A DNA stretch of 46,455 nt from Salinicola peritrichatus. Lineage in GTDB: Bacteria; Pseudomonadota; Gammaproteobacteria; Pseudomonadales; Halomonadaceae. Location of the stretch: assembly GCF_003206715.1 (NCBI RefSeq), contig NZ_PZJU01000037.1, forward strand, positions 21,735-68,189, read 5' to 3'. Each line of letters starts with the position of its first letter. Position 1 is the first letter of the stretch. The position numbers were made by a program, and so were the translations under genes. The notes beneath the pieces are model-generated. The model ran no database searches and was not told the DNA's origin. It saw only the letters and a program-made list of their open reading frames with translations. Shown here piece after piece: positions 1 to 46,455 of this stretch.

Positions 1-218
1 GCTCCGTGCGCCTTGCGACGGAGTGCCGCCCACTTCATCCTGCTCGCCGATTTATTCAGCGTTTCCCTAAGGAAGTTGCGTTTTGCGGCGGCTTTGGAAT
101 GTCTGCTCTGGCGCTGCGTAGGCCCGCGTGGGCAGGCTTGTGGGATGCCCGTGCCGGGCTTGGTAGACTGTCCGTTTCAAGCTGGCAGCGAACGCAAGGC
201 GGGGAGGAAGGTCACGCT

Positions 219-1169
219 GTGAACGTCGTCGAACCCATGCATGGCGAGAAGATCTCCGGTGACTCGGTGACGACGGTATGGGCACGCCTCAATGGCGAGC
301 CGCTGACCGAGCTGCCGCAGGATCTCTATATTCCCCCGGAGGCGTTGCGGGTCTTTCTCGAGACCTTCGAGGGGCCGCTCGATCTGCTGCTCTATCTGAT
401 CCGGCGTCAGAACCTGGATATCCTGGCGATCAATGTGGCGGCGATCACGCACCAGTACGTCGAGTACGTGGAGCTGATGCAGGCGATGGAGATCGATCTC
501 GCCGGTGAGTACCTGGTGATGGCGGCGATGCTCGCCGAGATCAAATCGCGTACGCTGCTGCCGCGCCCGCCCAAGGGCGATGACGAAGAAGGCGAGGAGG
601 ATCCTCGCGCCGAGCTGATCCGCCGGTTGCAGGAGTACGAGCAGCTCAAGAGCGCCGCCGAAGAACTGGACGCGCTGCCGCGCATGGGGCGCGACTGGCA
701 TCCCGCCCAGGCGGCACTGCCGCAACTGGAGCCGCGGGTGATCCACCCCGAGGTCTCGTTGGGGGATCTGCTCGGCGCGCTCGGCAGCCTGCTCAAGCGC
801 GCCGATCTGCGTCAGTCCCATCGCATCAGTCGCGAGGTGCTGTCGACCCGCGAGCGGATGCTGTCGATCATGTCGCGGTTGAATGCCGAGTACTACACCC
901 CGTTCGAGGCGCTGTTCGAACTTGCCGAGGGCCGTGCCGGCATCATCGTCACCTTCATGGCGATTCTCGAATTAGCGCGTGAGTCGATGATCGAAATCGT
1001 GCAGAATGCGCCGCTCTCGCCGATTCACGTTCGCGCCCGACTGGCGCTGGAAGACGGCGCCTCGAGCGGGAGCGCAGGGCTGGAGGGCGACGAGATGCCG
1101 CCATTCGGCGACGACGAGGCGGTCTTCGAGAGCGATGGCGATACCGACGATGGCGAGGCGCAAGCATGA
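219..1169 (+). CDS. scpA: Segregation and condensation protein A (ScpA)
   Basis: ScpA is the kleisin subunit that, with ScpB, bridges the SMC/MukB-like condensin that compacts and segregates the chromosome. The protein has the family hallmark FEGPLDLLLYLIRRQNLDI at residues 50-68, a helical N-terminal domain, an acidic linker around residue 125 and the C-terminal winged-helix region, ending in an acidic tail. The frame is open back to position 6, but the 70-residue extension is unlike ScpA. I place the start at GTG 219, which has a strong ribosome binding site (GGGGAGGAAG, 201-210) eight bases upstream; ATG 237 is an alternative. The stop overlaps the scpB start (ATGA), indicating translational coupling. 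Bases 1-218 upstream contain no gene I can support. Family identity is secure; the exact start is inferred. Confidence 0.93.
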   Translation: MNVVEPMHGEKISGDSVTTVWARLNGEPLTELPQDLYIPPEALRVFLETFEGPLDLLLYLIRRQNLDILAINVAAITHQYVEYVELMQAMEIDLAGEYLVMAAMLAEIKSRTLLPRPPKGDDEEGEEDPRAELIRRLQEYEQLKSAAEELDALPRMGRDWHPAQAALPQLEPRVIHPEVSLGDLLGALGSLLKRADLRQSHRISREVLSTRERMLSIMSRLNAEYYTPFEALFELAEGRAGIIVTFMAILELARESMIEIVQNAPLSPIHVRARLALEDGASSGSAGLEGDEMPPFGDDEAVFESDGDTDDGEAQA

Positions 1170-2095
1170 ACCGCCTGACCGATCCCCATTACTTGGCGCC
1201 GGCGCTCGATGAAATTCTCGAAGCGGTCCTGCTGGCCGCCGGCGAGCCGGTATCGCTGGAGCGGATCGAATCGCTGTTCGATTCAGGGCAGCCGCCGTCG
1301 CGGGCGGCGATCCGCGAGTCGCTGAACAAGCTCTCCGAGCGGCTGGCGAGTGGCGGCGCACTGGAATTGAGCGAGTCGGCATCGGGTTATCAGGTGCGCA
1401 TCCGGCAGCGCTACTCGCCCTGGGTCTCGCGGTTGTGGGATGAAAAGCCGCAGCGCTACTCGCGGGCGCTGTTGGAAACCCTGGCGCTGATCGCCTACCG
1501 CCAGCCGGTGACCCGTGGCGACATCGAAGAGGTGCGCGGGGTCGCGGTCAGCAGCTCGATCATGCGCACCCTGGTGGAACGCGGCTGGATTCGTGTCGTC
1601 GGGCATCGCGACGTGCCGGGGCGTCCGGCGGTCTACGCCACCACGCGGGCGTTTCTCGATGATCTGGGTTTGAAGACGTTGGATTCGCTGCCGCCGATGC
1701 ATGAACTCAAGCGCTTCGAGACGTTCGAAACGGCCATGCACGAACCGTTTCCCGATTCGCCTGATGAGGCGCCCGAGGAAGGGGGCGAACCCGAGGTTCC
1801 CCAGACCGCGCCGGAAGCCGACCAGCCGACGGCGGAATCGGTAACGGAAGAAGCGGAATCGGTAACGGAAGAAGAGGGATCGGCAGAGTCGGCGGAGGCC
1901 GACGACGAACACGCCGAGATGGCGTCCCCCGGCCAGTCGCTGAGTTTTGCCGAGCTCGAGGCGCGACTGGCCGAACGCGCCCGTCAACGTGCGGCCGAAG
2001 AGGCGGAGCAGGGCTCCGCACCGGCCATTGACGAGACGGGCGCGGACACCCGAGAAGCGCCGGATGCCCGCGACGAGCCCCACGACGAAACGTGA
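1166..2095 (+). CDS. scpB: Segregation and condensation protein B (ScpB)
   Basis: ScpB dimerises and binds the ScpA kleisin in the SMC-ScpAB condensin complex. The first 190 residues form the usual two winged-helix domains, with the characteristic stretch ALLETLALIAYRQPVTRGDIEEVRG (given here as two adjoining blocks, ALLETLALIAYRQ and PVTRGDIEEVRG). The remaining 120 residues are a low-complexity, strongly acidic tail rich in Glu, Ala and Asp, making the protein longer than the roughly 190-200 residues of compact ScpB proteins. Part of the tail is encoded by a 21-bp tandem duplication. The gene overlaps scpA by four bases and is followed 50 bp later by rluB, the common scpA-scpB-rluB arrangement of gammaproteobacteria. 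Confidence 0.93.
   Translation: MNRLTDPHYLAPALDEILEAVLLAAGEPVSLERIESLFDSGQPPSRAAIRESLNKLSERLASGGALELSESASGYQVRIRQRYSPWVSRLWDEKPQRYSRALLETLALIAYRQPVTRGDIEEVRGVAVSSSIMRTLVERGWIRVVGHRDVPGRPAVYATTRAFLDDLGLKTLDSLPPMHELKRFETFETAMHEPFPDSPDEAPEEGGEPEVPQTAPEADQPTAESVTEEAESVTEEEGSAESAEADDEHAEMASPGQSLSFAELEARLAERARQRAAEEAEQGSAPAIDETGADTREAPDARDEPHDET
1832..1873 (+). repeat. 21-bp tandem duplication inside scpB
   Basis: A 21-bp unit beginning GCGGAATCGGTAACGG occurs twice head to tail without change. It is in frame and encodes the heptad AESVTEE twice in the acidic tail of ScpB. Because the length is a multiple of three, gain or loss of a unit would keep the frame. Confidence 0.9.
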
Positions 2096-2145
2096 GCGTC
2101 CGGGCGAGGCGGCGCTTCCACTAGCCGATGAGGCAATGACAACTC

Positions 2146-3012
2146 ATGACCGATACCACTACCGAAAAATTGCAGAAGGTTCTGGCACGTGCCGGTTACG
2201 GCTCCCGCCGCGAGATGGAAACGGCGATCAGCGCCGGGCGCGTCAAGGTCAACGGCCAGGTCGCCACGCTGGGCGACCGGATCGGCCAGCGCGACCGGGT
2301 ATCGCTCGACGATCGCCCGGTCAACCTGCGCGCCAACGACGAAGTGCCGCGCCGGGTTATCATGTACAACAAGCCGGAAGGCGAGCTGTGCACGCGCAAG
2401 GATCCGGAAGGCCGTCGCACCGTGTTCGAGCGCCTGCCGCGGCTGAAGGGCGAACGCTGGATCGCGATCGGTCGTCTCGACATCAATACCAGCGGCCTGC
2501 TGTTGTTCACCACCGATGGCGAGCTGGCCAATCGATTGATGCACCCATCGCATCAGATCGAGCGCGAATATGCGGTGCGCGTCATGGGCAACGTGCAGCG
2601 CGAACACGTGGTCAACATGGTCGAAGGCGTGATGCTCGAGGACGGCCCGGCGCGTTTCACCGACGTGCAGGAGTTCGGCGGCGAAGGCATCAATACCTGG
2701 TTCCACGTGGTGATCATGGAAGGCCGCAACCGCGAGGTGCGCCGGCTGTGGGAATCCCAGGGGCTCACCGTCAGCCGCTTGAAGCGCGTGCGCTACGGCA
2801 ACATCTTTCTCGACAAGCGGGCCAAGGCCGGTGAATGGCTGGAACTCTCCCAGGACGAGATCGATGAACTCTCCGCCATGGCGGGGCTCGAACCGCGCCA
2901 GGTGCCGGAACTGACTCCTCAGGAGAAGAACCGCTGGAACCGCGACAAGCACAAGCGTCGCCCGGTGACGGCAATGAAGAAGCCGCGCCGCCCGCGGCGT
3001 GAGGAGTCTTGA
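2146..3012 (+). CDS. rluB: 23S rRNA pseudouridine synthase, RluB type
   Basis: The predicted enzyme isomerises a uridine of 23S rRNA (U2605 in E. coli) to pseudouridine. An S4 RNA-binding domain occupies about residues 7-55 ([19 protein letters not shown]), followed by the RsuA/RluB catalytic domain with the motif [13 protein letters not shown] at 109-121; D112 is the expected catalytic aspartate. The C-terminal 40 residues are very basic, as in RluB. At 288 residues it matches the family. The gene follows scpB by 50 bp in the same direction. RluB is favoured over RluE, RluF or RsuA because of the scpAB context and the basic tail. Confidence 0.9.
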
Positions 3013-3065
3013 ACGAGCCCCCTTGAGCCAGGTTGATCGTATCCTCGGGGGATTGGAAAAAACGC

Positions 3066-3094
3066 TTGCCTGCTCCGAGGCTTATCAGTACCAT
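3066..3094 (+). promoter_or_regulatory. Predicted promoter of the tRNA-Lys cluster
   Basis: TTGCCT (3066-3071) and TACCAT (3089-3094) are separated by 17 bp and resemble -35 and -10 boxes. A GC-rich discriminator (GTGCGCCC) follows, the type seen at stable-RNA promoters under stringent control. The first tRNA starts 17 bases after the -10 box. This is a pattern-based inference. Confidence 0.5.
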
Positions 3095-3111
3095 GTGCGC
3101 CCAGTCGGAAG

Positions 3112-3187
3112 GGGTCGTTAGCTCAGTTGGTAGAGCAGTTGGCTTTTAACCAATTGGTCGTAGGTTCGAATCCTACACGACCCACCA
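3112..3187 (+). tRNA. tRNA-Lys(UUU), copy 1
   Basis: A 76-nt cloverleaf with acceptor stem GGGTCGT pairing with ACGACCC, D-arm AGCTCAGTTGGTAGAGC, anticodon TTT within GGCTTTTAACC, T-arm GGTTCGAATCC and an encoded CCA end. It is the first of three copies with identical sequence and lies 100 bp after rluB. Confidence 0.98.
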
Positions 3188-3239
3188 CTTTCCGACGGGT
3201 CGATGTTTTTATCGCAAGTGCGATTGAACAAAGGTTCGT

Positions 3240-3315
3240 GGGTCGTTAGCTCAGTTGGTAGAGCAGTTGGCTTTTAACCAATTGGTCGTAGGTTCGAATC
3301 CTACACGACCCACCA
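3240..3315 (+). tRNA. tRNA-Lys(UUU), copy 2
   Basis: Identical over all 76 nt, including CCA, to the copies at 3112 and 3376. The 52-bp spacer before it differs from the next spacer, so only the tRNA sequence itself is shared. The three genes are probably cut from one precursor transcript. Confidence 0.98.
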
Positions 3316-3375
3316 TCGATCTCTTCACCGCCTTCATGGCATCGATTCGGCATTCCATCGCCGATCGTACGTTCC

Positions 3376-3451
3376 GGGTCGTTAGCTCAGTTGGTAGAGC
3401 AGTTGGCTTTTAACCAATTGGTCGTAGGTTCGAATCCTACACGACCCACCA
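3376..3451 (+). tRNA. tRNA-Lys(UUU), copy 3
   Basis: Third identical 76-nt copy with encoded CCA. It ends only 11 bp before the stop codon of the oppositely oriented bepA, and no clear rho-independent terminator lies in that gap. Confidence 0.98.
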
Positions 3452-3462
3452 TCGTACCTTTT

Positions 3463-4926
3463 CTAGAAATTCTGCATCGTTTCCCGGTAACCGATGAAAT
3501 CCTTGCGGCGCTGCTCGATGCGGCTGGCCATGGCGTAGTCGCCGCTCTCCTTGGCGACCTGCTCGGCGGAGTCGAGCTGTCGAATCGCGGTGTCGATGCG
3601 GCCTTCGAGCTGTAACTGCTCGGCGCGGGCGAGCTGGCCCCAGGCATCGCGGCCGCTGCGACCTGCGGCTTCGGCGAGCAGGCCGAAGACGTTGGGATCC
3701 TCCGGATACTGTTCGCTCATGTCGCGCAGCACGTCGAACGCCTGCGCCGGCTGCGTCTGCAGCAATGCCTCCGCTTGTACCCACTGCGCCGGGTAGTAGC
3801 TCGGCGACAGCCTGAGGATGCGCCGGGCTCGGGCCAGCGCATCCTCGCGATGATTGGCGTCATAGGCGATCTGTGCCGCCGTTGCCGGGATCATGGAGAG
3901 GTCGGGGTAGTCGCGTGCCAGCGCGTCGAGCTTGTCGAGAGCGGCGACGTACCGGGTCTGCCTGGCGTCGTTCAGCGCCTCCAGATAGCGCACGGCCGCC
4001 TCGGGGGGATCGTCCTGCTCGAGCTCGGTCATCGCCTGGGATGGCATGTCCTGATTGAGCATCAGCAGCGCGCGCGCCCGGATCATGGCATAGGACGGAT
4101 CGTCGCGATGCGCCGGCGAGGGTAACTGATCGGCGCGCGCCTGAGTATCGCTGATCCGCGACTCGGTCACCGGGTGGGTGAGCAGAAACTCCGGTGGATT
4201 GCCGCCTTGCAGCGCGGCGAGTTTCTGCAGTGCCCGGAACATCTCCGGCATCGCCTGCGGGTCGTAGCCGGCCTTGGCCATGGCATTGAGCCCGACGCGG
4301 TCGGCTTCCTGTTCGAAACGCCGGGAGTAGGCGAGCTGATCCTGAATGAAGGCGGCCTGGGAACCCATCATGGTCGCGATACCCGCGCTGCCGCCGCCGC
4401 CCGCGGCAATGATCATGCCCGCGAGCATCGCTGCCATGGTCGGCAGCTGGGTCTCCTCGACACGCTCCATGCGCCGTGCATAGTGACGCTGGGCGAGGTG
4501 GCCGAGCTCATGGGCCAGCACCGAGGCGAACTCGTCCTCGTCCGGCGCCGAAGCGAACAGTCCGGCATTGACGCCGACCACGCCGCCCGGCACGGCGAAG
4601 GCATTGAGCAGACGGCTATCCACCAACGTGACCACCAGGCGCGCATCGACACCGCTGTAGGGCACCAGTTTGGCCAGTACCGAGCGTACATAGGTCTGGG
4701 CAATAGGGTCCTGCCACTGCTCGGTCTGGGCGCGGAACTGGCGTAGCCAGGCGCGGCCCAGGTGATACTCGTCACTGGTGGTGACCGTGGCGCTGGTGCT
4801 GCCGAGATCGGGGAGCTGGTAACTCTGCTGGGCTTGCACCGACGGTGTGGTAGCCGCGAGAGTGGCGCCCAGTAGTGAGATGGCGATCAGGCGACCCTTG
4901 ACGGGTGCGATGAATCTGTTCCTCAT
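3463..4926 (-). CDS. bepA: Periplasmic M48 metalloprotease/chaperone, BepA type
   Basis: BepA is a periplasmic zinc protease and chaperone that helps LptD and the BAM complex assemble and degrades misfolded outer-membrane proteins. An N-terminal signal peptide (about residues 1-32, ending SVQA before QQS) is followed by the M48 domain with HELGH at 139-143 (E140 catalytic, H139 and H143 zinc ligands) and the third ligand E205 in EQEAD. A glycine-rich loop at about 176-181 lies between them. The C-terminal half, from about residue 260, is rich in TPR-like helices. The length of 487 residues matches E. coli BepA. It converges with the tRNA-Lys cluster and diverges from the TusA-family gene, with a palindromic repeat in the divergent gap. 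Confidence 0.92.
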   Translation of the reverse strand: MRNRFIAPVKGRLIAISLLGATLAATTPSVQAQQSYQLPDLGSTSATVTTSDEYHLGRAWLRQFRAQTEQWQDPIAQTYVRSVLAKLVPYSGVDARLVVTLVDSRLLNAFAVPGGVVGVNAGLFASAPDEDEFASVLAHELGHLAQRHYARRMERVEETQLPTMAAMLAGMIIAAGGGGSAGIATMMGSQAAFIQDQLAYSRRFEQEADRVGLNAMAKAGYDPQAMPEMFRALQKLAALQGGNPPEFLLTHPVTESRISDTQARADQLPSPAHRDDPSYAMIRARALLMLNQDMPSQAMTELEQDDPPEAAVRYLEALNDARQTRYVAALDKLDALARDYPDLSMIPATAAQIAYDANHREDALARARRILRLSPSYYPAQWVQAEALLQTQPAQAFDVLRDMSEQYPEDPNVFGLLAEAAGRSGRDAWGQLARAEQLQLEGRIDTAIRQLDSAEQVAKESGDYAMASRIEQRRKDFIGYRETMQNF

Positions 4927-4968
4927 GCCGAGTCCCTATAGACAGGCGAAAGCGGCGGTAGCCGGTAA

Positions 4969-5123
4969 GAGCCTGTTCACAATCTGCTGCGCGTCGGCCA
5001 AACGTCGTTGAAACGACTTCGGAATACTCATTTACCCCTATGTAAACTCAAGCGCGAGCCCGGTCCTTCCCTTAGTCGTTTTCGCCTAGTTTGATCCTAG
5101 CTCGCTAGATCGTGAACAGGCTC
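4969..5123. repeat. Family A palindromic element, copy A1
   Basis: A 155-bp element in the 316-bp gap between the divergent bepA and TusA-family genes. Its ends are a perfect 12-bp inverted repeat, GAGCCTGTTCAC (4969-4980) and GTGAACAGGCTC (5112-5123). Inside are a second pair, AAACGACT (5011-5018) and AGTCGTTT (5074-5081), and a tip pair TTTAC (5031-5035) and GTAAA (5042-5046) in the conserved context CTCATTTAC...GTAAACT. This frame recurs at 37493, 40169 and 46308 with different stem sequences. Copy A1 is the most divergent between the inner and outer stems. The element must lie in or beside the promoter region of at least one of the two flanking genes. Confidence 0.88.
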
Positions 5124-5242
5124 CAACGGTTCTGCGTTATCATGCCTTCGACCGCAGCTTGCCGCAGACGTTGCCTGCAAACGTCATGGTATGCAACTGG
5201 CGCTGCGGCCCGGACGATCCATTACCCGTTCCAGGATATGTC

Positions 5243-5494
5243 ATGCCCCAACAGCCCGATCAACGACTCGATGCCTCCGGTTTGCGCTGTCCGTTGCCCT
5301 TGCTCAAGGCCAAGCAGGCGCTGGCGGGTATGCAGCCGGGGCAACTGCTGGAAGTGATCGCCACCGATGCCGGTTCGTGGCGGGATTTCGAGAGCTTCGT
5401 CGAGCACAGTCGACACTCGTTGGTCGAGCGCGTCGCCGACGAGGGCGGTTATCGTTATTGGCTGCGCAAAGCGGGTAAGGAAACGACTGCATGA
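5243..5494 (+). CDS. TusA/SirA-family sulfur-carrier protein
   Basis: This small protein of 83 residues has the family signature LDASGLRCPLPLLKAK at 9-24, whose single cysteine (C16) carries a persulfide in TusA-family sulfur relay. The rest is the short alpha/beta fold of the family. In Pseudomonas aeruginosa the homologue beside bepA is linked to molybdenum cofactor and nitrate metabolism, which is a plausible role here, but I cannot separate it from a general TusA role. The frame opens at 5159; I choose ATG 5243, with CAGGA six bases upstream, because it gives the normal family length. The stop overlaps the next start (ATGA). Confidence 0.88.
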   Translation: MPQQPDQRLDASGLRCPLPLLKAKQALAGMQPGQLLEVIATDAGSWRDFESFVEHSRHSLVERVADEGGYRYWLRKAGKETTA

Positions 5495-6576
5495 GCTTGA
5501 AAGGCGTTCTGCGTAACTGGTTCGAGCGTTACCTTTCCGATGAAGAAGCCATTACCCTGCTGATGTTGCTGGTCGGCGGCTTCGCCCTGGTGATCTGGCT
5601 GGGCAAGGCATTGGCGCCATTCCTCACCGCGCTGGTCGTCGCTTTTCTGCTGCAGGGCGTGGTAGCCTGGCTGGAACGGCGCGGCCTGCCTCGATTGTTG
5701 GCGGTGGGGCTGGTGTTCCTGCTGTTCGTGGGGGCGTTGCTGGCATTGGCCCTGGTCGTGCTGCCATTGGTATGGAACCAGATGGTGGAGCTGGTGCAGG
5801 AAGCGCCGAGTATGTTCGCCAGCGGACAACAGTGGCTGGGGGACCTGCAAGCCCAGTACCCTACGATAGTGACGCCGGACCAGGTGCAGGACTGGACCGC
5901 CACCGCCGGACGCCAAGCCTCGCAGTTCGGTCAGCGCGCACTGACCTTCTCGCTGGCCTCCCTGGGCAACCTGATGGCGGTCATCATCTATCTGGTACTG
6001 GTACCGATACTGGTCTTCTTCATGCTCAAGGATCGCGAACGGCTGGTCGAGTTCCTGCTCTCGCTGCTGCCGCGCAAGCGCACCCTGATGACCCGCATCT
6101 GGCAGGAGATGGACGACCAGATCGCCAACTATGTGCGCGGCAAGACCATCGAGATCATCATCGTCGGCGGGGTGGCGTTCATTACCTTCTGGGCTTTCGG
6201 CCTGCCTTACGCGGCGCTGCTCGGGCTGGTCGTGGGCCTTTCCGTGCTGGTGCCCTACATCGGTGCGGCGGTGGCGACGCTGCCGGTGGCCGCGGTGGCG
6301 GGGTTTCACTTCGGCATGGGCGAACAGTTTCTTTACGTGCTGGTCGCCTACGCCATTCTGCAGGCGCTCGATGGCAACGTGCTGGTACCGGTGCTGTTTT
6401 CGGAAGCGGTCAACCTGCACCCGGTGTCGATCATCCTGGCGGTGCTGTTCTTCGGCGGGCTATGGGGCTTCTGGGGCGTGTTCTTCGCCATCCCCCTGGC
6501 CACGCTGATCAAGGCGCTGGTGCAGGCCTGGCCGCGAGGCGAGTCGCGCCAGGCCGAAATCGTGGAAGACACGTAG
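5491..6576 (+). CDS. AI-2E/PerM-family membrane permease
   Basis: The protein is a 361-residue polytopic membrane protein of the AI-2E transporter (PerM/YdiK/TqsA) superfamily. It begins with a short cytoplasmic segment and paired hydrophobic helices near residues 25-85, a soluble region of about residues 95-150, and a C-terminal helical block. This block carries the family-typical regions around LVPYIGAAVATLPV and the late NLHPVSIILAVLFFGGLWG, close to the end. Substrate cannot be read from the sequence; members have been linked to autoinducer-2 export and to ion antiport. It overlaps the TusA-family gene by four bases, so the two are probably co-translated. It converges with bcp, leaving 14 bp between stops. 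Confidence 0.85.
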   Translation: MSLKGVLRNWFERYLSDEEAITLLMLLVGGFALVIWLGKALAPFLTALVVAFLLQGVVAWLERRGLPRLLAVGLVFLLFVGALLALALVVLPLVWNQMVELVQEAPSMFASGQQWLGDLQAQYPTIVTPDQVQDWTATAGRQASQFGQRALTFSLASLGNLMAVIIYLVLVPILVFFMLKDRERLVEFLLSLLPRKRTLMTRIWQEMDDQIANYVRGKTIEIIIVGGVAFITFWAFGLPYAALLGLVVGLSVLVPYIGAAVATLPVAAVAGFHFGMGEQFLYVLVAYAILQALDGNVLVPVLFSEAVNLHPVSIILAVLFFGGLWGFWGVFFAIPLATLIKALVQAWPRGESRQAEIVEDT

Positions 6577-6590
6577 CGGGCGAGACGGAT

Positions 6591-7061
6591 TCAACCGTTT
6601 AGTTCGCGTGCCGCGGCCAGGACTTCGTCGACATGACCGGGGACTTTCACGCCGCGCCATTCGCGGGCGAGCTTGCCGTCGGCGTCGATCAGGAAGGTGC
6701 TGCGCTCGACGCCCAGATGCTCCTTGCCGTACATCTTCTTTAATTTGATGACGTCGAACTGCTGGCACACCGCTTCGCCGCGGTCGGAGATGAGTTCGAA
6801 CGGAAAGCCCTGCTTGGCCTTGAAGTTCTCGTGGGATTTCACGCCATCCCGCGAGACCCCGAAGATCACGGTATTGGCATCGGCAAACGCCTCGGCCCGG
6901 TCGCGGAAATCGCCGCCTTCGGTGGTGCAGCCGGGCGTGCTGTCCTTGGGGTAGAAGTAGAGCACGACCTGCTTGCCGCGATAGTCGCTCAGGCGGAAGG
7001 TCGTGTCGCTGGTGGCTTCGGCGGTGAAATCTTCGACGGGCTGCCCGACGCTGATTGCCAT
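6591..7061 (-). CDS. bcp: Thiol peroxidase, Bcp/PrxQ family
   Basis: This cytoplasmic peroxiredoxin reduces hydrogen peroxide and organic hydroperoxides. The active-site block FYPKDSTPGCTTEGGDFRD lies at 36-54, with peroxidatic cysteine C45. Position 50, the resolving cysteine of E. coli Bcp, is glycine here; the only other cysteine is C99, in AVCQQFD. The enzyme is therefore either 1-Cys or uses a distant partner, as some Bcp proteins do. The open frame extends to 7343, but the start at 7061 has AGGAGA upstream and gives the normal 156 residues. The gene is convergent with the PerM-like gene and divergent from dapA. Confidence 0.92.
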   Translation of the reverse strand: MAISVGQPVEDFTAEATSDTTFRLSDYRGKQVVLYFYPKDSTPGCTTEGGDFRDRAEAFADANTVIFGVSRDGVKSHENFKAKQGFPFELISDRGEAVCQQFDVIKLKKMYGKEHLGVERSTFLIDADGKLAREWRGVKVPGHVDEVLAAARELNG

Positions 7062-7427
7062 GCTGGTCTCCTGATTGTGATGAAAGAGTCGTGATGAAAG
7101 AGTTGCGGTGGAAAAGGCGGAAGCGGTGCCGCTGGGACCGAACGATAGCTGATCTCGGCGGTCAATGCTCGGTAGCGAAGTAGATTCCGGTGCATGCCCG
7201 TACCGGCAGGAAGCGCTGATCGAGGGGCGGTTGGCTGTACACGCTGGTGCTGCCTGAGTACCATCTGGTGTTTGCGAAACCGTGCCCGGTACGGTGATGC
7301 CCTGCCATACGCAGGCAAGGGTGCGGACGTCAGGAGCCGGCACGGCTCGGCAGAGTTGGCGAAATGCGCTTCACCGGCCTTCGACGGGCTTCCACGCCTA
7401 TCCGGTCATTAGGGAGAGAACAGCAAG
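7062..7427. other. Intergenic gap between divergent bcp and dapA
   Basis: This 366-bp gap holds no gene I can support. It starts with a 13-bp direct repeat, GTGATGAAAGAGT, at 7077-7089 and 7091-7103, just upstream of bcp. The gap must contain the promoters of bcp (minus strand) and dapA (plus strand). In E. coli, gcvR lies between bcp and dapA. I found no recognisable remnant of it here. Confidence 0.6.
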
Positions 7428-8312
7428 ATGATCACAGGCAGCATCGTCGCCATGGCGACGCCGATGAAAGCCGGTGGCGAGATCGATTGGGAGGCGCTGC
7501 GCCGCCTGGTGAACTTCCATCTCGATCACGGCACTGACGCCATCGTCGCCGCCGGTACCACCGGCGAGCCGACCACCATGTCGTTCGCCGAGCACTTCGA
7601 TGTGATTCGCACGGTGGTCGAAGAAGTCAACGGTCGCATTCCGGTCATCGCCGGTACCGGTGCCAACAACACCACCGAGGCTGTCGAGCTGGCCCGCTAC
7701 GCCAGCGAAGTCGGTGCCGACTGTTGCCTGTCGGTGGCGCCCTACTACAACAAGCCGACCCAGGAAGGCTTGTTCCAGCACTTCAAGGCCGTCGCCGAGG
7801 CCAGCGAACTGCCGATCATCCTGTACAACGTACCGGGCCGGACCTGTTCGGACATCTACAACGAGACGGTTTTCCGTCTGGCCGAGCTCGAACGCATCGT
7901 CGGCCTGAAGGATGCGACCGGCAATCTCGAACGTGCCGAAGAGTTGATCGAGCGCCTCAAGGGCAGCGGTTTCGCGCTCTATTCCGGTGATGACTCCACC
8001 GCTTGCGATTTCATGTTGATGGGGGGCCATGGCGACATCTCGGTTACCGCCAACGTCGCTCCCAAGTCGATGCATGATCTCTGCGTCGCGGCAACCAGCG
8101 GCCAGCGCGAGAAGGCGCACCAGATCAATGCCCGGCTGGCGCCGCTGCATACCGCGCTGGGAATCGAATCGAATCCGATCCCCGTCAAGTGGGCGCTCAA
8201 CCGCATGGGCTACGCGGACAAGGGCATCCGGTTGCCACTGACGTGGCTCTCCGAGCGCTACCACAGCAACGTCGGCGAGGCGTTGCAACTGGCGGGCATC
8301 GAATCCGCGTAA
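7428..8312 (+). CDS. dapA: 4-hydroxy-tetrahydrodipicolinate synthase
   Basis: DapA condenses pyruvate with aspartate semialdehyde, the first committed step of the diaminopimelate/lysine pathway. All expected active-site residues are present at E. coli-like positions: T44 and T45 in GTTGEPTT, Y107 in [12 protein letters not shown]133 in LYNVPGR (with R138) and the Schiff-base lysine K161 in GLKDATGNL. The 294-residue length is typical. GGGAGAG lies about ten bases before the ATG. bamC follows 77 bp downstream, the usual dapA-bamC pairing. Confidence 0.97.
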
Positions 8313-8389
8313 GCCGATTTGCTGCGTTGTTCCAGCCCATCGCTTCGAACCATTGCCACGAATCCTTGCCACGAACATAAGGTGGATGC

Positions 8390-9343
8390 ATGAAGCCCAT
8401 CCTCAAATGGATGCTCCTGATGTTGTGCTCGTCGCTGGCGCTTGCCGGCTGCGGCCTGTTTCAAGATGGCAATTACTACGACCGTAACGACGAGTACCGC
8501 AACGCCAAGATGAGCGAGCCGTTGCAGTTGCCGGATTCGCGCAATCCGATCCGCTATCAGGATTCCATGCCGGTTCCGCAGGCCGATAGTGATTTCATGG
8601 CTTCCGAGGCCGACGGTGACGCACCGCGTCCCCAGCCTCTCGCGGCCAGTCAGGGCGACGACCAGCCCTACGTCGAGCTGCGCGAGGCGGGCAGCGAACG
8701 CTGGCTGCTGATCAACGCGGCACCGGCCAGCGTATGGCCGCGGTTGCAGGGCTTTGCCGTCGATCACGGCGTCAACACGACCGCCATCGATGCCGCCAAT
8801 GGCCGAATCCAGACCGCTCAGGGCGCTTTGAGCCTGCGTCAGGGACTGCGTAGCGGCACCAGCGAAGTGCGCTGTGACATCGGTGGCAGTGCGCAGTGTC
8901 TGAGCGCGGTCAAGGCTTATCTGGAAGCCAACGGCGGCGCGGACAGCGGTGTGTCGCTGGCGGCCCAGCCGCTCGACCAGAACGAGCGCGTCAAGTTGCT
9001 CAACCGTCAGGGGCACTGGCAGCTCGACCTGGCACTCGATGCCGAGCGCGCCTGGTCCGAGCTGCTCTATCAGTTGCAGAACTTCGACGCCGAGCGTTTG
9101 AAGCTGGTCGACCAGAATCGCAGTGCCGGTCAGTTCTACGTCGACTATCGCCCGCTCGATGCCGACAGCGGCGGCTGGTTCGACTGGTTCGGCGACGACA
9201 ATGACGGGTTCCAGCACTACCGCCTGCAGCTCGACTCCGATGCCGCCACGACTACGCTGACGGTCAGCGATCCCGATGGGGGCGAAGTACCGGGCGCCGC
9301 GGCGCGGGAGTTGCTCGACGCGATCGCGGCGACACTGCGCTGA
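8390..9343 (+). CDS. bamC: Outer membrane assembly lipoprotein BamC
   Basis: BamC is an accessory lipoprotein of the BAM complex, which folds beta-barrel proteins into the outer membrane. A lipoprotein signal sequence ends in the lipobox LAGC, with lipidated C21. Next comes an unstructured, Asp/Asn-rich segment of the type that binds BamD (around NYYDRNDEYRNAKMSEPLQLPD, residues 27-48, shown here in part), then two helix-grip-like domains (about 95-205 and 210-315). The context between dapA and purC matches other gammaproteobacteria. The stop TGA shares its last base with the next start (TGATG). Confidence 0.9.
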   Translation: MKPILKWMLLMLCSSLALAGCGLFQDGNYYDRNDEYRNAKMSEPLQLPDSRNPIRYQDSMPVPQADSDFMASEADGDAPRPQPLAASQGDDQPYVELREAGSERWLLINAAPASVWPRLQGFAVDHGVNTTAIDAANGRIQTAQGALSLRQGLRSGTSEVRCDIGGSAQCLSAVKAYLEANGGADSGVSLAAQPLDQNERVKLLNRQGHWQLDLALDAERAWSELLYQLQNFDAERLKLVDQNRSAGQFYVDYRPLDADSGGWFDWFGDDNDGFQHYRLQLDSDAATTTLTVSDPDGGEVPGAAARELLDAIAATLR

Positions 9344-10146
9344 TGGCGCAACCGTCGGCAGCAGGGCTGCGCTCCTCACCAGGGCTGCATTTCGCCTCGC
9401 TGGGCAGTGGCAGCAAGGGTAACGCGACGCTGGTCAGCGACGGCGAGACCCTAGTGCTGGTGGATTGCGGCTTCGGCGTGCGCGAGGCGGAAAAGCGTCT
9501 CGCGCGGCTCGGCGTCCACCCGCGGCAGCTTGCGGCGGTGCTGGTGACTCACGAGCACAGCGATCACATCACCGGGGTCGGCGCGCTGGCGCGGCGGCAC
9601 CAGTTGCCGGTCTATCTCAGCGCCGGCAGTTGGCTTTCCGGCAAGCTGGGCGAGGTACCCAGGCACGAGTTGCTGGTGCCCCAGGCGCGCTTCGCCATCG
9701 GCGGGCTGGAGATCGACCCGGTGACCGTGCCCCACGACGCCCGCGAGCCGATTCAGTTCTGTTTCCGCGCCCACGGTCGCCGCCTCGGCGTGCTGACCGA
9801 TCTGGGGCATCCGACGGCGCATGTGGTCGAGGCCTTCCGCGGCTGCGATGCGCTGTTCCTCGAATGCAATCACGATCCCCGCATGCTCGCCGAAGGGCCT
9901 TATCCGCCCTATCTCAAGCGCCGGGTCGCCGGCCGCTGGGGGCATCTGGCCAACGGCCAGGCGGCCGAGCTGCTGCGTCAATTGGGGCTCGATCGGCTGC
10001 AGCGGATTGTCTGCTCGCATCTGTCGGAGCAAAATAACCACCCCGAGCTGGCGCTGGCGGCCCTGGTGCCACTGCTCGACGGCGATGAATCACGGCTGCT
10101 GGTCTCGGCACAGGACCGGGGAACCGATTGGCAGCACGTCGCGTGA
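9343..10146 (+). CDS. Metallo-beta-lactamase-fold hydrolase (VicX/YycJ-like)
   Basis: This cytoplasmic hydrolase of 267 residues has the binuclear zinc motif THEHSDH at 69-75 (H70, H72, D74, H75), an upstream GSGSKGNATLV loop near 21-31 and the later ligands in LTDLGHPT and CSHLSEQN. The GSGS(K/S)GN N-terminus and CSHLS motif are typical of the YycJ/VicX group, thought to act on phosphodiester or nucleic-acid substrates, but the true substrate is not established. It is translationally coupled to bamC by a one-base overlap and precedes purC, as in Pseudomonas. Confidence 0.87.
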   Translation: MAQPSAAGLRSSPGLHFASLGSGSKGNATLVSDGETLVLVDCGFGVREAEKRLARLGVHPRQLAAVLVTHEHSDHITGVGALARRHQLPVYLSAGSWLSGKLGEVPRHELLVPQARFAIGGLEIDPVTVPHDAREPIQFCFRAHGRRLGVLTDLGHPTAHVVEAFRGCDALFLECNHDPRMLAEGPYPPYLKRRVAGRWGHLANGQAAELLRQLGLDRLQRIVCSHLSEQNNHPELALAALVPLLDGDESRLLVSAQDRGTDWQHVA

Positions 10147-10236
10147 CGCTACCCGTTGCGTCGCTTCAGACATCGCTAAGTTTTCATACTCAAGAATCAG
10201 CTGCCCCGACGGGGCCGCGACGCGGAGACAGCCCCC

Positions 10237-10950
10237 ATGCACAAACGCGACCTTCTCTATGCCGGCAAGGCCAAGTCGGTCTACCTGAGTGACGACCCGC
10301 AGCGGCTGGTGCTGCATTTCCGCGACGATACCAGCGCTTTCGACGGCAAGAAGAAGGAGGCGCTGGCACGCAAGGGCTTGGTCAACAACCAGTTCAACGC
10401 CTTCATCATGGGCAAGCTCCAGGCGGCGGGGATTCCGACCCATTTCGAGCAGTTGCTCTCCGATACCGAGTGCGTGGTCAAGAAGCTCGAGATGATCCCG
10501 GTCGAATGCGTGGTGCGCAATCTGGCCGCCGGTGGTCTGGTGCGCCGCCTCGGCGTCGAGGAGGGCATCGCATTGAACCCGCCGACCTTCGAGCTGTTCT
10601 TGAAGAACGACGAAAAGGGCGACCCGATGATCAACGAGTCGCTGGCTGAAACCTTCGGCTGGGCGACGCCCGAGCAGTTGGCGACGATGAAGTCGCTGAC
10701 CTTCCGCGTCAACGAGGTGCTCAAGCAGCTGTTCCTCGATGCCGGCATGCTGCTGGTCGACTACAAGCTCGAGTTCGGCGTGTTCGACGGCGAAGTCGTC
10801 CTCGGCGATGAGTTCTCGCCCGATGGCTGCCGTCTGTGGGACGCCGAAACGCGGGAAAAGATGGACAAGGACCGCTTCCGACAGGGACTGGGCGGCGTGA
10901 TCGAGGCTTACGAGGAAGTGGGGCGTCGGCTGGGGATCACGTTCGGCTAA
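10237..10950 (+). CDS. purC: Phosphoribosylaminoimidazole-succinocarboxamide synthase
   Basis: PurC joins aspartate to CAIR with ATP, giving SAICAR in purine synthesis. The N-terminal nucleotide-binding motif [15 protein letters not shown], the SAFDGKKKE block, the VVRNLAAGG strand and the C-terminal [12 protein letters not shown] motif are all present in order. The 237 residues match the family. It lies 90 bp after the MBL hydrolase, leaving space for its own promoter, and is followed by a strong terminator. Confidence 0.96.
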
Positions 10951-10989
10951 GGCGCTTGTTCTTGCGGTGCTTGTCCTGACCGATACCGG

Positions 10990-11022
10990 AAGCCCCGACA
11001 GCCGAGCTGTCGGGGCTTCTTC
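10990..11022 (+). terminator. Rho-independent terminator after purC
   Basis: A perfect 13-bp stem, AAGCCCCGACAGC (10990-11002) and GCTGTCGGGGCTT (11006-11018), closes on a three-base loop. The stem is followed by CTTC. It lies 40 bp after the purC stop and separates purC from the convergent ppiA. Confidence 0.85.
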
Positions 11023-11067
11023 ATGTGCAACGGCGGCAACAGCGAAACCCAGGCCGATGCGGCGCTG

Positions 11068-11634
11068 TCAGTCGACCCGCTCGGCACCGAGAATGGCGAT
11101 CGGTTCGCGCGGTACGTCGGCATGCGGCCCCTGGCGTCCGGTCGGCACCTCGGCGATGGCGTCGACCACATCCATTCCCGAGACGACGTGGCCGAATACA
11201 GTATAGCCCGGAGTGTAGAGATCGCGATAATCGAGCGCGGCGTTGTCGACCAGATTGATGAAGAACTGGCTGGTGGCCGAATCGGGATTGGCGGTCCGCG
11301 CCATGGCGATCGTCCCGCGGGTATTCTTCAGGCCGCTCTTCTCCAGGGCGATGGGGTCATGCGTCTGTCTGGGTTCGAGTTCGGCGCTCATGCCGCCGCC
11401 CTGGATCATGAAGCCGGGAATCACGCGGTGGAACACGGTATCCGCATAGAAACCTTCGCCGACGTAGCGCAGGAAGTTCTTCACCGTGTTCGGCGCCGCC
11501 TGGGCATCGAGTTCGATCTCGATGTCGCCCTGGCTGGTTGCCAGGCGCACATGGGGATGATCCGCATCCGCCAGCGCCGGCAGGGCGACCAGAGACAGGG
11601 TAATCAGACCCAGGCACCATAGCGACTTCAGCAT
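11068..11634 (-). CDS. ppiA: Periplasmic peptidyl-prolyl cis-trans isomerase (cyclophilin)
   Basis: This cyclophilin speeds cis-trans isomerisation of proline peptide bonds in exported proteins. A signal peptide (residues 1-22, ending LPALA) precedes the cyclophilin domain, which has the active-site block FHRVIPGFMIQGGG (arginine in FHRV), then the substrate-groove regions MARTANPDSATSQFFINL and VFGHVVSGMDVVDAI. The signal peptide argues for the periplasmic PpiA form, not cytoplasmic PpiB. It converges with purC, and trmO lies upstream in the same direction. Confidence 0.9.
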   Translation of the reverse strand: MLKSLWCLGLITLSLVALPALADADHPHVRLATSQGDIEIELDAQAAPNTVKNFLRYVGEGFYADTVFHRVIPGFMIQGGGMSAELEPRQTHDPIALEKSGLKNTRGTIAMARTANPDSATSQFFINLVDNAALDYRDLYTPGYTVFGHVVSGMDVVDAIAEVPTGRQGPHADVPREPIAILGAERVD

Positions 11635-11689
11635 CGAAATACTCCAGATAATCGTCGGGAAGACAGCCTAGCCGGAACGCTCGGCCGTG

Positions 11690-12475
11690 TCATCGGCGTT
11701 CGACCGCTTCGACCATGAGTTCGGTTTCACCGTCGCGCTCGACGGCGCGAAAACGCACGTTCACATCCCGCAGGAAGATACCGTACTCGCGTGACGTATC
11801 GTGATAGGCGGGGCGGGGATCCTGCGTCAGCACCTCTCCGATCAGACGAGTCAGCGTCTGACCGTCGGGATGCTCGGCCAGCGCGCGAACGGCATCGGCG
11901 CTGAACGAGACCGGGCACGCCGGCGGGGCTGCCGGTGCGAATCCGGCGCGGGCCTCCGGTCGCGATTCCGCCCAGGGCAGATAGGGCTTGATGTCGAGGA
12001 TCGGTGTCGCGTCGCTCAGATCGTGGCCGCGCAGGTGCAGCTTCACTCTGCTGCGATGCTTCTCGAGCCGGGAGCCGGCGATGGGAAGCGCCGCCGGAGT
12101 CGGCCGCGGGCTGGACTCGATATTCACCAGTTCGACCAGCGAGAGCCCCAGACGGTTGGGCCGATGCGTGCTGCGGCTGGCGAAAACGCCGATGCGCCGG
12201 TTACCGCCGAGCCGTGGCGGACGCACCCGTGGCGACCAGCGAGTCGGGCTGCGGTCGAAGACGAAGGTGAGCCAGAGATGGCTGAAGGTGTCGAGCCCTT
12301 CCACCGTTTGCGGATCGTCGAACGCCGAATCGAGATAGACGATCGCCCGCGCCGTCGGGGCCAGACCGGGCTGGCGGGGGATACCGAACTTGTCGGGATA
12401 GTCGCTCGAGACATGGCCGATCGCGGAGAGAGAGAAGGCGTCGATGGCCTCGAAATCGGTGGCGGAGGTCTTCAA
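11690..12475 (-). CDS. trmO: tRNA (adenine(37)-N6)-methyltransferase TrmO
   Basis: TrmO (formerly TsaA/YaeB, UPF0066) methylates N6 of t6A37 in tRNA-Thr using S-adenosylmethionine. Recognised blocks include IGHVSSDYPDKFGIPRQPGL near the N-terminus, LDTFSHLWLTFVFD, and GVFASRSTHRPNRLGLSLV, with the conserved FASRSxxRPNxLG signature. The C-terminal domain contains a PYLPWAES motif. The start is uncertain: no ATG fits, the frame is open to a TTG at 12541, and I choose TTG 12475 because TrmO proteins begin only a few residues before IGxxxS. The gene diverges from the ARD-like gene. Confidence 0.87.
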   Translation of the reverse strand: MKTSATDFEAIDAFSLSAIGHVSSDYPDKFGIPRQPGLAPTARAIVYLDSAFDDPQTVEGLDTFSHLWLTFVFDRSPTRWSPRVRPPRLGGNRRIGVFASRSTHRPNRLGLSLVELVNIESSPRPTPAALPIAGSRLEKHRSRVKLHLRGHDLSDATPILDIKPYLPWAESRPEARAGFAPAAPPACPVSFSADAVRALAEHPDGQTLTRLIGEVLTQDPRPAYHDTSREYGIFLRDVNVRFRAVERDGETELMVEAVERR

Positions 12476-12640
12476 GAGGAGAAATTCCGTAACGGTGCCA
12501 TACTGTGACCGGATGCGTTTCCTTCGCTCGCAGCATACCAAGGGAAGGTGGTTCGGCCCACGGTCGCGTGGGGCGGATGCGGTTTCGACGAAGGCGGCGC
12601 AACGTGATCGGTATGCCGAACGACCAGGGAGAGGTTCGAG

Positions 12641-13201
12641 ATGAGTTTCCTACATGTCTATCACGAGGCCGATGGCGATCAATCGCTGTTGATGACCCAG
12701 GACCCCGAACGTATCGGGCTGGAGCTGGTGGCCAACCAGATTCAGTTTCGTCGTTATACGTTGCCGCCATTGATGCCGAGCGCCACCGCCGACGCCGTAC
12801 TCGACCAGCACGCGGCGATCATCGACGAGCTCTGCCAGCTCAGCGGCTGCCGGCGTGTCGAGCTGCGCGGCATGAGTCCGGTCTATCCCGATGGCGACCT
12901 GCGACGCGAGCTGCTTTCCACCGAATCTCGCAGTGCCAGCGAGAACTGGCACCTGTTCCTGCACGGTCAGGCGATCTTCTACCTGCATTTGGGCTACCGT
13001 GTCTATGTCGTCGGTTGCGAGCGCGGCGACCTGATCTCGATTCCGGCGAACGTGCCGCACTGGTTCGACATGGGACCGCAGCCGGATTTCGTGACCTTGA
13101 GTTTGAGCAATGTCGAGTCGCATCATCTAGCCGAGACGACCAGCGATATCGCACAGCGTTTTCCACGCTTCGAGGCGCTGGTCGGCGACGCTGCGGCGTG
13201 A
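12641..13201 (+). CDS. Acireductone dioxygenase-like cupin lacking metal ligands
   Basis: The sequence is clearly of the acireductone dioxygenase (ARD/MtnD) family: 186 residues, a cupin core with GDLISIPANVPHWFDMG at 129-145 and a C-terminal RFPRFEAL. ARD binds Fe or Ni through H96, H98, E102 and H140 (Klebsiella numbering, motif HxHxxxE then H). Here the colinear positions are S96, S98, N102 and H140, in ESRSASENWHLF, so three of four ligands are gone. Normal ARD chemistry on the methionine salvage intermediate is therefore unlikely. Possible readings are a pseudoenzyme, a non-metal cupin or a binding/regulatory protein. A purine-rich site precedes ATG 12641; a GNAT gene follows after 39 bp. 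No other methionine-salvage gene is nearby. Confidence 0.8.
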   Translation: MSFLHVYHEADGDQSLLMTQDPERIGLELVANQIQFRRYTLPPLMPSATADAVLDQHAAIIDELCQLSGCRRVELRGMSPVYPDGDLRRELLSTESRSASENWHLFLHGQAIFYLHLGYRVYVVGCERGDLISIPANVPHWFDMGPQPDFVTLSLSNVESHHLAETTSDIAQRFPRFEALVGDAAA

Positions 13202-13240
13202 GCGGAATGCGCCGCCCTCATCGATCCAGGAGAGCGCACG

Positions 13241-13723
13241 ATGCTTGAGCGTACCCGTTTTCGCGAAGCCCTGCCGCGCGATGCCGCGGATCAGGCCGAA
13301 GTGTTCCATCACGCCGTGATGGAAGGCGCTTCCAGCCATTACAGCCTGGCCCAGCGCGAGGCCTGGGCGGCGGCATTGCCTCGAACCGCCGAGGCATGGA
13401 TGGCGCGTCAGGCACTCTATCCCACCTTGGTCGCCGAGTGCGACGGCCACTGTATCGGCTTCTGCGAGCGAGACGCCACGGAAGGACGCATCGAAACGCT
13501 CTACGTCTGGCCCTCCGTCGCGCGTCAGGGCATCGGCTCGCAGTTGCTGGCGCTCACGCTGGCGGCGTTGCGCGAGGCTGGGCATGAGTCGATCACCATC
13601 GACGCCAGCCTGGTGCTGGCGCCGAGTCTGCTGGCGCGTGGCTGGTCGCAGGTCGCGGAGGATTGGGTCGAGCGCCACGGCGAGCGTCTGCCACGGGTGA
13701 GATTGCATTACATTCCGCAGTAA
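13241..13723 (+). CDS. GNAT-family N-acetyltransferase
   Basis: A 160-residue GNAT domain protein. The acetyl-CoA binding motif A is visible as LYVWPSVARQGIGSQLLALTL around residues 87-107 (RQGIGS is the R/Q-x-x-G-x-G/A signature), followed by the motif B region ending in LLARGWS. The substrate cannot be predicted. AGGAGAG lies just upstream of the ATG. It follows the ARD-like gene by 39 bp in the same direction, so the two may be cotranscribed, and precedes the HxlR regulator by 46 bp. Confidence 0.83.
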   Translation: MLERTRFREALPRDAADQAEVFHHAVMEGASSHYSLAQREAWAAALPRTAEAWMARQALYPTLVAECDGHCIGFCERDATEGRIETLYVWPSVARQGIGSQLLALTLAALREAGHESITIDASLVLAPSLLARGWSQVAEDWVERHGERLPRVRLHYIPQ

Positions 13724-13761
13724 CAAGCGCTTTTCCCGCCGGACGGAATCCGTTAAAGTCG

Positions 13762-13776
13762 CTTTCATTATGAAAG
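13762..13776. promoter_or_regulatory. Palindrome overlapping the hxlR-family start codon
   Basis: CTTTCAT-T-ATGAAAG is a perfect 7-bp inverted repeat around one central base, and the ATG of the regulator lies within it (13770-13772). No Shine-Dalgarno sequence precedes the ATG. The position suggests an autoregulatory operator, and possibly a short-leader or leaderless transcript. Confidence 0.5.
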
Positions 13777-14345
13777 TGAGTAAGGGCATCGAATTCTGCC
13801 CGATCGCCCGTGCGCTGGAATGCGTCGGCGACAGCTGGACGCTATTGATCGTGCGTGACGCATTGCAGGGCGCGACGCGTTTCGATCAGTTCCAGCGCGA
13901 TCTGGGCATCGCTTCCAACATGCTGACCCGCCGTCTCGACCGCATGGTCGCCAATGGATTGTTCGAGAAGCGTCGTTACCAGACGCGCCCACCGCGTTTC
14001 GAGTATCGCCTGACCGAGAAAGGGCGCGCTCTGGCGCCGGTGATTCTCACGCTCTATCAGTGGGGGGAGCATCACCTGCCGATCGAAGCCCGGGGTCAAT
14101 GGCTCGTTCATCGGCTGACACGGCAACCGATCGAACCGACTCTCCATGACGGCCGGCAGGGTGGCCCGCTCGATCTGGGCGACGTCAGACTCGTACCCGG
14201 ACCCGATGCCACGCCGGCGATTCGCCTGCGTGCCGAACGCATGCAGGCGGCATTCGAGAACGCCTGCGCTTTTTCCGCCAGCCCCGACGACACGCCGGCC
14301 GACTCCGAGCCCGCCTGCGGGGACTGGCACCCGATCAACGACTGA
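13770..14345 (+). CDS. HxlR-family winged-helix transcriptional regulator
   Basis: The N-terminal 105 residues form an HxlR-type MarR-like winged-helix domain: CPIARALECVGDSWTLLIVRDAL, then FDQFQRDLGIASNMLTRRLDRM as the recognition region and RFEYRLTEKGRAL as the wing. C10 sits in the place of the redox-sensing cysteine found in some HxlR proteins. The remaining 85 residues are an extension with no motif I recognise, making it longer (191 residues) than a typical 110-130 residue HxlR protein. Its start lies within a palindrome. fabF-like gene 14358 follows after 12 bp and is probably in the same transcript. Confidence 0.87.
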   Translation: MKVSKGIEFCPIARALECVGDSWTLLIVRDALQGATRFDQFQRDLGIASNMLTRRLDRMVANGLFEKRRYQTRPPRFEYRLTEKGRALAPVILTLYQWGEHHLPIEARGQWLVHRLTRQPIEPTLHDGRQGGPLDLGDVRLVPGPDATPAIRLRAERMQAAFENACAFSASPDDTPADSEPACGDWHPIND

Positions 14346-14357
14346 AAGGACAATGTC

Positions 14358-15614
14358 ATGCGACGTATCGTAGTGACTGGCATGGGCATCCTCTCGCCGC
14401 TCGGTTGCGGCGTCGAGACGGTATGGCAACGACTGCTGGCGGGCGCCTCCGGGCTGCGTCGGCTACCGGCCGAGACCGTCGAGGGGCTGGCCGCCGGCGT
14501 TGGCGGCCCGGTGCCGACCATCGAGGAAGACAGCGCCGGCTTCGATCCCGATGCCACCATCGATCCCAAGGAGCGGCGCAAGATGGACCGCTTCATTCAG
14601 ATGGCGGTGGTCGCGGCGCAGGAAGCGCTGACCCAGGCCAACTGGGTTCCGCAGACGGAAGCCGAGAAGGAGCGCACCGCGACCCTGATCGGCTCCGGCA
14701 TCGGCGGCTTTCCGGCAATCGCCGAGGCGGTCCGCACCGTCGACAGCCGTGGCCCGCGCCGGCTGTCGCCGTTCACCATTCCCTCGTTTCTCGCCAACCT
14801 CGCCTGTGGCCAGGTCTCCATCCGGCATGGTTTCAAGGGACCGTTGGCCGCGCCGGTGACCGCTTGTGCCGCCGGCCTGCAGGCGATCGGCGACGCCGCC
14901 CGCATGATCCATGCCGGCGAGGCCGATATCGCCCTGTGCGGCGGCAGCGAGGCGTGCATCGATCGCGTCAGTCTCGGTGGCTTCGCCGCCGCCAAGGCGT
15001 TGTCGACGCACTTCAACGACACGCCGGAGCAGGCTTCCAGGCCGTTCGACCAGGCCCGCGACGGTTTCGTGATGGGCGAGGGCGCGGGGCTGATCGTGAT
15101 CGAGACGCTCGAGCACGCCCAGGCCAGGGGCGCGACGCCGATCGCCGAGCTGGTCGGCTACGGCACCACCTCCGACGCCTATCACATGACCGCCGGCCCC
15201 GAGGATGGCGACGGCGCCGCTCGCGCCATGCGGATCGCACTGCGACAGGCGGGGCTGGAGGCATCCGACATTCAGCACCTCAATGCCCATGCCACCTCGA
15301 CGCCGGTAGGCGATCGTGGCGAACTCGCGGCCATTCACCGTCTGTTCGGTGAGCATTCGCCGGCGATCAGCGCGACCAAGGCGGCCACTGGCCATCTGCT
15401 CGGCGCGGCCGGTGGCGTCGAGGCGATCTTTACGCTGCTGGCGCTGCGCGATCAGACCGCTCCATTGACGCGCAACTACACCGATCCCGATCCGCTGGCG
15501 GCGGACCTGGACGTGGTTCACGGCGAGTCGCGCAAGATATCGATGGAACACGCCATCTGTAACGGCTTCGGTTTTGGTGGCGTCAACGCCAGCGTGATCT
15601 TCAAGCGGTTCTGA
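14358..15614 (+). CDS. fabF: 3-oxoacyl-ACP synthase II (FabF-type)
   Basis: The enzyme condenses malonyl-ACP with acyl-ACP in fatty-acid elongation. The Cys-His-His triad is intact: C170 in VTACAAGLQAIG, H311 in NAHATSTPVGD and H346 in KAATGHLLGAAGG. The 418-residue length and the N-terminal RRIVVTGMGILSPLG fit FabF. The position beside an HxlR regulator, away from fabD/fabG/acpP, suggests this may be a second FabF-like enzyme used under specific conditions; that is inference. AAAGGA lies before the ATG. A hairpin and a palindromic repeat follow the stop. Confidence 0.88.
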   Translation: MRRIVVTGMGILSPLGCGVETVWQRLLAGASGLRRLPAETVEGLAAGVGGPVPTIEEDSAGFDPDATIDPKERRKMDRFIQMAVVAAQEALTQANWVPQTEAEKERTATLIGSGIGGFPAIAEAVRTVDSRGPRRLSPFTIPSFLANLACGQVSIRHGFKGPLAAPVTACAAGLQAIGDAARMIHAGEADIALCGGSEACIDRVSLGGFAAAKALSTHFNDTPEQASRPFDQARDGFVMGEGAGLIVIETLEHAQARGATPIAELVGYGTTSDAYHMTAGPEDGDGAARAMRIALRQAGLEASDIQHLNAHATSTPVGDRGELAAIHRLFGEHSPAISATKAATGHLLGAAGGVEAIFTLLALRDQTAPLTRNYTDPDPLAADLDVVHGESRKISMEHAICNGFGFGGVNASVIFKRF

Positions 15615-15629
15615 CCGGGCTTCGCCCGG
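15615..15629 (+). terminator. Short hairpin directly after fabF-type gene
   Basis: CCGGGC (15615-15620), a TTC loop and GCCCGG (15624-15629) begin at the base after the stop codon. No T-run follows, so it may be a weak terminator or an mRNA end-protecting stem. Confidence 0.4.
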
Positions 15630-15642
15630 AGCTGTAAGCCAT

Positions 15643-15784
15643 AAGAGCGGCGCTTTGCGCCTGGAAGTTTGAAGAAAAGGCAAGGTCAAAAGCTGAGACT
15701 GAACTCCCAGCGATTCAATGGGGTTCGATTTGGCTTTTGCTTTTCCTTACAACTTACAGCTTCCAGGCGCGAAGCGCCGCTCTT
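15643..15784. repeat. Family C palindromic element, copy C1
   Basis: A 142-bp element between the convergent fabF-type and SDR genes. The arms (15643-15667 and 15760-15784) are 25-bp inverted repeats with one mismatch, built around AGCGGCG...CGCCTGGAAG. The interior contains TGAAGAAAAGGCAAGGTC followed by AAAAGC, which recurs in copy C2 at 20164. The interior is noticeably richer in A and T than the surrounding genes. Confidence 0.82.
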
Positions 15785-15805
15785 TCCGCTTACTGACCCG
15801 GAGGG

Positions 15806-16600
15806 TCAGGCCATCGTATCGACGATCCCGCCTTCGACGCGCATCGCCGCGCCGGTGGTGGCGCTGGCCTGGGGCGAGGCGAGGTAGACGCAGAGATTGG
15901 CGACTTCGTCGACATCGGCGACACGCTGGATGATCGAGGAGGGGCGGTTCTCCTTGACGAAGTTGGCTTCGGCCTCGGCCTCGCTGATGCCCCGCTGCTT
16001 GGCGATGTCGGCGATCATCTTGCCCACGCCTTCGGACTTGGTCGGCCCGGGCAGCACCGCGTTGACCGTGACCCGGGTGCCCGTCAGCACCTTGGCCAGC
16101 CCGCGTGAAATCGACTGCACGGCGCTCTTGGTCATGCCGTAGTGGACCATCTCGGGCGGGATGTTGAGCGCGGACTCGCTCGACAGGAACTGGATCCGAC
16201 CCCAGTTCCGCTGCTTCATGCCCTGAGCGTAATGGCGCGACAAGCGCACGGCGCTCATCACATTGACATCGAAGAACTGCTGCCACTCTTCGTCGCTGAT
16301 CTCGAAGAAATCCCTGGGCTCGAAGATGCCGACGTTGTTGATCAGGATGTCGCAGGAAGGCTTCTGTCCGATCAACAGGCGGCAGCCCTCGGCAGTGCCC
16401 AGATCGGCAGCGACGCCATCCACGGAGGCGCTCGGCAGCTCGTGCCTGAGTGTCGCGACCGCCGCGTCGACTCGGGGCCGGGTACGCCCGGTCACGGTGA
16501 CGCCGGCGCCGGCATTGGCCAGTCCCTTGGCGATGGCCAACCCGATGCCCGCGGTGGAGCCGGTGATGATGGCGGTCTTGCCCGACAGATCGATCTTCAT
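15806..16600 (-). CDS. Short-chain dehydrogenase/reductase (SDR)
   Basis: A classical SDR of 264 residues. The NAD(P)-binding motif TGSTAGIG lies at 13-20, NNVG at 88-91 (with V in place of the usual A), the catalytic serine in LSSES near 141, and the YxxxK pair as Y154 and K158. The C-terminus has the substrate-loop sequence VLPGPTKSEG. The substrate is not identifiable. The frame is open to 16693, but ATG 16600 has AGGAGAACC upstream and gives the usual SDR length. It is transcribed away from the arginine succinyltransferase operon. Confidence 0.88.
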   Translation of the reverse strand: MKIDLSGKTAIITGSTAGIGLAIAKGLANAGAGVTVTGRTRPRVDAAVATLRHELPSASVDGVAADLGTAEGCRLLIGQKPSCDILINNVGIFEPRDFFEISDEEWQQFFDVNVMSAVRLSRHYAQGMKQRNWGRIQFLSSESALNIPPEMVHYGMTKSAVQSISRGLAKVLTGTRVTVNAVLPGPTKSEGVGKMIADIAKQRGISEAEAEANFVKENRPSSIIQRVADVDEVANLCVYLASPQASATTGAAMRVEGGIVDTMA

Positions 16601-16624
16601 GAGGGTTCTCCTTGCCTTCGGTAA

Positions 16625-19130
<2,506 letters not shown>

Positions 19131-19131
<1 letters not shown>

Positions 19132-20150
19132 TGCGCCTGCGACCCATTGGGCATCACGATATCGACGAGCTGCAGGCGTTGGCGCAGGAGACCGGCGTCG
19201 GCTTCACGTCGCTGCCGAACAGTCGTGAATTCCTGACGGCCAAGATCGACAAGGCGGTGGCCGCTTTCGAAGGCCGCGTTCCCGAGCCCGAGCGGCTCTA
19301 TTTCTTCGTGCTGGAAGATGAGTCGAACGGCGAACTGGCGGGCTGCTGTGCGATCGAGGCCGAGGTCGGTCGGGATACGCCGTTCTATCACTATCGCGTC
19401 GGCAAGCTGGCCCATTCTTCGGTCCAGCTCGACCTGCACCGCACCATCGATACGCTGTTTTTGAGCTCCGACCACACCGGCGATGCCGAAGTCGCCTCGC
19501 TGTTCCTGCGTCCGGCTTATCGCCGCGACCGCAACGGCACGCTGCTCTCCAAGGCGCGCTGGCTGTTCATGGCCGAGTTCCGCGAATGCTTTCCGGCCAA
19601 GGTGCTGGCGGAAATGCGCGGTGTCTTCAGTCCGGAAGGCGTCAGCCCGTTCTGGCAGAGTCTGGGCAGTCACTTCTTCCCGATGGAGTTCAAGCAGGCC
19701 GACCAGCTCACCGGCATGGGACAGAAGAGCTTCATCGGCGAGCTGATGCCGAAGTATCCGATCTATACGCCATTCCTGCCGCAGGCGGCACGCGACTGCA
19801 TCGGCCAGGTCCACGAGCACACCCGGCCGGCGCTGGAAATGCTCAAGAAGGAAGGGCTGCGCTGGGAAGGCTATATCGACATCTTCGACGGCGGCCCCAC
19901 GGTGGAGGCCTATATCGACGACGTTCGCGCCATTCGCCACTCATCCTGCGTCACGGTCGAGGTCAGCGGCGATCCGCTCTCGCAGCCGGAGCGTCCGGGC
20001 TGGCTGGCGGCGACCACCGGCATGAGCGACTTCCGTTGCAGCTGGATCGGCCGCGGCCCCGGCAAGGATGGCGTGATCACGCTCACCGTCGCGGAAGCCG
20101 AGCGGTTGGATGTAGCCAGTGGCGACCGGTTGAGGGTGCTGGAAACTTGA
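19131..20150 (+). CDS. aruG: Arginine N-succinyltransferase, beta subunit (AruG/AstA)
   Basis: This is the catalytic partner of AruF and the closer relative of single-chain AstA. It has 339 residues beginning directly with the domain (MRLRPIGHHDIDELQALAQETG) and contains GFTSLPN, LFLRPAYRRDRNGTLLSKARW and GVSPFWQSLGSHFFPMEF. Comparing AruF and AruG shows the same block order (SPFWxSxGxHFF, FIxExMPxxPxYxPxL, DIFDxGP), so they arose by duplication. A palindromic repeat follows the stop and separates it from astD by 180 bp, in contrast with the overlapping junctions elsewhere. Confidence 0.93.
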
Positions 20151-20163
20151 GAAGACATCAGTC

Positions 20164-20300
20164 GGAAGAGATAAGCGCCGCGACGCGGCTAGAAGTCATA
20201 AGTTGGAAGAAAAAGCCAAGTCAAAAGCGAAAAGTCGGTTGTTGGGTTTTGTAGTGATGGTTGGATTTTTGCTTCTTCTTTCTGACCTCTTATCTCTTCC
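20164..20300. repeat. Family C palindromic element, copy C2, inside ast operon
   Basis: A 137-bp element with perfect 12-bp terminal arms, GGAAGAGATAAG (20164-20175) and CTTATCTCTTCC (20289-20300). Its interior (from about 20200) has AAGTTGGAAGAAAAAGC then CAAGTCAAAAGC, matching copy C1, and a complementary-looking TTTTTGCTTCTTCTTTCTGA on the right. It fills the only sizeable gap in the ast operon (aruG to astD) and is A/T-rich compared with its neighbours. Confidence 0.8.
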
Positions 20301-20330
20301 TTCTCGTTTCAGAACAACCAGGAGCGACAT

Positions 20331-21800
20331 ATGCACGCCAGGCAACAACTGCTGATCGACGGCCGCTGGATCGACGGCGCCGCCGCGCGTTTCGACAAGC
20401 GCGATCCCATCTCGGGAGAGACGCTGTGGCAGGCCGCGGCGGCCTCGCCGGAGCAGGTCGACGAGGCGATCGCGGCCGCGCGGCGTGCGTTTCCTGACTG
20501 GGCGCGTCGGCCGTTTGCCGAACGCCAGACCATCGTGGAGCGTTTCCGTGACGAGCTGGAGGCCAATCGCGAACCGCTGGCCGAGTGCATCGCGCACGAG
20601 ACCGGCAAGCCGATCTGGGAAGCGCGCACCGAAGTGGGCGCGATGATCGGCAAGGTGGCGATCTCGTTGACCGCCTATCACGAACGCACCGGCGAACGTG
20701 CCCGGGATGCCGGCGGCACGCGGGCGGTGCTGCGGCATCGCCCGCATGGTGTGCTGGCGGTTTTCGGTCCTTATAACTTTCCCGGACATCTGCCCAACGG
20801 CCATATCGTGCCGGCGCTGCTGGCGGGTAACTGCGTGGTGTTCAAACCCAGCGAACAGACGCCGATGACCGCCGATCTGACCTTGCAATGCTGGGAGCGG
20901 GCCGGGTTGCCCGCCGGCGTGATCGACCTGGTCCAGGGCGCGGCGGAGGTCGGCCAGGCGTTGGCGGGCAACGCCGATATCGACGGCCTGCTGTTCACCG
21001 GCAGCGCCAGGGTCGGCGGGCTGCTGCATCGTCAGTTCGGCGGTCAGGTGAGCAAGATCCTGGCGCTGGAGCTGGGCGGCAACAATCCGCTGGTGGTCAA
21101 GGATGTGCGCGATCTCGACGCGGCGGTGCTGACCATCGTCCAGTCGGCATTTCTCTCCGCTGGCCAGCGCTGCACCTGTGCGCGTCGCCTGATCGTGCCG
21201 GCGGGTGAATCCGGCGACCGGTTGGTCGAGAAACTGGCGCAGACCCTGGCCGAACTGCGCGTGGCGGAACCCTTCAGCGAGCCGGCGCCGTTCTATGCCG
21301 GGCTGGTCAGTCCGCAGGCGGCGGAAGGCCTGCTCGAGGCGCAGCGTGATCTCGAGGCCCGTGGCGGTCGTGTGCTGGTACGCATGCAGTCGCTGCAGGC
21401 CGGCACCAGTCTGCTCTCGCCGGGGCTGGTCGACGTCACCGGCTGCGAGGTGCCGGACGAGGAGCACTTCGGGCCGCTGCTCAAGGTCCATCGATACGAG
21501 AACTGGGACGAGGCGATCGAACTCGCCAACGATACCCGCTATGGACTTTCCGCTGGCTTGATCGGCGGCGACCAGCCCGACTGGGACGATTTCCTGCTAC
21601 GCATTCGTGCCGGCATCGTCAACTGGAACCGCCAGACCACCGGCGCCTCCAGCGACGCGCCGTTCGGCGGCATCGGCGACAGCGGCAATCATCGCCCCAG
21701 CGCCTATTACGCCGCCGACTACTGCGCCTATCCGGTCGCCTCGATGGAGGCCGACACTTTGACGATGCCGGCAGAGCTGCCGCCGGGAGTCGTGCTATGA
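20331..21800 (+). CDS. astD: Succinylglutamate semialdehyde dehydrogenase
   Basis: AstD oxidises succinylglutamate semialdehyde to succinylglutamate with NAD+, step four of the pathway. The ALDH active-site residues are in place: N149 in GPYNFPGH, E247 in LELGGNNP and the nucleophile C281 in GQRCTC, with the family's TGS motif at 224-226. Length (489) and the full pathway context separate it from other aldehyde dehydrogenases. AGGAG precedes ATG 20331. The stop overlaps the astB start (ATGA). Confidence 0.95.
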
Positions 21801-23167
21801 GCATGTCGAGCGATAGCGACGTACGCGAGGTCAATTTCGACGGCCTGGTCGGGCCGACCCACAACTATGCCGGCCTGGCCCATGGCAATGTGGCCTCGAT
21901 GCGCCACGGCGGGCTCGCCTCCAACCCGCGCGAGGCCGCGCTGCAGGGGCTGGCCAAGATGAAGTCGCTGATGGATGCCGGTTACGCCCAGGGCGTACTG
22001 CCGCCGCAGCAGCGTCCCGACCTGGGTGCGCTGCGCGCCCTGGGGTTCAACGGCAGCAATGCCGCGATCCTCGCTCGTGCCGCGCAGGAGGCACCGCAGC
22101 TGCTGCGCGCGGTGTGCTCGGCGTCTTCCATGTGGACCGCCAACGCGGCCACGATCTCGCCGAGCCTCGATGCGCCCGACGGTCGCGTGCACTTCACGCC
22201 CGCCAACCTGCAATCGAGCTTCCATCGCTATCTCGAGCCGGAGACCACGGGGCGCGTGCTGGCGGCGATCTTCCGCGACGAGTGCCATTTCGCCCATCAT
22301 CCGGTGCTGCCGGCGACGCCGGCGTTCTCCGACGAGGGTGCGGCCAATCACACCCGATTGTGTGGCGATCATCACGAGCCCGGCGTGCATCTGTTCGTCT
22401 ACGGTCGGCACGCCTTCGGCGGCGAACGCTCGCCCAAACGCTATCCGGCGCGTCAGACGCTGGAGGCGAGCCAGGCGGTCGCGCGCCAGCATGGCCTCGA
22501 GGATTCGCAGGTCGTCTTTGCTCAGCAGCATCCCGATGCCATCGATGCCGGCGTGTTCCACAACGACGTCATCGCGGTGGGCAACGGGCCGGTGCTGCTC
22601 TATCACGAGATGGCGTTTCTCGACGAGGAGAAGACGCTGGATGCGTTGCGCCAACGAATGACGACGCCACTCATCCCGATACGTGTGCCCAGCGAAGCGA
22701 TCAGTCTCGAGGACGCGGTATCGACCTATCTGTTCAACTCGCAGCTGCTGTCGAATCCGGATGGCAGCATGACGCTGGTGGTGCCGGGCGAGTGCCAGGA
22801 GAACGAATCCGTCTGGCGCACGATTCAGGATCTGCTGCTGGCGGGCTACAACCCGATCAGCGATGTCCTGGTCAAGGACGTCAAGCAGAGCATGCGCAAC
22901 GGCGGCGGCCCTGCCTGCCTGCGCCTGCGCGTGGTGCTCTCCGCGGCCGAGCGCCAGGCGCTGAGCGGCCGGGTGCTATTGGACGACGCGCTGTATGCCG
23001 ATCTGACGGGCTGGGTCGAGCGTCACTACCGCGACAGCCTGACGCCGGACGAGCTGGCCGACCCGCAGCTCGCCGACGAGACGCTCACGGCGCTGGATGA
23101 GCTGACCCAGCTGCTGGAAATCGGCAACGTCTACCCGTTTCAGCGCGAGTCGACGACACGCGCGTAG
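21797..23167 (+). CDS. astB: N-succinylarginine dihydrolase
   Basis: AstB hydrolyses succinylarginine to succinylornithine, CO2 and two ammonia, step two of the pathway. It has the pentein fold with an expected Glu-His-Cys triad: E180 in [12 protein letters not shown]255 in GVFHNDV and C374 in [11 protein letters not shown], spaced as in E. coli AstB. Length is 456. The N-terminus [21 protein letters not shown] is diagnostic (residues 11-31). ATG 21797 overlaps astD; ATG 21803 is an alternative. The desuccinylase astE, usually next, is absent; a convergent SDR begins instead. Confidence 0.95.
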
Positions 23168-23223
23168 TTCAGAGTTCGCCGCTTTTTGAGCCGCCTTGGC
23201 CGCGCCTCGTCCATTCACGTTGG

Positions 23224-24234
23224 TCAACGACGTCGGCTCAGCGCGGCAAGACCAAACAGAGCGCCCGCGACGACCGCCGTGGTGATGACAGGATGCATCG
23301 AGGCCTGGGTGTAGAGGCTGGTTGTGGAAACATGGTGCGGATAGCTGCCACGTTCGCGCATATCGATGCCGGGTTCGTGCAGGGCAAAAGCGTGACGATG
23401 CTCCGCGTGCCCCGACTTCTGCCGATCGATCATCGGACCTTTCATGATGCGATCGGTCAGACGCGGCGCGAGGTCGCCGAGCATCGCGATCGCCTTGCTG
23501 CCGCCTCCGGCACGGATATCGCGTTTGGGATGGACGGCGCAATGCAGGATCGCCTTGGCGACGACGCTCGGCTCATATAGCGGAGGCGGCAGGCTGGGTT
23601 CCTGCTCGAGATGGTTGTGGGCGTGCTCGGCATAGGGCGTGGCGATGCTGGCGGGTTTGACCAGGGTGACGGAAATCGGCGCGCCCAAGGCCTCGAGCTC
23701 CATGCGCAGCGCATCGGTAAAGCCCTTGATGGCATGCTTGGAGGCGGAATACATGCCCTGAATCGGGATCGCGCGGTCGGATACCAGCGAACCCAGATTG
23801 ATGATCGCGCCGCCGTGCCCCGCGGTGCGTGTGGAGAGATAACGCGCCGCTTCCAGCGAGCCGTGAACGACGCCCCAGAAGTTGGTCTCGAACAGCTTGC
23901 GATGATCTTCCAGCGGCACATCGAGCATATAGCCGTACACCGACACCCCGGCGTTGTTGATCCAGGTATCGAAGCCGCCGAAATGCTCGAACGCGGTTTC
24001 GGCGATGCCATGCACCTGAGCGGGATCGCCCACGTCGGCCACGGCGTGCACCGCCTCGGTGCCACGCTGGCGGAGTTCCTCCACCAGCTGAATCAGCGTG
24101 TCTTCGTTGCGCGCCGAAACCACGAGGCGCGCGCCGCGATCGGCGGCCATGCGCGCCGTGGATAGACCGATGCCGGAGGTCGCGCCGGTAATCACGACGA
24201 CCTGATCTTCGAGGTGCTTCAGTTTGATGCCCAT
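23224..24234 (-). CDS. SDR oxidoreductase with C-terminal membrane helix
   Basis: A 336-residue SDR. The Rossmann motif TGATSGIG is at 16-23, NNAG at 93-96, catalytic S149 in NLGSLVS and Y162/K166 in YSASK. After the SDR domain (to about residue 245) come a basic stretch and a hydrophobic segment close to the C-terminus, PVITTAVVAGALFGLAAL, followed by SRRR, predicted as a tail anchor in the inner membrane. This architecture is known among proteobacterial SDRs of unknown substrate. The gene converges with astB and lies on the same strand as the CynX-like gene, with 119 bp between them. Confidence 0.87.
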   Translation of the reverse strand: MGIKLKHLEDQVVVITGATSGIGLSTARMAADRGARLVVSARNEDTLIQLVEELRQRGTEAVHAVADVGDPAQVHGIAETAFEHFGGFDTWINNAGVSVYGYMLDVPLEDHRKLFETNFWGVVHGSLEAARYLSTRTAGHGGAIINLGSLVSDRAIPIQGMYSASKHAIKGFTDALRMELEALGAPISVTLVKPASIATPYAEHAHNHLEQEPSLPPPLYEPSVVAKAILHCAVHPKRDIRAGGGSKAIAMLGDLAPRLTDRIMKGPMIDRQKSGHAEHRHAFALHEPGIDMRERGSYPHHVSTTSLYTQASMHPVITTAVVAGALFGLAALSRRR

Positions 24235-24353
24235 GTCCGCTCTCCTTGTCCGTCCTGACGTGCCATGCTTTCACTCCAGGCATGGCCTCTTTCCTGAGTC
24301 GTGACCTTAAGGATAGGAGGCGTGTAGCAATTGCAAAGCGAAGCGGCGCGGTT

Positions 24354-25553
24354 TTACTCCTCTCCCAGCCTGACCATCTTCGGCCGGCCGATCAGTACCC
24401 CGGCCACGCTCTGCCCGGCGAGCAGCACGATCAGGAAGATCAGCGATAGCTGCCAGTCGCCGCTCAGGCCATGCAGGGCACCGAACAGCAGCGGGCCGCT
24501 GGCGCCCATCAGGTAACCGATGCTCTGGGACATGCCCGAGAGCATGGCGGCGTGCTGGGGCTGTCGCGTACGCAGCACGATCATGGTCAGCGCGAAGCTG
24601 AAGCAGCCGCCCTGGCCGGCGCCGAGCAGCAGCGCCCAGAGAATCGGCGAGGCGGTGGGCGCCAGCAGCAGGCCGAACAGCGCGATGGCGACCAGTGCGC
24701 AGAGTCCCAGCACCAGCAGGCTGTGGTGGGTGAGGCGCGAGGCCAGCCGGGCGATGAAGTAGCTGCCCGGGATGCTGGTCAGGTTGATCAGCGAGAGCAT
24801 GATCCCGGCGGTCGCCTCGGGTACGCCGGCCTGGATTGCCACCGCCGGCACCCAGGTCTGCAGGGTGTAGAAGCCGAGTGACTGAGCGCCCATGAACAGC
24901 GTCAGGGTCCACGCCACCGGATTCCTGAACAGGCGCGACATCGGCGGGCGGCGCGTGGCGGCCTGTTCTTCCGGTGCCAGAGATAGCGCCACGCGCCACC
25001 ACACGATGGCGGAACCGATGCCGAAGACGGCCCACAGCCAGATCGGCGTGGACCAGCTCCCCGAAAGATTCATCAGCGGAATCGCGCTGCCGGCACTGAT
25101 CGTGGCGCCGACGCCCATCATCACTGTATAGAGTCCCATGGTGCGGCCCAGGCGATCGCCGCGGTCGCGCTTGACCAGGCTCGGCATGAAAACGTTGCCG
25201 AAAGCGATGCCCAGTCCCGCGCACAGCGTTCCCAGCAGCATGATCGTCAGGCTCTCGACGCCGCGCAACACGCCGCCGATGGCGATCAGCGTGATGGCGC
25301 AGGCGATGGCGCGGTCGAGGCCGACTCGGTCGGCGAATCCCGGCGCCAACGGCGAGAGCAGCCCGAAGCAGAGAATCATTCCGGTGGTGAACAGGCTTGC
25401 CGTGCCGGCGCCGATGGAGAGCGTCGACATGATCGGATCGAGCACCGGGCCGATCACCACGATCGGCGCACGCAGGTTGATCGCCGCCAGGCCGAAGGCC
25501 AGTAGCCACAGCCAGGCTGGTAACGGAGAACGGGAAGTCGATGCTGAAGACAC
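24354..25553 (-). CDS. MFS transporter, CynX/NimT type
   Basis: A 399-residue major facilitator protein with about 12 hydrophobic helices. LAAINLRAPIVVIGPVLDPI near the N-terminus and the LFTTGMILCFGLLSPLAPGFADRVG region (residues about 55-80, quoted in part) are typical of the cyanate/nitroimidazole (CynX, NimT) group, many of which export small organic compounds. The frame is open to 25616; I choose GTG 25553, with AGGTGG six bases upstream, over ATG 25592, which has no ribosome site. The substrate is unknown. It is divergent from the TetR gene, whose operator is 148 bp upstream, so shared control is possible. Confidence 0.84.
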   Translation of the reverse strand: MSSASTSRSPLPAWLWLLAFGLAAINLRAPIVVIGPVLDPIMSTLSIGAGTASLFTTGMILCFGLLSPLAPGFADRVGLDRAIACAITLIAIGGVLRGVESLTIMLLGTLCAGLGIAFGNVFMPSLVKRDRGDRLGRTMGLYTVMMGVGATISAGSAIPLMNLSGSWSTPIWLWAVFGIGSAIVWWRVALSLAPEEQAATRRPPMSRLFRNPVAWTLTLFMGAQSLGFYTLQTWVPAVAIQAGVPEATAGIMLSLINLTSIPGSYFIARLASRLTHHSLLVLGLCALVAIALFGLLLAPTASPILWALLLGAGQGGCFSFALTMIVLRTRQPQHAAMLSGMSQSIGYLMGASGPLLFGALHGLSGDWQLSLIFLIVLLAGQSVAGVLIGRPKMVRLGEE

Positions 25554-25700
25554 GAACGGCCACCTGTTGTGAGCGGGACGGCATCTTAGCATCGATGAAT
25601 CGTCAGGCGGACCCAACCTTGATCGAATGGTCCAGCTTCAGGTGACGGGCAAGTGGCGGTGTCAGTGTGCCGACTCGTAGCGAAGTCCAGGCTTGCATGG

Positions 25701-25718
25701 GTAAAATGATCGTTTTAC
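25701..25718. promoter_or_regulatory. TetR operator 1 (upstream of tetR)
   Basis: GTAAAATGATCGTTTTAC is an 18-bp near-perfect palindrome ending 9 bp before the tetR ATG. Its reverse complement differs at one position from a second site at 26351. A possible promoter, TTGCAT (25693-25698), 17 bp, TACATT (25716-25721), overlaps it almost completely, as expected for autorepression. Confidence 0.75.
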
Positions 25719-25727
25719 ATTGAGGCC

Positions 25728-26252
25728 ATGGATATTCGCACACGACTCATCTCGACCGCCGAGCGACTTTTCGACCGGTACGGTTTCACCGCCACCGGCA
25801 TGGACCGGCTGACGCAGGCCGCAGGGATCTCCAGCCGCACGCTCTACAAGCACGTCGGCAGCAAGAACGGTCTGATGGCGGCCGTCCTGGGCGAACGGGA
25901 TCGTCGCTTTCATCGCTTGATGACTGTCGACAGCGTCGATGCGCTGTTCGCCTCACTGGAAACGTGGATCGACCAGGAAGGCGCGCGGGGCTGTCTGTTC
26001 CTGCGGGCCTGGGGAGAAACCGGCGGTGACGTACCGGAGATCGCCGAGGCGATGGCGCGACACAAGCAGCGCCTGCAGGAACGCATCGACGAAATCGTCG
26101 TGGCGGAGATCGGCCGCCGCGACGACGAACTCGCCGAAGCGCTTCTGCTGCTGTTCGAGGGCGCGACCCATGCCGCGGCCTATAGCGGCAGCGCGGCTAT
26201 CGCCGGCGCTCGCCGGGCAGCGCGGCGGCTGATCACGGACGCCCGCGCTTAG
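25728..26252 (+). CDS. TetR-family transcriptional repressor
   Basis: A 174-residue TetR-type regulator. The HTH domain covers residues 1-50 (LISTAERLFDRYGFTATGMDRL then AAGISSRTLYKHVGSKNGL); the all-helical C-terminal domain would bind a ligand. It is shorter than the usual 190-200 residues. The operator just upstream and the matching site before the MFS gene at 26432 indicate that it represses both itself and that transporter. The ATG is preceded by only a poorly spaced GAGG, so a leaderless transcript is possible. Confidence 0.87.
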   Translation: MDIRTRLISTAERLFDRYGFTATGMDRLTQAAGISSRTLYKHVGSKNGLMAAVLGERDRRFHRLMTVDSVDALFASLETWIDQEGARGCLFLRAWGETGGDVPEIAEAMARHKQRLQERIDEIVVAEIGRRDDELAEALLLLFEGATHAAAYSGSAAIAGARRAARRLITDARA

Positions 26253-26350
26253 CGGATGCCGTTCGGGCACGGCAATCAATAACTCTGACAGCCTGACAGC
26301 ACCATGGCTCTATCCTCCGGTCAAGGCCGGCGGATTCGCTACGACTGTAA

Positions 26351-26368
26351 GGAAAACGATCATTTTAC
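26351..26368. promoter_or_regulatory. TetR operator 2 (upstream of the MFS gene)
   Basis: GGAAAACGATCATTTTAC matches the reverse complement of operator 1 at 17 of 18 positions. It lies 63 bp before the start of the YbfB-like transporter gene. Confidence 0.75.
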
Positions 26369-26431
26369 ATCACGGCTATTGTCTGGGGCGTTTCGGTAGC
26401 GTCCGATTCATCAGCCAAGGAGAATTCCGAT

Positions 26432-27751
26432 ATGACCCGCCAAGAACGTCGACTGGTCATTGCCGGCACCATGCTGATCGGCGTGAGCTACGGACTGGCG
26501 CGCTTCGCCTACGGTCTGTTCCTGCCGAGCATGCGCGACGATGTCGGCTTGAGCTCCGCCGCGGCCGGCATCATCGCTAGCGGTGCCTATGTCGGCTATT
26601 GCGTTGCCATCGTGACCAGCGCGCTACTGGTGGAGCGTCTCGGCGCGCGCCGGATGGCGGTCGCCGCAGCACTGATCGCAGCAGGTGGCATGGCAGTCGT
26701 CGCCGTCAGCACCAGTGCGATTTGGTTGGCCGGCGGCGTTCTGTTCGCGGGGCTGAGCACCGGGCTGGCATCGCCGCCCATGGCACAGGCGGTCTCGAGC
26801 GCGGTCCCGGTGGACAGGCAGGGACGCGCCAATACCGTCATCAATGCCGGCACCAGCCTCGGTGTCGCCGTCTCCGGGCCGGTCGCCTTTCTTGCCACCG
26901 GCCAGTGGCGGATCGCCTATGCCGTCTTCGCCGTTGCTGCGCTGCTCAATGCGTTACTGCTGTTGATCAGTGTGCCGCGAGCGAATGCCGGTGGCGACCG
27001 TCGGCGTGATGTCCGGCAACAGGTTCATGGCGGAGCTCTCCAGCGCCCGCGTGCGCTGGTGCTGATCGCGGCGGCCACCGGCATGGGCATGGCCAGCGCC
27101 GCTTTCTGGACCTTCTCCAGCGATGTCATCCTCACGCAGGGGCATCTCGATCAGGGCGTGGCCAATGTGACGTGGATCGTGATCGGCATGGCCGGACTGG
27201 CGGGCGCGGCGGCCGGCGATCTGATCGACCGACTTGGGCTCAATGTCGTCCATCGGGGGACGCTGGCAATGCTGGCGCTGTCGTTGTGGCTATTGGTATT
27301 GAGCCCCTCGAACCTGCCGATGGTGTTCGTCTCCGCGGGCCTCTTCGGCGCCGCCTATATCATGCTCACCGGGGTCTATCTGGTCTGGGGCGTCAGGCTC
27401 TACGCGGATCGGCCGGCGATCGGGCTGGGGCTGCCTTTTCTGATGATCGCTATCGGCCAGGTCATCGGCTCGCCGTTGGCCGGCTATCTGATCGGCAGCG
27501 CAGGATACACTGTCTGCTTCGTTGTCTTTGCGGTGATCGCCCTGGCGACGGTGCTGGCCGGATATCACTCGGATAGGCAGGGGAGCGGCACGGAGCCGAG
27601 TCAAAACGTTTCCCCGCGGATGGATATGGCACGCCCGCCGTCACCCCCGATCCCGCGCTTCTACATGCCGGCCATGCCGCCGCTGTGGTTGATCGAGAAG
27701 ATCGGCCGGAGACTCGGCGGTTGGCTTGGTGCCCGGACCGATAGACGCTGA
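26432..27751 (+). CDS. MFS transporter, YbfB/YjiJ type
   Basis: A 439-residue membrane protein with about 12 helices. The first helices read TMLIGVSYGLARFAYGLFLPS and contain the GxxYGxARFAYG-like signature of the YbfB family; GLSTGLASPPMAQAVSSAV forms helix four. The C-terminal 60 residues after about 380 are hydrophilic and proline-rich and end in a basic stretch, an unusual extension. AAGGAG precedes the ATG. With the TetR gene and its shared operator this is a typical repressor-exporter pair; the inducing compound is unknown. It converges with the amidase gene. Confidence 0.85.
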   Translation: MTRQERRLVIAGTMLIGVSYGLARFAYGLFLPSMRDDVGLSSAAAGIIASGAYVGYCVAIVTSALLVERLGARRMAVAAALIAAGGMAVVAVSTSAIWLAGGVLFAGLSTGLASPPMAQAVSSAVPVDRQGRANTVINAGTSLGVAVSGPVAFLATGQWRIAYAVFAVAALLNALLLLISVPRANAGGDRRRDVRQQVHGGALQRPRALVLIAAATGMGMASAAFWTFSSDVILTQGHLDQGVANVTWIVIGMAGLAGAAAGDLIDRLGLNVVHRGTLAMLALSLWLLVLSPSNLPMVFVSAGLFGAAYIMLTGVYLVWGVRLYADRPAIGLGLPFLMIAIGQVIGSPLAGYLIGSAGYTVCFVVFAVIALATVLAGYHSDRQGSGTEPSQNVSPRMDMARPPSPPIPRFYMPAMPPLWLIEKIGRRLGGWLGARTDRR

Positions 27752-27816
27752 AGCCAACGGTGAGGTCGCCGGCCAGGCGAGCGCATCTTCCCGAGACATC
27801 GTTACAGCGGGCGCCA

Positions 27817-29181
27817 TCACGCATCCAGCATCGCTTCCACGACGCAGGCGTGCTGCAGCAGCGCCGCGTCGTCGCCCTGGGGGCGCGACAGCATCAGGCC
27901 GATCGGCAAGTCGCTACCTGCCGGAAAGTAAGGCAACGAGATCGAGGCGGCGTCGAGGTAGTTGAAGACGCTGGTGTTGCGCAGCACCAGCCGGTTTGCC
28001 CGCTGAAACGCGGCGGCGTCGTTCTCGAGTTCGGCCCGCTTTGGCGGAAGAGTAGCCACGGTGGGCAGCAGTACGGCGTCGAATCCTGCCACTTCCTCTT
28101 TGAAGCGGCGTTGCCAGCCCGTCCTCGGCCACAGGCGCTGGAGATAGTCGGCCGCGCTGACGCCGTGGCCGCCGTTCAAGCGCTCGGCAATCAGTGGGTC
28201 ATAGTCGGACTCGGCGCGTTCCAGCATTGCGCGGTGCAGCGCGGCGGCTTCCGGCACCACCAGGCCGCCTTGCTGATTGATCGCCAGGGTACCGTCGATG
28301 GCGGCCATCGGCAGGCGTTCGATATGGCAGCCCAGCTTTTCGAGCCGGGCCACGGCCGCTTCGAAGCCATCGCGGACGGTATCATCCAGTTCGCCCAACA
28401 GGCCGCCTTCGGCAATCGCCAGGCGCAGCGGGCGCGGGGTGGGATCGAGCACCGGCATCGGCTGGCCGGCGAGTACCGACCACAGCCGGGCGCAGCAATC
28501 GACGCTGGGGGCGATCGGGCCGACGCAGTCGAGACTCGGTGCCAGCGGATAGGCGCCTTCGCCGGGCACCGCTTCCTGGCTGGGCTTGAACCCGGTCAGG
28601 CCGCAGAAGGCCGCCGGAATCCGCAGCGAGCCGCCGGTGTCGCTGCCGAGCGTGGCGGCAGCCAGGCCGAAGGCCACGGAAGCGGCACCGCCGGAGGTCG
28701 AGCCGCCGGTGATGCGATCGGCATCGAACGGGTTGGGCGGCGTACCGTAATGCCGATTGAGCCCAAGCCCGGAGAACGCGAACTCGCTCATGTTGGTGCG
28801 GCCGGTCAGTACCGCCCCCGCCCGGCGCAAGCGCTCGACGGCGGGGGCGTCTGCGCCGGCCGGCGGCGCACCGCGGAGCACCTTGGAGGCGGCCTTGGTG
28901 ATCTCGCCGCGCACGTCGAACAGATCCTTGATGCTGAGCGTCAGGCCAGCCAGCGGGGCGCCGGCATCGATGCGTGGCAGTTGTGCTCGCAGGCGATCGG
29001 CGTCGAATTCGATGAATGTCTTCGCGACAACGTCCGGTTGCGCCTGGACGCGCTCGGCAAGCACCTCGACGGCATCGCCCGGGGTGAAGTCTCCGCGCAG
29101 AAAGGCGGCCCGCCAATCCGCCAGCCGGCGTTGGCGGGGAGGGCGCGACCAGAAGGCTCGTGCTGCGTCCTGTCCGTTCAT
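27817..29181 (-). CDS. Amidase-signature family hydrolase
   Basis: A 454-residue amidase-signature enzyme, hydrolysing C-N bonds of amides or ureides. The Ser-cisSer-Lys triad is present: K85 in LSIKDLFDV, S161 in GGSTSGG and nucleophile S185 in GSDTGGSLRIP; the S-S spacing of 24 fits the family. The DPTPRPLRLAI segment and glycine-rich insert resemble allophanate-hydrolase/AtzF or mandelamide-hydrolase groups only loosely. It is the last gene of the DUF1445-TRAP cluster and overlaps the DUF2848 gene by four bases (ATGA), so these two proteins probably act in sequence. I chose the 29181 start over the open frame to 29496. Confidence 0.86.
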   Translation of the reverse strand: MNGQDAARAFWSRPPRQRRLADWRAAFLRGDFTPGDAVEVLAERVQAQPDVVAKTFIEFDADRLRAQLPRIDAGAPLAGLTLSIKDLFDVRGEITKAASKVLRGAPPAGADAPAVERLRRAGAVLTGRTNMSEFAFSGLGLNRHYGTPPNPFDADRITGGSTSGGAASVAFGLAAATLGSDTGGSLRIPAAFCGLTGFKPSQEAVPGEGAYPLAPSLDCVGPIAPSVDCCARLWSVLAGQPMPVLDPTPRPLRLAIAEGGLLGELDDTVRDGFEAAVARLEKLGCHIERLPMAAIDGTLAINQQGGLVVPEAAALHRAMLERAESDYDPLIAERLNGGHGVSAADYLQRLWPRTGWQRRFKEEVAGFDAVLLPTVATLPPKRAELENDAAAFQRANRLVLRNTSVFNYLDAASISLPYFPAGSDLPIGLMLSRPQGDDAALLQHACVVEAMLDA

Positions 29182-29861
29182 TGGGCAACCTCGAGTTCGA
29201 TGACGCTGTAGCTGTGACTCAGGCGGCGATTCAGAACGGGATCGTTGAGCGTCATCGAGAAACGCGGGCTGGGCCGAATGCCGCCGATGGCCGGGACGGT
29301 GCCGCACAGCAGCAGCGTATTCGGTGCCAGGAACTCTCCCTGCTTGAGCGCGGCGGGCAGTTTGGCCAGCAGCGTATCGACATCCAGCAGCTCGGCGAGC
29401 GTGCCTTTTTGATAGGCGACGACCTCGCCGTTCTCTTCGATCCGGCTTTCGAGCTCCAGCGAATCCCAGTGTTCTCGCACTTCCTCCAGCGCCCACGCCT
29501 GGGTGGCGATCGGCTTGGCGCAGAGCTGCTTGGATTCGGCCACGCCCACCGCTTCGAGTTTACGGTCGGTGTGGTCGGAAGCCAGCGTCACCCACAAGCG
29601 GCCATCGCTATCGCTGACCAAGCAGACTTCCGCTTCGCCGGAGCCTTCGCCGCCGAGCATTTCGACGTTCTCGGCCTGGGTCAGCAGCTGGGTGCTGGCG
29701 CGATAGAACAGCGGCGTGGTCGAGGGGGGCTTGACGCCGAGTTCGGCGAGCTCCTCGATGTGATGGCGCACGCCGGCCTGGTCGCGGCCGGCCCAGCCGG
29801 CGATGGCCAGGCGTTGCGGTTCGAGGGAGAGCGTGCCCTGGGGCGTTTCGAAAGTCAGCAT
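29178..29861 (-). CDS. DUF2848 family protein
   Basis: A 227-residue soluble protein with the DUF2848 pattern GWAGRDQAGVRHHIEELAELGVKPP (residues 22-46, quoted here in adjoining pieces: GWAGRDQAGVRHHIE and ELAELGVKPP), followed by STTPLFYR and SDHTDRKLEAVGVAESKQLC. The fold is reminiscent of fumarylacetoacetate hydrolase-type proteins, but I cannot show metal ligands with confidence and do not assign an activity. It is cotranslated with the amidase and lies 25 bp after dctM, so a role in breaking down the imported compound is inferred. Confidence 0.82.
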   Translation of the reverse strand: MLTFETPQGTLSLEPQRLAIAGWAGRDQAGVRHHIEELAELGVKPPSTTPLFYRASTQLLTQAENVEMLGGEGSGEAEVCLVSDSDGRLWVTLASDHTDRKLEAVGVAESKQLCAKPIATQAWALEEVREHWDSLELESRIEENGEVVAYQKGTLAELLDVDTLLAKLPAALKQGEFLAPNTLLLCGTVPAIGGIRPSPRFSMTLNDPVLNRRLSHSYSVIELEVAQ

Positions 29862-29886
29862 GAGAGTCGTCCTGATCAGAAAAAGG

Positions 29887-31167
29887 TCACAAGGAGCTGG
29901 GCAGCCACAGGGCGAGGCCGGGAAAGGCCACCAGCAGGCCCGCCATCAGCAGCATGGCGACGATGAACGGCAGCGTGCCGGTTACCACGTCCGCGAATGG
30001 CTTGCCGCGCCGCGCTGCCTGCACGATATAGAGATTGAGCCCCACCGGTGGGGTGATCAGCGCCATCTCGACGAACAGGATCATCACCACGCCGAACCAC
30101 ACCTTGTCGAAGCCGGCGGCGGCGATCAGCGGGGTGACGATGGGAATCGTGATCACCATCAGTGACAGCGTCTCGATGAAGAAGCCGAGCACGATGAACA
30201 GCACGATGACCGCCAGCAGCAGGCCATAGGGCGACAGGTCGTAGGTGTTCAAGAGCGTGGTCAGTTTCTGCACCAGTCCCGATGAGGTCAGCGCGAAGTT
30301 CAAAAACGAGGCCGCCAGGATGATGAACAGCAGCATCGCGGTGGTTTTCACCGTGCCATCGAGTGCTGCCATCAGCATGCGGCGGTCGAGCCGTCGATTG
30401 CAGGCGGCCAGCGCCAGCGACACGATCACGCCGACGGCGGCGGCTTCGGTGGGAGTGGCCCAGCCGAGATAGATCGAGCCGACGATGACCACGAACAGCA
30501 CCAGTAGCGGCAGCAGGAACGCCAGGCTGCGAAAGCGTGCTTCCCAGCTGGCGACATGGCGCGGGCCGCCGAGGCTGGGTTTCCACCAGCACAACACCAG
30601 GGCCATCAGCATGAACAGTAGCGCCAGGCCCAGCCCGGGCAGCAGTCCAGCCATGAACAGCTTGGGAATCGAGGTTTCGGTCAAAAAGCCGTAGACGATC
30701 AGATTGATCGAAGGCGGAATCAGGATGCCCAGCGTGCCGCCGGCGGCGATGCTGCCGCAGAAGAGTCGCGGATCGTAGCCAAGTTTCTCGCCCTGGGGCA
30801 GAGCCACGGTCGAGATCGTCGCGGCGGTGGCCACCGAGGAGCCGGACGTGGCGGAGAACAGCGCGGCGGTGGTGATGTTGGCGTGAATCAGGCCGCCCGG
30901 CAGCCACGAAAGCCAGTGATCCATCGCTCGGTAGGCCTTCTCGGCGATGCCGGCACGCACGATGATCTCGCCCATCAGCACGAACAGCGGAATCGCGATC
31001 AGCAGGAAGGAATCCGCCGCCGACCACAGATTCTGTCCCAGCGCCTTGGTCAGCGGAAAGAGGGAAAAGAACTGGTCGACGCCGAAGGCCAGCAGGAACA
31101 GCGTTACCGCCACCGGAATGCCGGCCAGCAGCAGCACCACGATACCGATCGAGAGAAAGCCCAGCAT
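29887..31167 (-). CDS. dctM: TRAP transporter, large permease subunit (DctM)
   Basis: The 12-to-13-helix subunit of a tripartite ATP-independent transporter, 426 residues, powered by the sodium or proton gradient. Family motifs include IAIPLFVLMGEIIVRAGIAEK, GSIAAGGTLGILIPPSINLIVYG (typical TRAP GxxIPPSxxxI) and MALITPPVGLNLYIVQ. The start at 31167 has GGAGGAG upstream and shares one base with the dctQ stop (TGATG). In a halophile the driving ion is likely sodium, an inference. Partner subunits are dctQ and dctP immediately upstream. Confidence 0.93.
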   Translation of the reverse strand: MLGFLSIGIVVLLLAGIPVAVTLFLLAFGVDQFFSLFPLTKALGQNLWSAADSFLLIAIPLFVLMGEIIVRAGIAEKAYRAMDHWLSWLPGGLIHANITTAALFSATSGSSVATAATISTVALPQGEKLGYDPRLFCGSIAAGGTLGILIPPSINLIVYGFLTETSIPKLFMAGLLPGLGLALLFMLMALVLCWWKPSLGGPRHVASWEARFRSLAFLLPLLVLFVVIVGSIYLGWATPTEAAAVGVIVSLALAACNRRLDRRMLMAALDGTVKTTAMLLFIILAASFLNFALTSSGLVQKLTTLLNTYDLSPYGLLLAVIVLFIVLGFFIETLSLMVITIPIVTPLIAAAGFDKVWFGVVMILFVEMALITPPVGLNLYIVQAARRGKPFADVVTGTLPFIVAMLLMAGLLVAFPGLALWLPSSL

Positions 31168-31757
31168 CAGCGTGACTCCTCCCGGGTCGAGGCTTCGCCA
31201 AGCTCGCCGTTGTCCATGCCTATCAGCGCATCGAGCGTTTTGGTGTCGCGCTGGAACAGTGCGGCCAGCACCCGCAGCCCCAGGACGCTGGTGGTGAAGG
31301 CGAACCAGCAGTATCCCGTTGCCCACAGCAGTTGCGGGATCCAGAGAGGCGTGGCCAGAGGCGTGTTGGCGGTGGAGGCATTGGCCAGCGACTTGGTCAG
31401 CACCGGATAGGCGTTCAGCGCGATCATCCAGGCGACCAGATTGAGCGCCAGTAGCGAGATCACGTTGAGCGTATGCTGCGACAACGCCGGAAGGCGTCCA
31501 TGCAGTACGTCGATCCGGATATGCGCGCGTTCTAGCAGCGTGTGGGAGAGCCCCCAGGCCGACAGCACGGCCAATACGTAGCCCGAGTATTCATGCACGC
31601 CGGGCAGTGAATGACCGGCCAGTTTGCGCAGCAGTATCTCGATGCCGATGAACAGTACCACCGCCATCAGTGCCAGGCCGATCAGGCGCGCGGCGAGACG
31701 TGAAATGCCGCGGGTGATACGTACCAGCCCGTCCAGACTTCGGGTCAATCCAGACAT
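31167..31757 (-). CDS. dctQ: TRAP transporter, small permease subunit (DctQ)
   Basis: A 196-residue protein with four predicted transmembrane helices: about residues 20-42, 55-75, 95-118 and 140-165. It contains GIEILLRKLAGHSLPG and LERAHIRIDVLHGRLP, the usual DctQ ERAHIRID-like signature. It works with DctM as the membrane part of the transporter. It has about 25 polar residues after the last helix. It lies 55 bp after dctP and overlaps dctM by one base. Confidence 0.9.
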   Translation of the reverse strand: MSGLTRSLDGLVRITRGISRLAARLIGLALMAVVLFIGIEILLRKLAGHSLPGVHEYSGYVLAVLSAWGLSHTLLERAHIRIDVLHGRLPALSQHTLNVISLLALNLVAWMIALNAYPVLTKSLANASTANTPLATPLWIPQLLWATGYCWFAFTTSVLGLRVLAALFQRDTKTLDALIGMDNGELGEASTREESR

Positions 31758-31812
31758 GGTGTGTTCCTATCGGAGGGCGCCGGCCGACAGGCCAGCGCGC
31801 TTTGGGGCCGCT

Positions 31813-32895
31813 TCAGGGCGTTTTGGCCTGCAGGCCGACGATCTTGCCGACGCTGGCATTCCACTGGGTGAGGGTATCCGCATCGACACGGCCGGCCCAG
31901 GCGGGGAGGACGCTCTCCTCCAGGGCCTGGTGGGCGCGCTGGATATCGGCGTCGGTCGGTTTGACCAGCGTCATGTCGGCGGGCTCGCCCAGCGGACATT
32001 CGCCCTGGCCGGTAAGGCAGGCGATTCCGCGCTGGGTCTCGGTCTTGGCGTTGGCCCAGACCGGTGCCACGAACTGCTGGTTGACCTGATCCTGAATCAA
32101 CTGCTGCTCGTCCGCGCTCAGACTGCCCCACTTGTCCTGATTGATCGCGGTGATGACATAGTCCCAACCGCCGATGGGCAGCGGCAATATATGGCTCGAA
32201 ACGTCATACCAGCCGGCGCTGTAGCCGGACATCGAGCCGGTCACGGCGCAGTCGATGACGCCGCGCTCGAGCGAGCCGGGCACTTCGTTGAAGGCGATAT
32301 TGAGACTCTGGGCGCCGAGCGCCTCGAGGAACTCCCCGGTGGAGCGACCGCTGCCACGAACCTTCTTGCCCTCGAGATCGGAAAGTCCCGAGATCGGCGT
32401 GTTGCAGAACAGCACTTGGGCGGGATAAGGCACGATCGCCAGTACATGGCTGTTGAAGTGATCGTTCATGGCCTTTTCGGCGATCGGGCGGAAGGCGTCG
32501 GCCACCGCCCGAGCCTTACTGGCCTCGGTGGCCATCATCGGCAGGTCGAGGCCTTCGAGTTCCGGGGCATCGCTGACGGTATAGTCACCGACCGTCATGC
32601 CGACATCGAACAGACCGTCGCCCAGGTAGCGGAAGACATCGCCGCTGGCGATTCCCATCTGATCGAAGCTGGTGACCTGGGTGGTGATGTCACCATCACT
32701 GGCTTCCGGCAGGGTCTCGCTCCAGAACGGCTTTTCGAATTTCTGATGCAGCTCCAGGCTGCCCCAGCTACCGACGACGTTGAGCGACGTTTCCGCCATG
32801 GCGGGCATCGCCATGGCGGCGGTCGAGAGAACGGCGGCAGCGAGGACGGCGACCGGCTTGCGCCAGTCGGCGCATACTTGGGAAGAACAAATCAT
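31813..32895 (-). CDS. dctP: TRAP transporter solute-binding protein (DctP)
   Basis: A 360-residue periplasmic binding protein. A signal peptide ends near residue 34 (MAMPAMA before ETS). The mature protein contains the DctP pattern LSDLEGKKVRGSGRSTGEFLEALGAQ, in which the arginine of KVRG is the conserved carboxylate-binding residue, and GVIDCAVTGSMSGYSAGWYDV. The substrate is thus probably a carboxylate. The mature part has four cysteines, two of them (ACLTGQGEC) close together and possibly disulfide-bonded. It is the first transporter gene, placed after the DUF1445 gene. Confidence 0.92.
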   Translation of the reverse strand: MICSSQVCADWRKPVAVLAAAVLSTAAMAMPAMAETSLNVVGSWGSLELHQKFEKPFWSETLPEASDGDITTQVTSFDQMGIASGDVFRYLGDGLFDVGMTVGDYTVSDAPELEGLDLPMMATEASKARAVADAFRPIAEKAMNDHFNSHVLAIVPYPAQVLFCNTPISGLSDLEGKKVRGSGRSTGEFLEALGAQSLNIAFNEVPGSLERGVIDCAVTGSMSGYSAGWYDVSSHILPLPIGGWDYVITAINQDKWGSLSADEQQLIQDQVNQQFVAPVWANAKTETQRGIACLTGQGECPLGEPADMTLVKPTDADIQRAHQALEESVLPAWAGRVDADTLTQWNASVGKIVGLQAKTP

Positions 32896-32911
32896 GATGT
32901 CGGACCTCTTG

Positions 32912-32951
32912 TTGGCATTGTCGGGGTGGGCATTTTTGAATTGGCATTGTC
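32912..32951. repeat. Direct repeat upstream of dctP
   Basis: TTGGCATTGTC occurs at 32912-32922 and at 32941-32951, 29 bp apart, in the 80-bp gap before dctP. It may be a regulator site or a chance repeat. The DUF1445 stop region next to it (32957-32979) can form a bulged hairpin CTAG-CCCG/CGGG-CTAG without a T-run. Confidence 0.4.
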
Positions 32952-32975
32952 TGAGCTAGGCCCGTTCGGCTCGGG

Positions 32976-33776
32976 CTAGCCGTACTTCAAGCGTTGGTTG
33001 GGAATGTCGGTGATCAGCATGTGCCCCGGACTGTGCGTGATCGCCAGCGGCAGGCGCGCTGCCTCGATCGCGGCCTGGGGCGTCACGCCGCAAGCCCAGA
33101 ACACCGGCAATTCATCATCGTGAATGATCGGCGCATCGCCGAAATCCGGCTGTGCAAGGTCGGCAATGCCCAGCGATGCCGGCAGGCCGATATGCACCGG
33201 AGCACCGTGCACCCTCGGCATGTCGGTGGTGATCTGGATCGCGCGGATGGCGTCCGCCGGCGTGAACGGGCGCATCGAAACGACTAGATTGCCGCCGAAC
33301 GGCCCACTGGGTTCGAGCGGTATCCGGGTGCGGTACATCGGCACGTTACGGTCGAGCTGGACATGACGCACTTCGAGCCCGTCGGCCATCAGCGCATCCT
33401 CGAACGAGAACGAGCAGCCGATCGAGAAGGTAACCAGATCATCCTGCCACCAATCGGCGATATCCGTGGGTTCCTCGCTCAATATTCCGTCTCGATAAAG
33501 GCGGTAACGCGGCACGTCATGGCGTAGATCGATATCGGTACCCAGCGATCGCGGATGCGGGTCGCCGGGATCGGTCACGTCCAGCAGTGGGCAGGCGCGG
33601 GGATTGCGCTGACAGAAGCGCAGGAAGTCCTCGGCATGGCGCGCCGGCAGGATCACCAGATTGGCCTGGGCGTAACCCGGCGCGAGGCCACTGGTATGTC
33701 GGTCCCATCCTCCATGACGGATGGCCTGTCGCGCGCCGAGGGGCTGTCTGAGGTCATGAATCTGAGCGTCGGTCAT
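32976..33776 (-). CDS. DUF1445/YcsI-family putative hydro-lyase
   Basis: A 266-residue soluble protein of the DUF1445 family (YcsI, also related to the N-terminal part of mammalian D-glutamate cyclase). Visible blocks are [18 protein letters not shown] near 26-43, [13 protein letters not shown] around 117-129, [20 protein letters not shown] and the C-terminal [31 protein letters not shown] (quoted here across residues 230-260). The catalytic activity of bacterial members is not firmly established. In Bacillus subtilis, ycsI lies with 5-oxoprolinase genes. Here it opens the TRAP-amidase cluster; LysR lies 95 bp upstream. Confidence 0.85.
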
Positions 33777-33821
33777 GAGGCGACTCGCGTTGTGATTATG
33801 TTCCGACGATAGAAAGCGGTC

Positions 33822-33865
33822 ATTGATAAGGCAAATCGATTTTTTTGATTTTTACTGATTGATAA
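33822..33865. promoter_or_regulatory. A/T-rich control region between lysR and the DUF1445 gene
   Basis: The 95-bp gap is strikingly A/T-rich. It contains ATTGATAA twice (33822-33829 and 33858-33865), with a run of T between them. This is the expected location of the DUF1445-TRAP-amidase promoter and a LysR binding site, but I cannot define boxes. Confidence 0.45.
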
Positions 33866-33871
33866 ATCCTT

Positions 33872-34786
33872 TCATTGGCGGCGCTGGGCATACTGAAAAT
33901 GGCGTTGTTGATCGAGTCCGGCGATCTCTATCGCCAGCTCGGTGATGCCTGTGGCCAGGTCGTTGTCGAGATGCCGGGGCCAGGACGCGGTGAATTCGAG
34001 CTCGGGCAGCGCGATCGGCAACTCGACCAGTTTTCCCTCGACCAATTCCTCGTGCGCCAGGCGGGGCGGAATCGCGCCGATGCCCAGCCCGTCCAGGGTC
34101 ATGCGCACGATCGTCCAGAGTGAACTCGAGCAATGCAGCTTGAGATGTTCGAGCTTCTGCTGATGCAGCAACGAACCCAGCTCCCGATAGGGGCGGCTGT
34201 CGCGGGCGAAGGTGATCAGCGGCAGGCCGCGCAGGCGCTGCAACGAGAAATCCTCGGGATCCAGCCCGAGCGCAGGGCTCGCGATCAGGCCCATGGTGTA
34301 ATGACAGAGAAAGCGATTGAGCACCTCCTGGACGTTGACCGGCCCCATCAGAAACGCCATGTCGATGTCGCGGCTGTGCAGCTTGTTGGCGAGCCCCGGG
34401 GAGCTGTCGACTTCGAGCTCCAGCGTCATCTCGGGAAAACGGCGCGACAGTTCGGCGAGGAACTGCGGCAGCCAGCTGTGCGCGATCGATTCGACCACGC
34501 CGAGACGCAGCGTGCCCTGGAAGGGCGTGGCCAGCTCGAGCATCGCCAGCGCTTCCTGGCGTGCCTCCATCAATCGCAGGGCGTGGCGATGGAACTGACG
34601 TCCTTTGGGCGTCGGCTTGATCGGACGCTGGGTGCGTTCCAGCAACGGCTCGCCGACGATCGACTCCAGCCGCGCGATGCGATCGGACACCGATGGCTGG
34701 GTCAGGTGCAGGTGGCGCGCCGCGAGGCGGAACGAGCCCAGGCGGACGATCCAGACGAAGGCTTCGATTTCCTTGAAGTCGAACAT
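33872..34786 (-). CDS. LysR-family transcriptional regulator
   Basis: A 304-residue LysR protein. The N-terminal HTH (residues 1-60) reads FKEIEAFVWIVRLGSFRLAARHLHLTQPSVSDRIARLE (quoted as FKEIEAFVWIVRLGSF and RLAARHLHLTQPSVSDRIA), followed by the linker helix and the periplasmic-binding-like effector domain. Gene order and orientation make it the likely regulator of the DUF1445-TRAP-DUF2848-amidase genes downstream. It is codirectional with them, not divergent as LysR genes often are. Confidence 0.92.
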   Translation of the reverse strand: MFDFKEIEAFVWIVRLGSFRLAARHLHLTQPSVSDRIARLESIVGEPLLERTQRPIKPTPKGRQFHRHALRLMEARQEALAMLELATPFQGTLRLGVVESIAHSWLPQFLAELSRRFPEMTLELEVDSSPGLANKLHSRDIDMAFLMGPVNVQEVLNRFLCHYTMGLIASPALGLDPEDFSLQRLRGLPLITFARDSRPYRELGSLLHQQKLEHLKLHCSSSLWTIVRMTLDGLGIGAIPPRLAHEELVEGKLVELPIALPELEFTASWPRHLDNDLATGITELAIEIAGLDQQRHFQYAQRRQ

Positions 34787-35116
34787 GGCGGACCCGGTGC
34801 GCGGTGAATGGGATGAGCTGGCTGCAGACGCGTCAGTATTGCATACCGACGCCGGCGGGTCGGCGGCACGATTTCCGCCAGGCCGGATGTCCGATTCCGG
34901 CCAACGTCGCTACAATGGGGAACCCTTTCTGCGTCGGGCGTATTCGATCCGCTTCACAAGAGCCGCTACGTTCGCGCAAAGTCACCTGACCGTGACACCA
35001 GGATACGCCGATCGTCCTCTTTCGCTGCTTCACCCCAGCCCGGTAGGCGTTCACCGATCTTTGCCGATTGAGGCAATCAGATCAGCCAGATTGAGTCGAA
35101 TAAACAGGAGCGCTTG
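34787..35116. other. Intergenic region between divergent lysR and ilvD
   Basis: This 330-bp gap holds no gene I can support. It has a -10-like TACAAT at 34911-34916 on the plus strand without a convincing -35 box, and a small inverted repeat TTGCC-N6-GGCAA at 35057-35072, 45 bp before ilvD. I see no leader peptide rich in branched-chain residues, so attenuation is not supported. Confidence 0.45.
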
Positions 35117-36853
<1,737 letters not shown>

Positions 36854-36896
36854 GCCGGCACGCCAAGGCTACGGCTTAGGGCGAACGTCCAGAACG

Positions 36897-36933
36897 CAAG
36901 AACGCCTCGGTGCAACGCATCGGGGCGTTCTTG
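36897..36933 (+). terminator. Terminator hairpin after ilvD
   Basis: CAAGAACGCC (36897-36906) pairs with GGCGTTCTTG (36924-36933), with further partial pairing (TCG/CGG) toward a loop of about 11 bases; CGTTT follows. It lies 43 bp after the ilvD stop. The lack of a long T-run makes it weaker than the purC terminator. Confidence 0.65.
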
Positions 36934-37007
36934 CGTTTGCCGCGCGTGCAGACGGCATGTGCTCTCCTATACTGCGAGTGCAAGTTGGCACAACAGGGAG
37001 ATGTGCA

Positions 37008-37442
37008 ATGTTACCGAAAAGGATGATGAGCGCCGGCATGGGACTGGCGCTAGGCGCAATGATGATCACCGGCAGCGCGCTGGCGCAGGACAAGATGAGT
37101 GATCAGCCCGAGGTCAACAAACAATCGGGTGCGCAGATCGATGAGCAGGAAGGGGCTCATGAAACCGATGTGCAAGCGCAGGGGGCCCCTCGACTCGCGA
37201 AGGCGTGCCGCGATCTCGCCGTGCAAAAAGAAGACCACTCCGAAGAGATAGACGGCAAATCCATCTACGAGACCAACGCCAAGGACTATGAACAAGGCGA
37301 AGAATTCGAACTCCTCGTCGATCTGCTCGGCCGAGGCAACGCAATGTACAACCTTACCTGCCAGATCGACGCCGATGGCAACATGACCTACGACGGCATG
37401 AAAAAGACGTCGACTGCCAAATCCGCCCCGGGCGGTGCTTGA
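37008..37442 (+). CDS. Small secreted protein of unknown function
   Basis: I do not recognise this 144-residue protein. It has a methionine-rich signal peptide (MLPKRMMSAGMGLALGAMM then ITGSALA, cleavage near residue 27), so it is exported. The mature part is acidic, without hydrophobic segments, and contains two cysteines (KACRDL and LTCQID) about 55-60 residues apart, likely a disulfide. The frame opens earlier, but ATG 37008 has GGGAG upstream and begins directly with the signal peptide. It stands alone, with a hairpin and palindromic element after it. Confidence 0.72.
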   Translation: MLPKRMMSAGMGLALGAMMITGSALAQDKMSDQPEVNKQSGAQIDEQEGAHETDVQAQGAPRLAKACRDLAVQKEDHSEEIDGKSIYETNAKDYEQGEEFELLVDLLGRGNAMYNLTCQIDADGNMTYDGMKKTSTAKSAPGGA

Positions 37443-37464
37443 AGCTGTCCCGTTGGGCATAAGC

Positions 37465-37485
37465 GCGGTCCCTTCGCGGGACCGC
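37465..37485 (+). terminator. Hairpin after the small secreted gene
   Basis: GCGGTCCC (37465-37472) pairs with GGGACCGC (37478-37485) around a five-base loop, 22 bp after the stop. No T-run follows. Confidence 0.45.
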
Positions 37486-37492
37486 TGAGAAT

Positions 37493-37620
37493 GCTGACAA
37501 ACTACTGCGCTCGCCCATGCGGCGTTGAAGTCCGCCTCAGAATGCTCATTTACACCCCGTAAACTGTGCTTCTTCGGCGGATTTCGCCTTGCCTGGCCAT
37601 CGCTCGCTACGTTTGTCAGT
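37493..37620. repeat. Family A palindromic element, copy A2
   Basis: A 128-bp element lying between the convergent small secreted gene and the aconitase gene, and ending 21 bp before the aconitase stop. Outer arms are CTGACAAAC (37494-37502) and GTTTGTCAG (37611-37619). Inner arms are GAAGTCCGCC (37527-37536) and GGCGGATTTC (37576-37585), pairing with one G-T. The tip is TTTAC (37549-37553) and GTAAA (37559-37563), flanked by conserved GAATGCTCA and CT. GCGTT and CGCCTTG landmarks occur as in A3 and A4. Confidence 0.9.
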
Positions 37621-37640
37621 ATCCTCGCTGCATTCGGGAA

Positions 37641-39584
37641 TCAGGCGGCGCGATGTTCGCGCATCCAGGCGATCAAGCCCCCGCTGAATAGTATCTCGAT
37701 CTGGCGCGGCGTCAGACGGTGTTCGAGGCGCAGCGTCTTGTCGCCGGCCCTGGCGCCAATCTCATTGCTGGCTTCCAGCGCCTGGCGCAGATTCTCGAAC
37801 GCGACCTCGCTGCCGATCTCCAGCGTGTCGTAGTCGCTGGCGTCGACGAAGGTCAGCGGCAGCACGCCGAAGTTGATCAGGTTCTGCTCGTGAATGCGCG
37901 CAAAACTCCTGGCCAGCACGATGCGCAGCCCCAGATAGCGCGGTGCGATGGCGGCGTGCTCGCGACTCGAACCCTGACCGTAGTTGTTGCCGCCGATGAC
38001 GATATGATCGCCGGTCTTGCGAGCCTGAGCGGCATAGCCTTCCATGACCCCGCGAAAGGCGAATTCGGCGATCTTCGGAATGTTGGAGCGGTAGGGCAGC
38101 ACTTCGCCACCGGCGGGCATGATCTCGTCGGTGGAGACATCGTCGCCGGCCTTCACCAGGACCGGAAGGGTCAGGCGCGTCTCCAGCGGTTCGAAATCGG
38201 GGAGCGATTCGATGTTCGGTCCCTTGATCAGATGAATCTTGCGCGCCTTCTCCTCGTCCAACGGCGGTATCAGCGTGCGCGTGTTGACGATCGGGTCGCT
38301 GGGCTCCTCGATTCGGGGATAGGGCATGTCGAGGGTCCTCGGGTCGGTGATCACGCCATTGAGCGCCGAGGCCGTGGCGGTTTCCGGGCTGCACAGGAAG
38401 ACGCGATCCTCGCGGGTGCCGGAGCGGCCGGGAAAGTTGCGCGGTACCGTGCGCAGACTGTTGACCTCGTTGGCTGGGGCTTGCCCCATGCCGATACAGC
38501 CGTTGCAACCGGCCTGATGCAGGCGTGCGCCGGCATCCAGCAGGCTGAACAGATGCCCGTCTCGGGTCAGGGTCTCGAGAATCGAGCGTGAAGTGGGATT
38601 GATCTCCAGCGAGACGTCGTCGTCGACGGTGCGCCCTTCGAGCATGGCGGCCGCGACGGCGAAATCGCGGTAGCCGGGGTTGGCCGAGGAGCCGATATAG
38701 GCCTGCGACAGCGGCTCGCCGGCGATCTCGCGCACCGGCACGACATTGGCGGGACTCGACGGCTTGGCGATCAGCGGCTCGAGATGGCTCAGGTCGATCT
38801 CTTCGCGGCAGTCGTAGCGACAGCCGTCGTCGGGCAGTAGCTCTTGCCAGTCGTCGCCCCGGCCCTCCGCGCATAGGAATGCCTTCACCGCGGCGTCTGA
38901 AGGGAACACGCTGGTGGTGGCGCCGAGTTCGGCTCCCATGTTGGCGATCACGTGGCGATCCATGGCCGAGAGCTGCTCGAGCCCAGGGCCGTAGTACTCG
39001 ATGATGCGGCCGACCCCGCCGCTGACGCCGTGACGGCGCAACATCTCGAGGATGACATCCTTGGCGCTGATCCAGTCGGGCAGGCGGCCATCGAGACGCA
39101 CGCCCCACACTTCCGGCATCCGGGTATAAAAAGGCTCGCCGGCCATCGCCATGGCGACGTCGATGCCGCCGGCGCCGATCGCCAGCATGCCCAGCGAACC
39201 GGCGGCCGGTGTATGGCTGTCGGAACCCAGTAGCGTCTTGCCGGGCTTGCCGAAACGCTGCTGATGGGTCGGGTGGCTGACGCCGTTACCGGGGCGCGAG
39301 AACCAGACCCCGAGGCGCTGCGCTGCCGTCTGCAGGAAGCGGTGGTCGTCGGGGTTCTTATTGTCCTCCTGGATCAGGTTGTGATCGACGTACTGTGCCG
39401 ATATCTCGGTTTTGACACGCTCGAGACCCATCGCCTCCAGCTCCAGCATCACCATGGTGCCGGTGGCATCCTGGGTCAGGGTTTGATCGATTTTCAGGCC
39501 GACCGCCTCGCCGGGCGTCATGTCGCCGCTGACGAGGTGCGAAGCGATCAGCTTCTGGGTGACGTTACGGGGTGTGTGGCGCAT
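37641..39584 (-). CDS. Aconitate hydratase, Aquifex-type
   Basis: A 647-residue single-chain aconitase of the shorter type, built from LeuC-like and LeuD-like domains. Blocks include GSDSHTPAAGSLGMLAIGAGG, GATTSVFPSD, QAGCNGCIGMGQAP with C360 and C363, and the swivel-domain GGNNYGQGSSREHAA. The usual first cluster-ligand motif IGSCTN reads IGSSAN at 297-302, so that cysteine is Ser300. Whether this is normal for the subfamily I cannot check. The frame opens at 39614; the start at 39584 has GGGAG upstream. It converges with the small secreted gene and is divergent from the phosphodiesterase gene. Confidence 0.85.
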   Translation of the reverse strand: MRHTPRNVTQKLIASHLVSGDMTPGEAVGLKIDQTLTQDATGTMVMLELEAMGLERVKTEISAQYVDHNLIQEDNKNPDDHRFLQTAAQRLGVWFSRPGNGVSHPTHQQRFGKPGKTLLGSDSHTPAAGSLGMLAIGAGGIDVAMAMAGEPFYTRMPEVWGVRLDGRLPDWISAKDVILEMLRRHGVSGGVGRIIEYYGPGLEQLSAMDRHVIANMGAELGATTSVFPSDAAVKAFLCAEGRGDDWQELLPDDGCRYDCREEIDLSHLEPLIAKPSSPANVVPVREIAGEPLSQAYIGSSANPGYRDFAVAAAMLEGRTVDDDVSLEINPTSRSILETLTRDGHLFSLLDAGARLHQAGCNGCIGMGQAPANEVNSLRTVPRNFPGRSGTREDRVFLCSPETATASALNGVITDPRTLDMPYPRIEEPSDPIVNTRTLIPPLDEEKARKIHLIKGPNIESLPDFEPLETRLTLPVLVKAGDDVSTDEIMPAGGEVLPYRSNIPKIAEFAFRGVMEGYAAQARKTGDHIVIGGNNYGQGSSREHAAIAPRYLGLRIVLARSFARIHEQNLINFGVLPLTFVDASDYDTLEIGSEVAFENLRQALEASNEIGARAGDKTLRLEHRLTPRQIEILFSGGLIAWMREHRAA

Positions 39585-39666
39585 GATTGGCTCCCAGTGT
39601 TTCCACACTGACATTGGCTAACCTCTTCAGTGTAGGAGAGACCTTGCGAACACACGGAGCGTGCGC

Positions 39667-40170
39667 GTGGCAGCTTCCATACCTGCGGAAATCATCGAGA
39701 CGGAGTCACCGGTGGGCATCATCTCCGATACCCACGGCCTGCTTCGGGACGAGGCGCTGGCGCTACTGGCCGATTGCCAGCCGCTGATTCATCTGGGCGA
39801 TGTCGGCGATCCGGCGATTCTCGAGCGCCTGGCGCAACTGGCGCCGGTTTACGCCATTCGCGGCAACATCGATCGGCAGGGAGTATGTGCGGCGCTGCCG
39901 TTGCATCGCCGGCTGATCGTCAATGGCCGGGCGCTGCAACTGGTTCACGATATTGCGGATATCGACGAACGAATGGCCTGCGAGGCGGTGCTGCACGGCC
40001 ATTCGCACAAGCCACGCAACGAGTGGCGCGAAGCCGACGACGAGCGGCAGCTCTGGTTCAACCCCGGCGCGGCCGGCAAACGGCGATTCCGCTTGCCGCT
40101 CACGCTGGGCAAGCTGTGGCTGGACGAGCGCGGTATTCGAGGGGCGATCGTGCATCTGCCGCTCGCTTAG
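39667..40170 (+). CDS. YfcE/MJ0936-type metallophosphoesterase
   Basis: A 167-residue calcineurin-like phosphodiesterase. The metal-binding motifs are in order: GIISDTHG, HLGDVGD, IRGNID and the GHSHKP motif near residue 115, then NPGAAGKRRF. Such proteins hydrolyse phosphodiester bonds in vitro with unclear physiological substrates. GTG 39667 is preferred over GTG 39661, since GGAG (39656-39659) is then seven bases upstream. Its TAG stop forms part of the terminal arm of element A3. Confidence 0.85.
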   Translation: MAASIPAEIIETESPVGIISDTHGLLRDEALALLADCQPLIHLGDVGDPAILERLAQLAPVYAIRGNIDRQGVCAALPLHRRLIVNGRALQLVHDIADIDERMACEAVLHGHSHKPRNEWREADDERQLWFNPGAAGKRRFRLPLTLGKLWLDERGIRGAIVHLPLA

Positions 40171-40311
40171 GCTCTGTACGAAAACTGCCTGCGCTTGCCT
40201 ATACGGCGTTAAAAATCGGTTCGGAATGCTCATTTACACCGCGTAAACTCCGCTTTCTCACCGATTTTCGCCTTGTCTGGGCTTCGCTCGCCGACTTTTC
40301 GTACAGGGCCT
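40169..40311. repeat. Family A palindromic element, copy A3
   Basis: A 143-bp element overlapping the phosphodiesterase stop codon and ending 11 bp before the sugar-dehydrogenase stop. The outer arm is AGGCTCTGTACGAAAA (40169-40184), pairing with TTTTCGTACAGGGCCT (40296-40311) over 16 positions, one a G-T. Inner arms are AAAATCGGT (40212-40220) and ACCGATTTT (40260-40268). The tip is TTTAC (40233-40237) and GTAAA (40243-40247). Landmarks GGCGTTA, GAATGCTCA and CGCCTTG are shared with A2 and A4. Confidence 0.9.
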
Positions 40312-40321
40312 CGAGTGCCGC

Positions 40322-41536
40322 CTAGCTATCTTCCGGCGTCACGCGAATCAACGCGCCGTCGCTCGAATCGGTCAGCAGCCACAGCGCTCCGTCCGGGCCT
40401 TCATCGACATCGCGGACCCGGCCGAGTTCTTCCAGCAGCCGCTGTTCGCCATCGACGCGTTCGCCATCGAGCGTCAAGCGCACCAGACCGCCCGGCGAGA
40501 GCGAGGCGATCACCAGGTTGCCGTTCCAGCCGGGGAAGCGCTCGCCCTGATAGAAGGCCATGTCGCCCGGCGCGATCACCGGGTCCCAGTAGTAGACCGG
40601 CTGTTCCATGCCGTCGTGAGCGGTAATGCCGTCTCCGATCGGGGAGCCATCATAATCTTCACCGTAGGTGATCACCGGCCAACCATAATTCTTGCCGGCT
40701 TCGGGGATATTGAGTTCGTCCCCGCCACGCGGGCCATGCTCGATCGTCCACAGCTTGCCGGTTTGCGGATGCAGGGCGGCTCCCTGGATATTGCGGTGCC
40801 CGTAGGACCAGATCTCCGGCAGTCCCTCTTCGCCGTCGGCGAACGGGTTTTCGTCCGGTACCGAGCCGTCCTCGAGAATTCTCACGACCTTGCCGAGATG
40901 GGTGTCGAGATCCTGCGCCAGTTGACGCGGCTCGGGCAGCGAGCGTTCGCCGAGGGTAACGTAGAGCCGATCCTGGTCGTCCCAGACCAGCCGCGAGCCG
41001 AAATGCCTGGTCGAATCCCAGGCCGGTGTCTGGCGAAAGATCACCTCGACGTCGTCGAGACGCGTGTGGTCCTGGTTCAGCGTGCCGCGTGCCACCGAGG
41101 TGCCGTTGGTGCCGTCGCCCCGCGGTTCGGCGTAGCTGAAGTAGACATGGCGGTTGCTGGCGAAGTCGGGATCGAGGCTGATGTCGAGCAGCCCGCCCTG
41201 GCCGCGGGCGTCGATCTCCGGCAGCCCCTCGATCGGCGCCGACAGTGTCCCTTCATGCAGATCGACTGCCCTGAGACGCCCCGGGCGTTCGCTGACCAGG
41301 GCGGTGTCGCTGTCGAGAAACACCAGCGACCAGGGATGTTCCAGACCCTCGGCGACACGCTCGCTATGCAGCGTGGGAGCGTCGGAAATTGCCGGTGCCC
41401 GAGTCTGTCCCTCGAAGGCTGGCGTCTGGTCGGGAGCGTTCGGTGGTCCGGTGGGAACCGCTTCCTGGGCCAGGATGTCGCCACTCAGGGTGAGTAGCAG
41501 GGCGGTACCGGATGAGGTAACGAGGCTGCGCAACAT
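40322..41536 (-). CDS. PQQ-dependent sugar dehydrogenase (YliI/aldose type)
   Basis: A 404-residue exported dehydrogenase of the soluble aldose type. The signal peptide runs to about residue 24 (ILAQEAVP). The beta-propeller blocks include LEHPWSLVFLDSDTALVSERPGR, GQGGLLDISLDPDF, RHFGSRLVWD and GPRGGDELN; such proteins oxidise aldoses with PQQ bound in the periplasm. The start at 41536 has GGAG upstream; the open frame to 41815 would cover the promoter region. It is convergent with the phosphodiesterase gene and divergent from the abrB-type gene, and no pqq biosynthesis genes are in the window. Confidence 0.88.
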   Translation of the reverse strand: MLRSLVTSSGTALLLTLSGDILAQEAVPTGPPNAPDQTPAFEGQTRAPAISDAPTLHSERVAEGLEHPWSLVFLDSDTALVSERPGRLRAVDLHEGTLSAPIEGLPEIDARGQGGLLDISLDPDFASNRHVYFSYAEPRGDGTNGTSVARGTLNQDHTRLDDVEVIFRQTPAWDSTRHFGSRLVWDDQDRLYVTLGERSLPEPRQLAQDLDTHLGKVVRILEDGSVPDENPFADGEEGLPEIWSYGHRNIQGAALHPQTGKLWTIEHGPRGGDELNIPEAGKNYGWPVITYGEDYDGSPIGDGITAHDGMEQPVYYWDPVIAPGDMAFYQGERFPGWNGNLVIASLSPGGLVRLTLDGERVDGEQRLLEELGRVRDVDEGPDGALWLLTDSSDGALIRVTPEDS

Positions 41537-41628
41537 GGGAGACTCCACTGCGTAGAATCGAAAGCGGTAAGTCGTCACTGTAGCAGCCCCCCAGCAGCAA
41601 TGGGAGAACACGCGATTGTCGACAACGG

Positions 41629-41658
41629 CTGACCGAGAGGCAGGAAAATGGATATAAT
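41629..41658 (+). promoter_or_regulatory. Predicted promoter of the AbrB-family gene
   Basis: CTGACC (41629-41634), 18 bp, then a perfect TATAAT (41653-41658) facing the AbrB-family gene. Transcription would begin at about 41665, inside the next palindromic element, giving a leader of roughly 285 nt. Predicted only from sequence. Confidence 0.55.
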
Positions 41659-41659
41659 G

Positions 41660-41926
41660 AGGGGCTGTTAACGTTTCAGCGCGAACCGCGTTGCTGCGCC
41701 AAATGGCGCCAGGCCAGGCGCGGGATACAGAGAAGGGTGGTTCCCTTTTCAAATCCCGCAACGCCGCATGGCGCCATTTGCCGTGCAACCCGAAGGGCCG
41801 GGCCAGTTTTCGCACGGTGCTGCGTTATTCGTCGTTCATTTGAAATGACCAAACTACTCTCCTTATGCCTTGCCCCGCACAAAAACTGGCTCCGGCGCGG
41901 CCGTGCGTGAAACGTCAACAGCCCCT
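41660..41926. repeat. Large palindromic element B, in the AbrB leader
   Basis: A 267-bp element bounded by inverted arms AGGGGCTGTTAACGTTTCA (41660-41678) and TGAAACGTCAACAGCCCCT (41908-41926), with one mismatch in 19. Inside, CAAATGGCGCCA (about 41700) pairs with TGGCGCCATTTG (about 41770). CCAGTTTT (41803-41810) pairs with AAAACTGG (41882-41889) and encloses a core with GCTGCGTTA, CATTT, AAACT and TGCCTTGCC in the same order as in family A elements. The predicted abrB transcript would include nearly all of it as a structured leader. Confidence 0.82.
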
Positions 41927-41948
41927 TGCCTTTTATCGGAGTATCTCC

Positions 41949-43055
41949 TTGCCCCCGGAACCTTCTGATCCATCGAGTCATCGTCGCGCCTTGCCGGTCT
42001 GGGCGCGATGGGTCTTGCTGGCAATCTCATGCATGGTCGCCAACCGTCTGCTCTATATCCTTCACATGCCCGCCGGCGGATTCATCGGGCCGATGGCGGT
42101 AGCGATCGTCTATGGCGTGTCGATCGGCGGCCTCAAGCTGCCGCGCCCCTGTTTCAAGCTCAGTCAGGGGGTCATCGGCGTGCTGATCGCCCAGACCCTG
42201 AGCATGACGGTGCTGTTCAAGATTCTGAATGCCTGGCCGGTCATGCTGCTGGCGACGGCCATCACGCTGCTGCTGAGCCTGGTGGTGGGTATCGGCCTGG
42301 TGCGCTACGGCGGCCTGCCGGGGTCGACCGCGGCCTGGGGCACCACTCCGGGCGCGGCGGCGGCGATGGTGGCGATGGCCGAGGAGAGCGATGCCGACCC
42401 GCGCATCGTGGCGGCAATGCAGTACGTGCGCGTGGTCTGCGTGGTACTGATCGGCGCGCTGGTCAGCCACTATCTGGGAGTGACCGGCGGTCCCGGGCAT
42501 CCCGCCCAGGGGCTGCCCGATTCTCTCGGCGAGCTGGGCGACGGCCTCGCCACATTGGCGGCCGTGGTGGCGGGCGTCTGGCTGTTCGACGGGCGGCTAC
42601 CGGCCGGGGCGCTGCTGGGGCCGGTGGTGATCGGCAGTGTGCTGCACCTGACCGGGGTGATCACTATCCTGCTGCCGCAACCGCTGCTGGAACTGGCCTA
42701 TGGCCTGATCGGAACTTATGTGGGATTGCGCTTCGATCGCGCAACGGTGCGCAACATCGCTCGCTCGCTGGGTAAGATGATCCTCGCTTCGCTGGTGCTG
42801 ATCGCGTTGTGCGCGCTGTCGGCCTGGCTGATGACGCTACTGATGCATACCCAGTTCATTTCGGCCTATCTCGGCACCAGTCCCGGTGGGCTCGACTCGA
42901 TGACCATCATCGCCATCGATACCCATGCCGACGTCGGCCTGGTGGTCGCGCTGCAGACGTTGAGACTGTTTACCGTGGTACTGGTCGGGCCAGGCATGGC
43001 GAAGCTGGTGGCGCGCTTCGCCCGGTCTGCCACGGGCAGCATCGGCAGGGGCTAG
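41949..43055 (+). CDS. AbrB-family membrane protein
   Basis: A 368-residue protein of the AbrB/YjgN-like family (PF05145), sometimes misannotated as ammonia monooxygenase. It has ten or so hydrophobic helices in two repeats; the AbrB landmarks GGFIGPMAVAI and GLPGSTAAWGTTPGAAAAMVAMAEE are visible in the first half, and GTSPGGLDSMTIIAI in the second. The function is probably transport of an unknown compound. TTG 41949 with GGAG (41938-41941) seven bases upstream is the start I prefer; the frame opens at 41865, within element B. Confidence 0.85.
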   Translation: MPPEPSDPSSHRRALPVWARWVLLAISCMVANRLLYILHMPAGGFIGPMAVAIVYGVSIGGLKLPRPCFKLSQGVIGVLIAQTLSMTVLFKILNAWPVMLLATAITLLLSLVVGIGLVRYGGLPGSTAAWGTTPGAAAAMVAMAEESDADPRIVAAMQYVRVVCVVLIGALVSHYLGVTGGPGHPAQGLPDSLGELGDGLATLAAVVAGVWLFDGRLPAGALLGPVVIGSVLHLTGVITILLPQPLLELAYGLIGTYVGLRFDRATVRNIARSLGKMILASLVLIALCALSAWLMTLLMHTQFISAYLGTSPGGLDSMTIIAIDTHADVGLVVALQTLRLFTVVLVGPGMAKLVARFARSATGSIGRG

Positions 43056-43077
43056 CCAGCCCAGTAGGCGCAGACAG

Positions 43078-43575
43078 TCAGTGCAGGCTCCATTCCCAGC
43101 GGCGATGATTGTCGCTCGGCGGGGCGTGGCTGCGTACCCGGCTGACCCAGGCCTGGCGGCCGCTGCGACGGATCAGATAGACGATTTCGCCTTCGCGCAG
43201 CGGCGGATTGGCGGGATCGATCAGAATGGCTTCGAACCAGCGCGAGAGATGAAAGACCTGTAGCTTGCCGTTGACGGGATGCGCCGTTACCTGGACGGCC
43301 GCCTCGGCGTTGCCGCGCGGGGAAGGAAGCGTGCTGGCTAGCCAGATCGGCAACCGCTCATGCCGATTGACCGCGATCGCCGCCAACAGCAACGCGCAGG
43401 CGCCCAGCAGACTGGTCGCGGGAGAAATGAACGGCACCTGGATCGACAGCCCCAGGACGCCGACCGCAACGATACCGACGAGCGGATGCGGTAATCGCCG
43501 ATAGAGTAGAAAAAGCGCACACAGGCCGATGCCCAGTGCTGCCTCTTCCTGCATGTGATTGAGCCATAGAGCCAT
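43078..43575 (-). CDS. Small membrane protein of unknown function
   Basis: I do not recognise this 165-residue protein. The first half has two or three hydrophobic segments (about residues 10-25, 30-50 and 52-70), then a soluble domain of about 95 residues with alternating beta-like sequence ending in VSRVRSHAPPSDNHRRWEWSLH (given here in part: RRWEWSLH). The layout resembles NfeD-like proteins in outline only, and no motif confirms this. It converges with the AbrB-family gene 22 bp away and diverges from the amino-acid permease gene. Confidence 0.65.
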   Translation of the reverse strand: MALWLNHMQEEAALGIGLCALFLLYRRLPHPLVGIVAVGVLGLSIQVPFISPATSLLGACALLLAAIAVNRHERLPIWLASTLPSPRGNAEAAVQVTAHPVNGKLQVFHLSRWFEAILIDPANPPLREGEIVYLIRRSGRQAWVSRVRSHAPPSDNHRRWEWSLH

Positions 43576-43974
43576 GGATTACCCTGCTGCGTCTTGCGAC
43601 CGCCTCTCATGGGCAAATCGTCGGTTTTTGCGGCGCCATCGAAGGGCGCCGTCGTTCATCATCAAGGCGGACTCCATCCACCGCGCGAACCGAGCACGAA
43701 TGCCGACACGACAGTCGCTGGAGCCTCGCTGTGCAGGATACTGGTGGCAAAACGCCCCCTCCAGAGAAGAACGGTAAATAATTGCTGCCTAACGTAGCTT
43801 TCGAGAGGGATTGTCAACGCCTTGCCGGCGCGATGACGGGCGGGACGCACCAGGGGATTGCGACCTTGGTCGGAGTGCAGTATTTCTGAGAGTCTGATGT
43901 CGCTCGATTCGAGACATCGCGCACCGGTTCCCTGCGCGACACAACAATGACAACGCCAACGGCGGGAGGCAGCT
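43576..43974. other. Intergenic region upstream of the permease, with a palindrome
   Basis: This 399-bp gap holds no gene I can support. It contains the promoters of the divergent flanking genes. A near-palindrome lies at 43896-43918: GATGTC, a centre, and GACATC, with CTCGATTCGAG inside, a possible operator 56 bp before the permease ATG. A GGCGCC inverted repeat lies near 43635-43650. Confidence 0.5.
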
Positions 43975-45486
43975 ATGCAACCCTCTTCGAACATCCGGTA
44001 CCGACACCAAGACGCGAGCTATTTCGACAAGCGGGGCTTGAGTCGCTATGCCGGCCCCTGGTCGTTATGGGCGCTCGGTGTCGGTGCGGTCATTTCCGGG
44101 CACTACTCCGGCTGGAACCTGGGCCTGTCGATCGGCGGCTGGGGCGGTATGGCCATCGCCACGGTGCTGATCGCGATCATGTATCTGGGACTGACCTTCT
44201 GCATTGCCGAGATGTCGCCGGCACTACCCCATACCGGGGCCGCCTACTCGTTTGCGCGCTCGTCGATGGGACCCTGGGGCGGTTTCATCACCGGCCTGTG
44301 CGAAAACGTCGAGTACATCCTGACGCCGGCGGTGATCGTGTTCTTCATCGGCTCCTATCTCGGCAGCATCTTCGAGACGCCGGCAGTCATGCAGCCGCTA
44401 TGGTGGGTCATCGGCTATATCCTGTTCGTGGGGCTCAACATCATCGGCGTGGAGTTGTCGTTCAAGGTCACGCTGACGGTGACCCTGATGGCGTTGGCGG
44501 TACTGGTCATATTCTGGATCTCGGCGATTCCGCACATCGATTTCTCCACCTGGGCGCTCAACATCGGCAGCGGCGGTGAACTGCTGGAAGGCGGCGGCGG
44601 TCCGTTTCTGCCCATGGGGATCGGCGGCGCGCTGGCGGCAATGCCGTTTGCCGTGTGGCTGTTTCTGGCCATCGAGCAGCTGCCGCTGGCCGCCGAGGAG
44701 TCGGTTGATCCCAGACGCGACATGCCCAAGGGCATCATCCTGGGCATGGTCACGCTGATCGTCTCGGCATCGATGATCCTGGTGCTGAATCCGTCGCTGG
44801 TGGGCGTGGGCGCCTATGCGCTGGGGCAGAGCGGGGAGCCGCTGCTGGACGGATTTGCCGCCATCTACGGCAGCGGCCTGGCCAAGCTACTGGCGCTGGT
44901 GGCGATTATCGGGCTGATCTCGAGTTTCCACACCATCATCTTCGCCCAGGGCCGCCAGATCTATTCGCTGTCGCGCGCCGGTTACTTTCCCACCTGGCTG
45001 TCGTTGACCCACGGCACCCGCAGGACGCCGCACGTGGCGATGATCACCGGTGCCTGTCTGGGGCTGGTCATCATGCTGGTACTGTTCGTCGGCCTGGGCG
45101 TCGATCAAGGCTCGGCGGTGATCGGTGGCACGCTGCTCAACATGGCGGTATTCGGCGCGATGTGCTCCTACATCGCACAGGCGGTGTCGTTCATTCTGCT
45201 GCGTCGGAATCGTGCGGACATTCCGCGCCCCTACCGCAGCCCTTTCGGCGTGCCCGGGGCCTGGATCACCATCGTCATCGCGCTGGTGACACTATTCTTT
45301 CAGTTGAGCGATCCGACATATCGGATCGGTATTCTCGGGGTGATCGTGTGGTTTGCTGTCGCCATCGCTTATTTCGCCCTCGTCGGACGCCATCGGCTGA
45401 TTCTCTCCCCGGAGGAGGAGTTCGCCATGGAGCGCCGCGAGCAGGCGGCGGCCGACGTCGAGACGATATCCGCCGCCAAGCCCTGA
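43975..45486 (+). CDS. Ethanolamine permease-like APC transporter
   Basis: A 503-residue amino acid-polyamine-organocation (APC) family transporter with 12 predicted helices. It resembles the ethanolamine permease group: YRHQDASYFDKRGLSRYAGPWSLWALGVGAVISGHYSGWN at the N-terminus (quoted in pieces YFDKRGLSRYAGPWSLWALG and VGAVISGHYSGWN), and IEQLPLAAEESVDPRRDMPKG in the middle. No eut genes for ethanolamine breakdown are in the window, so another amine or amino acid is possible. GGGAGG lies before the ATG. A strong terminator follows. Confidence 0.85.
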   Translation: MQPSSNIRYRHQDASYFDKRGLSRYAGPWSLWALGVGAVISGHYSGWNLGLSIGGWGGMAIATVLIAIMYLGLTFCIAEMSPALPHTGAAYSFARSSMGPWGGFITGLCENVEYILTPAVIVFFIGSYLGSIFETPAVMQPLWWVIGYILFVGLNIIGVELSFKVTLTVTLMALAVLVIFWISAIPHIDFSTWALNIGSGGELLEGGGGPFLPMGIGGALAAMPFAVWLFLAIEQLPLAAEESVDPRRDMPKGIILGMVTLIVSASMILVLNPSLVGVGAYALGQSGEPLLDGFAAIYGSGLAKLLALVAIIGLISSFHTIIFAQGRQIYSLSRAGYFPTWLSLTHGTRRTPHVAMITGACLGLVIMLVLFVGLGVDQGSAVIGGTLLNMAVFGAMCSYIAQAVSFILLRRNRADIPRPYRSPFGVPGAWITIVIALVTLFFQLSDPTYRIGILGVIVWFAVAIAYFALVGRHRLILSPEEEFAMERREQAAADVETISAAKP

Positions 45487-45493
45487 GCCCGCC

Positions 45494-45522
45494 ACGCGGC
45501 CGGTCGCCACCGGCCGCGTTTT
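45494..45522 (+). terminator. Rho-independent terminator after the permease
   Basis: ACGCGGCCGG (45494-45503) pairs with CCGGCCGCGT (45510-45519), a perfect 10-bp stem with a six-base loop, followed by TTT. Confidence 0.85.
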
Positions 45523-45590
45523 CACGCTGGATCGGTGTGCCGGCCCGAGTGCTGGCGTAGAATGCTGCCGATGCTAAAAAGGAGTGTTTC

Positions 45591-46313
45591 ATGCGCATCG
45601 GAATTCTGCAGTGCGACGACGTCGCCGAGCCCCTACGCGACACACATGGCAACTATCCCGAGCAGTTCGAGCGTCTGCTGACGCGGGTGGACCCGACGCT
45701 AGCGTTTCGTATCTGGCGCTGCCTGGATGGCGAGATACCTGATGCAGGAGAGTTCGGTGAGGCCGATGCCTGGCTGATCACCGGGTCCAAATACGGGGTC
45801 AGCGACGGCGATGCCTGGATCGAACGCTTGTGCGCCTTCGTACGCCAGCTGTGGCAGGCCAGGCGGCCGCTGATCGGCGTCTGTTTCGGTCATCAACTGA
45901 TTGCCAAGGCGTTGCATGGCGAGGTCGAGCGCAGCCCGCGCGGCTGGGGGATCGGTGTCTCCTTCAATCGGCTGATCGAGCGTGCCGAGTGGATGCAGCC
46001 CTACCAGGAAGGACTCGATCTGCTGGTGAGCCATCAGGATCAGGTCAAGACCCTGCCGCCACAGACGCGGGTGCTCGCGGCCAGCGACTTCTGTCCCTTC
46101 TATCTGATCCAGGTGGGCGAATGTTTCCTCGGCGTTCAGGGGCATCCCGAATTCACCAAGGGCTACTCAGCGGATCTCATGACGCTGCGCAGCGATGCCA
46201 TGCCGGCGCATCGGGTGCGGGAAGGGCAGGCCTCGCTGAATGCGGACGTGGACAGCGAACTGATGGCCCGCTGGATGCTCAATTTCTGGCGTCAGGCCCT
46301 ACGGTCTGTCTGA
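45591..46313 (+). CDS. Class I glutamine amidotransferase-like protein
   Basis: A 240-residue single-domain class I glutamine amidotransferase. The nucleophile elbow is GVCFGHQLIA with C98, and the His/Glu pair is H185 and E187 in GVQGHPEFT. It stands alone without a synthase partner domain, like the YfeJ group of GMP-synthase-like amidotransferases, whose targets are mostly unknown. The region before (WLITGSKYGVSD) is the usual oxyanion loop. AAAAAGGAG lies six bases before the ATG. Its TGA stop is contained in the outer arm of element A4. Confidence 0.87.
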   Translation: MRIGILQCDDVAEPLRDTHGNYPEQFERLLTRVDPTLAFRIWRCLDGEIPDAGEFGEADAWLITGSKYGVSDGDAWIERLCAFVRQLWQARRPLIGVCFGHQLIAKALHGEVERSPRGWGIGVSFNRLIERAEWMQPYQEGLDLLVSHQDQVKTLPPQTRVLAASDFCPFYLIQVGECFLGVQGHPEFTKGYSADLMTLRSDAMPAHRVREGQASLNADVDSELMARWMLNFWRQALRSV

Positions 46314-46436
46314 AAAGTGCCTGCGCTCGATCATGCTGCGTTAAAAATAGGCTTAGAATGCTCATTTACCCCTTGTAAACTCCGCTTCTGCGCCAATTTT
46401 TGCCTTGCCTGATCATCGCTCGCCGACTTTTCAGAC
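46308..46436. repeat. Family A palindromic element, copy A4
   Basis: A 129-bp element whose outer arms, GTCTGAAAAGT (46308-46318) and ACTTTTCAGAC (46426-46436), are a perfect 11-bp inverted repeat. The TGA stop of the amidotransferase (46311-46313) lies in the left arm. Inner arms AAAAATAGG (46343-46351) and CCAATTTTT (46393-46401) pair with one mismatch. The tip is TTTAC (46365-46369) and GTAAA (46375-46379). Landmarks GCTGCGTTA, GAATGCTCA and TGCCTTGCC match A2 and A3. Confidence 0.9.
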
Positions 46437-46455
46437 TGGACCTAGTGTGGTGTTT

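Follow-up and report, generated by a model that had tools for sequence, protein, structure and literature searches.

A TRAP transporter-linked gene set with a FAH-superfamily DUF2848 protein in Salinicola peritrichatus, possibly for the catabolism of a cyclic-amide acid related to 5-oxoproline

We analyzed a 46,455-nucleotide stretch of Salinicola peritrichatus DNA (hereafter the window), in which positions 27817..34786 carry a seven-gene set for a LysR-type regulator, a DUF1445 protein, a TRAP transporter, a DUF2848 protein and an amidase-signature hydrolase. Its gene content, its conservation, the FAH fold and residues of DUF2848 and the links to 5-oxoprolinase (pxp) genes were established by computation. 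We tentatively explain the locus, with slightly less than even confidence, as a catabolic operon that is supplied by its TRAP importer and whose substrate is a small cyclic-amide acid akin to 5-oxoproline, though probably not 5-oxoproline itself. As a broad substrate class, a 5-oxoproline-related cyclic-amide acid is rather probable, and 2-hydroxy-5-oxoproline, the ring form of 2-oxoglutaramate, can be named as a candidate, albeit a doubtful one.

Gene set and layout

The seven ORFs are all intact, lie on the minus strand and follow the order first described, and their Pfam matches agree with the preliminary description:

33872..34786, minus strand, LysR-type regulator (Pfam HTH_1 73.4 bits, LysR_substrate 119.5 bits)
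32976..33776, minus strand, DUF1445 / D-glutamate cyclase family protein (PF07286), 266 aa (Pfam D-Glu_cyclase 217.6 bits, cut-off 25)
31813..32895, minus strand, dctP, TRAP solute-binding protein (PF03480 74.7 bits; R180 in a K-x-R motif)
31167..31757, minus strand, dctQ, TRAP small permease (PF04290 61.9 bits)
29887..31167, minus strand, dctM, TRAP large permease (PF06808 290 bits; 1 base in common with dctQ)
29178..29861, minus strand, DUF2848 protein, FAH-superfamily enzyme, 227 aa (Pfam DUF2848 245.2 bits)
27817..29181, minus strand, amidase-signature hydrolase, 454 aa (PF01425 242.6 bits; NCBIfam PRK07056 amidase 482.4 bits, cut-off 447)

The coordinates give gaps of 95 (LysR/DUF1445), 80 (DUF1445/dctP), 55 (dctP/dctQ) and 25 bases (dctM/DUF2848) and overlaps of 1 base (dctQ/dctM) and 4 bases (DUF2848/amidase), the last three junctions being as previously reported. 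The starts assumed here are the ATG codons at 31167 (dctM) and 29181 (amidase), for which the mechanical ORF list has longer frames (31326 and 29496). A consensus scan for promoters and terminators across the locus gave a frequency not above that of shuffled sequence, so we infer transcription as one unit from how the genes are spaced and conserved, with LysR as the least certain member. The earlier statement that the genes are almost certainly one operon is thus favored by the tight spacing and the conserved set, but it gains nothing from the promoter and terminator signals. The Lys-Ser-Ser triad of the amidase and the Arg motif of DctP were correctly recognized before; K85, S161 and S185 sit in the expected PF01425 motifs, and we take them to be the catalytic residues and R180 of DctP to be the ligand-binding Arg, as in other members of these families.

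Recurrence across genomes

In the 4.6 Mb genome of the strain, DUF2848 and DUF1445 each occur once, and 11 places exceed the cut-off for the amidase signature. Since DUF2848 and DUF1445 are each single-copy there and the seven-gene grouping is seen again in many genera, the grouping is beyond chance. For the named loci we used the best 80 of at least 550 confirmed DUF2848 relatives, a sample that leans towards the query and in which several loci stop early at contig ends (e.g. L114). In 18 of these best 80 loci, all seven parts lie within 5.5 kb, and near matches far exceed distant ones (amidase 42 vs 2, DUF1445 44 vs 0, dctM 34 vs 3). Among 151 genomes of the family, DUF2848 occurs in 40, with loci obtained for 30 of these 40 places; DUF1445 is also present in 39 of the 40 (adjacent in 35), compared with 8 of the 111 genomes without DUF2848 (Fisher p 5e-27, with relatedness ignored and the two 151-genome draws assumed identical, as their handles suggest). 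DUF2848 was also found in 35 of 398 sampled genomes of the phylum, where 37 places gave 29 new loci and L001 was repeated. In addition, it is plasmid-borne in several Gram-positives and one archaeon among 55 plasmid records, 19 of which, hand-picked for variety and two of them without annotation, were inspected.

A chance neighborhood was rejected on account of the recurrence, the near/far enrichment and the phylogenetic profile of DUF2848 and DUF1445, and with the set found together elsewhere, the possibility that these genes never co-occur, which was to have refuted the earlier proposal, falls away. That neighboring genes share no common pathway agrees with promoter and terminator signals at chance level, but is hardly credible against the same recurrence, enrichment and profile. 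The set is nevertheless not uniform. Within 5.5 kb, no amidase is found in 11 of the 32 dctM-bearing loci, and 15 of the 80 loci have DUF1445 and DUF2848 with neither TRAP nor amidase (both counts among the best 80 of at least 550). In the same sample, none of the 15 loci of the SDR-DUF1445-DUF2848-CoA-transferase type has an amidase within 5.5 kb, and eight of these 15 are named Reyranella, hence few independent cases. On the tree of the DUF2848 family, the TRAP label needs 7 changes, 3 of them forced by well-supported branches, and several activities may exist within the family. The view of the set as a complete unit for a single pathway thus goes further than the loci that lack the amidase or the TRAP genes allow. 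Two consecutive steps by DUF2848 and amidase are supported in outline, and the pairing is widespread.

DUF2848 is a FAH-superfamily protein

In the fold comparison, the FAH fold spans nearly the whole DUF2848 protein, and the nearest folds include fumarylpyruvate hydrolases and FAHD1; YisK is also among the FAH-fold relatives. Alignment to the FAH profile (hhalign probability 90.2, E 1.6e-6) placed E76/E78/D96, H34/E37, R100, K111 and G187-T188 in register, all of which are invariant in 23 DUF2848 proteins. As in FAH enzymes, we assume that E-x-E and Asp are metal ligands, that His and Glu form a dyad, and that Arg, Lys and the GT motif have their family roles in DUF2848 too. Pfam PF01557 gave no match in the window's DUF2848 protein, but it matched 3 of the 23 aligned members (best E 3.5e-5), and one DUF2848 relative (G087) passed its cut-off at 24.9 bits. 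With this fold, metal triad and His-Glu dyad, DUF2848 belongs to the FAH superfamily, and since fold and catalytic residues are present, its predicted ligand is a 2-oxo acid. The fold, the metal triad, the dyad, the Arg, the Lys and the GT motif are common to DUF2848 and FAH enzymes such as fumarylpyruvate hydrolase, FAHD1 and Cg1458; in contrast, identity is 10-19% in the listed FAH rows, and DUF2848 has its own Pfam family and often an amide hydrolase as genetic partner. The name DUF2848 is absent from the papers of the literature library searched, and its placement in the FAH superfamily, often with such a partner, makes a testable enzyme of a gene that had no name.

These relatives also allow other readings. 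DUF2848 could be a classical FAH enzyme whose substrate is a nitrogen-containing 2,4-dioxo acid, such as one formed when an N-heteroaromatic ring is opened; C-C cleavage of this acid would give pyruvate and an amide acid from which the amidase frees ammonia. The nearest folds and the conserved dyad and metal triad agree with this, as does the presence of an HpaB-type monooxygenase (labeled in 6 of the best 80 of at least 550 loci), a flavin reductase and a cupin in some DUF2848 sets, contexts in which ring-cleavage products could be the substrate instead. However, the window's set has no oxygenase, and the links of DUF1445, pxp and the LysR paralogue to 5-oxoproline would be left unexplained, so that we consider C-C cleavage rather unlikely. 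Oxaloacetate decarboxylase activity is known for YisK and FAHD1, and the substrate might be a ringless 2-oxo acid amide such as 2-oxosuccinamate, converted by the amidase to oxaloacetate, which DUF2848 would decarboxylate. An asparaginase-family gene near DUF2848 in 4 of the best 80 of at least 550 loci is compatible with this very improbable scheme, which leaves the DUF1445 and pxp linkage unaccounted for.

DUF1445 and the link to 5-oxoproline

Both families of unsettled function in the first account are now better defined, DUF2848 by its fold and catalytic residues and DUF1445 as the Pfam D-glutamate cyclase family PF07286. The mammalian D-glutamate cyclase presumably carries a DUF1445 domain, a name that does not occur in the text of the paper cited for it here. 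In the window's protein, PF07286 alone was found in 266 aa, and the DUF4392 domain was not. According to PMC5339696, D-glutamate cyclase activity was measured for the mammalian enzyme, which has DUF4392 and forms 5-oxo-D-proline. DUF1445 lies inside pxp operons on one Lactiplantibacillus and one Azospirillum plasmid (2 records inspected out of 240 listed), relatives of pxpB and pxpC occur within 9 kb in 6 of the best 80 of at least 550 DUF2848 loci, and in Thioclava the seven-gene set adjoins a pxp operon. None of pxpA, pxpB and pxpC is among the window's seven genes; the PxpA and PxpC families of this genome are on other contigs.

PxpABC loci resemble the seven-gene set in that catabolic genes centered on 5-oxoproline are grouped with a regulator and an importer of their own, and some share DUF1445 with it. 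For example, pxpTABC of Corynebacterium glutamicum is described in PMC13274462 as a 5-oxoprolinase locus with an uptake gene. The seven-gene set differs in that pxpABC is replaced by DUF2848 and the amidase-signature enzyme, and in a DctP remote from the pyroglutamate-binding type. If the 5-oxoproline-like reading is true, bacteria would have, in addition to 5-oxoprolinase, a further route around pyroglutamate chemistry, and bacterial DUF1445, whose cyclase label rests on the mammalian enzyme, would gain a substrate context.

Another reading takes D-glutamate or 5-oxo-D-proline, interconverted by DUF1445, as the substrate, with the other enzymes as a side branch. It draws on the Pfam family name, the product of the mammalian enzyme (PMC5339696) and the occurrence of DUF1445 within pxp operons. 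A gene near DUF1445 in 8 SDR-type loci (best 80 of at least 550) also resembles Asp/Glu racemase, a label that we presume from its sequence. However, DUF2848 and the amidase would have no clear task, the measured enzyme has the DUF4392 domain that is missing here, and a pyroglutamate-type TRAP and pxpABC are present at another site of the genome; we regard this reading as quite unlikely.

Regulator, importer and sister locus

The LysR protein has 64 matches in its own genome, including itself, of which the strongest after the self-match (257 bits, 45%; the next, 72 bits) lies on contig C84 beside a sister locus, where pxpABC is divergent from this paralogue and dctPQM. The window's transporter is complete, with DctP, DctQ, DctM and the Arg in DctP. 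Its DctP scores 42.7 bits to 2pfy and 35.8 to 2pfz (best solved relative, 61.2), whereas the C84 paralogue, 26% identical to it over 224 residues, scores 263.5 and 242.2. We take 2pfy and 2pfz to be the pyroglutamate-bound proteins of Rucktooa 2007. In PMC5812351, that work is described without structure codes. From these scores, the window's DctP appears to have no close kinship with 2pfy/2pfz and to fall outside the pyroglutamate-binding subfamily. In two Bordetella loci, a DctP nearer the C84 type lies about 5-6 kb from DUF2848. 5-Oxoproline itself was rejected as the main substrate, given the separate pyroglutamate-type TRAP and pxpABC in the same genome and the remote DctP. A C4-dicarboxylate as the TRAP ligand was also rejected, by argument only, as it would leave the amidase unexplained.

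Amidase and proposed pathway

Other hydrolases stand in the amidase's place in some sets: Sulfitobacter has a caprolactamase-like protein of the hydantoinase/oxoprolinase type, and Priestia, Streptomyces and Rhodococcus have CN-hydrolases. On the Rhodococcus plasmid, a gene annotated as an amidase follows after about 5 kb, in the opposite orientation. These stand-ins score under the curated NCBIfam cut-offs. A cyclic-amide, 5-oxoproline-like substrate is favored because of the DUF1445/pxp linkage, the pxp-linked LysR paralogue and these amide or lactam hydrolases; the earlier suggestion of a cyclic amide thus gains ground, although the distance of DctP from the pyroglutamate-binding type speaks against it.

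We infer which step follows which, that an amide bond is the target, and what the substrate is. LysR would sense the substrate or an intermediate, and DctPQM would bring the cyclic-amide acid into the cell. DUF1445, from a family linked with 5-oxoproline ring chemistry, and the metal-dependent DUF2848 may then process the ring and the 2-oxo acid that its opening yields, and the amidase would release ammonia from the resulting carboxamide. With 2-hydroxy-5-oxoproline, the end products would be 2-oxoglutarate and ammonia, and the compound would supply carbon and nitrogen. In the glutamine transaminase-omega-amidase pathway, omega-amidase, of the nitrilase superfamily, converts 2-oxoglutaramate to 2-oxoglutarate, and if our best reading holds, the seven-gene set would share this substrate and product; however, it would use an amidase-signature enzyme (PF01425 is its sole Pfam match, and the omega-amidase domain PF00795 CN_hydrolase was not found in it), plus an importer and two extra enzymes. 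FAH chemistry comprises C-C hydrolysis, decarboxylation and dehydration, and to our knowledge no hydroxy-lactam opening, so that the role assigned to DUF2848 would be new. In its boldest and unlikely form, the proposal is that the metal site of DUF2848 opens a hydroxy-lactam (an N-acyl hemiaminal) and passes the open 2-oxo amide to the partner hydrolase; the operon would be a dedicated route for import and use of 2-hydroxy-5-oxoproline, and several upstream routes (oxygenase, transaminase, ene-reductase) would lead to hydroxy-lactams of this kind and share the two-enzyme core. According to PMC9806585, 2-oxoglutaramate cyclizes to 2-hydroxy-5-oxoproline, with which it is in equilibrium and which differs from pyroglutamate at C2 only, and this ring form is proposed as a plant nitrogen-status signal.

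Gene set and its recurrence

The seven genes that the preliminary description placed on one strand are open ORFs on the minus strand from 34786 to 27817, in the order it stated, and all seven products match their own Pfam families above the curated cut-offs in a Pfam scan. LysR lies 95 bases upstream of DUF1445, and the successive gaps from there are 80 (DUF1445/dctP), 55 (dctP/dctQ), -1 (dctQ/dctM), 25 (dctM/DUF2848) and -4 bases (DUF2848/amidase), the last three as had been claimed. The set is flanked by two genes:

26432-27751, plus strand, MFS gene, convergent with the set
35114-36853, plus strand, dihydroxy-acid dehydratase gene, divergent from LysR

Beyond the latter, a large ORF (37641-39614) has an aconitase-family look by eye. 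DUF2848 and DUF1445 genes each occur once in this genome, and the nearest named relatives, among the best 80 of 550 DUF2848 relatives, are from Salinicola (DUF2848 89% identical).

Co-occurrence elsewhere, which a single unit had been said to imply, was also observed. Among these best 80 loci (flanks up to 10 kb), which lean towards the query, all seven parts lie within 5.5 kb in 18, from Salinicola and other Halomonadaceae, Marinobacter, Labrenzia/Roseibium, Paracoccus, Rhizobium, Microvirga and Bordetella. The window's order and strands are kept in 11 of them, LysR is divergent in four, and DUF1445 follows the amidase in three. When 822 kb of near-DUF2848 sequence was compared with 575 kb farther away in the same 80 loci, the matches within 5.5 kb versus farther were 42 versus 2 for the amidase, 44 versus 0 for DUF1445, 34 versus 3 for dctM and 41 versus 9 for LysR; the 32 dctM-bearing loci have DUF1445 in 27 and the amidase in 21. 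Within the family (151 genomes), DUF2848 is present in 40 genomes, DUF1445 in 47 and both in 39, at most 6 kb apart in 35 of the 39. The four exceptions include genomes G016 and G128, where the two genes are on separate contigs (DUF2848 near a contig start in G128). For 30 family loci, the window's included, fetched out of 40 DUF2848 places, dctM and amidase relatives flank DUF2848 on either side in 28; in further phylum-wide loci, an amidase relative (25 of 29) or a dctM relative (10 of 29) lies inside a stretch of about 3.6 kb. Since annotated Thioclava and Paracoccus plasmids, among those hand-chosen for variety, carry the same seven genes, the unit is found on plasmids too.

A sister 5-oxoproline locus

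Another contig of the same genome, C84, carries a related locus, L146 (G000:C84:28000-47000), in which PxpA and PxpC were named by family, and PxpB, dctQ and dctM by sequence and position:

L146 8044-14677, pxpCBA (5-oxoprolinase genes) divergent from LysR-dctPQM

First, the C84 LysR is, by a wide margin, the closest own-genome paralogue of the window's LysR: it scores 257 bits (45%), and the runner-up among the 64 matches scores 72 bits. Second, the C84 DctP is close to 2pfy (263.5 bits) and 2pfz (242.2 bits), which we take to be the pyroglutamate-bound crystal structures from Bordetella pertussis. To the window's DctP these two are only distantly related (42.7 bits for 2pfy, 35.8 bits for 2pfz), yet its best own-genome paralogue is the C84 DctP (52.7 bits). 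The available part of PMC5812351 describes the B. pertussis pyroglutamate-protein work and gives no codes. Two Bordetella loci have a more C84-like DctP (239 and 248 bits) about 5-6 kb from DUF2848, and in 6 of the best 80 loci relatives of pxpB and pxpC occur no more than 9 kb from DUF2848, downstream of the amidase in four. These same-genome LysR and DctP comparisons, together with the pxp neighbours of DUF2848, suggest that the window's system is a sister of the 5-oxoproline system whose substrate is similar in kind but not the same.

The contexts of DUF1445 agree with 5-oxoproline chemistry. In a Lactiplantibacillus plasmid it sits in a pxp operon, with a biotin carboxylase gene on one side and pxpA on the other, and in an Azospirillum plasmid pxpB, a pxpC-type gene and pxpA are close to it. 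The position of Bacillus ycsI (DUF1445) beside 5-oxoprolinase genes, mentioned earlier, matches the excerpted account in PMC10448178, where ycsG, ycsI and the pxpABC genes form one Bacillus subtilis operon. PF07286 (DUF1445) currently bears the Pfam name 'D-glutamate cyclase', and it is presumably the domain that accompanies DUF4392 in the mouse enzyme of that name. This mitochondrial enzyme, which contains DUF4392, converts D-glutamate to 5-oxo-D-proline (PMC5339696). The Pfam scan found no DUF4392 in the window's DUF1445 protein; the label is therefore not proof for the bacterial protein. DUF1445 is frequent on Klebsiella plasmids, which account for 93 of the 240 matching plasmid records listed.

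Amide hydrolases beside DUF2848

Amidase-less loci can have other amide or lactam hydrolases adjoining DUF2848, for example:

L149 (Sulfitobacter) 5429-9007, single-chain hydantoinase A+B/oxoprolinase-type fusion, between dctM and DUF2848
L154 (Priestia) 7801-8961, CN-hydrolase whose C-terminal end weakly matches Cupin_7 (21.3 bits, cut-off 27)

The Sulfitobacter fusion is nearest to caprolactamase subunits, yet far under the cut-off, and the Priestia match suggests that a cupin may work together with the amide hydrolase. CN-hydrolases also adjoin DUF2848 in Streptomyces, Rhodococcus and, by annotation only, Prescottella; the Rhodococcus plasmid has an annotated amidase as well, about 5 kb further on. 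At L114, pxpBC take the amidase's place. As the stand-ins fall under curated NCBIfam cut-offs wherever scanned, only the broad class of amide or lactam hydrolase is claimed. Counting against this reading of the position, several dctM loci (L089, L106, L119 and L120 among them) show no such hydrolase on visual inspection of the following 3.5 kb, ORF starts only, and the amidase relatives of L112 and L126 are no nearer than about 8-9 kb.

Proposed pathway

Most likely, DctPQM would take up a lactam acid, DUF1445 and DUF2848 would carry out the ring and 2-oxo-acid steps, the amidase would free ammonia, and LysR would control the set. The candidate compound is 2-hydroxy-5-oxoproline, which fits most contexts. 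According to the accessible part of PMC9806585, it differs from pyroglutamate at C2 only and is the ring form favoured by 2-oxoglutaramate, its closed ring alone being detected by NMR from pH 5 to 11. An enzyme opening this ring would aid the amidase. Because ring opening lies outside the FAH chemistry known to us, this step is the weakest link of the proposal, and a classical FAH reaction, in which DUF2848 hydrolyses the C-C bond of a 2,4-dioxo amide, is a possible, less likely alternative to the hydroxy-lactam route. Every protein family of the set is already known. In the open-licence literature, no paper was found on DUF2848 or on the combination, and none of the five found for DUF1445, by titles and abstract openings, is about its function. 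We rate the window's set as a TRAP-fed operon that stands beside the 5-oxoprolinase systems and not within them.

Other DUF2848 contexts

An MFS transporter is an alternative partner of DUF2848 and the amidase (13 of the best 80 loci), GntR is another companion, and further company is kept by an HpaB-type monooxygenase (by label in 6 of these 80), a flavin reductase, a cupin and a branched-chain-type ABC importer. Two plasmids combine flavin reductase, HpaB-type monooxygenase, small cupin/DUF4437, amidase, DUF2848 and ABC importer:

L161 2890-12127, Caballeronia
L200 2043-12653, Roseateles

The cupin family of the Priestia C-terminal match is a stand-alone protein in such sets. The two plasmid sets resemble a pathway for the catabolism of an N-heterocycle. 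The product of pyrrole-2-carboxylate monooxygenase is 5-hydroxypyrrole-2-carboxylate; adding water to it would yield 2-hydroxy-5-oxoproline. In the table seen in PMC6165268, this enzyme stands with 4-hydroxyphenylacetate 3-hydroxylase among the group D two-component enzymes. In addition, the gene ahead of DUF2848 in Vibrio belongs to an aminotransferase family, the one after it in Rhodococcus encodes an ene-reductase family protein, and an annotated ureidoglycolate lyase gene lies behind a divergent LysR in Paraburkholderia and Caballeronia. The monooxygenase, aminotransferase, ene-reductase and lyase contexts would all fit hydroxy-lactam or hemiaminal chemistry, and none proves it.

Among the best 80 loci, 15 of L068-L109, Reyranella-like and in one tree clade, have an SDR-DUF1445-DUF2848-CoA-transferase group, with neither TRAP nor amidase found nearby. 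A proline-racemase family gene is near 9 of these 15.
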